Assembly: GCA_004298545.1 (NCBI GenBank)
Contig: SCQX01000026.1
Span: forward strand, 1-48,634
Source: Candidimonas sp.
GTDB lineage: Bacteria; Pseudomonadota; Gammaproteobacteria; Burkholderiales; Burkholderiaceae_B
Direction of reading: 5' to 3'
DNA length: 48,634 nucleotides
The notes beneath the pieces were generated by a model that ran no database searches, was not told the DNA's origin, and saw only the letters and a program-made list of their open reading frames with translations. The position numbers and the translations under genes are program-made. Below are positions 1 through 48,634 of the stretch, one piece after another. How positions within the stretch are numbered: position 1 is the first letter of the stretch; every line of letters starts with the position of its first letter.

Positions 1-924
1 CTCGGCACGCTGGGCCTGATGGGGGGATTCACGCCGGCGCTGGCGGCGTACCCCGATCACCCTATAAACTTCATCGTTCCCTGGGGCGCTGGCGGTGGTG
101 CCGACCTGTTGGGTCGCACCGCGGGCAAGATCATGTCGACATCGCTGAAAGTTTCGATCCCCGTGATCAACGTGCCGGGTGCGACAGGGATGACCGGTAT
201 GACGAAGATGCTCACCGCCCCGGCTGATGGCTATACGATGGCTATCTTGATCGGTGATACGACGGCTTTGCTTACGCAGGCCGACCAGCCGTTCAAGCTG
301 AGCCAGGTGATACCGCTTGCCATCATGATTCAACAGCCGTCGGGTTACTGGGTGAGCACCAAGAGTCCGTACAAAACGTGGGACGAACTGGTTAAAGCGG
401 CCAAGCAGAAAACCACCACGGTGGCCACCCTGGGTTTTGGTAGTGCCGACGACATCACCAACCGCTATTTGAATCATAAGCTGGGCACGAAATTTGAAAC
501 CGTACCGTATTCCCATCCGGGCATGCGCTACAGCTCCATTCTTGGCGGCAATGCCGAAGTGCTGTATGAGCAGACGGGTGATGTGCGCAGTTATTTTGAT
601 GGTGGGAAGATTCGCCCCCTCATCTTCTTTTATCCGCACACGGTTGATATTCCGGTTTTTTCCAAGGTGCCTGTTTCCAAGGCATTGGGACTCGACATCA
701 CTCTGCCACAATTCCGTGCGATCGTCGTGAAGGCGGGCACGCCGCCCGACCGTGTGAAAGTGCTGGCCGACGCACTGCAAAAGGTGTCGGAAACGGCGGC
801 ATTCAAAGCTTATATCAAGCAGGAGTATGCCGACCCGCATAGCTATATCCCCATGAGCGGCGCCAAGAAATTCATGGAAGACTGGCTAGTGCAGGCCAAG
901 GCGACGATTCAGCGGAGTAAGTGA
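1..924 (+). CDS. tctC: TctC/Bug-family tripartite tricarboxylate transporter substrate-binding protein (5' truncated)
   Basis: This is the periplasmic solute-binding component of a TTT transporter. The reading frame is open to the window edge. The visible residues LGTLGLMGGFTPALAA look like the end of a signal peptide, with cleavage probably just before YPDHP, so the true start lies upstream and the internal ATG at 19 is not the start. After the signal comes the typical Bug beginning (YPDHPINFIVPWGAGGGADL), then about 285 residues of mature protein. The stop overlaps the next start (TGATG), indicating translational coupling with tctB. Bug proteins bind carboxylates such as citrate, but the substrate cannot be read from the sequence. 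The family is secure; the ligand is unknown. Confidence 0.9.
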   Translation, partial: LGTLGLMGGFTPALAAYPDHPINFIVPWGAGGGADLLGRTAGKIMSTSLKVSIPVINVPGATGMTGMTKMLTAPADGYTMAILIGDTTALLTQADQPFKLSQVIPLAIMIQQPSGYWVSTKSPYKTWDELVKAAKQKTTTVATLGFGSADDITNRYLNHKLGTKFETVPYSHPGMRYSSILGGNAEVLYEQTGDVRSYFDGGKIRPLIFFYPHTVDIPVFSKVPVSKALGLDITLPQFRAIVVKAGTPPDRVKVLADALQKVSETAAFKAYIKQEYADPHSYIPMSGAKKFMEDWLVQAKATIQRSK

Positions 925-1652
925 TGGGGTTGTCTCGCGCGAACTCCGGGCAGCGGCAGTCGCGCGTTCGCCAGGATCTCGAGAGCTCGCGTCTGGAGGC
1001 CATCCAGGCGGTTCCGGATCACCTTGCGCGGAAATCGGGTGCGCAGGATGCTGGCGCTCGCTCGGCGTCGGACGATCCGCGGCCCGAGGCGGCCTCGTCG
1101 CGGAAGAAGGCTGTCGAGATAAATCCAAGCTGGCGTGAAGCGTTGCCCTATGTGGTGTCGGCGCTTATCGCCGCCTGGCTCTATCACGTCTCCGACGGTT
1201 TCGCGGATTCGCAGATGCCCGGGCGTATAGGCCCCGACGCGTGGCCGAAGATTGCGCTGGGTCTGATGTTTTTTGTGTCATGCCTCGGGGTGGTGAAAGT
1301 GGCGCTCAAGATGCGTGGCACCTTGCCCCCCACGCGCATCAATCCCGACCGGGCCTTGTTGCATCCGCCAGAACTTTACCCTCACCTCGTGTGGACAGCC
1401 ATTGTGGCAACTGGCGTGTACATTTGGGCGTGGAACGTCTTGGGGTATTTTCTCTCCACCATTCTGTATAGCCTCTTGCTCATGTGGATAGGGCATCAGC
1501 GCCGCTCGGTGGTACTTGCGGGCTGCAGCGTCGGTTTCGCGGTGTTTTTTCTGTTTCTGTTCATGAAAGTGGTGTACGTGGCGCTGCCGCTGGGAGAAGG
1601 GCCTTTCTCCAAGGTATCGCTGGCGCTAATGTCGGTCCTGGGAATTCGCTGA
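924..1652 (+). CDS. tctB: TctB-like small membrane subunit of TTT transporter with hydrophilic N-terminal extension
   Basis: This is the small integral-membrane subunit of the tripartite tricarboxylate transporter, paired with TctA. The ATG at 924 overlaps the tctC stop; a GTG at 921 is an alternative start. The protein is about 242 residues. The first 70 or so are hydrophilic and rich in Arg, Ser, Ala and Asp. The rest holds four hydrophobic segments, beginning near EALPYVVSALIAAWLYHV, WPKIALGLMFFVSCLG, HLVWTAIVATGVYIWAW and VVLAGCSVGFAVFFLFLF. TctB proteins are usually shorter, about 150-180 residues, so the amino-terminal tail is unusual. A later start is possible, but I see no strong alternative ATG. 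Its position between tctC and tctA supports the assignment more than sequence identity does, because TctB diverges quickly. Confidence 0.82.
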   Translation: MGLSRANSGQRQSRVRQDLESSRLEAIQAVPDHLARKSGAQDAGARSASDDPRPEAASSRKKAVEINPSWREALPYVVSALIAAWLYHVSDGFADSQMPGRIGPDAWPKIALGLMFFVSCLGVVKVALKMRGTLPPTRINPDRALLHPPELYPHLVWTAIVATGVYIWAWNVLGYFLSTILYSLLLMWIGHQRRSVVLAGCSVGFAVFFLFLFMKVVYVALPLGEGPFSKVSLALMSVLGIR

Positions 1653-1653
1653 C

Positions 1654-3171
1654 ATGGATCTGCTCACCAACCTGGCGATTGGCTTCGCCCATGTTTTCCA
1701 GCCTGAAGACTTTCTCATGCTGGTGATTGGCATCCTCGTCGGCATGGCGGTTTCCATCATGCCCGGGCTGGGGTTCGTCATGGGGGTGGTACTGGCGCTG
1801 CCGTTCACCTACCACATGGGCATCGAGCCGTCCATCATTCTGCTCACGGCCATCTATTTTTCGGGTACCTACGGCGGCGCTTTCACCACGTTGCTCTACC
1901 GCATTCCAGGTGAGCCGAGCGACGTACCGCTGCTTTGGGATGGCTACGTCATGGCCAAGCGCGATGGGGCGGCCAAGCCCCTGGGCTGGGCGCTGGTGGC
2001 GGCGTTCATTGGCGGGCTGGTGTCATCCGTGGTCATGGTGGCGCTTGCCGGTCCGCTAACCGATGTGGCGTTGAAGTTTTCCTCCGAAGATTACTTCGCG
2101 GCGATTTTCTTCGGCCTCACCACCGTCGTTTCCCTTGCCGGCGATTCCCTCATCAATGCGGTGATCAGCCTGTGCATTGGCCTGCTGGTGGCAACCGTGG
2201 GCGTCGACAGCACGTATGGAACGGCGCGTTTCACTTTCGGTGTGCCGATGCTGCGCGACGGTATCGAGTTGGTGCCGATCCTGGTGGGCATGTATGGTCT
2301 GGGGGAAGTGTTCAAGCGGCTGGGCCAGGGTCTGACGCTCGATCGCGGAGATGCCGCTGGCGCCAAGGTGAAAACCTACCTGCCGAGGCTGCGCGAGATT
2401 TTCCGCATGAAGGGGGCAATCGTACGTAGTAGCGTCATTGGTACGCTGCTGGGCATTGTGCCGGGCGCGGGTGCCACCATCACGTCGTTCATCTGCTATG
2501 GCACTGAGAAGCAGTATGGCAAACGCCGCCATTTGTTGGGGACTGGTGTGCCCGAAGGCATCGTGGCGCCGCAGATTGGCTCCACCGCATCGGTGGCCGG
2601 CCACATGATGCCCATGCTTACGCTGGGGATTCCGGGTAGCGCCTCCACCGCAGTGATTCTGGCCGCGTTCCTGCTGCACGGTGTACAACCCGGACCGATG
2701 CTGCTGGAGGACCCCGCCATGAGCGTGGTGGTGTACTCGATTTTCGCATCCATGTTCGTAAGCATTGTTGGCATGTGCCTGATTGGATTCTTCTGGATCC
2801 GTATCGTAGTGAAGGTATTGAGCTTACCTCAGTCGGTGCTGAACATGGTTGTCGTGCTGTTCTGTCTCGTGGGGGCCTACGCCGCCCGCAACAGCCTGGA
2901 AGATACGTGGATGATTGTGGTTTTCGGGGCGCTGGGCTATTTGTTCGAGAAGTATGATTTCCCTATCGCGCCCCTCGTTTTGGGCGCCATTCTGGGGCCG
3001 ATAGGTGAACAGAACTTCATGCGCAGCATGATTGTGGGGCATGGCAACGTAGCGGTATTCTTTCACGAGCCGCTGAGTGCTGCGCTGATGATTCTCTCGT
3101 TCATCTCGGTGTTGTACCCATTGATCAAGAATAATCTGGCGCTATTCCGCCGTCGAACGGCGGCGGGGTGA
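1654..3171 (+). CDS. tctA: TctA-family large transmembrane subunit of tripartite tricarboxylate transporter
   Basis: This is the large permease subunit of 505 residues, the usual TctA length, made of many hydrophobic segments. Family features visible are the early glycine/proline motif SIMPGLGFVMGVVLALPF, the GTYGGAFTTLLYRIPG segment, the central IVPGAGATITSF and the LTLGIPGSASTAVILAAF block. TTT systems use secondary (ion-gradient) energy and carry no ATPase. The ATG is 1 base beyond the tctB stop, so tctCBA is one operon. It sits in the inner membrane with TctB and receives substrate from TctC. The family assignment is secure; the carboxylate transported is unknown. Confidence 0.95.
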   Translation: MDLLTNLAIGFAHVFQPEDFLMLVIGILVGMAVSIMPGLGFVMGVVLALPFTYHMGIEPSIILLTAIYFSGTYGGAFTTLLYRIPGEPSDVPLLWDGYVMAKRDGAAKPLGWALVAAFIGGLVSSVVMVALAGPLTDVALKFSSEDYFAAIFFGLTTVVSLAGDSLINAVISLCIGLLVATVGVDSTYGTARFTFGVPMLRDGIELVPILVGMYGLGEVFKRLGQGLTLDRGDAAGAKVKTYLPRLREIFRMKGAIVRSSVIGTLLGIVPGAGATITSFICYGTEKQYGKRRHLLGTGVPEGIVAPQIGSTASVAGHMMPMLTLGIPGSASTAVILAAFLLHGVQPGPMLLEDPAMSVVVYSIFASMFVSIVGMCLIGFFWIRIVVKVLSLPQSVLNMVVVLFCLVGAYAARNSLEDTWMIVVFGALGYLFEKYDFPIAPLVLGAILGPIGEQNFMRSMIVGHGNVAVFFHEPLSAALMILSFISVLYPLIKNNLALFRRRTAAG

Positions 3172-3274
3172 ATGCGGGCTGCGGGCAAGCGTTCGAATAA
3201 CGCCGTGGAGGCTGGTGGAGGCATTCTGCGCCATGTGCGTTGCTTGCGCGGAAGGTGCTGGTCGCGGAACGAAT

Positions 3275-3295
3275 TTTTGACCTTGCTGGTCAAAA
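3275..3295. repeat. Perfect 8-bp inverted repeat TTTTGACC-N5-GGTCAAAA
   Basis: Two perfect 8-bp arms (3275-3282 and 3288-3295) are separated by TTGCT. The left arm contains the -35 hexamer of the predicted corA promoter. No U-tract follows on either strand, so it is unlikely to be a terminator. A regulator-binding site is possible but unproven. Confidence 0.45.
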
Positions 3296-3305
3296 GGCCT
3301 ACATT
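3277..3305 (+). promoter_or_regulatory. Predicted sigma70 promoter of corA
   Basis: A -35 hexamer TTGACC (3277-3282) and a -10 hexamer TACATT (3300-3305) are separated by 17 bp. Transcription would begin near 3312, about 44 bases before the corA ATG. This also argues against the TTG at 3311 as the translation start. Confidence 0.5.
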
Positions 3306-3355
3306 GTGCTTTGCAGCATGATTCATCCTCCACGGCGGTTTCGACACGCTCCCCG

Positions 3356-4402
3356 ATGGCACTACTTGAACCTCTTCGTTCCGATCCAGTGGATTTCCCG
3401 GCATCGGGTCTCGACAGTCCTCCCGAAACGGCCCAGGCGGTGGTTGCCTCGGTGCTTTACCGTAGCGGCCAGCCGCCGCTTGACGTAGCGCTTGATCACC
3501 TGGTCTCCCCCGCCCCCGATCTTGGCCAGCTGCTATGGGTTGGCCTGCGCGAGCCTCGCGCCGAGACGATACACCTGATCGGCGAGAAGCTGGGCCTGAG
3601 CATACGCGCGATCGACGAGGTAACCGAGCATCATGTGCGCCCCAAGATCCTGGAATTCGAGAACGTCACGCTGGTGGTGGCGGTGACCATCGAAGTCGAG
3701 AATCTGCGCCCGGTGTTCGGAGAGACGCAGTTGCTCATCGGCCGTGGATTCCTGGTCACGGTGCGGCGCGGCGCGGTGGCCACTCACACCAGCTTGCGGC
3801 AATATCTGGAAGGGGTTCCGGGCCTGCTGACCCGCGGCAGCGACTACGTGGCGTCCATGCTGCTCGATCTGCTGGCCGACCGCTATCTGGCGGCGCTGAC
3901 GAAGTACGAGGCCGCCGTGGAATCCATCGAGCAGAAGTTTCTGTTGCGCGGGTTTGGCGATATCGACGTGCGCAAGCTCTACCAGCTGCGCCGCGATTTG
4001 TTGCGCCTGCATACCGCCATTTTCCCCATGACCGAGATTTGCCGGCGTCTGGCGCGTGTTGGCACGAACCACATCGATGCCGACTGCCAGGGATATTTCG
4101 GTGAGGTGGCCGATCGAATACAGCGTATCGATGAACTCATCAACGGCCTGCGTGAAGCGCTGGCATTCGCGTTTGAAGCGGGCAGCATGCTGGGCCAGTC
4201 GCAGCAGACCGACATCACCAAAAAGCTGGCCGCCTGGGCGGCCATTCTGGCCATTCCCACTGCGGTTGCCGGTATCTACGGTATGAATTTCGCGTACATG
4301 CCGGAGCTGAAACTGCATTATGGTTATCCGATCGTAATGGCGTGCACGGCGGTGGTCTGCGTGATTCTGTATTGGCGTTTCAAGAAATCGAGGTGGCTGT
4401 AG
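3356..4402 (+). CDS. corA: CorA-family divalent cation (Mg2+/Co2+) transporter
   Basis: This is an inner-membrane channel for divalent cations with a long cytoplasmic amino-terminal domain and two carboxy-terminal transmembrane helices. I chose the ATG at 3356 (348 residues); an upstream in-frame TTG at 3311 coincides with the predicted transcription start. The family signature GMN lies at residues 309-311 (IYGMNFAYMPEL), at the end of the first helix, and the second helix (YPIVMACTAVVCVILYW) is followed by the basic tail RFKKSRWL. The soluble part has the expected helix-rich RDLLRLHTAIFPM and REALAFAFEAG segments. The ion cannot be fixed from sequence; Mg2+ is the usual role, though ZntB-like Zn2+ transport belongs to the same fold. 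Confidence 0.93.
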   Translation: MALLEPLRSDPVDFPASGLDSPPETAQAVVASVLYRSGQPPLDVALDHLVSPAPDLGQLLWVGLREPRAETIHLIGEKLGLSIRAIDEVTEHHVRPKILEFENVTLVVAVTIEVENLRPVFGETQLLIGRGFLVTVRRGAVATHTSLRQYLEGVPGLLTRGSDYVASMLLDLLADRYLAALTKYEAAVESIEQKFLLRGFGDIDVRKLYQLRRDLLRLHTAIFPMTEICRRLARVGTNHIDADCQGYFGEVADRIQRIDELINGLREALAFAFEAGSMLGQSQQTDITKKLAAWAAILAIPTAVAGIYGMNFAYMPELKLHYGYPIVMACTAVVCVILYWRFKKSRWL

Positions 4403-4513
4403 GCCACCAGTGGGCGGCGCGCAGGCTGATCGGTGCTGTTTATGTTGCAGCGCAGCGAAACGCAATCGACCCGTAAGCGAATGCGGCGGTAAAGACTGGC
4501 TTCGCGGGCTTGC

Positions 4514-4529
4514 GGAAGGGAGGAACATG
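4514..4529 (+). promoter_or_regulatory. Ribosome-binding site fixing the aidB-like start
   Basis: The purine-rich run GGAAGGGAGG at 4514-4523 sits directly before the ATG at 4527. It selects this start over an in-frame GTG at 4410, whose extra 39 residues (cysteine-rich, no family similarity that I recognise) are probably not translated. Confidence 0.6.
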
Positions 4530-6167
4530 GGCTGGACGACTCACGAGGTGGCCAATCAGGTTCCCGATCTGATTGGCTACAACCTCTACGATACAGACGC
4601 CGCCTTGCGCGAAGCGGTGAGGCGCGAGGGAGCGGGGGCCTGTGACAACGACTTGAGTCGCTACGGCGCGCGCCTGGGTGCCGAGGACGTGATGACGCTT
4701 GCGCGCCGCGCGAATCGCAACCGGCCCGAACTCGAAGCGTTCGACCGCTGTGGCCGACGCGTCGATCGGGTGCAGTTCGACCCGGCCTGGCACCAGCTCA
4801 TGGCGTATGCGTTCGAGCACGGCATGCATATCGGCGCGTGGCCCGACGGGCGCGCCGGCTGGTCAGTGGCGCGTGCCGCCTATTACCTGCTGCATGGGCA
4901 GGTCGAAGCCGGCACTTTGTGCCCCACTACGATGACGGCCGCCGCGGCGCCAGCGCTTCGCGGGGAACCGTGGTTCGATGCGCTTGCCCCTCATCTCTAT
5001 TCGCTGCGGTACGATGCGCGCGATTTGCCGCTGCCATCGAAAGACGGTATGACCATCGGCATGGGCATGACCGAAAAACAGGGGGGTTCCGATCTGCGTG
5101 CCAACACGACGCGCGCGTTTCCCGTTGGAGGGGGTGGTCGCGGCGCCGTGTTCCGGCTGATTGGCCACAAGTGGTTCTTTTCGGCTCCCACGGCCGATGC
5201 GCATTTGGTGCTGGCGCGCCACGACGATTCGCTGTCCTGCTTTTATGTACCGCGCTGGACGCCCGATGGCACGCTCAATGCCGTGCGCATCCAGCGGCTG
5301 AAAGACAAGATGGGCAATACGTCCAACGCCAGCGCCGAGGTGGAGTTTCAGGATGCGCACGCCGTTCTGGTGGGTAGCCCGGGACGCGGCATCGCCATTC
5401 TGGCCGACATGGCAATGCGCACCCGCCACGACTGCGTGCTGGGCAGCGCGGCGCTGCTGCGCCAGGCCGTGGTTCAGGCGCTTCATTATGCGCGACATCG
5501 ACAGACGTTTGGCAAGGCGTTGATCGATCACGGGCTGATGCGCCAGGTTCTGGCCGATCTCGTGCTCGAGAGCGAGGCCGCCACGGCGCTGGCGCTGCGG
5601 CTCGCGGGCGCGCTCGACGCCGGCACGTCGTCTCCGCTGGAGCATGCCTGGGTGCGCATCATGACGCCGGCGGCGAAATTCTGGGTCTGCAAGCGCACGG
5701 AGCAGGTAGTGGCCGAATGCATGGAGGTGTGGGGCGGGAATGGCTATATCGAAGATGGCCCGATGCCGCGCTTGTACCGCGAGGCGCCCGTCAATTCGAT
5801 CTGGGAAGGCTCGGGTAATATCATGTGCCTGGATGTGCTGCGCGCACTGCGCCGCGACCCCAGCGTGGGTCGTGCATTCGTCGATACGCTGGTTCACGAG
5901 GCGAGCGGCGACACGCGGCTGCGCGATCGGGCACACCGGCTGGAGGGTTTGCTGGCGGGCGCCGAGATCGAGCATGAGCCGCGGGCGCGTCATATCGTGC
6001 GCGAGGTCGTGCTGCTGACGCAGGCGGTATTGTTGCTGCGCCACGCGCCGCAGTTCGTGGCCGACGCCTTTGTGCAGGCGCGCATCGTGGCGGCGGGGGA
6101 TGTTTTCGGTGGTGGGGTGGCTATTGATGCCGCGCCGGAAATATTGGCCAGAGCCTGGCCGCTGTAG
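4527..6167 (+). CDS. aidB: AidB-type acyl-CoA dehydrogenase family protein
   Basis: This flavoprotein belongs to the acyl-CoA dehydrogenase superfamily, in the AidB branch linked in E. coli to the adaptive response to alkylating agents. It has 546 residues, close to E. coli AidB (541). The amino end TTHEVANQVPDLIGYNLYDTD is characteristic of AidB. FAD/substrate-region motifs follow: MGMTEKQGGSDLRANTT, GHKWFFSAP, the helical ARHRQTFGKAL segment and the terminal WEGSGNIMCLDVLRAL. AidB proteins bind DNA and have only weak dehydrogenase activity, so a role in isovaleryl-CoA oxidation is less likely. The gene is not next to alkA or ada here. The subfamily call is good; the physiological substrate is unknown. 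Confidence 0.88.
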   Translation: MGWTTHEVANQVPDLIGYNLYDTDAALREAVRREGAGACDNDLSRYGARLGAEDVMTLARRANRNRPELEAFDRCGRRVDRVQFDPAWHQLMAYAFEHGMHIGAWPDGRAGWSVARAAYYLLHGQVEAGTLCPTTMTAAAAPALRGEPWFDALAPHLYSLRYDARDLPLPSKDGMTIGMGMTEKQGGSDLRANTTRAFPVGGGGRGAVFRLIGHKWFFSAPTADAHLVLARHDDSLSCFYVPRWTPDGTLNAVRIQRLKDKMGNTSNASAEVEFQDAHAVLVGSPGRGIAILADMAMRTRHDCVLGSAALLRQAVVQALHYARHRQTFGKALIDHGLMRQVLADLVLESEAATALALRLAGALDAGTSSPLEHAWVRIMTPAAKFWVCKRTEQVVAECMEVWGGNGYIEDGPMPRLYREAPVNSIWEGSGNIMCLDVLRALRRDPSVGRAFVDTLVHEASGDTRLRDRAHRLEGLLAGAEIEHEPRARHIVREVVLLTQAVLLLRHAPQFVADAFVQARIVAAGDVFGGGVAIDAAPEILARAWPL

Positions 6168-6187
6168 CGTCCTGGTTGGCTGAGTCG

Positions 6188-6832
6188 ATGCGCGCAATGG
6201 ATCGTTTCGTCAATCGAATCGCGCGGCTACTGTTGCGCGCCGCGGCGCCTGGCCGGCATCGGCATGTATTGGCATTGATCGTCGCAGGGGTTGTTTTCGT
6301 CGTTGCCGTAATCGCGCAAGCGGGGTTCGTGGCAACGGAGCAACGCGCGCAGGCACCTGCCGGCCTGGCCACCTACGCGCTGACGGGGCGTGTCGTACAT
6401 GTTGCCGACGGTGACACTTTCACGTTGCTCTCCGAGGGGCGCCGCGAGCGCATCCGGCTGGCAAGTATCGACGCACCCGAGACCACCAAGGGGCGGGAAC
6501 GCCCCGGCCAACCCATGGCCCAAGTGGCCAGGCAGGCGCTGGCCGGGATGGTTGCCGGGAAGTTTCTTACGTTGACCTGCTTCGAGCGTGACCACTACGG
6601 GCGCAGCGTGTGCGACGTGCCATTGGCGCGTGGTGGCACCGTGAATCGAGAATTGGTGGCCCAAGGGCTCGCATGGGCGAACCGACAGCGGCATGGCAAG
6701 TACCTGCGTGATCCCCGCATGGCGGCGCTGGAAGCATCGGCGCGCGCGGCCAGGCGCGGCCTGTGGCGCGATGCCTCGCCCGTGCCACCGTGGGTGTGGC
6801 GTTACCAGTGCTGGCGGCATGGCCACTGTTGA
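6188..6832 (+). CDS. Membrane-anchored thermonuclease (SNase-domain) family protein
   Basis: This staphylococcal-nuclease-fold protein is predicted to cleave nucleic acids outside the cytoplasm. With the ATG at 6188 it has 214 residues; a TTG at 6176 and an ATG at 6197 are alternatives. A hydrophobic helix at about residues 27-48 (VLALIVAGVVFVVAVIAQAG) acts as a signal anchor. The SNase domain runs from about 65 to 195, with GRVVHVADGDTFTLL, RIRLASIDAPE and YGRSVCDV. The Arg-Glu-Arg catalytic set is present as R90, E98 and R139, and the Ca2+-site acidic residues lie in ADGDT. The tail is Trp/His/Cys-rich (WVWRYQCWRHGHC). It begins 20 bp after the aidB-like gene, so the two may be cotranscribed. 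Biological role unknown. Confidence 0.88.
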   Translation: MRAMDRFVNRIARLLLRAAAPGRHRHVLALIVAGVVFVVAVIAQAGFVATEQRAQAPAGLATYALTGRVVHVADGDTFTLLSEGRRERIRLASIDAPETTKGRERPGQPMAQVARQALAGMVAGKFLTLTCFERDHYGRSVCDVPLARGGTVNRELVAQGLAWANRQRHGKYLRDPRMAALEASARAARRGLWRDASPVPPWVWRYQCWRHGHC

Positions 6833-6889
6833 AGGCCCTATTGTTGAGGGCGCTATTGATTTTTTCGCGTCAGGCCCCATCATTGACGT

Positions 6890-7363
6890 ATGACTCTGAA
6901 AGTATTCGATCTCCAATGTGATTCCGGCCACGTGTTCGAAGGCTGGTTTGGCTCCTCCGAGAGCTACGAATCACAACGCGCGAACGGTTTGCTGACGTGC
7001 CCCGTTTGCAATACCCACAACGTGGTGCGCAAGCTGACGGCGGCGCGCGTGAACACGGGCGCCGGTCGTGAACCGTCGGGGGTCGCGAACACAGGCGCGG
7101 GGGCGCAGCCCGTGGCGGCGCTCGATGGGCGCCAGGTGGCTCAGCTGCAGGCCGAGATGCTGCGGCAAATTCGCGCGCTGGTGCGCGGCGCCGAGAACGT
7201 CGGTGCGCGTTTTGCCGAAGAGGCGCGGCGCATTCATGACGGTGAAACCCGCGGGCGTGCCATTCGCGGCACGGCCACTGAGGAAGAGCGCCAGGAATTG
7301 GCGCGCGACGGAATCGCCGTGATGCCCGTTCCCGACTTTCTCGACGACGATCGGCTGCAGTAG
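6890..7363 (+). CDS. DUF1178 family protein
   Basis: This is a small cytoplasmic protein of 157 residues. The amino end KVFDLQCDSGHVFEGWFGS and the CPVC pair are diagnostic of DUF1178. The Cys/His pattern C..GH...CPVC suggests a metal-binding zinc-ribbon-like fold, which I infer from spacing only. The middle is Ala/Gly-rich, then a conserved stretch (FAEEARRIHDGETRGRAIRGTA, quoted in part) and EELARDGIAVMPVPDF. No biochemical function is established for the family that I know of. It starts 57 bp after the thermonuclease gene and ends 17 bp from efp, which is convergent. Confidence 0.87.
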   Translation: MTLKVFDLQCDSGHVFEGWFGSSESYESQRANGLLTCPVCNTHNVVRKLTAARVNTGAGREPSGVANTGAGAQPVAALDGRQVAQLQAEMLRQIRALVRGAENVGARFAEEARRIHDGETRGRAIRGTATEEERQELARDGIAVMPVPDFLDDDRLQ

Positions 7364-7380
7364 CGCTACCGCAACGGTCG

Positions 7381-7938
7381 TTACATGACGCGGCTGCGGT
7401 ATTCGCCGGTGCGCGTGTCGATCTCGATTTTGTCGCCAATTTCACAGAACAGCGGAACATTGATGTCCATGCCTGTATTCGTTTTGGCCGGCTTGAGCAC
7501 CTTGCCCGATGTATCGCCGCGCACCGCGGGCTCGGTATAGGTGATTTCGCGCACCACGATGGTTGGCAGGACGACCGAGATGGCGCGGCCGTCGTAGAAC
7601 ACGACTTCCACGGTCATACCTTCCTCGAGATAGTTCAGCGCGTCGCCCAGGCTGTCGGCCTCGACTTCGATCTGGTTGTATTCGTCGTCCATGAAGACGT
7701 ACATGGGATCGGCGAAGTACGAGTAGGTGCATTCTTTCTTGTCGAGGACGACGATCTCAAATTTTTCGTCCGCCTTGACGATGGATTCGCTTGGCGAACC
7801 GGTCAGCAGATTCTTGAACTTCAGCTTCACCACGGCCGCGTTGCGTCCGGATTTGTTGTATTCGGCTTTCTGCACGACAAGGGCGTTGTTACCAACTGTA
7901 ACAACATTGCCCACGCGCAGTTCCTGTGCGGATTTCAT
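7381..7938 (-). CDS. efp: Translation elongation factor P (arginine-32 type)
   Basis: EF-P enters the ribosomal E site and relieves stalling at polyproline stretches. It has 185 residues with three beta-barrel domains: the KOW-like amino domain, a middle OB domain, and the carboxy domain ending [19 protein letters not shown]...RTGEY. The loop that reaches the peptidyl-transferase centre reads NKSGRNAAV, placing Arg at position 32 where E. coli has a lysine. This is the EarP-modified subclass, and earP is the adjacent upstream gene on the same strand (98 bp apart). The ATG at 7938 is preceded by a GGAG about a dozen bases upstream. The identification is secure; rhamnosylation of R32 is inferred from known Neisseria and Pseudomonas systems. 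Confidence 0.97.
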
Positions 7939-8036
7939 CGGTTCGAGTACTCCAGGCAGTTGCTTCGCCCGACAGGGTTCGCTCAAACGCCGCAGCGTAA
8001 GGCCAAGCAAAGCGTAAAAGTGCAAAGCCCTGTATT

Positions 8037-9215
8037 TTAGCGCGATCGCCACTGGGTTGCGCAGAATGCAAGGAGCGTAGTTGCCAGATCGGGCAGGCGC
8101 CCCAGTGCGTCGGCCCGCTGTCGGCAAGCGGTGTGCCACCGCGCCCGGAGCGGCTGACGCAGCAATTGATCCAGGCGGTTGCGCAGCAGCGGCACGTCGC
8201 CCGCGTTCCAGGCGAGAATCGCGTCGGCGGCCGACGCGGGGAGATTCGCCAGCCGCAGCCAGGCCGCGAGCTTGTTCCGGTGTGTCTGCCCGCTTTGCGG
8301 GTAGATGTGCCAGATGAGGGGCTTGCCCGCCCAGGTGGCACGCACCAGCGAGTCCTCGCCGCGCACCACGTTCAGGTCGCTGCTCCACAGCAGGCGGTCG
8401 AATGCGTCCTGCGTCACGAAAGGGATAGTGCAGAGCTGCACCCGGCCGGTGGCGCGCAAGCCGGGCATCACGCCGTCCGGCATGATGACGATGGCGGCCT
8501 GGCCCAGGCCGTCCAGTGCGTCGATCAACGCTTGCGCGGGCGCGTGGCGGTAGCAGAACAGAAAAACCTGCAATGCCCCCGTGCGCAGACTTTGAATGGC
8601 GCCTGGCGGCAAGCCGGCGCCGCGCAGCAGCGACCACCTGGCGGCGGGGTCGGCCAGCCAGCGGTCACGCCGCGCGAGCAGGGCGCCTTCGCGCGGCAGT
8701 CCGCCCGTCGCCGGCGTGAAGCCGGGGAAGAAGAACGTCTTGACCATGCCGTTCGGCTGCATGGACGGGCGCGCGTGGCAACGCTCCACCCAGGTTTCGG
8801 CGCTGAGGTACTCGAGGTTTATCCACAGATAGCGCCGCTGACGTAGCCGCTCGATGAACCGATCGGGCGGGCAGCAGGCGAAGGCCTCCACGGCGACGCC
8901 GCGGGGAGCAAGATCGGGCGCCGGGTCGGCCCAGCGGACGATCTCCACACCCGCGATCGTCTGCCCGGCCGCATGCGTGTCGACGTTTGGCTGGATGCGG
9001 CGGAATGTGGCCAGGTCGTCGACCCACAGGCGCACGTCGCCGCTGCCCATGAGCGCGCGCAATTGGCGCGCGAGGCGCCAGCAGACGCCAATGTCGCCGA
9101 AATTGTCGACGACGCGGCAAAAGACGTCGATGCCGCCGAAAGCGCGTACCCCGCCGTCCGGGAATGCGACATCGGTGGAACCGTTGTCGGCGTCATCCGT
9201 CGACCCGCCGGCCAT
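8037..9215 (-). CDS. earP: EF-P arginine rhamnosyltransferase EarP
   Basis: EarP transfers rhamnose from TDP-rhamnose to Arg32 of EF-P (GT-B fold, inverting). With the ATG at 9215 the protein has 392 residues; a TTG 69 bases upstream is possible but adds only low-complexity sequence. The motif [20 protein letters not shown] contains the two aspartates (D37 and D41 here) matching catalytic D13/D17 of Pseudomonas Ear[17 protein letters not shown] carries the conserved glutamate, followed by the nucleotide-binding WHIYPQ. About 28 residues precede the core ([16 protein letters not shown]...), more than in characterised homologues. It precedes efp as a probable two-gene unit. TDP-rhamnose synthesis genes are not in the window. 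Confidence 0.95.
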
Positions 9216-9292
9216 CCGGTTGGATGGCGTATCAGGGCGGGATGGTTCGGCCAGGGGGCTCCGTGGCGGCAAGGAATTCACCAAACGGAATA

Positions 9293-10498
9293 CTAGTGGA
9301 AATGCGCCGGCGTAAGATTGGCCTCTTCGGGAATTTCCGGATGCTGCATTTCACCCAGCGGATTGGGAAAGTAGGGAGCGCCACAGTCTTCGCAGTAATC
9401 GGCCGCCTGGAGGCCAGGCAGGCGGCGTATGTCCTGTACGCCCAATTCCTTGAGCAGAGCGGCGATCTGGTCGGGCGTGTCGGCCTCGGTGGCGTCGCCG
9501 CTGTCGATGATGGCTTCTTCCTTGCTGAGTACCGGCCATACGCAGCCGTAGATGACCTGGTTGCTCTGACGCGTACTGAACCCCACGCGGAATTCTTCCA
9601 GAGCCGACTCGCCGCAACCCACGATAGTGGCATGTACCTCGGTGGGCGGGACGCCGACGGCCGTCTGCAGCCAGGTGATGGCTGCCCTGAGCGCCAATGG
9701 GCGAACGCGGCGATCGGCTTCCCGATTGTTGACGTAGTAAGCGTCTGGCAGCAGGTATTCGATCGTGCATCCTGTGAACATCGGGCCGAGCAGTTCCGCG
9801 CATTCGCGCCGCCAGGTTTGCAGGCACTGGTCGCGCGACGGCGCGTCCTGAACGTCTTCCTGCCAGCGGAATACCGGTACTCCCTGGGGAACCACGATGG
9901 CGCCAATGAGGAAGCGTGCATCCGCCAGGATTTCGTCGGCATCCTCGGCCGGCGGGATATTGCAGGACTCGTTTTTCGCACCCAGGGCTGCCAGCCCGAG
10001 ATTTTGCGTCCAGCCCCAGGTTTGCTGGAACGTTCGGGGCATCTGGTCGAACCCGATGAGTTCCGGCATGAGGAACAGCCGGGCGTCTTGGGCAGCGACG
10101 CAGGCAAGCAGTTTTTCCGCCACGCCATCGCGCAGACTTGCCTCGAGTGCTCCGCCGGGGATTCGGTAGCGCGTCCAGGCGACCAGCGGCACCGAGAGCA
10201 GGAGCGCGTCGTAGGCGCGGCCGTCAACCGCGAGCGTCGTGGATTCGGAAAGCGTTTCCGCCTGCTCGACCAGAATTTCGTATGCGTCGGCATCCTGGTC
10301 CAAGAGATGGTCGAGCACCGACTCGATGTGCTTGTTGCGTCGCCCGCGCAGCAGCTTCCCGATGTGCTGCTCGAGCAGTCTCTCCCAGTAGGTGTCTTCC
10401 AGATGGCATCCCGAGAGCGCCAGCGATTTCGTCAGGAAAATCAGGCGCTGGGCGTCTCGGGACAAGCGTGAGGCGTTGGATGGTGTGGTGCGAGGCAT
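9293..10498 (-). CDS. DUF2863 family protein
   Basis: This 401-residue protein belongs to DUF2863, a family I know from Burkholderiales. It begins MPRTTPSNASRLSRDAQRL and is soluble with no signal peptide or membrane segment. Recognisable stretches are LALSGCHLEDTYWERLLEQ, LLLSVPLVAWTRYRIP, ARFLIGAIVVPQGVPVFRW and the carboxy-terminal DYCEDCGAPYFPNPLGE, where the CxxC could bind a metal. No function has been assigned that I can name. It lies upstream of earP-efp on the same strand with a 77-bp gap, so cotranscription is possible. The genomic link to translation is only contextual. Confidence 0.85.
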   Translation of the reverse strand: MPRTTPSNASRLSRDAQRLIFLTKSLALSGCHLEDTYWERLLEQHIGKLLRGRRNKHIESVLDHLLDQDADAYEILVEQAETLSESTTLAVDGRAYDALLLSVPLVAWTRYRIPGGALEASLRDGVAEKLLACVAAQDARLFLMPELIGFDQMPRTFQQTWGWTQNLGLAALGAKNESCNIPPAEDADEILADARFLIGAIVVPQGVPVFRWQEDVQDAPSRDQCLQTWRRECAELLGPMFTGCTIEYLLPDAYYVNNREADRRVRPLALRAAITWLQTAVGVPPTEVHATIVGCGESALEEFRVGFSTRQSNQVIYGCVWPVLSKEEAIIDSGDATEADTPDQIAALLKELGVQDIRRLPGLQAADYCEDCGAPYFPNPLGEMQHPEIPEEANLTPAHFH

Positions 10499-10542
10499 GG
10501 AGATAGTGTACGCCGCCGCGGCGCGGGCGGTTCGCGCGGCGG

Positions 10543-10818
10543 TCAGGCCAGAAGATCCTGGTATTCCGCGTGCGCCCGGGTGAAGGCGTCGGCGTATGAG
10601 CAGCGCGGTCGCACGCGCCAGCCCTCGCGCCGCGCGGCATCGAGCGCGAAGCGCGTGAGTTCGGCGGCGATGCCGCGGCCGCGCAACACGGGCGGCACCT
10701 CGGTGTGCGTGATGGTCATCAGCGTATCCGCCAGCGTGTAATCAAGCACCGATGTCAAGCCGTCGACCACACAGGTGATGCGGTGGTTGAGTGTGTCGTG
10801 TTCAAGGACGTGGTTCAT
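10543..10818 (-). CDS. Small GNAT-family N-acetyltransferase (YjdJ/Acetyltransf_CG type)
   Basis: This 91-residue minimal GNAT-fold protein starts MNHVLEHDTLNHRITCVVDG. The acetyl-CoA pyrophosphate loop is visible as VPPVLRGRGIAAELTRFAL, which matches the R-G-x-G-I-A signature of this short subfamily. The carboxy end (WRVRPRCSYADAFTRAHAEYQDLL) also fits, including the conserved Cys-Ser-Tyr. The substrate is unknown for the family. The start lies 26 bp downstream of the mdh stop on the same strand, so it is probably cotranscribed with mdh. Confidence 0.85.
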   Translation of the reverse strand: MNHVLEHDTLNHRITCVVDGLTSVLDYTLADTLMTITHTEVPPVLRGRGIAAELTRFALDAARREGWRVRPRCSYADAFTRAHAEYQDLLA

Positions 10819-10844
10819 GATGGCAGTCTTTGCGGATGCGGCCG

Positions 10845-11837
<993 letters not shown>

Positions 11838-11996
11838 GAATGATCTCCGATGAAGTGCCGATTGAGGTTGTTCGACGATGCGCTGGGTTGGATGGTTTAT
11901 ATTTCGAAAACCGCCTGGAGGCGGGCAATGGCTTTACGCAGTGTAATGCCTTTGATGCCGTGGCGGACGCCGGTCCACCGGCCGTCTTGTATTTCA

Positions 11997-12035
11997 TATA
12001 ATACCTAATACATAAGATACATGACTATTAGACAT
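11997..12035. promoter_or_regulatory. AT-rich operator-like region between mdh and gntR
   Basis: In a GC-rich genome this stretch stands out as AT-rich. It contains a TATAAT hexamer (11997-12002), two direct ATACAT repeats 9 bp apart (12008-12013 and 12017-12022), and the inverted pair CTAATA/TATTAG (12005-12010 and 12026-12031). It lies just upstream of the predicted gntR promoter and in the mdh leader/promoter zone. It is the best candidate for a binding site of the adjacent GntR regulator. No experimental consensus is available to me. Confidence 0.45.
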
Positions 12036-12057
12036 AAATTTCGCGGCGTGCGAGAAT
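12029..12057 (+). promoter_or_regulatory. Predicted promoter of the gntR-sdh operon
   Basis: A -35 hexamer TAGACA (12029-12034) and a -10 hexamer GAGAAT (12052-12057) have a 17-bp spacer, giving a start near 12064 and a leader of about 45 bases to the gntR ATG. The TATTAG arm of the upstream repeat overlaps the -35, which would suit autorepression. Confidence 0.38.
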
Positions 12058-12108
12058 AACCCTGATGCAAACCGTCATTCGCGTTCACCGCTCGTAATCG
12101 CCAGCCAC

Positions 12109-12879
12109 ATGCCTGACACCCCTTTGCCGGATCGGCCTTCAATCGTTGGACGTCGCGCGCGCAGCGCCATGTTCAGCCCCCTGTATCAACAGATCAAGGC
12201 GCTGCTGCTGCAAAGCCTCGATCGGGGGGAGTGGAAGCCGGGCGAAGCCATTCCCAGTGAATTCGAACTCGCCAGCCGCTTTCAGGTCAGTCAGGGCACG
12301 GTGCGCAAGGCGGTGGATGAACTGGCCGCCGAGAATCTTTTGCTGCGCCGTCAGGGCAAGGGTACTTTCGTCGCCACGCACAGTGAACGGCGCGTGCGCT
12401 ATCGGTTTCTCAGGCTCGCACCCGACAACGGCAAGCCGCCCGTGTCGACCAGCCGAATTCTCGATTGCCGTCATGTCCGGGCGCCGGCCGACGTTGCCCA
12501 CCTGCTCGATCTGCATCCGACCGGCCAGGCGGTCAATTTGCGCCGGGTTTTGTCGTTCAATCAGATTCCCACGGTTCTCGACGATATCTGGCTGCCCGGT
12601 TCGGTGTTCAACGGCCTGACCGCCGAATCGCTGGCGCGCTACCACGGCCCCATGTACGCGTTGTTCGAATCGGAGTTCGGCATCAGCATGGTGCGCGCCG
12701 ATGAAAAGATCAGGGCGGTGTCGGCGGCCGCCGAGCAGGCCACGCTGCTCGAGGTGGCGCCAGGCAGTCCCCTGCTGTTCGTCGAGCGCTTGTCGTACAC
12801 CTACGGAGACCGGCCAGTCGAGGTGCGCCGCGGCGCGTACGTCACCACACAATTCCATTACAGAAATAGCCTGAATTAG
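12109..12879 (+). CDS. GntR/HutC-family transcriptional regulator with UTRA domain
   Basis: This is a ligand-responsive DNA-binding protein of 256 residues. The winged helix-turn-helix occupies about residues 20-90 (YQQIKALLLQSLDRGEWKPG, then FELASRFQVSQGTVRKAVDE and RRQGKGTFVA). The UTRA effector domain fills about 105-245, ending in a region typical of HutC-type sensors (EVAPGSPLLFVERLSYTYGD). The gene stops 10 bp before sdhC, so it is the first gene of the sdh operon, and it is divergent from mdh. I infer that it regulates TCA-cycle genes in response to a small metabolite. The effector is unknown. Confidence 0.92.
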   Translation: MPDTPLPDRPSIVGRRARSAMFSPLYQQIKALLLQSLDRGEWKPGEAIPSEFELASRFQVSQGTVRKAVDELAAENLLLRRQGKGTFVATHSERRVRYRFLRLAPDNGKPPVSTSRILDCRHVRAPADVAHLLDLHPTGQAVNLRRVLSFNQIPTVLDDIWLPGSVFNGLTAESLARYHGPMYALFESEFGISMVRADEKIRAVSAAAEQATLLEVAPGSPLLFVERLSYTYGDRPVEVRRGAYVTTQFHYRNSLN

Positions 12880-12889
12880 CGAGACCATC

Positions 12890-13303
12890 ATGTCCGACAC
12901 TGTGTCGCAATCGCGTCCCCGGTACCGCAATCTCGGCTTGCCGCGGTTGCTGGGCTATCGGCTGCCGCTGGCGGGAAAATCGTCGATCATGCACCGTGTA
13001 AGCGGTGTCTTGTTACTCTTCTGCCTGCCGCTGGTGATCGTGCCGCTGTTCGCCTCCAGCGTCTCTTCGCCCGCGCGGTTCGCGCTCATGCACGCGTGGG
13101 TGGCGAATCCGTTGTGCAAGATCGTTCTGCTCGCGCTGATCTGGGCGTTCCTCCACCATTTCTGCGCCGGCATTCGCTACCTGACGCTCGATCTGCACCT
13201 GTGGGACGACAAGATCAATGCGCAGAGAACCGCTGGCGTCGTGTTCGGCGTCAGTCTGATCCTGACCGCGATTTTCGGCCTCGAACTGTTTGGAGTCTGG
13301 TGA
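12890..13303 (+). CDS. sdhC: Succinate dehydrogenase cytochrome b556 subunit
   Basis: This is a membrane anchor subunit of complex II, 137 residues, with three transmembrane helices around residues 35-55, 70-95 and 115-135. Family motifs are the amino-terminal RPRYRNLGLPRLLGYRLP, SIMHRVSGVLLLFCLPL and the heme-ligand region FLHHFCAGIRYLTLDLHL. It binds heme b and ubiquinone together with SdhD. The stop overlaps the sdhD start (TGATG), giving translational coupling. Confidence 0.95.
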   Translation: MSDTVSQSRPRYRNLGLPRLLGYRLPLAGKSSIMHRVSGVLLLFCLPLVIVPLFASSVSSPARFALMHAWVANPLCKIVLLALIWAFLHHFCAGIRYLTLDLHLWDDKINAQRTAGVVFGVSLILTAIFGLELFGVW

Positions 13304-13686
13304 TGGCAACCCGTGAACGCATTGGTACCAAACGTCTCGTGGTGGGGGCGCATTATGGTGCGCGCGATTTCATCGTCCAGCGCGTCACCGCCGTCATCAT
13401 GGCGGTATACACCATCGTGGTCTGCCTCACCCTGATCTTCACGTCGAATCTGGATTTCGACAGCTGGCGCCATCTGTTCTCGTTCCGCGTCATTGGGTTC
13501 CCCCTGGGGCAGACTCTGGCGTCGCTGGCGTTTCTGTCGCTCGCGTGGCACGCCTGGGTGGGGGCGCGCGACATCTGGATGGATTACGTCAAGCCAACGG
13601 GCCTGCGTTTGCTGTTCCACGCGGTCAGCGCATTGTGGGTGGTGGGTTCCGCCATCTACTTTCTCAAAACTCTCTGGAGCTTGTAA
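13303..13686 (+). CDS. sdhD: Succinate dehydrogenase hydrophobic membrane anchor subunit
   Basis: This is the second membrane anchor of complex II, 127 residues, with three hydrophobic helices (VIMAVYTIVVCLTLIF, GQTLASLAFLSLAWHAWVG and LLFHAVSALWVVGSAIYFL). The histidine in SLAWHAWVGARDIWMDYV is the probable axial heme b ligand. The ATG overlaps the sdhC stop by one base. The sdhA GTG follows after 3 bp, so the four sdh genes form a tight unit. Confidence 0.95.
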   Translation: MATRERIGTKRLVVGAHYGARDFIVQRVTAVIMAVYTIVVCLTLIFTSNLDFDSWRHLFSFRVIGFPLGQTLASLAFLSLAWHAWVGARDIWMDYVKPTGLRLLFHAVSALWVVGSAIYFLKTLWSL

Positions 13687-13689
13687 ACC

Positions 13690-15468
13690 GTGGCCGCTGT
13701 CAAAAAATCCATCCCCCACCGTCAGTTCGACGTGATTGTCGTGGGCGCCGGAGGGGCCGGCCTGCGCTGTTCGCTACAGCTTGCCCAGGCCGGTCTCACG
13801 GTGGCGGTGCTGTCGAAAGTATTCCCGACCCGTTCGCATACGGTGGCGGCGCAGGGCGGCATCAGCGCGTCGCTGTCGAACATGAGCGAGGACGACTGGC
13901 ACTGGCACATGTACGATACGATCAAGGGGTCCGACTGGCTGGGTGATCAGGACGCCATCGAGTTCATGTGCCGCGAGGCTCCCAACGTGGTTTACGAGCT
14001 CGAACACTTCGGCATGCCGTTCGACCGCAACCCCAACGGCACCATCTATCAGCGGCCTTTCGGCGGCCACACCGCCAATTTCGGCGAGAAACCCGTGCAG
14101 CGCGCCTGTGCCGCTGCCGATCGCACCGGGCATGCGCTGCTGCATACGCTTTATCAGCGCAATGTGGCGGTGCATACACAGTTTTTTGCCGAATGGATGG
14201 CGCTCGACCTTCTGCGCAACGACGCCGGCGATGTCCTGGGAGTCACGGCGCTCGAGATCGAAACCGGCGATATCTACGTGCTCGAAGCCAAGGCAACGGT
14301 GCTCGCGACCGGCGGCGCCGGGCGCATCTGGGCCGCAACCACCAATGCCTACATCAATACGGGCGACGGGCTCGGCATGGTGGCACGCGCCGGCTTGCCG
14401 CTCGAAGACATGGAATTCTGGCAGTTCCACCCCACCGGGGTGGCTGGCGCCGGGGTGCTCATCACAGAAGGCGTGCGTGGCGAAGGCGGCATTCTGCTCA
14501 ATAAAGACGGCGAGCGCTTCATGGAGCGCTATGCGCCCACGCTGAAAGATCTCGCGCCGCGCGATTTCGTATCGCGTTCCATGGATCAGGAGATCAAGGA
14601 AGGGCGGGGTTGCGGATCCGACCACGACTACATTCTGCTCAAGCTCGATCATCTGGGCGCGGCCACGATCAAGAAACGATTGCCGTCGATTCGCGAAATC
14701 GCCATCAAGTTCGCCAACGTCGACCCCATCACCGAACCCATACCCGTGGTGCCCACGATCCACTATCAGATGGGCGGCATTCCGGCCAGCCGCTACGGCC
14801 AGGTGCTCAACCACGTCAACGGCGAGGAAAAAGTGGTCAATGGCCTCTACGCCATCGGCGAATGCGCCGCCGTGTCGGTACATGGCGCCAACCGGCTGGG
14901 CACCAATTCGCTGCTCGACCTGGTCGTGTTCGGCCGCTCGGCTGGCAACCACATCGTTGCCGCACATCTCGAGCGCCAGCACCTTCATCAGCCGGTGCCG
15001 CAGTCGTCCATCGACTACTCCCTGGGCCGCGTCGATGCGCTCGAGCACCGCAAGTCCGACGAAACCGTCACGGAACTGGGTAATGCCATTCGCGCATCCA
15101 TGCAGCATCATTGCGGGGTGTTCCGTTCGCTCGATCTGCTCAACGAGGGTGTCAGCCAGATCGAGGCGCTCGCCAAGCGGGTTGCGAACGTTTCATTCAA
15201 AGACAAGTCGAAGGTATTCAATACCGCTCGCTGCGAGGCGCTTGAACTCACCAACATGATCGAGGTTGCGCGGGCCACGACGAAGTCCGCCGCCAACCGC
15301 TTCGAGAGTCGCGGCGCGCATTCGCTCAAGGAATACCCCGAGCGTGATGACAAAAACTGGTTGCGCCACACGCTCTGGTTTTCCGAGGGCGGGCGCCTCG
15401 ATTACAAGCCCGTGCACCTGAAGCCGCTATCGGTCGACAGCTTCCCGCCGAAAGCCCGCACCTTCTGA
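13690..15468 (+). CDS. sdhA: Succinate dehydrogenase flavoprotein subunit
   Basis: This catalytic subunit of complex II oxidises succinate to fumarate and passes electrons to SdhB. It has 592 residues and starts with GTG. The FAD dinucleotide fold is [18 protein letters not shown], and H50 in [12 protein letters not shown] is the covalent 8-alpha flavin site that SdhE modifies. Substrate/active-site regions visible are [41 protein letters not shown] and [19 protein letters not shown]. The carboxy-terminal arm ([21 protein letters not shown]) is typical. The order sdhCDAB is the canonical one. Confidence 0.98.
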
Positions 15469-15484
15469 GAGCAAGGATGCCGAA

Positions 15485-16201
15485 ATGAGTCAGACACGCA
15501 CCGTCAAATTTGAAATTTACCGCTACGACCCGGAAAAAGACGAGCGGCCGTACATGCAGAAGCTCGACGTCGAGCTGGCGCCCACCGACAAAATGCTGCT
15601 CGACGCCATTTTGCGCATCAAGAACACCATCGACGACAGTCTGACGCTGCGCCGGTCGTGCCGCGAGGGTGTGTGTGGTTCCGATGCCATGAACATCAAC
15701 GGCAAAAACGGCCTGGCCTGCATCACCAATCTGCGCGAGCTCAAGGAACCCATCGTGCTGCGCCCGCTACCCGGGCTGCCGGTGGTGCGCGACCTCGTCG
15801 TGGACATGACCGACTTCTACAATCAGTATTACTCGATCAAGCCGTACCTGATCAACAGTGAGCCGCCGCCCGAGCACGAACGCCTGCAGACGCCGGAAGC
15901 GCGTGAAGAGCTCAACGGTCTGTACGAATGCATTCTGTGCGCCTGCTGCTCGACGGCATGCCCGTCGTTCTGGTGGAACCCCGACAAGTTCGTGGGTCCC
16001 GCGGGGTTGCTGCAGGCTTATCGCTTCATCGCCGACTCGCGCGACAACGCAACTGGCGAACGTCTCGACAACCTGGATGATCCCTACCGACTGTTCCGCT
16101 GCCACACCATCATGAACTGCACCGACGTCTGCCCGAAAGGGTTGAACCCGTCGCGCGCAATCGGCAAGATCAAAGAAATGCTGGCGCGCCGCGCCATCTA
16201 G
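15485..16201 (+). CDS. sdhB: Succinate dehydrogenase iron-sulfur subunit
   Basis: This subunit carries three iron-sulfur clusters linking the flavin to quinone. It has 238 residues. The [2Fe-2S] ligands are in [21 protein letters not shown] (21 residues, only the cysteines matter), the [4Fe-4S] ligands in [15 protein letters not shown], and the [3Fe-4S]/[4Fe-4S] set in [17 protein letters not shown]. The amino-terminal ferredoxin-like half begins [16 protein letters not shown]. It starts 16 bp after sdhA. Confidence 0.98.
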
Positions 16202-16233
16202 ACCTGACACCCGGATCAAACGACGAGCCTTCG

Positions 16234-16494
16234 ATGAGACCGCTGTCCAATCATGAGCGCGCACGCCTGCGGTGGCAGGCTCGCCGCGGCTTGCTGGAGA
16301 ACGATCTGATCCTCACGCGATTTCTGGATCGGTACGAGGCGCGCCTGACCGATGCGGATGTCTCGGCCCTTATGCTGTTGCTGGAGATGGGAGATAACGA
16401 TCTGCTCGATGTCTTGCTCGCCAGGGCGGAACCGAAGGGGAAGTACGATGTCCCGCAGGTTCACGACTTGATCGGGCGGGTGCGCGCACTGTAA
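16234..16494 (+). CDS. sdhE: FAD assembly factor SdhE (succinate dehydrogenase assembly factor 2)
   Basis: This small cytoplasmic protein of 86 residues promotes covalent attachment of FAD to SdhA. The diagnostic RGxxE motif is visible in [12 protein letters not shown], followed by a helical body ([32 protein letters not shown]). It lies 32 bp after sdhB and 17 bp before gltA, placing the assembly factor inside the TCA operon next to its client. Confidence 0.95.
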
Positions 16495-16511
16495 TTTTTA
16501 AGGAATGCACG

Positions 16512-17810
16512 ATGCAACCATCAAATAAGAAAGCCACACTATCGTTTTCCGACGGCAGCCCCTCCGTCGATCTGCCGGTTTACAAAGGCACGCTCGGGCC
16601 CGATGTCGTCGACATCCGTGCGCTCTATCACGACGCGCATGTATTCATGTACGACCCGGGGTTTCTGTCCACGGCAGCGTGCCAGTCGAGCATCACATTC
16701 ATTGATGGCGAGAAAGGGCGCCTGCTCTACCGCGGCTATCCCATCGAGCAGCTCGCCAAGACCTGCGATTTCATGGATATCTGCTATCTGATTCTCAACG
16801 GCGACCTGCCCGATGCGAAACAGAAGGCGGCGTTCGATTCGCTGGTCACCCATCACACCATGGTCAACGAGCAGATGCACGTGTTTCTGCGCGGGTTCCG
16901 TCGCGATGCGCATCCCATGGCCATACTGACCGGGCTGGTCGGCGCGCTGTCGGCGTTCTATCACGACTCGACCGACATCACCAATCCGCGCCATCGCGAA
17001 GTCTCTGCCATCCGTCTCATCGCGAAGATGCCCACGCTGGTGGCGATGGCGTACAAGCACTCCATCGGCGAGCCTTACATTTACCCCAAGAACGACCTTT
17101 CCTATACCGGCAACTTCCTGCGCATGATGTTCGCCACGCCGTGCGAAGACTATCAGGTCAATGATGTGGTCGAGCGCGCGCTCGACCGCATCTTCGTGCT
17201 GCATGCCGACCACGAGCAGAATGCGTCCACGTCCACGGTGCGGCTGTGCGGGTCGTCGGGCACCAATCCTTTTGCCGCCATCGCGGCGGGGGTCGCGTGC
17301 CTGTGGGGCCCCGCCCACGGCGGCGCCAACGAGGCCTGCCTGCACATGCTCGAACAGATTCAGGCGCGCGGCGGCGTCGACAAGCTGGGCGAATTCATCA
17401 AGCAGGTGAAAGACAAGAGCTCGGGCGTGCGCCTGATGGGGTTCGGGCACCGCGTCTACAAGAATTATGACCCGCGCGCGAAGCTCATGCAGCAAACTTG
17501 CAAAGAGGTGCTTGCCGCGCTGGGCCTCGAGAACGACCCGCTGTTCAAGCTTGCCATGGCGCTGGAACACATCGCGCTGGAAGATCCGTATTTCATCGAC
17601 CGCAAGCTCTACCCCAACGTCGACTTCTATTCCGGCATCGTGCAGCGGGCCATCGGCATTCCGCGCTCGCTGTTCACGGCCATTTTCGCGCTCGCCCGCA
17701 CCGTCGGCTGGATCGCGCAATGGAACGAAATGCTGTCCGATCCGGAATACAAGATTGGCCGTCCACGCCAGTTGTACATGGGGCACGCTGTGCGTGACGT
17801 CAAGCGTTGA
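16512..17810 (+). CDS. gltA: Citrate synthase (type II, hexameric family)
   Basis: This enzyme condenses oxaloacetate and acetyl-CoA to citrate. It has 432 residues, as expected for the Gram-negative type II enzyme. The catalytic triad is H269 ([13 protein letters not shown]), H313 ([15 protein letters not shown]) and D371 (YPNVDFYSG). The start has AAGGA 8 bases upstream. It ends the gntR-sdh-gltA run; 243 bp separate it from sucA. The amino-terminal domain of type II enzymes carries allosteric NADH regulation, but this cannot be confirmed from sequence alone. Confidence 0.98.
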
Positions 17811-18053
17811 GCCCGCGTTCCGGCGCTGTGAAAAGCACTGAGGAGATCACACCAGGCGTCTGAGGGCGTGCGCTTTGTCACGTGGCAAAACGCACGCCGC
17901 GATGGTGGGCCGGGGCGGTATACTGATCGTCAATACGGCTTGTCAAGGCGCCCGTACGTTGCCTTCTGCCCCGCTATCCGCTATTCGGTCTGGCCGTGTC
18001 GCGGAAGGTTGTCCTGCATCAGAACGAGTCAAACACTCGGATAGGTGAAGCGA
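17811..18053. other. gltA-sucA intergenic region
   Basis: This 243-bp spacer has no gene. It contains a strong hairpin at 17865-17898, a TATACT hexamer (17919-17924) without a convincing -35, and a small symmetric repeat CGAGT-N5-ACTCG (18025-18039) just before the sucA ribosome-binding site. Confidence 0.6.
17865..17898 (+). repeat. Hairpin downstream of gltA
   Basis: The arms GGCGTGCG (17865-17872) and CGCACGCC (17891-17898) pair perfectly. After one C-A mismatch, TTTG (17874-17877) pairs with CAAA (17886-17889), and the loop TCACGTGG contains the palindrome CACGTG. No U-tract follows, so it is not a canonical intrinsic terminator. It may protect or attenuate the gltA mRNA. Confidence 0.5.
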
Positions 18054-20921
<2,868 letters not shown>

Positions 20922-20953
20922 TTTCATCTCTCACATGACGGAACCCATACACC

Positions 20954-22204
20954 ATGGCCATCACTGACGTTGTCGTGCCACAGCTTTCGGAGTCGGTCTC
21001 CGAGGCAACCCTGCTGAATTGGAAAAAGCAGCCGGGTGAAGCTGTCGAAGCCGATGAAACCCTGATCGAGGTTGAGACCGACAAGGTCGTTCTTGAAGTA
21101 CCGGCGCCCGTTTCAGGCGTGCTGACGGAAATCGTCAGAGGCGATGGCAGTACTGTGACGTCGGGCGAGGTGCTGGCGCGCATCGATACGGAAGCCAAGG
21201 CAAGCGCCGCACCCGCACCCGTTCAGGCTGCGCCGGCGGCCGCCGGCGGCCAAGCCACCCCAGCCGTGCCGCGGGCGGCGCCGAAGGTGGCGGTCGCGCC
21301 GTCTGCCCCCGCCGCGCCGGCGCGGGCCGCATCGCCCGCGGCCGCCAAAATCCTGGCCGAGAAAGGGGTCGATCCGGCGTCCGTGGCGGGTACCGGGCGC
21401 GGTGGCCGCATCACGAAGGGCGATGCCGTGCAGGCGGGCGACCAAGTCGCGTCCAAGGCGCCGGCCCCCGCCGCGCCAATGACGCCGCCGCTATCGCTCG
21501 ACGGGCGCCCCGAGCAGCGTGTTCCCATGAGCCGGTTGCGCGCGCGCGTGGCCGAGCGTCTGTTGCAGTCGCAATCGGAAAATGCCATTCTCACGACGTT
21601 CAACGAAGCCAACATGCAGGCGATCGTCAACTTGCGTGGCCGCTACCGCGAGGCGTTCGAGAAGGAATACGGGATCAGGCTCGGGTTCACTTCGTTCTTC
21701 GTCAAGGCGGCCGTGGCGGCACTCAAGAAATATCCCATCGTCAACGCGTCGATCGACGGCAAAGACATCATCTACCACGGTTACTTCGACATCGGGGTGG
21801 CGGTGAGCAGCCCGCGCGGCCTCGTCGTGCCCATCATCCGCAACGCCGATCAGTTGTCGATCGCCGATATCGAGAAGCAGATCGCCGACTTCGGGGCGCG
21901 GGCGCGCGATGGCAAGCTTGGGCTCGAAGACCTCACGGGCGGCACGTTCTCGATCTCGAACGGCGGCGTATTCGGGTCCATGCTGTCCACGCCCATCATC
22001 AATCCGCCGCAGGCGGCCATTTTGGGCATACACGCCACCAAAGATCGCCCCGTGGTGGAAAACGGTGAAATCGTCATTCGACCCATGAATTTCCTGGCGC
22101 TGTCTTACGATCACCGCATCATCGATGGCCGCGAGGCGGTGCTGGCGTTGGTCGCCATCAAAGAGGCGTTGGAAGATCCGCAGCGCATGCTGCTCGAGCT
22201 GTAA
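20954..22204 (+). CDS. sucB: Dihydrolipoyl succinyltransferase (E2 of 2-oxoglutarate dehydrogenase)
   Basis: This is the E2 core of the complex, 416 residues. The lipoyl domain spans about 1-77, with K44 in [11 protein letters not shown] as the lipoylation site. A long Ala/Pro linker follows (about 80-120), then the E3/E1-binding domain ([18 protein letters not shown] ... [14 protein letters not shown]) at about 122-160. The catalytic domain ends with [13 protein letters not shown], where H387 is the active-site histidine. It makes succinyl-CoA. It is followed by lpdA after 41 bp. Confidence 0.97.
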
Positions 22205-22245
22205 GGGTTCACCGATTTTCCAACTGACATAGCGAGTCTATCATT

Positions 22246-23673
22246 ATGGCCAAACAATTCGATGTCGCCGTCATCGGCGGCGGCCCGGGGGGCTATGTGG
22301 CCGCCATCCGCGCGGCGCAACTGGGTCTGTCCGTCGCCTGCGTGGACGACTGGAACAATGCGCAAGGCAAGCCGGCGCCAGGCGGCACCTGTACCAATAT
22401 CGGCTGCATTCCATCCAAGGCGTTGTTGCAGTCGTCGGAATACTACGAGCAGGTGAAGACTCATTTCGTCGAACATGGCATCGAAGTCGACGGCCTGAAA
22501 CTCGATCTCGGCCGGCTGCTGGCGCGCAAGAACACCATCGTCAAGCAGAGCAACGACGGTATTCAGTATCTGTTCAGGAAAAACAAGGTCGCGTTCCTGC
22601 ACGGCACGGGCTCATTTGCCGCGCAGGTCGATGGCGGCTGGGCGATCAACGTGTCGGGCCAGTCGCAAGAACAGTTGGTCGCGCGCCATGTGATCGTTGC
22701 CACCGGATCGCTGCCGCGCGCGCTGCCAGGCCTGCCATTCGACGAGAAGCTGGTTTTGTCCAACGACGGCGCGCTGGGCATCGACCCGGTTCCGCAAACG
22801 CTTGGCATCATCGGGGCGGGCGTGGTCGGCCTTGAATTGGGCAGTGTCTGGCGCCGTCTGGGCGCGCAAGTCACCATTCTCGAGGCAATGCCCGATTTCC
22901 TCGCAGCGGTCGACCGGGAAGTGGCCGCGGAGGCCGGGAAACGCTTTGCCAAACAGGGCCTGGTTGTGCATACGGGCGCCAAGATCGGCGAGGTCAGGCC
23001 GTCGGCCGACGCGGTCGACGTGCTCTGGACGGATGCAGCGGGTGCCCAGCAGACATTGGCGGTCGATCGGCTCATCGTGTCCATCGGCCGGGTGCCGAAT
23101 ACCGCCAGCCTACGCGCGGATGCGGTTGGCCTGCGGCTGGATGAACGCGGGTTCATCGCCGTCAACGACGACTGTCAGGCCAATTTGACCAACGTATGGG
23201 CGATCGGCGACGTCGTGCGCGGCCCCATGCTGGCGCATAAGGCCAGCGAGGAAGGCGTCGCGGTGGCCGAGCGCATCGCGGGCCAGCATGGCCACGTGAA
23301 TTTCGACACTATCCCGTGGGTCATCTATACCTCGCCCGAGATCGCTTGGGTGGGCCGGACCGAGCAGCGGCTCAAGACCGAGGGGCGCGCATATCGCGCC
23401 GGCAGCTTCCCGTTCATGGCCAACGGCCGCGCGCGCGCGCTGGGCGATACCGCCGGCTTCGTCAAGGTGTTGGCCGACGCCAAGACGGATGAAGTCCTTG
23501 GCGTGCACATCATAGGCCCCATGGCGTCGGAACTGGTGGCCGAGGCGGTCACGGTCATGGAATTCCGCGGCGCATCCGAAGACATCGCGCGCATCTGTCA
23601 TGCGCATCCCACCTTGTCCGAGGCAGTCAAGGAAGCCGCTCTCGCGGTGGACAAACGCGCTCTGAATTTCTGA
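22246..23673 (+). CDS. lpdA: Dihydrolipoyl dehydrogenase (E3)
   Basis: This flavoprotein reoxidises dihydrolipoamide with NAD+. It has 475 residues. The FAD motif is VAVIGGGPGGYVAAI. The redox disulfide is C49/C54 in GGTCTNIGCIPSKALL. The NAD motif is IIGAGVVGLELGSVWRRLG, and the catalytic His-Glu region is ICHAHPTLSEAVKEAAL near the carboxy end. Its place after sucAB marks it as the E3 of this complex, though it may also serve other lipoyl complexes. Its stop overlaps the zapE start (TGATG). Confidence 0.97.
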   Translation: MAKQFDVAVIGGGPGGYVAAIRAAQLGLSVACVDDWNNAQGKPAPGGTCTNIGCIPSKALLQSSEYYEQVKTHFVEHGIEVDGLKLDLGRLLARKNTIVKQSNDGIQYLFRKNKVAFLHGTGSFAAQVDGGWAINVSGQSQEQLVARHVIVATGSLPRALPGLPFDEKLVLSNDGALGIDPVPQTLGIIGAGVVGLELGSVWRRLGAQVTILEAMPDFLAAVDREVAAEAGKRFAKQGLVVHTGAKIGEVRPSADAVDVLWTDAAGAQQTLAVDRLIVSIGRVPNTASLRADAVGLRLDERGFIAVNDDCQANLTNVWAIGDVVRGPMLAHKASEEGVAVAERIAGQHGHVNFDTIPWVIYTSPEIAWVGRTEQRLKTEGRAYRAGSFPFMANGRARALGDTAGFVKVLADAKTDEVLGVHIIGPMASELVAEAVTVMEFRGASEDIARICHAHPTLSEAVKEAALAVDKRALNF

Positions 23674-24782
23674 TGCCGGCGGCACGTTTCGTGAATGTTC
23701 GCGAGTATTACCAGAAGGCGCTGGACGAACGCGGCTACCGGCCCGACGCGGCGCAGCTGGCGGCGGTCGAGCGGCTGCAGCGCTACTTCGACGACTGGGT
23801 CGTGTTCCGGCGCGCCCGCTCGTCGACGCTCAAGAAGATATTCCGTCGACCCGACGTACCCCGTGGCGTCTATCTGTGGGGCGGCGTGGGGCGCGGCAAA
23901 AGTTTTCTCATGGACGCGTTCTATCTCACGGTTCCGGTATCGCGCAAGACCCGTATTCATTTCCATGAATTCATGCGCAGCGTTCATCGCGAGCTCGAGC
24001 TCGTTCATGGGCAACCCGATCCGCTGGACGTCGTCGCCACGCGTGTTGCCAAGCGGTACCGTCTGATCTGCTTCGATGAATTCCATGTCTCCGACATTGC
24101 CGACGCGATGATTCTTTACCGCCTGTTGCGGCGCCTGTTCGAACTGGGCACATCGTTCGTCATGACGTCCAACTATGAGCCGTCCACCCTGTACCCGGAC
24201 GGCCTGCATCGCGATCGCATCCTGCCGGCGATTGCCTTGATCGAAGCACGCATGGACGTGCTCAATGTGGATGGCGGTATCGACTACCGGCACCGTGCCC
24301 TGGCGCAGGTGCGCACTTACCTGACACCCATCGGCGCGGGAACGACTGACGAGCTGCGCGCCAATTTCAAGCGCCTGTCGGATACGGCGCCGCAAAAGCC
24401 CGTTCTGGAGGTCGGGCATCGCGAGATCCAGGCGGTGGCGCTAAGCGGCAGCATCGTCTGGTTCGACTTCGCGACGTTGTGTGGCGGTGCGCGATCACAG
24501 GACGATTATCTCGATCTGGCGAAACGTTTTCGCACGATCATTCTCTCCGACGTGCCGCGCATGGATGCTCGCGACGCCTCGGCCGCCCGCCGCTTCACGT
24601 GGCTGATCGACGTCCTGTACGATCACCGCGTGAAGCTGATCATGTCGGCACAGTGCGCGCCCGAGGCGTTATATACTCGGGGGCCGATGGTCGTCGAATT
24701 TCAGCGCACGGTCTCGCGGTTGAGCGAGATGCAAACGCTGGAATACCTGGAATCGCAGCAGCGCCACGCTGTCGAACTTTAG
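23673..24782 (+). CDS. zapE: Cell division protein ZapE (AFG1-like AAA+ ATPase)
   Basis: This ATPase of 369 residues is related to yeast Afg1; E. coli ZapE interacts with FtsZ and acts at the division ring. The Walker A is GGVGRGKSFLMDAFY, with Ser instead of the usual Thr after the lysine. Walker B is LICFDEFHVSDIADAMI, and a sensor segment reads FVMTSNYEPSTLYPDGL. The conserved carboxy-terminal RFTWLIDVLYDHRVKL segment is present. The ATG overlaps the lpdA stop, so it is translationally coupled to the 2-oxoglutarate dehydrogenase genes. Confidence 0.94.
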   Translation: MPAARFVNVREYYQKALDERGYRPDAAQLAAVERLQRYFDDWVVFRRARSSTLKKIFRRPDVPRGVYLWGGVGRGKSFLMDAFYLTVPVSRKTRIHFHEFMRSVHRELELVHGQPDPLDVVATRVAKRYRLICFDEFHVSDIADAMILYRLLRRLFELGTSFVMTSNYEPSTLYPDGLHRDRILPAIALIEARMDVLNVDGGIDYRHRALAQVRTYLTPIGAGTTDELRANFKRLSDTAPQKPVLEVGHREIQAVALSGSIVWFDFATLCGGARSQDDYLDLAKRFRTIILSDVPRMDARDASAARRFTWLIDVLYDHRVKLIMSAQCAPEALYTRGPMVVEFQRTVSRLSEMQTLEYLESQQRHAVEL

Positions 24783-24830
24783 TGCCCTGTCCTGGGGCGC
24801 CTTCACCCTGCTTCGAGACGACAATAGCCA

Positions 24831-26168
24831 ATGAATACGCGCGTTCTGACCGGCATCACCACTTCGGGAACGCCGCACCTGGGCAATTTCGCCGGCGCCA
24901 TCCGCCCCGCCATTCAGGCCAGTCTGCGGCCCGGCGTCGACGCATTTTTCTTCCTTGCCGACTACCATGCGCTGATCAAGTGCGATGATCCGGCGCGCAT
25001 CAGCCGGTCGCGCATCGAAATCGCGGCAACCTGGCTTGCGGCCGGGCTGGATCCCGAAAGGGTGACGTTCTATCGCCAGTCCGACATTCCGGAAATACCC
25101 GAACTGTGCTGGATGCTGACTTGTGTGACCGCCAAAGGGCTGATGAACCGCGCGCATGCCTACAAGGCCGCCGTGGATCAGAATCTGGCGAAGGGCGGGG
25201 AGCCCGACGACGGAATCTCCATGGGTCTGTTCTCGTATCCAGTGCTGATGGCGGCCGACATTCTGATGTTCAATGCCAACCGGGTGCCGGTCGGGCGCGA
25301 CCAGGCGCAGCATCTGGAAATGGCACGCGACATCGCTCAGCGCTTCAATCATCTGTATGGGCGGGGCGGTGACTATTTCGTGCTGCCCGAGGTGCAGATC
25401 GACGAGGAAGTCGCAACGCTACCTGGCCTGGATGGGCGCAAGATGTCGAAGAGCTACGACAATACGATCCCCCTGTTCGAAGGTGGTGCGAAAGCCACGG
25501 CCGACGCGGTCATGCGCATCGTCACCGATTCGCACAAGCCGGGCGAGCCGAAGAACGCCGCGGACTCCGCGCTCTATACGATTTATCGCGCATTTGCGCC
25601 GCGCGAGGCGTCCGAGCGGTTCCGCCGCGACCTCGAAGAGGGGCTGGGGTGGGGCGACGCAAAAACGCAGCTGTGCAAGCGGATTGAAACCGAGCTCGGC
25701 CCCCTGCGCGAGCGCTACGCGCATCTCATGGCCAATCCGGGTTACATAGAAGATGCCTTGCAGGCTGGTGCCGAGAAGGCAAGGCGGCTGTCCGCGCCCA
25801 CCATGGAGCGGCTGCGCGAGGCGGTCGGGCTGGTGCGTGGTGGCGCCGCCACGGTCACCGGGCGCGTGGCAAAGCCGGCCGCGCGGCACGCGCGATTCGT
25901 CAGTTTCCGTGACGAAGCGGGCGGGTTCCGCTTCCGGCTGATCGCGGCCGATGGTGCGCAGCTCATGCTCTCGCGTGCCTTCGACGACCCAAAGGAGGCG
26001 GGCGGGGTCATGCGGCGCTTGCAGCATCACGCCATCGCCGCCTTCCGCGACGAGCAGGGTGGCGCGGTGATGGTGACCGTCGACGATACGCCCGTCGGGC
26101 AATTCGATTCCGCTCTACGCGAGCGCGTGCGGGAAGCTCTGGCCAACCTGGGTGGGAAACCGTCGTAG
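24831..26168 (+). CDS. trpS: Tryptophan--tRNA ligase with C-terminal extension
   Basis: This class I aminoacyl-tRNA synthetase charges tRNA-Trp. The catalytic core occupies residues 1-334, with the HIGH-like TSGTPHLGNFAGAI near the start and KMSKS at 204-208. The protein totals 445 residues, about 110 longer than the common 330-residue form. The extension (about 335-445) contains RFVSFRDEAGGFRFRLIAAD, QLMLSRAFDDPKEA and IAAFRDEQGGAVMVTVDD. The FRFRL.AADG..L.LS..F pattern resembles a YegP/DUF1508 module; this is inference. Long TrpS forms occur in beta-proteobacteria. Confidence 0.95.
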   Translation: MNTRVLTGITTSGTPHLGNFAGAIRPAIQASLRPGVDAFFFLADYHALIKCDDPARISRSRIEIAATWLAAGLDPERVTFYRQSDIPEIPELCWMLTCVTAKGLMNRAHAYKAAVDQNLAKGGEPDDGISMGLFSYPVLMAADILMFNANRVPVGRDQAQHLEMARDIAQRFNHLYGRGGDYFVLPEVQIDEEVATLPGLDGRKMSKSYDNTIPLFEGGAKATADAVMRIVTDSHKPGEPKNAADSALYTIYRAFAPREASERFRRDLEEGLGWGDAKTQLCKRIETELGPLRERYAHLMANPGYIEDALQAGAEKARRLSAPTMERLREAVGLVRGGAATVTGRVAKPAARHARFVSFRDEAGGFRFRLIAADGAQLMLSRAFDDPKEAGGVMRRLQHHAIAAFRDEQGGAVMVTVDDTPVGQFDSALRERVREALANLGGKPS

Positions 26169-26186
26169 GACTCCGCCCGCATTTCG

Positions 26187-28556
26187 TTACCGCTTCAGCC
26201 TGGCGAATGCGGCGGCCATGGCCCCGACGCTTGCGGGGTCGACGGCCTCGCGTCGGGCTCGTTGCCGTGTGTCGGCGCTGTTCGCTGCGCGATTCGCACT
26301 GCCGTGCGCGCCGATGGACGGGTCGTCGAGCCGCATGGTCAGGGCGATGCGCTTGCGTGCCGCATCCACGTCTTGAACCTTGACTGTCACGGGCTGCCCG
26401 ACGCGTACGACATCGCGCGGGTCCTTCACATACTTGTCGGCGAGTGCCGAGACGTGAACCAGGCCGTCCTGGTGCACGCCGATGTCGACGAATGCGCCGA
26501 AATTGGCCACGTTGGTCACCACGCCTTCCAGGATCATGCCGGTGCGCAGGTCCTGGAGAGTCTCGATGCCCTCCTGGAATGTCGCGGTCTTGAATTCAGG
26601 GCGCGGGTCGCGCCCCGGTTTTTCCAGTTCGGCAAAGATATCGCGCACGGTGGGCAGGCCGAAGCGCGTATCCGTGAAGTCGGCGGGAGACAGGCCCTTG
26701 AGGGCGCCCGGTTGTTTCATGACCTGGTTGGCGCCGAGCTTGATTCGATTCAGGATGCGCTCGGCCACCGGATATGCCTCGGGATGCACGGCCGAAGCAT
26801 CCAGCGGGTTGTCGCCGCCGTGGATGCGCAGGAAGCCGGCGGCCTGCTCGAAGGCCTTGTCGCCGAAGCGCGCCACGTTGCGCAGGCCGGCGCGGTTGGT
26901 GAAGGCCCCGTGTTCGTCGCGCCATGCCACGATGTTTCCGGCCAGCGCCGTGTTGAGCCCCGACACTCTGGCCAGCAGCGCCGGCGACGCGGTGTTGACA
27001 TCCACCCCCACCGCATTGACGCAATCTTCCACGACGGTGTCGAGCGCCCGTGCCAGTTCGCGCTGGCTGACGTCGTGCTGGTATTGTCCGACGCCGATTG
27101 CCTTCGGCTCGATCTTGACCAGCTCGGCGAGCGGGTCCTGCAGCCGCCGTGCGATGGAGACCGCGCCGCGCAGGCTGACATCCAGATCCGGGAACTCGCG
27201 CGCGGCCAGTTCCGAAGCCGAGTACACCGAGGCGCCTGCCTCCGACACCACGGCGCGTGTCAGGGAAGATTCCGGAAATCGCGCTCGCATGTCGGCCACC
27301 AGCTTTTCGGTTTGGCGCGAAGCGGTGCCGTTGCCGATGGCCACCAGCGCTACGCCGTGCCGTGCAGCCATCGTTGCCAATGTGGTCATGGCTCTGTCAC
27401 GCTCGCGCCGTGGTTCGAATGGGTAGATGGTTGCCGTATCGAGCAGCTTCCCGGTGGAGTCGACCACTGCCACCTTGACCCCGGTGCGTATGCCAGGATC
27501 CAGACCCATGATCGGCTTTGGGCCGGCCGGTGCCGCCAGCAGCAAGTCCTTGAGGTTGGCCGCGAACACGTGGATGGCTTCCCGCTCCGCGCTTTCGCGC
27601 AGCCGTGCGAGGAATTCCGCTTGGAAGGCTGGCAGTAGTTTGACGCGCCAGGTCCAGCGACAGACTTCGCCCAACCATCGTGCGCGTGGCGCGCTGTCGG
27701 CGGCAAAACCGGCGCCGATGCCGAGCGTGTGCGCGATGCGCTCGACGCAGGGGTGTGGCGAGAGCGTGTCGCGTTCGGGTTCCAGGCCGATGCGCAGGTC
27801 TAGAACGCCCTGGCGGCGGCCCCGCAGCAGCGCCAGTGTCCGGTGCGATGGCAGCGAACGCAGCGTTTCCCTGAAGTTGAACCAATCGCGGAAATTGCTG
27901 CCTTCGTTCTCTTTGCCGTCGATGACCGTGGCATAGAGCAGACCCGTGTTCCAGAGATAGTCGCGGAGATCGGCGAGCAGCGTGGCGTGTTCGGCGAAGC
28001 GTTCCGCCAGGATATCGCGCGCGCCGCCGAGCGCCGCCTGAGCGTCGTGGATCGCTGCCGCGGGGTTCAGGTAGGCGGACGCGGTGTCCTGCGGGTCGCC
28101 GCCCGTGGCGGCCAGTATGGCGTCGGCCAGCCCTTCCAGGCCTGCTTCGCGTGCTTTCTGGGCGCGTGTATGGCGCTTGGGCTTGTAGGGGGCGTAAAGG
28201 TCTTCCAGGCGCTGCTTCGTGTCCGCCGCCTTGATGACGCGCGTCAGTTCGCCACTCAACTTCCCTTGCTCGTGAATCGATTCCAGGATTGCCTTGCGGC
28301 GCGCTTCCAGCTCCCGCACATAGAGGAGGCGAGTTTCCAGGCCGCGTAACACAGTGTCGTCGAGCCCGCCGGTGGCTTCCTTGCGGTAGCGCGCAATGAA
28401 GGGAACGGTGGCGCCTTCGTCCAGCAGTTTGATGGCGGCGGCAACCTGTGCCGGGCGCGCATTCAGCTCGGCCGCCAGCAGCGCGGCGATGTGTGTCGGG
28501 TCGGTGTCGAACGAAGGGGTGGCGGCGGTATTCGCCGAAGTGGCAGGGTCGGTCAT
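26187..28556 (-). CDS. tex: Tex-family RNA-binding transcriptional accessory protein
   Basis: This nucleic-acid-binding protein is related to eukaryotic Spt6. With the ATG at 28556 (MTDPATSANTA) it has 789 residues; an upstream in-frame ATG at 28637 would add 27 residues of non-conserved sequence. Domains in order are an amino-terminal helical region (AQVAAAIKLLDEGATVPFIA), the YqgF-like RNase H fold (IMGLDPGIRTGVKVAVVD), tandem helix-hairpin-helix motifs (VDVNTASPALLARVSG) and an S1 RNA-binding domain at about 665-740 (GMILEGVVTNVANFGAFVDI). A basic tail of about 50 residues follows. It is convergent with trpS. Confidence 0.96.
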   Translation of the reverse strand: MTDPATSANTAATPSFDTDPTHIAALLAAELNARPAQVAAAIKLLDEGATVPFIARYRKEATGGLDDTVLRGLETRLLYVRELEARRKAILESIHEQGKLSGELTRVIKAADTKQRLEDLYAPYKPKRHTRAQKAREAGLEGLADAILAATGGDPQDTASAYLNPAAAIHDAQAALGGARDILAERFAEHATLLADLRDYLWNTGLLYATVIDGKENEGSNFRDWFNFRETLRSLPSHRTLALLRGRRQGVLDLRIGLEPERDTLSPHPCVERIAHTLGIGAGFAADSAPRARWLGEVCRWTWRVKLLPAFQAEFLARLRESAEREAIHVFAANLKDLLLAAPAGPKPIMGLDPGIRTGVKVAVVDSTGKLLDTATIYPFEPRRERDRAMTTLATMAARHGVALVAIGNGTASRQTEKLVADMRARFPESSLTRAVVSEAGASVYSASELAAREFPDLDVSLRGAVSIARRLQDPLAELVKIEPKAIGVGQYQHDVSQRELARALDTVVEDCVNAVGVDVNTASPALLARVSGLNTALAGNIVAWRDEHGAFTNRAGLRNVARFGDKAFEQAAGFLRIHGGDNPLDASAVHPEAYPVAERILNRIKLGANQVMKQPGALKGLSPADFTDTRFGLPTVRDIFAELEKPGRDPRPEFKTATFQEGIETLQDLRTGMILEGVVTNVANFGAFVDIGVHQDGLVHVSALADKYVKDPRDVVRVGQPVTVKVQDVDAARKRIALTMRLDDPSIGAHGSANRAANSADTRQRARREAVDPASVGAMAAAFARLKR

Positions 28557-28660
28557 GGGGCGCGTGGTGGGGAAGCGGGGTGAGGCAGGGCATTTTGCCA
28601 CAAGCAGTCGGTCCCCGCCGGGCGCCGCGGGTATCATTACGTTCGATTCCTTGAGATTTC

Positions 28661-30748
28661 ATGACCGGGAATGCCTCCATGCTCCTGCGGGAACTGACTG
28701 ATATCTTCGCGGCCGATGGGCCCATAGCGGCCGCCGTGCCCAACTATCACGCGCGCCAGACACAGCTCGAGATGGCGCAGGCGGTCGACGAGGCCATACG
28801 CGACCGTGGCACTCTGGTGGCCGAGGCCGGCACGGGTACCGGGAAAACCTGGGCGTATCTGGTACCGGCGTTCCTCAGCGGCGCCCGGGTGCTGGTGTCG
28901 ACCGGTACCCGCCCGTTGCAGGATCAGCTCTTTCGGCGCGACGTGCCGCGGTTGCGCGAGGCCCTGGCGTTGCCGGTGCGGGCGGCGTTGCTCAAGGGTC
29001 GCAGCAATTACGTGTGTCACTATCATCTGGATCGGCTCTCGCGCGACGACCGGGCCCTGACCTCGCGCGCCGAAGTCACGCAGCTGCGTCGCATTCAGGA
29101 ATTTGCGCGCCAGACCCGAAGCGGCGACAAGGCGGAACTCTCGACCGTGCCCGAAGACGCCGATATCTGGAACCGGGTCACATCGACGCGTGAGAATTGC
29201 CTGGGCCAGGACTGCCCGTTCGTGCGCGAATGTTTCGTGCTCAAGGCGCGCCGCGAAGCGCAGAATGCCGATCTGGTGGTGGTCAATCATGCGTTGTTCA
29301 TGGCTGACCTGGCGCTGCGGGAAGAAGGCGTGACCGACCTGCTGCCGGAAGTCGATGCCGTCGTCTTCGACGAAGCGCACCAGTTGCCCGACATCGCGAC
29401 CCAGTTTCTGGGTACCCATGTGTCGTCCCACCAATTGCTCGACCTTGTTCGCATCGTTCAGGCGGCCGGCCTTGCCCACGCCCGCGAAGCCGCGAACTGG
29501 GGCGAGGTGGGGCGCGGTCTTGAACAGGCGGCCGGGGATCTGCGGCTGGCGGCCGCCCCCATTGCGACGCTCCCCGGCCGACATGCCACGTTTCAGGCGC
29601 TTCCCGATGCGCCCCGGTTCGATGACGCCATGGCGCGTCTGCTTGAACGGCTCGACGACGTTGCGGCGCGGCTCGGCCCCATCGCCCTCGCCCATCCCGA
29701 TCTCGATGCCGCACTCAAAACTTGCCTGAATCTTCGTCGCGAACTGTTCCGCTGGACTCAGCCGGATCGTGCCGGCCATGACGCATTCACCGCAGCCGAC
29801 ACCGCGGATGCGGGGTACGCGACCGGCCCGGCCGTGCGTTGGGTGGAAGCGGGTCCGCATGCCGTGCGCCTGCATAGCGTGCCGCTGTCGGTATCCAGCG
29901 TGTTTTCTAGCTTCCGGCGCGATCATCAAGCGTGGATATTCACGTCCGCCACTTTATCGCTGCAGGGCCGTTTCAATTATTTCGTCGACCGCCTCGGGTT
30001 GAAGGACGCCGTTACGCGCCGGTGGGAGTCCCCGTTCGACTACGCAGTGCAGGGAATCCTGTTCGTTCCGCGCGGGCTGCCGCCACCTGGAACCCTGCCA
30101 TTCGAAGAACGGTTCGTGGAAATGCTGGTGCCGATCGTCCGCGCCTGTCCCGGGGGCGCGCTGGTGCTTTGCACGACGCTGCGGGCGGTTGGCCACATCA
30201 CTGAATTATTGCGCGCGGCGTTCGCCCCGGAGGATGGTGAACGTTTCGTCCTGAGGCAGGGGGAGGGTTCCCGCCGCAGCCTGCTCGAGCGTTTTCGCGC
30301 CGGCGGCCGCATGGTGTTGGTTGGCAGCGCCAGTTTCTGGGAAGGTGTCGACGTACCGGGCGAGGCCCTGACGCTCGTGGCAATCGACAAGCTGCCGTTC
30401 GCGCCGCCCGACGACCCGGTGCTCGAAGCGCGGCTGGCGTCATGCCGGGCCAGGGGAGGCAACCCGTTCGTCGAGTTTCAGCTTCCCGAGGCAGCGTTGT
30501 CGCTCAAGCAGGGCGCAGGCCGCCTGATACGCTCGGAAACCGACTGGGGCGTATTGGTCGTGGGTGATGGGCGCCTGGTCGACAAGCCCTATGGCAAGCT
30601 GTTGTGGCGCGGGTTGCCACCGTTTGCCCGAACCCGCGATGCCGCCCGGGTTCTGGCGTTCCTGACCCAGCGTGGCGCGGCGTCCGGTGGGAGCGTTGCG
30701 GCACTCGCCGGGGATGATCGAGGCGCCGAAGTCGGGTGTTCGGATTAG
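28661..30748 (+). CDS. DinG/YoaA-family (XPD-like) ATP-dependent DNA helicase
   Basis: This superfamily 2 5'-3' DNA helicase has 695 residues. Walker A is EAGTGTGKT (55-63) and the DEAH box is at 237-240 (VVFDEAHQL). Four cysteines, C119, C180, C185 and C191 (YVCHY, ENCLGQDCPFVRECF), match the [4Fe-4S] cluster of XPD/DinG/YoaA helicases. Later motifs include IFTSATLSLQGRFNYF, VGSASFWEGVDVPGEALTLV and KQGAGRLIRSETDWGVLVV. It resembles YoaA more than DinG in length and organisation, but I cannot separate them without alignment. It is divergent from tex across 104 bp. Confidence 0.93.
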   Translation: MTGNASMLLRELTDIFAADGPIAAAVPNYHARQTQLEMAQAVDEAIRDRGTLVAEAGTGTGKTWAYLVPAFLSGARVLVSTGTRPLQDQLFRRDVPRLREALALPVRAALLKGRSNYVCHYHLDRLSRDDRALTSRAEVTQLRRIQEFARQTRSGDKAELSTVPEDADIWNRVTSTRENCLGQDCPFVRECFVLKARREAQNADLVVVNHALFMADLALREEGVTDLLPEVDAVVFDEAHQLPDIATQFLGTHVSSHQLLDLVRIVQAAGLAHAREAANWGEVGRGLEQAAGDLRLAAAPIATLPGRHATFQALPDAPRFDDAMARLLERLDDVAARLGPIALAHPDLDAALKTCLNLRRELFRWTQPDRAGHDAFTAADTADAGYATGPAVRWVEAGPHAVRLHSVPLSVSSVFSSFRRDHQAWIFTSATLSLQGRFNYFVDRLGLKDAVTRRWESPFDYAVQGILFVPRGLPPPGTLPFEERFVEMLVPIVRACPGGALVLCTTLRAVGHITELLRAAFAPEDGERFVLRQGEGSRRSLLERFRAGGRMVLVGSASFWEGVDVPGEALTLVAIDKLPFAPPDDPVLEARLASCRARGGNPFVEFQLPEAALSLKQGAGRLIRSETDWGVLVVGDGRLVDKPYGKLLWRGLPPFARTRDAARVLAFLTQRGAASGGSVAALAGDDRGAEVGCSD

Positions 30749-30760
30749 CCAGACGGGACA

Positions 30761-31609
30761 CTAGAACCAGTTGATTGGATTCCAGTAGTTGACGGGCGGG
30801 TTGAGGCCTTGCTTGTAGTACTTGCTGTGCGGGAAGTTTTTGTCCAGTACGCGTTTCGCGTCGGCCTGCAGTTTGGGGAGCTTCAGCTTGCCATAGGAAA
30901 GAACCATGATGTACAGCGCTTTTTCGGCAATGGGCACGCCCTGGAATTCAGTGATGACCGTCTGTGCGCGGTTGACGGCGGCAACATAGGCGCCGCGTTC
31001 ATAGTAATACTGTGCGACGTCGACCTCGTGCTGGGCAATCGTGGCGACCAGCCACGTGACGCGCTGCTTCGCATCTCGGGTATAGGGGCTGTTGGGGTAG
31101 CGTTTGATGAGTTCATTGAACGCGGCGTACGATTCGCGCAGACCTTTGGGGTCGCGTTCGCTGGGATCCTGGCGTGTGATCTGGCTGAACGCCGCGCTTG
31201 GCGGCGTGAAAGTGACCAGTCCCTTCAGATACAGCATGTAATCGGTGCCGGCGTGATTCGGGTATTGCTGCTGGAAGCGGTCGATGGCGGCCAGCGCCTG
31301 TTCGGGTTCGTCGTCCTTCCAGTCGACATAGGCCAGGTCGACCAACGCCTGCTGGGCGTAGATGCCAAACGGATAGCGGGATTCTATGGCTTCCAGACGG
31401 GTACGCGCATCTTTCCAGTCGGATCCGGCGATCTGGGTGCGCGCGTCTTTGTATAACTGGGCGGCGCTCCAGCCGGCGGTGGGGTCACGGTCGCCTTTGC
31501 CGAAGCTGCTGCAGCCTGCGATGAAGGCTGCCGCTGCGAAAATAAGCGTCACTTGCGCGAACCGTTTAAAGCCGGCGAAGCGGAATGGGTCGGTAACGGT
31601 GCGGGTCAC
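30761..31609 (-). CDS. bamD: Outer membrane protein assembly factor BamD
   Basis: This lipoprotein of the BAM complex inserts beta-barrel proteins into the outer membrane. It has 282 residues and a GTG start with AAGGA upstream. The signal peptide ends in the lipobox FIAGC, with the lipidated Cys at about residue 33. Five TPR-like helical repeats follow, including LYKDARTQIAGSDWKDARTR, LVDLAYVDWKDDEPEQALAA and the conserved FNELIKRYPNSPYTRDA. The last residues (NPPVNYWNPINWF) are unusually aromatic. It is divergent from rluD over 50 bp, as in many proteobacteria. Confidence 0.97.
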   Translation of the reverse strand: MTRTVTDPFRFAGFKRFAQVTLIFAAAAFIAGCSSFGKGDRDPTAGWSAAQLYKDARTQIAGSDWKDARTRLEAIESRYPFGIYAQQALVDLAYVDWKDDEPEQALAAIDRFQQQYPNHAGTDYMLYLKGLVTFTPPSAAFSQITRQDPSERDPKGLRESYAAFNELIKRYPNSPYTRDAKQRVTWLVATIAQHEVDVAQYYYERGAYVAAVNRAQTVITEFQGVPIAEKALYIMVLSYGKLKLPKLQADAKRVLDKNFPHSKYYKQGLNPPVNYWNPINWF

Positions 31610-31659
31610 GAAAACATCCTTGGTGTTAGCATGCTGGCAGAATTATATGATTTGTCGCC
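31610..31659. promoter_or_regulatory. Compact divergent promoter region bamD/rluD
   Basis: Only 50 bp separate the starts. On the minus strand a perfect TATAAT (plus-strand 31642-31647) would drive bamD with a leader of about 25 bases. On the plus strand TTGGTG (31620-31625) and TTATAT/TATATG (about 31643-31649) could drive rluD, placing the start only a few bases before its ATG. The -10 elements overlap, so the two promoters may compete. Confidence 0.4.
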
Positions 31660-32631
31660 ATGTCTGATATAGAGTCGTCGCCGCAAAGTGTAGCGCGGGA
31701 TGCCGCGCAGGAGCGGCCACTTCAGTTTCGCATCCCGTTGCGTGCCACGCCCGATCGACTGGACAAGGTTCTTGCGCGCCTTCTGCCCGAGCATTCGCGC
31801 GCCCGTTTGCAGGCGTGGATCGGTGACGGGCATGTGAGGGTCAACGACGCGCCGTGCCGAATTCGGCAAGCGGTCAATCCCGGCGATCGCATCCAGGTAT
31901 GGGAGCAGGCGGCGCCCGAGTCGCTGGCGTTCACGCCTGAACCCGTCGCGTTCGAAGTCGTCGCGCAAAGCGATGACTGGATCGTCGTGGATAAGCCCGC
32001 CGGTCTCGTCACGCATCCCGGCGCGGGGAACTGGCATGGTACGCTGCTCAATGGTCTGCTGTATCGATTTCCCGAGTTGCAGGCGGTGGCGCGTGCCGGC
32101 ATCGTGCATCGTCTGGACAAGGATACGTCGGGGTTGCTCGTCGTGGCGCGTCACGAGAGGGCTCAGACCCATCTTGTACGCCAGCTGCAGCGGCATGCCG
32201 TCGGGCGCGAGTACGTTGCGCTGGTGCATGGCAGGCTGACTGCCGCCGGCACGGTCGAGCGCGACATCGGCCGCGATCCGCGGGTGCCGGTGCGTATGAC
32301 GGTCGAACGCCCGCTGGCGCCCAAACCGGCTGTCACGCACTATGCGCCCTGCCGTCACGGTACCGCTGACGGCAGGGTGCTCACCGAGCTGGTGTGTCGT
32401 CTCGAGACGGGGCGCACGCATCAGATACGGGTGCATCTGTCCAGCCTCGGCCATCCGTTGGTGGCGGATGCCTTGTATGGCGGACGCGCGGTGGCGGGCG
32501 CGCGGCGGCAGCTTCTGCATGCCCGCGCCTTGAGTTTCGACGATTTTTCGACAGGTCGCCGCGTGGGCTTTCAATCGGTGCCGGCGGCCGATTTTCAGCG
32601 TGTCCTGGAGGCGGTGCAATGGAAGACGTGA
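31660..32631 (+). CDS. rluD: 23S rRNA pseudouridine(1911/1915/1917) synthase RluD
   Basis: This enzyme makes pseudouridines in helix 69 of 23S rRNA, important for subunit joining. It has 323 residues. An S4-like domain spans about 28-85 (DRLDKVLARLLPEHSRARLQ). The catalytic Asp is D153 in IVHRLDKDTSGLLVVA, and the synthase fold continues with LETGRTHQIRVHLSSLGHPL. No Shine-Dalgarno sequence is visible before the ATG. It overlaps pgeF by 13 bases, and the rluD-pgeF pair is widely conserved. Confidence 0.95.
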   Translation: MSDIESSPQSVARDAAQERPLQFRIPLRATPDRLDKVLARLLPEHSRARLQAWIGDGHVRVNDAPCRIRQAVNPGDRIQVWEQAAPESLAFTPEPVAFEVVAQSDDWIVVDKPAGLVTHPGAGNWHGTLLNGLLYRFPELQAVARAGIVHRLDKDTSGLLVVARHERAQTHLVRQLQRHAVGREYVALVHGRLTAAGTVERDIGRDPRVPVRMTVERPLAPKPAVTHYAPCRHGTADGRVLTELVCRLETGRTHQIRVHLSSLGHPLVADALYGGRAVAGARRQLLHARALSFDDFSTGRRVGFQSVPAADFQRVLEAVQWKT

Positions 32632-33434
32632 GTCGTGCCGACGCGCCTGTTCGCGGCCCCGGCGGCCAGCGCGTGGATTTGCCGCTGGTGTCCGGCCTGT
32701 CATGGCCGGGCGTGCGCTACTTTTCCACGACGCGCATGGGCGGTGTCAGCCGCGGCGCGTACGCGTCGTTCAATCTGGGGATGCACACCGGCGACGACCC
32801 GGCCCGCGTGCGCGAAAACAGATCGTACCTGCGCGGGCTGCTGCCGGCCGATCCACTCTGGCTCGACCAGGTGCATGGTGGCGAAGTGCTGGATGCCGAC
32901 AGCCACGAAGACCGCGGTGGCGCGCCGCCGAAAGCCGATGCGGCCGTCACCACGCGACCCGAGTGTGTTCTGGCGATCATGACGGCCGACTGCCTGCCGG
33001 TCGTGCTGGCCGATGTCGACGGCACCGTGCTGGGCGTCGCCCACGCTGGCTGGCGGGGCCTCGCCGGGTCGGTACTCGAGCACACGGTGGAGCGCCTGCG
33101 CGCCCTGCGCCCGAATGCGCCTGGGTTTCGCGCCTGGATTGGCCCGGCGATCAGCCAGCGCTGCTTCGAGGTGGGCAGTGACGTTTACGCGGCGTTCGTC
33201 GATCACGATGCGCAAGCGCGCCACTACTTCGTCAGGAGCGCGCGGGCGCGTGGAAAATGGCTGGCCGATCTGGCGTCGCTTGCGCGCCATCGGCTGACTC
33301 GCGCGGGAGTCGAAGACGTGGAGCTCAGCGGCTATTGCACTTACGGGCAACCCGAGCGGTTCTACTCCTACCGCCGCGCCAGCGATACGGGGCGTGGCGC
33401 GACCATCGCGTGGCTGCTTCCGCGGCGTGCCTGA
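32619..33434 (+). CDS. pgeF: Peptidoglycan editing factor PgeF (laccase-domain, YfiH family)
   Basis: This cytoplasmic enzyme of 271 residues belongs to the multicopper polyphenol oxidoreductase superfamily. In E. coli YfiH hydrolyses misincorporated L-Ser from UDP-MurNAc, keeping peptidoglycan precursors correct. The metal/catalytic residues H86 (QVHGGEV), C125 (TADCLPVVL) and H142 (AHAGWRGL) are present, and the carboxy end CTYGQPERFYSYRR is typical. The ATG lies inside the rluD end, in a different frame, so translation is coupled. Confidence 0.94.
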   Translation: MEDVSRADAPVRGPGGQRVDLPLVSGLSWPGVRYFSTTRMGGVSRGAYASFNLGMHTGDDPARVRENRSYLRGLLPADPLWLDQVHGGEVLDADSHEDRGGAPPKADAAVTTRPECVLAIMTADCLPVVLADVDGTVLGVAHAGWRGLAGSVLEHTVERLRALRPNAPGFRAWIGPAISQRCFEVGSDVYAAFVDHDAQARHYFVRSARARGKWLADLASLARHRLTRAGVEDVELSGYCTYGQPERFYSYRRASDTGRGATIAWLLPRRA

Positions 33435-33461
33435 ACTGGCGGCTACTCTGACTTACCCTGA

Positions 33462-33490
33462 TTGACACCGCCTCGGTTGCGCCTCAACAT
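33462..33490 (+). promoter_or_regulatory. Predicted promoter of phaC
   Basis: A perfect -35 TTGACA (33462-33467) and a weaker -10 CAACAT (33485-33490) are 17 bp apart. The start would be near 33497, 26 bases before the ATG, with GAGG as the ribosome-binding site. The arms CCTCGG and CCGAGG flank the -10 region at a distance and may be fortuitous. Confidence 0.4.
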
Positions 33491-33522
33491 GGGGCGCTGG
33501 GTCTCGAGCCGAGGTATATGAA

Positions 33523-35157
33523 ATGGGCACGCCATCGTCGTCAGAATCGCCTCTCTCGACAAGTGTCCCGCCAAACAGGCTGGCCGAGATCCAGGCCGAG
33601 TTCTCGCGCGAGTGGTCACGCATCGCATCCGAGGCGCAGCGTGGCGCCTTGGGGGTTCCCGACGACCGGCGGTTCGCGGCCCAGTCCTGGCTGGCGAATC
33701 CGGTGCAGTTGCTGGCCGCGCATCTCTATCTGCTTTCGGCGCGCGCCATGGCGCAAATGGTCGACGCGGCACGAATGCCCGAGGCCGCGCGCCGCCGCTT
33801 GCAGTTTTCAGCCATGCAATGGGTCGATGCCGTGTCGCCCGCGAACTTCCTGGCAACCAACCCCGACGCGTTGCGGGCGTTGATCGACAGCCAGGGGCAG
33901 ACCCTACGGCGTGGTATTGCCAATCTGTTCGGCGATCTGCGCAAAGGGCGCCTGTCGCAAACCGATGAAACGCAGTTTCGCCTGGGCGAGAACGTTGCCG
34001 TCACGCCAGGCGCGGTGGTCTTCGAGAACAAGCTGTTTCAGCTCATCCAGTATGCGCCGCTCACCCGTGAAGTGGCGCGCAAGCCGGTGGTCATCGTGCC
34101 CCCCTGTATCAACAAGTACTACATACTCGACCTCCAGCCGGCGAACTCGTTCGTGCGTTATGTGGTAGAGCGTGGCTTCACGGTGATGGTAGTGTCGTGG
34201 CGCAATCCGTTGCCGTCCGATACCGATCGGATCGATACCGCCACTTGGGGGGATTACCTCCAGGAGGGGGTGCTGCGCGCGCTCGACGTGGCCGCCTCCA
34301 TCACGAATCAGGATCAGGTCGACGCGGTCGGGTTCTGTGTTGGCGGCACGCTGCTGACATCGGCGCTGGCACTGGCGAAGGCGCGTGGCCGCGATCCGGT
34401 CGGCGCGCTCACGCTGCTGGCCACATTGCTCGACTTCAGCGACACCGGGGTACTCGACGTCTTCGTCGACGAGTCACATGCCCGCCTGCGGGACTATCAG
34501 CTCGGGCGGGGCGGGATGATGACGGCGCGTGAACTGGCGACGACCTTTTCGTTCCTGCGGCCCAACGAGCTGGTCTGGAATTACGTCGTCGGCAACTACC
34601 TCAAGGGCGAGGAGCCGCCAGCGTTCGATCTGCTCTTCTGGAATGCCGACGGCACCAATTTGCCGGGGCCGTTTTTCTGCTGGTATTTTCGCAACACGTA
34701 CCTCGAGAACCGGTTGAAGACTCCGGGCGGCGTCCAGGTCGACGGTCAGGCGATCGACTTGGGTTCCCTGAATCTGCCGGTCTATATTTTCGGCTCACGC
34801 GAAGATCATATCGTTCCCTGGCGCAGTGCTTTTGCCAGTATGAACGTTCTGCGGGGCACGATGCGCTTCGTGTTGGGGGCATCGGGCCACATCGCTGGCG
34901 TTGTCAATCCGCCCGGCAGGAAAAAGCGTCACTACTGGACGCATCCCGGGACATACACGCGGACCAATGTTCCGGCCGATGCCGACGCCTGGCTGTCGCG
35001 GGCCGATCGGCACGAGGGCAGCTGGTGGCCCGACTGGATTCGGTGGCAGGCCGCGCAAGGCAATGGACGCGTGCCGGCGCGGTCGCGGCTGGGCAATGCG
35101 CGCTACAAGCCCATCGAAAAGGCGCCGGGCCGCTACGTGAGGGTGAGGGCGGTATGA
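33523..35157 (+). CDS. phaC: Class I polyhydroxyalkanoate synthase
   Basis: This enzyme polymerises (R)-3-hydroxyacyl-CoA into PHA at the granule surface. It has 544 residues, somewhat shorter than the 589-residue Cupriavidus necator enzyme, mainly at the amino end. The alpha/beta-hydrolase triad is C272 in the lipase-like box GFCVGGTLL, D428 (GSREDHIVPW) and H456 (GASGHIAGVVNPP). Other PhaC signatures are PPCINKYYILDLQP, VSWRNP and FWNADGTNLPGPFFCWY. It heads the phaC-phaB-phaR cluster. No phaE or phaA is adjacent, which supports class I. Confidence 0.97.
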   Translation: MGTPSSSESPLSTSVPPNRLAEIQAEFSREWSRIASEAQRGALGVPDDRRFAAQSWLANPVQLLAAHLYLLSARAMAQMVDAARMPEAARRRLQFSAMQWVDAVSPANFLATNPDALRALIDSQGQTLRRGIANLFGDLRKGRLSQTDETQFRLGENVAVTPGAVVFENKLFQLIQYAPLTREVARKPVVIVPPCINKYYILDLQPANSFVRYVVERGFTVMVVSWRNPLPSDTDRIDTATWGDYLQEGVLRALDVAASITNQDQVDAVGFCVGGTLLTSALALAKARGRDPVGALTLLATLLDFSDTGVLDVFVDESHARLRDYQLGRGGMMTARELATTFSFLRPNELVWNYVVGNYLKGEEPPAFDLLFWNADGTNLPGPFFCWYFRNTYLENRLKTPGGVQVDGQAIDLGSLNLPVYIFGSREDHIVPWRSAFASMNVLRGTMRFVLGASGHIAGVVNPPGRKKRHYWTHPGTYTRTNVPADADAWLSRADRHEGSWWPDWIRWQAAQGNGRVPARSRLGNARYKPIEKAPGRYVRVRAV

Positions 35158-35256
35158 TGCCTCCGTCGAGTGGTCGTGTGCGGTTGGGAACGAGGTGTGT
35201 CGGCCAGCGTGGGGCCTGGAGCAATGTGAGGCCGGACGTTTTTTGAGGAGACGGCG

Positions 35257-35994
35257 ATGAGTGGAAAACTGGCTTACGTAACGGGGGGCATGGGCGGTAT
35301 CGGCACCTCGATCTGTCACCGCCTGGCCAAGGCGGGTTACGTCGTGGTCGCTGGTTGCGGGCCGAGTCGCAATTTCAAACAATGGCTCGACGAGCAGGCC
35401 GCGTTGGGTTATAAGTTCCACGCCTCGGTCGGCAACGTTGCCGATTGGGATTCCACCGTGCATGCTTTCGAGCAGGTAAAGAAGGAACTCGGATCCGTTC
35501 AGGTACTTGTCAACAACGCGGGTATCACCCGCGACGGCATGTTCCGCAAGATGAGTTGCGAAGATTGGCGGGCGGTCATCGATACCAACCTCAACAGCCT
35601 GTTCAACGTTACCAAGCAGGTGATCGACGACATGGTCAGCGGGCAGTGGGGGCGCATCATCAACATCAGTTCCGTCAACGGACAGAAAGGGCAGTTCGGG
35701 CAGACGAATTATTCCACCGCCAAAGCGGGAATCCATGGGTTCACGATGGCGTTGGCGCAAGAGGTTGCGTCCAAGGGCGTGACAGTCAACACCATTTCCC
35801 CAGGGTACGTCGGCACGGACATGGTGCGCGCGATTCGGTCCGACGTGCTCGAGAAGATTGTCTCCGCCATTCCGGTGCGTCGTCTCGGCACGCCCGATGA
35901 AATCGGGTCGATGGTGGCCTGGCTGGCGTCCGATGATGCGGGGTTTGCCACAGGCGCCGATTTTTCGTTGAATGGCGGGCTGCACATGGGGTAG
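35257..35994 (+). CDS. phaB: Acetoacetyl-CoA reductase (NADPH-dependent, SDR family)
   Basis: This short-chain dehydrogenase of 245 residues reduces acetoacetyl-CoA to (R)-3-hydroxybutyryl-CoA for PhaC. The cofactor loop is TGGMGGIG (residues 9-16), NNAG lies at 86-89, and the catalytic set is S139, Y152 and K156 (NYSTAKAG). The carboxy end GADFSLNGGLHMG is characteristic of PhaB. It lies 99 bp after phaC with a good GGAG ribosome-binding site (TTGAGGAG region). Confidence 0.96.
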   Translation: MSGKLAYVTGGMGGIGTSICHRLAKAGYVVVAGCGPSRNFKQWLDEQAALGYKFHASVGNVADWDSTVHAFEQVKKELGSVQVLVNNAGITRDGMFRKMSCEDWRAVIDTNLNSLFNVTKQVIDDMVSGQWGRIINISSVNGQKGQFGQTNYSTAKAGIHGFTMALAQEVASKGVTVNTISPGYVGTDMVRAIRSDVLEKIVSAIPVRRLGTPDEIGSMVAWLASDDAGFATGADFSLNGGLHMG

Positions 35995-36049
35995 CCCAGA
36001 GCCCCTTTTTCTCGTTTCGATACCGATAGAGTTAGATCAAATCATTGAT

Positions 36050-36607
36050 ATGACACAAACCCAATCCTCCGTTTCCGTCCGCCTCATCAAGAAGTATCCC
36101 AACCGCCGCCTGTACGACACGCAAACCAGTACGTACATTACGCTGTCCGACGTGAAGGAACTGGTGCTCGACAACGAGGCGTTCCAGGTGGTCGATGCGA
36201 AGTCCGGGGACGATCTGACTCGCAGTATTCTGCTGCAGATCATCCTTGAAGAAGAAAGTGGCGGCGTGCCCATGTTTTCGGCAACGGCGCTCTCGCAGAT
36301 CATCCGTTTTTACGGGCACGCGATGCAGGGCGTGATGGGCACGTTCCTTGAAAAGAATATTCAGGTGTTCATCGACATGCAGGACCGTTTCGCAGCAGGC
36401 CAATCCAAGGGCTTATATGGCGCGCAGTTCGGGCCCGAAGCCTGGGCGCAGTTCATGAACGTGCAGACGCCAATTCTGCAGAACATGATGAACAACTACA
36501 TCGATCAGAGCAAGAATCTGTTCGTGCAGATGCAAGACCAGATGCAGAATCAGACGCGCTCGATGTTTTCGGCCTTTCCCTTCAAACCGGCGGAACCCAA
36601 GAAATAA
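36050..36607 (+). CDS. phaR: PHA synthesis repressor PhaR
   Basis: This regulator senses PHA granules and represses phasin and pha genes. It has 185 residues from the ATG at 36050. The DNA-binding domain occupies about 10-70 (LIKKYPNRRLYDTQTSTYI), followed by the PHB_acc domain (SQIIRFYGHAMQGVMGTFLE, IQVFIDMQDRF). The tail is Gln/Met-rich (QMQDQMQNQTRSMFSAF), which suits binding to hydrophobic granules. An in-frame upstream start at 35972 overlaps phaB and lacks family similarity. Confidence 0.95.
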   Translation: MTQTQSSVSVRLIKKYPNRRLYDTQTSTYITLSDVKELVLDNEAFQVVDAKSGDDLTRSILLQIILEEESGGVPMFSATALSQIIRFYGHAMQGVMGTFLEKNIQVFIDMQDRFAAGQSKGLYGAQFGPEAWAQFMNVQTPILQNMMNNYIDQSKNLFVQMQDQMQNQTRSMFSAFPFKPAEPKK

Positions 36608-36816
36608 GGCGTCGACATCACCGTGGCGCGAGGCGGTGTTGCGCGCAGGCAGCCCGCGCACGGCCAGTAGTTGCATTCGCGGGACGGCAATGGTGTAATA
36701 GCGCCTTAGCCTTCGTTATTGGCGCGGCGCAGTCCGAAACCGTTGGGTTGGCGACTGGCGCAAATAGAAACCGCCACGAAAGTTGTCGTTGGCAATTTGC
36801 CACGTGAAGCCTTCCC

Positions 36817-36963
36817 TTGAATGAAGTGTCGCCCAACGCTGTTTCACCCGAAGTCGCCATTGGGCGAGTGAGCCATTGGGTGAAGTGGCTGCCGCGTGTC
36901 GCGTACCTGCTGTTGGCCGTCGCTTTGGTCGACCGATTTAGAATCGTTTGCGCGGCACCCTGA
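36817..36963 (+). CDS. Candidate 48-residue small membrane protein (weak)
   Basis: A TTG-started frame encodes 48 residues ending at TGA 36961-36963. It reads NEVSPNAVSPEVAIGRVSHW then a basic-hydrophobic segment KWLPRVAYLLLAVALVDRF, compatible with one transmembrane helix. There is no strong ribosome-binding site, and the first third overlaps the complementary segments described separately. I do not recognise it, and it may be chance. Confidence 0.12.
   Translation: MNEVSPNAVSPEVAIGRVSHWVKWLPRVAYLLLAVALVDRFRIVCAAP
36829..36884 (+). ncRNA. Candidate structured RNA element with pseudoknot-like interlocked stems
   Basis: TCGCCCAA (36829-36836) is perfectly complementary to TTGGGCGA (36860-36867). 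TTCACCC (36843-36849) is perfectly complementary to GGGTGAA (36878-36884). The order A-B-A'-B' is that of an H-type pseudoknot. The second GCCATTGGGTGA copy could also pair with segment A, giving a mutually exclusive fold. Only complementarity is seen; no transcript is known. Confidence 0.22.
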
Positions 36964-37265
36964 GCCACCCACGAATTGCGCCCGTCGTGGCCAGGAAAGT
37001 GCGAATCCAATTCCTCGTCGCAACATAGCGCGGTGCGCGCCCGGTGCGCGGGTCGAAATGGGGTATGACCCGTGAGGTGCACCAAGTCGTCGCGCCGGGG
37101 TGTCGGGTATTACGGGTATTGTGCGTGCACGGTGCGTTGATCGCCGAGTGGATTGGCTGCCGATCAGGGGCGGATTTGGCCGCGGCGCATCTTTCAATGG
37201 GTTCGAATTTTGAATATATCCGGATTGTCACGGACTGGTTGTTGTGGACTTGCCGTGTCCTGGAT

Positions 37266-37295
37266 CAGTGAACGATGAAACAGTGAACGATGAAA
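37266..37295. repeat. Perfect 15-bp tandem duplication
   Basis: The unit CAGTGAACGATGAAA occurs twice head to tail (37266-37280 and 37281-37295). It lies in the gene-poor region and looks like a replication-slippage duplication. Confidence 0.7.
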
Positions 37296-37466
37296 ACAAA
37301 AAGAAACCGGCTCCCCAGTAAACACCACTTCGTGCCTTTATCTCTTTTATTCCATCCACCCTATGCGCGCGCGGTTGCTGTCGTTATTACTACCGCGTTT
37401 ACTTATGGTGTAAGGGGTGTGAATGCACTACGTGATGCCGCCGCGAACGCCGGTTTCATTGAATTC

Positions 37467-37543
<77 letters not shown>

Positions 37544-37555
37544 TCTGAATCAACG

Positions 37556-37584
37556 ATTGTAGGTTTTATTTAAAGTTCATGCAA
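37556..37584 (-). promoter_or_regulatory. Near-consensus sigma70 promoter of tRNA-fMet
   Basis: Read on the minus strand, TTGCAT (-35, plus 37579-37584) and TACAAT (-10, plus 37556-37561) are separated by exactly 17 A/T-rich bases. The start would fall a few bases before the mature tRNA 5' end, so the 5' leader is very short. Confidence 0.75.
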
Positions 37585-37615
37585 GTTGCTCGTCATCGTC
37601 TCACATGAGCCGCGA

Positions 37616-38233
37616 ATGACCGAATCTGAGATGGTTCAAGTGTTGGAAGCGGTGTTGCTGTGCGCCACCCAGCCGGTCCCGGCCGTCGCGCTGCGAACGC
37701 TGTTCGGACCAACGCGGGAGATGTCCGATAGCGACGTGACGCGGCTGTTGATGCGCCTGCAGTCCGAGTGGGCCGAGCGGGGGCTCGAATTGCGCAGCCT
37801 GGCCAGTGGCTGGCAGTTTCAAAGCCGCCCCGGGATGCGAGAGTATCTGCGGCGCCTCGACCCTGACAGGGCGCCACGGTATTCGCGCGCCGTCCTTGAA
37901 ACACTGGCGATCGTTGCCTGGCGGCAGCCGGTTACCCGTGGCGACATCGAAGACATACGCGGAGTGACGGTATCATCGCAAACCGTCAAAACCTTGCTGG
38001 AGCGGGGGTGGATCGAGGTGCTGGGGCATCGCGACGCGCCGGGGAAACCGGCTCTGTTGGGTACCACCCAGCAGTTTCTCGATGACCTCGGGTTGAAGAC
38101 CCTTGATGAATTGCCGCCGCTTGAACTGGATGAGGGCGGGGTGGCGCCAGCGGGCCTTGACGCCCACATTCCGTCTGTGGCCGGCGTTGGTGACGAGGAA
38201 GGGTCAGGCGCGCAGGCGCGGTCGCCCGAGTGA
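37616..38233 (+). CDS. scpB: Segregation and condensation protein ScpB
   Basis: This kleisin-associated subunit works with SMC and ScpA in chromosome compaction. It has 205 residues from the ATG at 37616; a TTG at 37586 lies within the tRNA promoter zone and is less likely. Two winged-helix domains are visible: about 5-75 ([20 protein letters not shown]) and 85-150 ([47 protein letters not shown]). The carboxy tail is acidic. scpA is not in the window. It is directly followed by rluB. Confidence 0.93.
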
Positions 38234-38250
38234 ATGTTGGATCAAGAACA

Positions 38251-39858
38251 ATGATGCGGAGTCTTTTGAAGAAAATGAGTGAATCGGATCAACACGATGA
38301 CACCTTGGTGGCCGGCGTCGTTGCCGCGCCCGGGTCCGCGGACACGAAGTCCGCGGATACGAAGCCCGCGGCTCAGCGTAGTCATGGACGCAAGCTCCGG
38401 ACGCCATTTCGCCGGCGGCGGGGTGATGCACCGGCTGGTGCGGGCGGCATGGCGGGTGTGCCGGTCGCGCCCGCCCGGAAAACTCGCGGTGGGAAGCCAT
38501 CGGCCGATCGCGGTGGAAAATCGGCCGATCGCGGCGCGAGATCGACCGATCGCGGCGGGGTGAGTGAGAAAGAGGCGGAGCAGGCGCTGGCGTACCTCGC
38601 CAGCGAGCCGAAACTCGAACAGCGCCTGGGCAAGTATCTTGGCAGCGAGGCGGCAACCCCCAAACTGCACAAAGTGCTCGCGGAAGCGGGGGTTGGCTCG
38701 CGTCGCGAAATGGAGGAACTCATTGTCGCGGGCCGCGTGTCGGTCAATGGCGAGCCAGCCCACATTGGCCAGCGGGTCGGGACGAGCGACGTGGTGCGAG
38801 TCAATGGGCGAATCGTGGCGCGCAGCAACGCGCACAAACCGCCACGCGTCATTCTGTACCATAAACCGGCCGGCGAGATTGTCAGCCACGACGATCCGGC
38901 GGGGCGTGCCACCGTGTTCGCGCGCCTGCCGAAAGTAAGGGCCGGCAAGTGGCTGTCGGTTGGCCGCCTGGATTTGAATACGGAAGGGCTGCTCATTCTC
39001 ACGACTTCCGGTGATCTGGCCAACCGGCTGATGCACCCACGCTATGGCGCGGAGCGCGAGTACGCCGTACGTATCCTGGGCGAGCTCGACGATGCGCAGC
39101 GAGAGAATCTGGTCGCGGGCGTGAACCTTGACGACGGCCCCGCCCGCTTCGGTTCAATGGAGTTCCTCGGTGGCGAGGGAAGCAACCGCTGGTACCGTGT
39201 AACGCTCAAGGAAGGGCGCAACCACGAGGTGCGGCGCCTGTTTGAAACGGCAAACGTGACGGTCAGCCGACTCATACGTACGCGCTTCGGCGAAGTGGTC
39301 CTGCCGCGCGACTTGCGGCGTGGCCGCTGGGAGGAACTCGCGCCCACGGTGGTGACCGCGCTGATGGTGCAGTTGGGGTTGATTCACGACGATGAAGATG
39401 TCGATGGCAACCGGGCGGGGTATTCGCGCCAGCCTTTGTCGCACGATAGCGCGTTGCCGCCGGGCTTTGGCACCATCGAGCGCAATGGCATGAATGGCGC
39501 GCGTATCGGTCGTCGGGGGAAGCTTTCGGGGGGTCGAGTGGCCCGCGCCGATCCGGGGCAAAGCTATCCATCGGATCCGTACGGTACCGGGCTGATGTTC
39601 AGCGGCGGGCTTGCAAATGGCTATCCCGATGGCGGCAAAGGGCGGCGGGGCAAGCAGGGCAAACGCGGTGTGGCGGCCAAGGGGGCGCAAGGATCGCGGT
39701 TCGCCGGCGGCCAGCCGGGGGGGGCAGCGCCCGGCAAGCGGGGTGGGCGAGGAGGCAAGGTGGCGTCCCAACGCAACACCGACCGTCAGCCGCGCGGTGC
39801 TTCCGCGCATGAATCGCATCTTGGCGTCGTCGGCGCGAAGCGTCGCTTCAGGCCGTGA
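38251..39858 (+). CDS. rluB: 23S rRNA pseudouridine(2605) synthase RluB with low-complexity ends
   Basis: This enzyme isomerises U2605 of 23S rRNA. The core (about 145-375) has an S4 domain ([20 protein letters not shown]), the catalytic Asp (about residue 241) in [13 protein letters not shown], and [20 protein letters not shown]. The start is uncertain: ATG at 38251, 38254 or 38275, or GTG at 38230 overlapping the scpB stop. Long charged ends flank the core. The amino end has SADTK and SADRGGK-type repeats coded by 15-bp and 21-bp DNA repeats; the carboxy end is Gly/Lys/Arg-rich, finishing GAKRRFRP. The basic tails probably bind RNA. Confidence 0.93.
38335..38371 (+). repeat. 15-bp tandem repeat inside rluB
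   Basis: Units at 38335-38349 and 38350-38364 differ by one base, with a third partial copy (38365-38371). They encode repeated S-A-D-T-K. Copy changes would keep the frame. Confidence 0.65.
38500..38562 (+). repeat. 21-bp tandem repeat inside rluB
   Basis: Three imperfect units (38500-38520, 38521-38541, 38542-38562), each containing a CGATCGCGG core, encode the heptads [14 protein letters not shown] and STDRGGV. Unit changes preserve the reading frame. Confidence 0.65.
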
Positions 39859-40102
39859 CTTGCAGGTAAGGCTGTGACTTAGCAAGAAGTTTTTCATTTT
39901 TCTGATAAAATTACCTGCTTTACCCGGTGAGGCCAACGATAGCGTTGCCGGTGTGCGTATCGCAGCGGCGGGTGTCTTGCAAGCCTTGGCTGTCGTGCCC
40001 GTAGGTGTGTGGGAGTCGGGTTCCCTGCCGGCTGGGTTGCGTCGGTTCGTGTGGGTAATGATGGGCTGGGCGCACAGCCCATTTTCTTTTTGAATTTTAG
40101 GC
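39859..40102 (+). promoter_or_regulatory. Leader region of the rimP-nusA-infB operon
   Basis: The 244-bp spacer starts AT-rich (TTTTTCATTTTTCTGATAAAAT, 39890-39911, quoted for composition only), where the promoter probably lies, with TAAAAT at 39906-39911 as a possible -10. A small hairpin CAACG/CGTTG follows near 39933, then a strong terminator (40061-40091) directly before rimP. The arrangement is a long untranslated leader with an attenuator, as known for E. coli metY-rimP. Confidence 0.5.
40061..40091 (+). terminator. Intrinsic terminator/attenuator just upstream of rimP
   Basis: The arms ATGGGCTG (40061-40068) and CAGCCCAT (40075-40082) are perfect, the loop is GGCGCA and the run TTTCTTTTT follows immediately. 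It stops 11 bases before the rimP ATG, so some transcripts must read through it if the operon promoter is upstream. Confidence 0.75.
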
Positions 40103-40597
40103 ATGACAGATATAGTTGCTCTGGCGCGTCAGACGCTTGCGGGCACCGACCTGGAACTGGTGGATGTCGAACGCGCGCCGCTTGGGCTGTTGCGCGTTAC
40201 GATCGATCGCCCGGAAGGGGTTCGAATCGAGGACTGCGAGCGGGTTTCGCGCCAGTTGTCGCGCGTGTTCGACGTTGAGAACATCGACTATAAGCGGTTG
40301 GAAGTCGGGTCGCCGGGGCTCGATCGCGCACTGAAGACCGAGACTGATTTCCTGCGGTTCGCGGGGCGGCGGGCAGAGGTCAAATTGCGGCAGGCGGTCG
40401 ATGGCCGTCGTGTCTTCGTGGGGTTGCTGCACGCGCCTGCGTGTGATGGCGCACCCGATGGCGCGCGGGCCGCTCCTGTATTCGGCCTCGAACTCGAGGC
40501 CGAGGGCGGGCCGGCGCGGGCGTTGCGCTTCACGTTCGCCGACGTCGAGCGGGCGCGGCTGGACCCCGTACTTGATTTCAAAGGTAAAAGGCGATGA
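40103..40597 (+). CDS. rimP: Ribosome maturation factor RimP
   Basis: This protein assists late 30S subunit assembly. It has 164 residues, with the amino-terminal alpha/beta domain ([35 protein letters not shown]), the linker [10 protein letters not shown] and an SH3-like carboxy domain (about 85-164). The carboxy domain carries an Ala/Gly/Asp-rich insertion ([13 protein letters not shown]). Its stop overlaps the nusA start (ATGA). Confidence 0.94.
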
Positions 40598-42084
40598 GTC
40601 GCGAAATTCTTCTGTTGGTCGATGCCCTGGCGCGCGAAAAAAACGTGGCGCGCGAAGTCGTGTTCGGGGCGCTTGAAAGTGCGCTGGCATCGGCAATGAA
40701 AAAGCGCTTCAAGGAAGATGCGGACGTGCGCGTCTGCGTCGATCGCGTTACCGGTGAGCACGCGGGGTTTCGCCGCTGGCTGGTCGTGCCCGACGAGGCC
40801 GGGCTGCAAGAGCCCGATCGGCAGGAATTGTTGTCCGACGCGCAAGATCTCTCACCCGGGGTTCAGGTGGGTGAATACATAGAGGAACCACTCGAGCCCG
40901 AGGAGTTCGGCCGCATTGGCGCCCAGGCGGCGAAGCAGGCCATCTTGCAGAGGATTCGCGATGCGGAGCGCGAGCAAGTGCTGGCCGATTTTCTGGAGCG
41001 GGGTGAAAACATCATTTCGGGCTCCGTCAAGCGCATGGACAAGGGGGATGCCATCCTCGAGACGGGCAAGATCGAAGCGCGCCTGCCGCGGTCCGAGATG
41101 ATACCCAAAGAAAATATCCGCATCGGCGACCGCATCCGCGCCTGGGTATTGCGCATCGACCATGCGGCGCGTGGGCAGCAGGTCATCTTGTCGCGCACCT
41201 CGCCGGAGTTCATACGCCAGCTGTTCGAGAACGAGGTGCCAGAGATCGAACAGGGTCTGCTCGAGATCAAGGCGGCCGCGCGCGACCCAGGGGTGCGCGC
41301 CAAGATTGCCGTCATCGCCTACGACAAACGCATCGACCCGATCGGTACGTGCGTGGGCATGCGGGGTTCGCGCGTGACGGCGGTGCGCAACGAGCTTGGC
41401 GGGGAACAGGTCGACATCGTTCTATGGGCCGAGGATCCGGCGGAGTTCGTCATTGGCGCCCTTGCGCCCGCGCATGTCGAATCCATTGTCGTCGATGAAG
41501 ACAGGCACGCGATGGATGTGGTCGTCGATGCCGAGAATTTGCCCAAGGCAATCGGTGCCCGCGGCCAGAACGTTCGCCTGGCGTCCGAGTTGACGGGGTG
41601 GCAGATCAACATCATGACCCCCGAAGAGAGCCAGAGCCGGCAGGAAGAAGAGCGTGGGTCTTTGCGTCAGACTTTCATCGACCGGCTCGATGTCGATGAG
41701 GAAGTCGCGGACATCCTCATCGATGAGGGGTTCACGGGGCTGGAAGAGATTGCTTACGTTCCCATGCAGGAACTTCATGCGATCGAAGCTTTCGATGAAG
41801 AAACGATCAACGAGCTGCGCACGCGCGCCCGCAATGCATTGCTGACGGAAGCCATCGCGCAGGAGGAGCGGGTGCGGAAAACCACCCCCGACCTGCTGGA
41901 GATCGAAGGCATGACCCCGGACCTTGCGGCTAAACTTGCGGAAAAGGAAATTTTCACGCGCGACGACCTGGCGGAGCTGTCCACCGACGAGTTGCTAGAG
42001 GCCACGGGCCTGGATGAAGAGAAAGCGGGCGACCTGATCATGCGCGCGCGGGCGCATTGGTTCGAAGAAAATGGCGAGGGCTGA
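40594..42084 (+). CDS. nusA: Transcription termination/antitermination factor NusA
   Basis: This RNA polymerase-associated factor modulates pausing, termination and antitermination. It has 496 residues. The amino-terminal RNAP-binding domain spans about 1-130 ([20 protein letters not shown]), the S1 domain about 135-200 ([20 protein letters not shown]), and KH1/KH2 about 230-345 ([39 protein letters not shown]). The two acidic repeats at the carboxy end (about 365-490, [19 protein letters not shown] and [18 protein letters not shown]) are the gamma-proteobacterial/beta type. It sits between rimP and infB in the usual order. Confidence 0.98.
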
Positions 42085-42153
42085 TCGCCGTGCCGCGGTC
42101 GCGCAGGGTTTTGCCCGCGATTGATAGAGTTGTAGCAAGCTAGAGAGAGTCGA

Positions 42154-45100
42154 ATGCCGAGTAATACTGTCGCCCAGTTCGCCACCGAACTGAAAATGCC
42201 TGCGAACACGCTGCTGGAGCAGTTGCGCGCGGCGGGCATCGAACTCAGGTCGGTCGACGACGCCGTCACTGACGCGGACAAGGCGAAGCTGCTTGATTCG
42301 TTGCGCCGGTCTCATGGCGGCGACGAAGGCAAGAAAATTACCCTTACCCGCCGGCAGACGTCAGAAATTCGTCAGGCCGATAGTTCCGGACGGTCGCGGA
42401 CCATTCAGATCGAGGTCCGCAAGAAGCGCGTGTTCGTCAAACGGGATCCGGCGGAAATCGTCGCCGAGGCCAAGGCTCAGGCCGCGGCGGCCGCTGCCGA
42501 GCAGGCGGCTGCCGCGCAGGCTGGCTCCCAAGTGGCGTCTGTCGGCGAAGCAGGTCGTGCGGATGCCGTCGAGGTGCCCGTCGCGCCGCCGGCGGCGTCC
42601 GATTCTCCATTGAAGCCCGAAGCGACCGCGCCGGTGGCGCCACCGGCATCCGCGCAGGGGCTGGCGCCGGAACCCGCGCAGCAACCGCAACCGGCTCCCG
42701 CGCCGGCGGCTTCCACGGCCGATGACGCCTCGTCGGCCAAGGTGGCGCCCGGGAGTGCGGCGGTGGGTTCGTCGGAAACCGTGGCCGATACGGCGCCCGC
42801 GCAATCTGCGGCGCCGGTCGACGGCAAGGTGTCGACCCCCGCACCCGTGCATGAAACGGCGCCCGACGCTGCCGCGCCGGCACCCGTCGAGTCTGCGAAA
42901 CCGGCATCTGGATCTGAACCGGTTGCTGAAACCAAGCCAGCCGCGCATGCGGCAAAGCCCGCGGCCGAGGCGGGTGGCCCTGCGAAGCCGAAAGCGGCGG
43001 CGAAGGCGCACCGCGCGACGGCGAAGGCGCGTCGCGCCACGGCCGATCCGGTGCATGAGGTCAATGACGAGCGCGAGCGCGCGCGCCATGCGGCCGAGGC
43101 CGAGGCCGCCGCGCTGCGGGCCATGCTCAGCCGGCCGCGCAAAGTACTGAAGGCGCCAGAGCCAGCGGGCCTGTCGGGAACGCTGCACAAGCCGGCGTCG
43201 GGAAAGGGCGCGGGCAAGAAAGAAGGCCCCGAGTCCAAGAAAGTCATCAAGACCGCCGATGTGTCCTCGACCTGGTCCGAAGATCGCGGCCGCAAGAAAT
43301 CGGGTACGCACCCCAACGCGCAACCGGCCAATACCAGCCGCGACGGCTGGCGGGCCGGCGCCAAGACCGGCCGTGGCGGGCGGGGCGGCCGCGGTGCGCG
43401 CGGGCGCAATGCGCAGATCGAGCACAAGGAAGCGCAGCCGGTGGAATTCATTGCGCGTGAAGTGCACGTGCCGGAAACCATCACGGTGGCCGACCTTGCG
43501 CACAAGATGTCGGTGAAGGCGGCCGAGGTCATCAAGCAGCTCATGAAGCTGGGCCAGATGGTTACCATCAACCAGGTGCTTGACCAGGAAACCGCCATGA
43601 TCGTGGTCGAAGAACTGGGGCACACGGCCGTGGCCGCCAAGCTCGACGATCCCGAGGCGTTCCTCGAAGCGGGGGATGACGCGCCGTCGGAAGCCGAAGC
43701 GTTGCCGCGCGCGCCGGTCGTGACGGTAATGGGGCATGTGGACCATGGCAAGACGTCGCTGCTGGATTACATCCGCCGCACCAAAGTTGCCTCGGGTGAG
43801 GCAGGTGGCATCACGCAGCATATTGGCGCCTACAACGTCCAGACCAGCAAGGGCCGCATCACCTTTCTCGATACGCCGGGGCATGAAGCGTTCACCGCAA
43901 TGCGCGCACGCGGAACGAAGGCAACCGACATCGTCATCCTGGTGGTGGCCGCCGACGATGGGGTCATGCCGCAAACCAAAGAGGCAATCCATCATGCCAA
44001 GGCAGCCGGAGTGCCGCTTGTCGTGGCCATCAACAAAATAGACAAACCGGAAGCCAATGCGGAACGTGTCAAGCAGGAACTGGTTGCCGAAGAAGTCGTG
44101 CCCGAGGCGTATGGCGGCGACGTGCCGTTCGTGTCGGTGTCGGCCAAAACTGGCCAGGGAATCGATGATTTGCTCGACAATGTTCTGCTGCAGGCGGAAA
44201 TCCTCGAACTGAAAGCCCCGATCGAGGCACCGGCCAAGGGCATCGTGATTGAAGCAAGGCTGGACAAGGGCCGTGGCCCCGTGGCAACGATACTCGTTCA
44301 GAGCGGTACCCTGTCGCGCGGCGATACGGTGCTGGTCGGCGCCAGCTATGGGCGTGTGCGCGCCATGCTCAACGAGAGCGGCAAACCCATCGATAGCGCA
44401 GGGCCGTCCATTCCGGTGGAAATTCAGGGACTCACCGAAGTGCCCGACGCTGGCGACGAGCTCATCGTACTGGCCGACGAGCACAAGGCGCGCGAAATTG
44501 CCTTGTTCCGCCAGGGCAAGTTCCGCGATGTCAAGCTCGCGCGTCAGCAGGCGGCCAAACTCGAATCCGTGTTCGACAAAATTGGCGAGGGCGCCCAGAC
44601 GCTGCCCCTCATCGTCAAGACCGATGTTCAGGGTTCGCAGGAAGCGCTGGTTGCCGCCCTGGTCAAGCTCTCGACCGGCGAAGTGCGCGTCGACGTGGTT
44701 CATGCCGCGGTGGGGGGCATTTCGGAAAGCGACGTCAATCTGGCCATTGCTTCGCACGCGGTCATCATCGGGTTCAATGTGCGTGCCGAGCAAAGCGCCA
44801 AGAAGCTCGCCGAGCACAACGGAATCGATCTGCGCTACTACAACATCATTTACGACGCGGTGGACGACGTGCGCAACGCCATGTCCGGCATGCTGGCGCC
44901 CGAGAAGAAAGAGGAAATCATCGGGCTGGTCGAAATTCGCGAGATATTCAATGTGTCGCGCGTGGGCAATATCGCGGGCTGCATGGTGCTGGACGGCGCG
45001 GTGCGCCGTGATGCGCAGGCGCGGTTGCTGCGTGACAATGTCGTGCAATGGACAGGTACGCTCGACTCCCTGCGCCGCTTCAAGGATGACGTCAAAGAGG

Positions 45101-45207
45101 TCAAGTCGGGATTCGATTGCGGCATTACCCTCAAGGGCAATAACGATATCAAAGTCGGCGACCAGCTCGAAATCTTCGAGATCAAGGAAGTCGCCAGGAC
45201 GCTGTAG
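42154..45207 (+). CDS. infB: Translation initiation factor IF-2
   Basis: This GTPase brings fMet-tRNA to the ribosome and joins the subunits. It has 1017 residues. An amino-terminal IF2 domain (about 1-55) is followed by a long Ala/Pro/Lys-rich linker, then an Arg/Gly segment ([16 protein letters not shown]) and a second IF2_N module ([20 protein letters not shown]). The G domain has G1 GHVDHGKT (527-534), [12 protein letters not shown] and SAKTG. The beta-barrel and carboxy domain that binds fMet-tRNA follows, ending [20 protein letters not shown]. The start lies 69 bp after nusA, with purines AGAGAGA as ribosome-binding site. Confidence 0.98.
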
Positions 45208-45209
45208 CT

Positions 45210-45620
45210 ATGGGCCGTACCAAATTCAAACCCAACCGGGACCGCAATGTGCGGCTGGCCGACCAGATTCAAAAGGATCTGGCCAGCCTGATTCAGCGCG
45301 AGGTCGATGTCTCGCGCGCCGGGCTCGTCACATTGACCGCAGTCGATCTGTCGGTCGACTATGCGCACGCGAAGGTGTATTTCACCGTCATGGGTGCCGA
45401 GCCGGATGTCGCGGCGGCGGCTCTGAACGAAAAAGCGGGCTGGTTGCATTCGCTGCTGTTCAAGCTGCTGCGCATCCACACCGTGCCGACGCTGCGGTTT
45501 CTTCACGATGACCAGCTGGCGCGCGGCATTGCGCTGTCGCAACTGATCGATCGCGCCAATCGGCCATCGGCGGAAGCGTTTGCTCCAGCCGGGCCCGACG
45601 ATCCGCGCGAGCAGCCCTGA
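45210..45620 (+). CDS. rbfA: Ribosome-binding factor A
   Basis: This 30S maturation and cold-shock factor has 136 residues and a KH-like fold: [20 protein letters not shown], then the core [20 protein letters not shown] and the conserved [17 protein letters not shown]. The carboxy tail is disordered, ending DPREQP. It starts 2 bases after the infB stop. Confidence 0.95.
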
Positions 45621-45644
45621 GCCATCGAATTTCGGAACCGAACG

Positions 45645-46400
45645 ATGGCATCGCAACGCGGGCAGGTGCTCGATGGAGTGCTGTTGCTGGACAAGCCAGA
45701 TGGCTTATCCAGCAATCATGCGCTACAGCGCGCGCGCAGAACTGTCGATGCCCGCAAGGCGGGTCATACGGGAACGCTCGATCCATTCGCCACGGGTCTG
45801 CTCGTCTGTTGTTTCGGCCGGGCGACCAAAATCGCGGCAACCATGCTGGCCGCCGACAAGGTCTATGAAGCGACGGTGTGCTTCGGCGAGGAAACAGATT
45901 CGGGCGATCGCACCGGAAGTGTCGTCTATCGGGCGCCCGCGCCGTTCAACGGCATATCGAGGGATGGGCTTGCCGCAGCACTCGATGATTTTCGCGGTGA
46001 AATCGAACAAATACCGCCCATGTATTCCGCGCTCAAGCGCGATGGGCGCCCGTTGTACGCCTATGCGCGCGAGGGGATTACGTTGGAACGCGCGCCTCGC
46101 CGGGTCGTCGTCCACCGCCTGGAAATACTTGAGTTTCTCGATCGCCGGGCGAGTATTGTCGTTCACTGCGGCAAGGGGACGTACATTCGTACGCTCGCGC
46201 AGGATATCGGCCGTCGGCTGGGGTGCGGCGCGCATCTCACCGCGCTGCGGCGCACCCGTGTCGGGCCGTTTCGCATCGAAGACGCGGTTGCGCTGGCCAC
46301 GCTGCAGGCAATGGACGATCCCACGCGCGAAATCTTGCCGCTGCATTCATTGCCTGTCGGTCTGTTGCCAGATACTTTCAAACAAAAGGATGAATCATGA
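45645..46400 (+). CDS. truB: tRNA pseudouridine(55) synthase
   Basis: This enzyme forms pseudouridine at position 55 in the T loop of tRNAs. It has 251 residues. The catalytic Asp is D46 in [28 protein letters not shown] is the amino-terminal family motif, and [20 protein letters not shown] is the following family motif. It lacks much of the carboxy-terminal PUA domain of longer homologues (E. coli has 314 residues). Its stop overlaps the typA ATG (ATGA). Confidence 0.95.
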
Positions 46401-48217
46401 ATCGTGCTTTGCGCAACGTGGCGATCATTGCTCACGTCGACCACGGCAAGACTACGCTGGTCGATCAGCTGCTGCGCCAATCGGGCACTTTTCGCGACAA
46501 TCAGCAGATATCCGAGCGGGTGATGGACTCGGGCGACATCGAGCGGGAGCGTGGCATCACCATCCTCTCGAAGAATTGCGCCGTCGAGTATGAAGGGACG
46601 CACATCAATATTGTCGACACCCCTGGTCATGCCGACTTTGGCGGAGAGGTCGAGCGGGTGCTGTCCATGGTCGACGGTGTTCTGTTGCTGGTCGACGCGG
46701 TGGAAGGGCCGATGCCGCAAACGCGATTCGTCACGCGCAAGGCGCTTGCGCTTGGTCTGCGCCCCATTGTCGTGGTCAACAAGATCGATCGGCCCGGCGC
46801 GCGTCCCGCCCATGTGGTCAACGCCACGTTCGATCTGTTCGACAAATTGGGCGCTACCGAGGCCCAGCTGGATTTCCCGGTCGTCTATGCTTCCGCCCTT
46901 GCCGGCTATGCGGGTCTTTCGCCAGACGTGCATGAGGGCACCATGCGACCGCTGTTCGACGCGATACTGAAGTACGTGCCGCAACGCGAAGATGATGCCG
47001 ACGGGCCGCTGCAGCTGCAAATCGTCTCTCTTGATTACAGCAGCTACGTCGGCAAAATCGGCATCGGACGCATCAATCGCGGCCGCGTGCGGGCTGGACA
47101 GGACGTCGTCGTACAGTTTGGCCCGGACGGCGAACCGCTCAGGCGGCGCATCAATCAGGTATTGATGTTTCATGGCCTGGAACGCAATCTGGTCGATGAG
47201 GCGCAGGCGGGAGACATCGTACTCATCAACGGTATCGAAGAGATCGGCATCGGCTGTACGCTGACTGATCCGGACCGGCCTGATGCTCTGCCGCTGCTGC
47301 ATATCGACGAACCGACGCTGACCATGAATTTCATGGTGAATTCGTCGCCGCTGGCCGGTCGTGAAGGCAAGTATCTCACCAGTCGGCAACTGCGTGAGCG
47401 CCTCGATCGTGAACTGAAATCGAATGTCGCGCTGCGCGTCAACGATACGGCCGACGACATGGTGTTCGAGGTTTGTGGGCGGGGCGAGTTGCATCTGACC
47501 ATTCTGCTCGAGAGAATGCGCCGCGAAGGGTATGAACTGGCGGTTTCGCGCCCCCGCGTCGTCCTCAAGGAAGCCGATGGGGTGCGGTTGGAGCCATACG
47601 AACTGTTGACCGTCGATGTCGAGGATGGGCACCAGGGCGCGGTCATGGAAGAACTGGGCCGGCGCCGCGGCGACCTGCAGGACATGGTCGCCGATGGCCG
47701 CGGCCGCACCCGCCTGGAGTACCGCATCCCCGCACGTGGGCTGATCGGGTTTCAGGGCGAGTTCCTGACGCTGACGCGCGGCACAGGTGTCATGAGCCAT
47801 ACGTTCGATGAGTACGGTCCGATGCGCGAGGGCGACCTGGGTGACCGCCGCAATGGGGTGATGATCAGCCAGGAGGATGGTCCTGCGGTGGCCTACGCAC
47901 TGTGGAAACTGCAGGAGCGCGGACGGATGTTCGTAAGCCCGGGCGATGAGTTGTATGAGGGCATGATCATCGGTATCCATAGCCGTGACAACGATCTGGT
48001 CGTCAATCCCATCAAAGAAAAGAAATTGACGAACATTCGCGCGTCGGGCAAGGATGAGCACATCGATCTGGTGCCACCCATCCACCTGACACTGGAATAT
48101 GCGGTTGAATTCATCGCCGACGACGAACTGGTTGAAATCACCCCCAAGTCGATTCGCCTGCGCAAACGCCATCTCAAGGAATACGAGCGCCGGCGCGCGC
48201 TGCGCGGCGCCGATTGA
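46397..48217 (+). CDS. typA: Ribosome-associated GTPase TypA/BipA
   Basis: This translational GTPase is involved in 50S assembly, stress and virulence-related regulation. It has 606 residues. G1 is [14 protein letters not shown] (about 12-25), switch region [10 protein letters not shown]3 [11 protein letters not shown] and G4 [13 protein letters not shown]-like domains follow ([36 protein letters not shown]), with the TypA-specific [20 protein letters not shown] and the carboxy end [15 protein letters not shown]. It closes the translation operon, where many gamma-proteobacteria have rpsO. Confidence 0.97.
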
Positions 48218-48243
48218 CGGTCGGGCGCCACGGTTGACGCGTG

Positions 48244-48261
48244 CATGCGCTGCGCATGTTT
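48244..48261 (+). terminator. Weak terminator-like hairpin after typA
   Basis: CATGCG (48244-48249) pairs with CGCATG (48253-48258) around a 3-base loop, followed by only three T residues. It may mark the end of the rimP-typA operon, but the T-run is short. Confidence 0.28.
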
Positions 48262-48337
48262 CGACTACCGCGTTCGCGGGATGCGTCGGATCGCCGGTGG
48301 TGATGCCTCGGTCGCGAAAAGGAACTTTCAGCGAACA

Positions 48338-48366
48338 TTGTCTCTTTTCGTGTGATCTGGTGAAAT
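48338..48366 (+). promoter_or_regulatory. Possible promoter of the SDR gene
   Basis: TTGTCT (48338-48343) and TGAAAT (48361-48366) are 17 bp apart, each four of six consensus matches. The start near 48373 would put the 24-bp palindrome inside the untranslated leader. Confidence 0.3.
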
Positions 48367-48406
48367 ACAAGCTTTCATGCCGGGCAGTCGGCGTGTTGCA
48401 GTGATG

Positions 48407-48430
48407 CGCGGGCCGGCATGCCGGCCCGCG
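48407..48430. promoter_or_regulatory. Perfect 24-bp palindrome upstream of SDR gene
   Basis: The 12-base arms CGCGGGCCGGCA and TGCCGGCCCGCG are contiguous and perfectly complementary. No U-tract follows, so a Rho-independent terminator is unlikely. As DNA it could be a dimeric operator; as RNA it could form a stable hairpin 32 bases before the start codon. Confidence 0.5.
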
Positions 48431-48462
48431 GCGGGTGCCCGCGAAGCGAGGGAAGATAAATC

Positions 48463-48634
48463 ATGGGTTCGGGAAATGGAGTCGGGCAAGCGGGTGCCGA
48501 ACGGGCGAAGGCGGGCAAGGTTGCGCTCGTGACGGGGGCCGGCAGCGGCATCGGGCGCGCGGTGGCGCTCGAGCTGCTTGCTCACGATTATCGTGTCGCG
48601 CTTGCCGGTCGACACCGTGAAACGCTCGAACAGA
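48463..48634 (+). CDS. Short-chain dehydrogenase/reductase (3' truncated by window)
   Basis: The first 57 residues of an SDR protein are visible. The ATG at 48463 is preceded by AGGGAAG about 7 bases upstream. An 18-residue Gly/Ala-rich lead precedes the nucleotide-binding motif VALVTGAGSGIGRAVALELL, with TGxxxGIG at 24-31 and the cofactor-specificity region LAGRHRETL, whose Arg residues after the second strand suggest NADP preference. The catalytic Tyr/Lys region lies beyond the window, so the substrate cannot be guessed. Confidence 0.9.
   Translation, partial: MGSGNGVGQAGAERAKAGKVALVTGAGSGIGRAVALELLAHDYRVALAGRHRETLEQ

Follow-up and report, generated by a model that had tools for sequence, protein, structure and literature searches.

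In the window, that is, the whole 48.6-kb stretch of DNA that was analysed, the malate dehydrogenase gene mdh (10845..11837, minus strand; NF003916 and TIGR01759, above cut-off) lies divergent from gntR (12109..12879, plus strand). The latter is an sdhR-like gene whose product joins a GntR winged helix-turn-helix to a UTRA domain, HutC subfamily (PF00392, 73.9 bits; PF07702, 107.1 bits). On the plus strand follow sdhC (12890..13303; TIGR02970), sdhA (13690..15468; TIGR01816), sdhB (15485..16201; PF13085, NF004616), the citrate synthase gene gltA (16512..17810; TIGR01798) and odhA/sucA, encoding 2-oxoglutarate dehydrogenase E1 (18045..20921; TIGR00239). The order gntR, sdhC, sdhA, sdhB, gltA, odhA bears out the initial annotation, which had placed gntR opposite mdh and at the head of the sdh row; the gene that it named sucA is odhA, in this same row. 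Among 29 other loci, mdh accompanies gntR in 26 and sdhC in 28, so that gntR sits between divergent mdh and sdhC there as it does in the window. Other window content is ordinary: TctC/TctA transporter parts (19-3171), an AidB-like acyl-CoA dehydrogenase (4410-6167), EarP (8037-9284), PhaC (33523-35157) and a nusA-infB-truB-bipA row (40594-48217).

The AT-rich patch between the two genes had been read as a control region common to mdh and gntR-sdh, and this reading held. The gntR-sdh promoter (12029..12057, plus strand) was present as described, with the -35 element TAGACA at 12029-12034, a 17-nt spacer and the -10 element GAGAAT at 12052-12057. It was recognised by its match to the consensus, and conservation supports it as a promoter: T[AC]GACA-17-G[ACG][ACG]AAT was found in 39/124 other distinct mdh/gntR intervals, or 40/125 with the window included. 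On the minus strand, a possible mdh promoter (11998..12027; TAGTCA 12022-12027, 18-nt spacer, TATTAT 11998-12003) is a consensus match only and falls within the ladder of half-sites described below. The mdh-side GTCAA (TTGAC on the other strand), which 105/124 relatives carry, is missing from the window's interval. Both strands of the region gave 2 promoter-like matches, versus 0.5 +/- 0.8 in shuffles. Directly left of the ladder, at 11969-11984, stands a short GC-rich hairpin with a T-rich tail (2 found; shuffles 0.2 +/- 0.4), which could be a transcription terminator or a product of chance. Single-stranded structure over the ladder itself was considered and rejected, with z values of 0.09 (11985-12030) and -1.81 (11960-12060).

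The initial annotation had taken ATACAT direct repeats and a CTAATA/TATTAG inverted pair to be the operator. These repeats are correctly placed and adjoin the promoter: the two ATACAT copies start 9 bp from each other (12008, 12017), and CTAATA and TATTAG start at 12005 and 12026. In the 3.19-Mb draft genome, ATACAT-N3-ATACAT occurs a single time. However, when 11997-12057 was shuffled 5000 times with its dinucleotides preserved, 22.5% of the shuffles contained a direct repeat of 6 bp within 20 nt, 34.1% an inverted pair of 6 bp within 35 nt, and 9.3% both, so that the named repeats are by themselves weightless. Moreover, neither ATACAT-N3-ATACAT nor CTAATA...TATTAG was found in any of the 124 other distinct mdh/gntR intervals, an absence that the initial annotation had itself named as refuting, and TATTAG is there because it overlaps a conserved stretch 5' of the -35. 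That these repeats are the operator itself is hardly credible.

A different element was apparent from the orthologous loci. With the GntR protein as query, 32 of 41 genomes matched at 1e-40 and 242 of 268 genomes of the family at 1e-60, loci of the latter being taken from the best 30; a named genome collection gave 79 loci. This gave 133 loci including the window; four with a partial gntR were set aside, leaving 128 others plus the window, that is, 129. The named relatives belong to Paralcaligenes, Candidimonas, Castellaniella, Achromobacter and other Burkholderiales. The nearest relative shows 78% identity, and no second genome of the window's genus was found among the genomes searched for GntR. 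In the mdh/gntR interval, TCTTATATAAGA was exact in 120/128 orthologous loci and one base off in 7/128. The remaining one, L102 (L102:1-60), lies at a contig edge with no mdh within reach and has no near-canonical site. Some loci represent the same genome in two collections; the distinct contexts number 124 others, 116 of them exact. In the window interval the best fit to this palindrome had 3 mismatches of 12, and the genome holds no exact copy.

This palindrome belongs to a regulator already known in print. PMC4494728 gives the motif of SdhR (GntR/HutC) as a palindrome with additional symmetry, TCTTATGTCTTATATAAGACATAAGA. A canonical fragment carries TCTTATATCTTATATAAGACATAAGA. Canonical SdhR would read a ladder of 7-bp half-sites, TCTTATA TCTTATA / TAAGACA TAAGA, the inner pair of which makes up TCTTATATAAGA. 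The number of units does vary in 7-bp steps among relatives, on the acnB and gntR sides. Ahead of acnB, the -35 lies 10, 17 or 24 bp from the site centre in 2, 8 and 2 of 12 relatives, respectively. On the gntR side, a -35-like TNGACA was found in 56 of 123 intervals and not found in 67, with distances of 18 bp (36), 17 bp (14), 11 bp (5) and 24 bp (1); 50 of the 56 are thus at 17 or 18 bp. The mdh-side TTGAC was found at 17 bp in 43, 18 bp in 31 and 20 bp in 13 of 123 contexts, was lacking in 18 and scattered in the rest, and its main distances (17, 18, 20 bp) are out of step with the 7-bp spacing. For the icd and aceA sites, no steady promoter distance was found among relatives.

The regulator itself is unaltered in the window. 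The recognition helix VSQGTVRKA was found in 129/129 proteins, the window's included and the orthologues with TCTTATATAAGA intervals alike, which ruled out a changed helix. The wing RRQGKGTFVATH is present in 112/129, again including the window. A decaying regulator was ruled out likewise, as the window GntR breaks 0/64 near-invariant positions (124 distinct proteins; median also 0). With VSQGTVRKA and the near-invariant positions intact, the DNA specificity of the window GntR should match that of its relatives. The same genome (G000) encodes a second HutC-like GntR (C111:15988-16671), with 37% identity to the window GntR.

We then describe the window's own site by means of a position weight matrix (PWM) of 26 columns, built from 123 distinct contexts and run over both strands of the window. 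The best SdhR-like site starts at 11985 and scores 18.2. The six top scores (18.2, 9.7, 8.0, 5.4, 4.8, 0.8) all fall within 11985-12024, in 7-bp steps. The next-best score anywhere in the window is -6.8, at 801, and a canonical site relocated elsewhere in the window was rejected on this ground. Training sites scored between 14.7 and 53.3 with a median of 47.9, so that 18.2 is far below the median and above the lowest. The patch 11997-12057 of the initial annotation did contain a real site; the element starts 12 bases before it, so that its left part falls outside.

Six 7-bp units can be read on the plus strand; against whichever half-site is nearer, they have 1, 2, 2, 1, 1 and 3 mismatches. 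Unit 1, TCTTGTA (11985..11991; PWM and genome pattern search), is the outer left half-site, one mismatch away from TCTTATA, and unit 2, TTTCATA (11992..11998; PWM), the inner left half-site with two mismatches to it. Units 3 (TAATACC, 11999..12005; PWM, 14-bp deletion scan) and 4 (TAATACA, 12006..12012; PWM, deletion scan) are extra units, two mismatches and one mismatch away from TAAGACA. Unit 5, TAAGATA (12013..12019; PWM), is the inner right half-site with TAAGA intact, and the T at its sixth base is likewise seen in 33/123 relatives. Unit 6, CATGACT (12020..12026; PWM), is a worn outer right half-site, three mismatches from TAAGACA. Units 1 and 5, and perhaps 6, keep the guanine pair of the half-site; it is gone from units 2, 3 and 4. 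In the GntR/HutC regulator NagR of B. subtilis, which reads both half-sites of its dre-sites as a dimer, the guanines of each half-site make specific contacts (PMC4333415). Losing this pair from units 2-4 would be expected to weaken SdhR binding, and a loss of binding is uncertain; native NagR sites are imperfect palindromes and are still tightly bound (PMC4333415).

The units do not fit a single register. Placing the core at 11992-12003 gives a good left arm and a -35 that is 32 bp away from the centre, which exceeds the commonest distance of 18 bp by 14. Placing it at 12006-12017 gives an exact right arm and the 18-bp distance to the -35, and leaves no left arm. Reading the arms from two registers would most simply be accounted for, as modelled here, by an insertion of two units (14 bp) between them. 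The real patch scored 18.2 intact and 31.3 with the best single deletion, which was of 14 bp; in 150 shuffles of the patch the top scores were 2.3 intact and, when up to 20 bp could be deleted, 14.8. Removing exactly units 3 and 4 gave 28.1, and a 7-bp deletion 25.7. A 29-bp deletion scored 30.7 versus 31.3 for the 14-bp one; it is no multiple of 7 and is not predicted by the unit model. Alternatively, the left arm may have been replaced gaplessly (core 12006-12017), with no insertion. The 29-bp score and this gapless alignment count against a bolder scenario, in which SdhR moved from a tight palindrome to a six-unit ladder with arms 14 bp apart and several protomers side by side, the regulon shrank to mdh/sdh and perhaps glcB, and the mdh promoter moved into the ladder. 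We regard this scenario as unlikely.

A possibility was that the protein contacts and the site had changed together, TAATAC-type units being the new half-site. The tandem of TAATAC (11999 and 12006) does look as if a unit had been copied. On the other hand, the regulator keeps the helix and wing of its relatives, TAATAC-N-TAATAC occurs in 0/124 relatives, and the genome has no second zero-mismatch ladder: the two-left-unit pattern TCTTRTATYTYATATAA matches without mismatch only at 11985. Its genome matches number 10 in total versus 7 for the reversed pattern, the other nine having 3 mismatches and one of these lying inside the ladder. Such a new specificity seems very unlikely. A local sequence error could likewise make a canonical site disappear, and this single contig of a draft may contain one. 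Of the 129 loci whose gntR start could be read, only the window's and that of L102, at its contig edge, have no near-exact site, and the draft is fragmented (339 contigs, 4.8% contamination). But the differences are many, in register and not of the homopolymer type, and the promoter and the flanking genes on both sides are intact; that the true sequence is canonical seems quite improbable.

Taken together, the patch very likely is the orthologue of the SdhR operator that Burkholderiales-type relatives have between mdh and gntR-sdh, in degenerate form, and a putative binding site. The fuller reading, of a degenerate variant expanded by whole units, is predicted from sequence comparison and is likely too. 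The patch does not qualify as a canonical operator, given its lost palindrome and the regulon genes not found in its own genome; descent from the SdhR operator holds, and the mode of working is probably the same.

The regulon was best seen in relatives. Across 12 near relatives, the exact motif occurs in 43 copies, versus 3 for the reversed pattern, and 43/43 lie at mdh/gntR-sdh, acnB, icd, aceA, glcB or a second icd. Eleven are in the mdh/gntR interval; the other 32 stand within 500 bp upstream of regulon genes, namely acnB (12), icd (10), aceA (8), glcB (1) and a second, monomeric-type icd (1). In these 12 relatives, a single SdhR-type regulator probably coordinates mdh, sdh, acnB, icd, aceA and glcB. 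The icd sites adjoin a divergent DUF1841 gene in 10/10 cases, and the aceA sites a divergent queF in 7/8 (L149, L151 and similar loci). In G019 (L157, near 1989), a type I icd and a monomeric icd stand side by side, in this order, and the motif precedes the monomeric one, so that one of the pair has a site. The SdhR regulon is presumably the one reportedly described by Suvorova, Ravcheev and Gelfand in 2012 (J Bacteriol 194:3234).

In the window's own draft genome (3.19 Mb, 339 contigs, 96.92% complete, 4.8% contamination, so that genes could sit in gaps) the picture was different. No exact canonical site was found in it, and places with up to 2 mismatches number 11 versus 23 for the reversed pattern; judged by eye from the flanking frames, only the match at glcB adjoins a regulon gene, and canonical sites elsewhere in the genome were rejected. 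The genes acnB, icd and aceA, which carry the site in the 12 relatives, were themselves not found. Queries for acnB, aceA and monomeric icd had no match in this 97%-complete draft. The type I icd query gave weak matches only, one being a tartrate dehydrogenase and another, next to a LeuC-like gene, being probably leuB. Since the acnB, icd and aceA queries match at 86% and more among the relatives themselves, a true orthologue would have matched. Along with acnA, this draft has gltA, sdh and odhA, that is, an oxidative branch of the TCA cycle with no isocitrate dehydrogenase in sight, although one could sit in a gap of the assembly. The tartrate dehydrogenase gene (TIGR02089; 9243-10370) and acnA (209-2902) share one contig, L177.

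The initial annotation had proposed a single regulator for several TCA-cycle enzymes, with the same repeats to be sought upstream of acn, icd, sucA and fum. For the 12 relatives the general idea stood. In the window's genome, acnA had no SdhR-type site nearby (best core match 4 mismatches), and acnB and both kinds of icd were not found. With no exact canonical site, with acnB, aceA and icd not found and with an acnA that has no site, wide coordination is doubtful here, and the regulon looks shrunken as far as the sequence tells. The gene glcB retains a one-mismatch site, TCATATATAAGA, 261 bp before its start on contig C339, with the same letters as in relative G094; it has no outer half-sites and scores -4.0 in the PWM. 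We rejected glcB as a general member of the regulon, because a site with up to 2 mismatches was present in only 6/24 genomes, G000 included.

This raised the question of whether the operator has lost its function altogether, its site drifting with no constraint after the regulon shrank with the absence of acnB, icd and aceA. Several observations point that way, namely the genome free of exact canonical sites, the failure to find acnB, aceA and the two kinds of icd, the relatives' mdh -35 that is missing here, and the half-site G/C gone from the central units. Against it, gntR is unrelaxed, with none of its 64 near-invariant positions broken, the ladder still scores far above every shuffle, and the glcB site preserves the letters of G094, although its PWM score is -4.0. 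We find loss of function somewhat unlikely, and we lean slightly towards SdhR still controlling both the gntR-sdh and the mdh promoters in this genome.

The preferred reading, a degenerate and unit-expanded SdhR operator, suggests how the site may work. Two left units, both worn, and a single intact right unit are kept, with the right-like TAATACC TAATACA in between, so that on this reading the inner palindrome is pulled 14 bp apart; the recognised G/C pairs are gone from units 2 to 4. The ladder stops directly 5' of the gntR-sdh -35, and bound SdhR would hinder RNA polymerase at this promoter and at the mdh promoter opposite, until a ligand binding its UTRA domain sets it free. By inspection, the acnB unit nearest the -35 abuts it at every unit number. 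We infer that abutment whatever the number of units fits hindrance of RNA polymerase better than activation from a fixed helical phase.

Compared with the SdhR operator TCTTATGTCTTATATAAGACATAAGA of PMC4494728, the window site has in common its place between mdh and gntR-sdh, its half-site letters and, apparently, the 7-bp spacing, and its GntR has the recognition helix of the SdhR orthologues. It differs in the lost inner palindrome, in the two extra right-like units of the best model and in a score of 18.2 versus a median of 47.9. The dre-sites of NagR differ further, having other half-site letters and no 7-bp ladder in the parts of PMC4333415 that deal with them. Additional, weaker half-sites 7-12 nt off are on record beside GntR-family palindromes (PMC4494728); these flank an intact palindrome, whereas the extra units of the window apparently stand between the arms. 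In literature searches that bore on degenerate sites only in small part, no report of a degenerate SdhR site was found among the papers listed, and among these SdhR with its motif appeared only in PMC4494728 (Suvorova, Korostelev and Gelfand 2015), which credits SdhR to a 2012 paper.

Exact in 120/128 loci across many genera, the SdhR operator is among the steadiest of regulatory sites. A single lineage in which an unaltered regulator faces a broken site offers a natural experiment, both on the minimum that a GntR operator requires and on the growth of an operator in 7-bp steps. The 43 sites in 12 relatives offer a ready target list for one regulator of the TCA and glyoxylate genes. If the bolder scenario of a six-unit ladder is true, the operator was rebuilt while its regulator stayed the same, which would show how such sites grow by whole half-site units.
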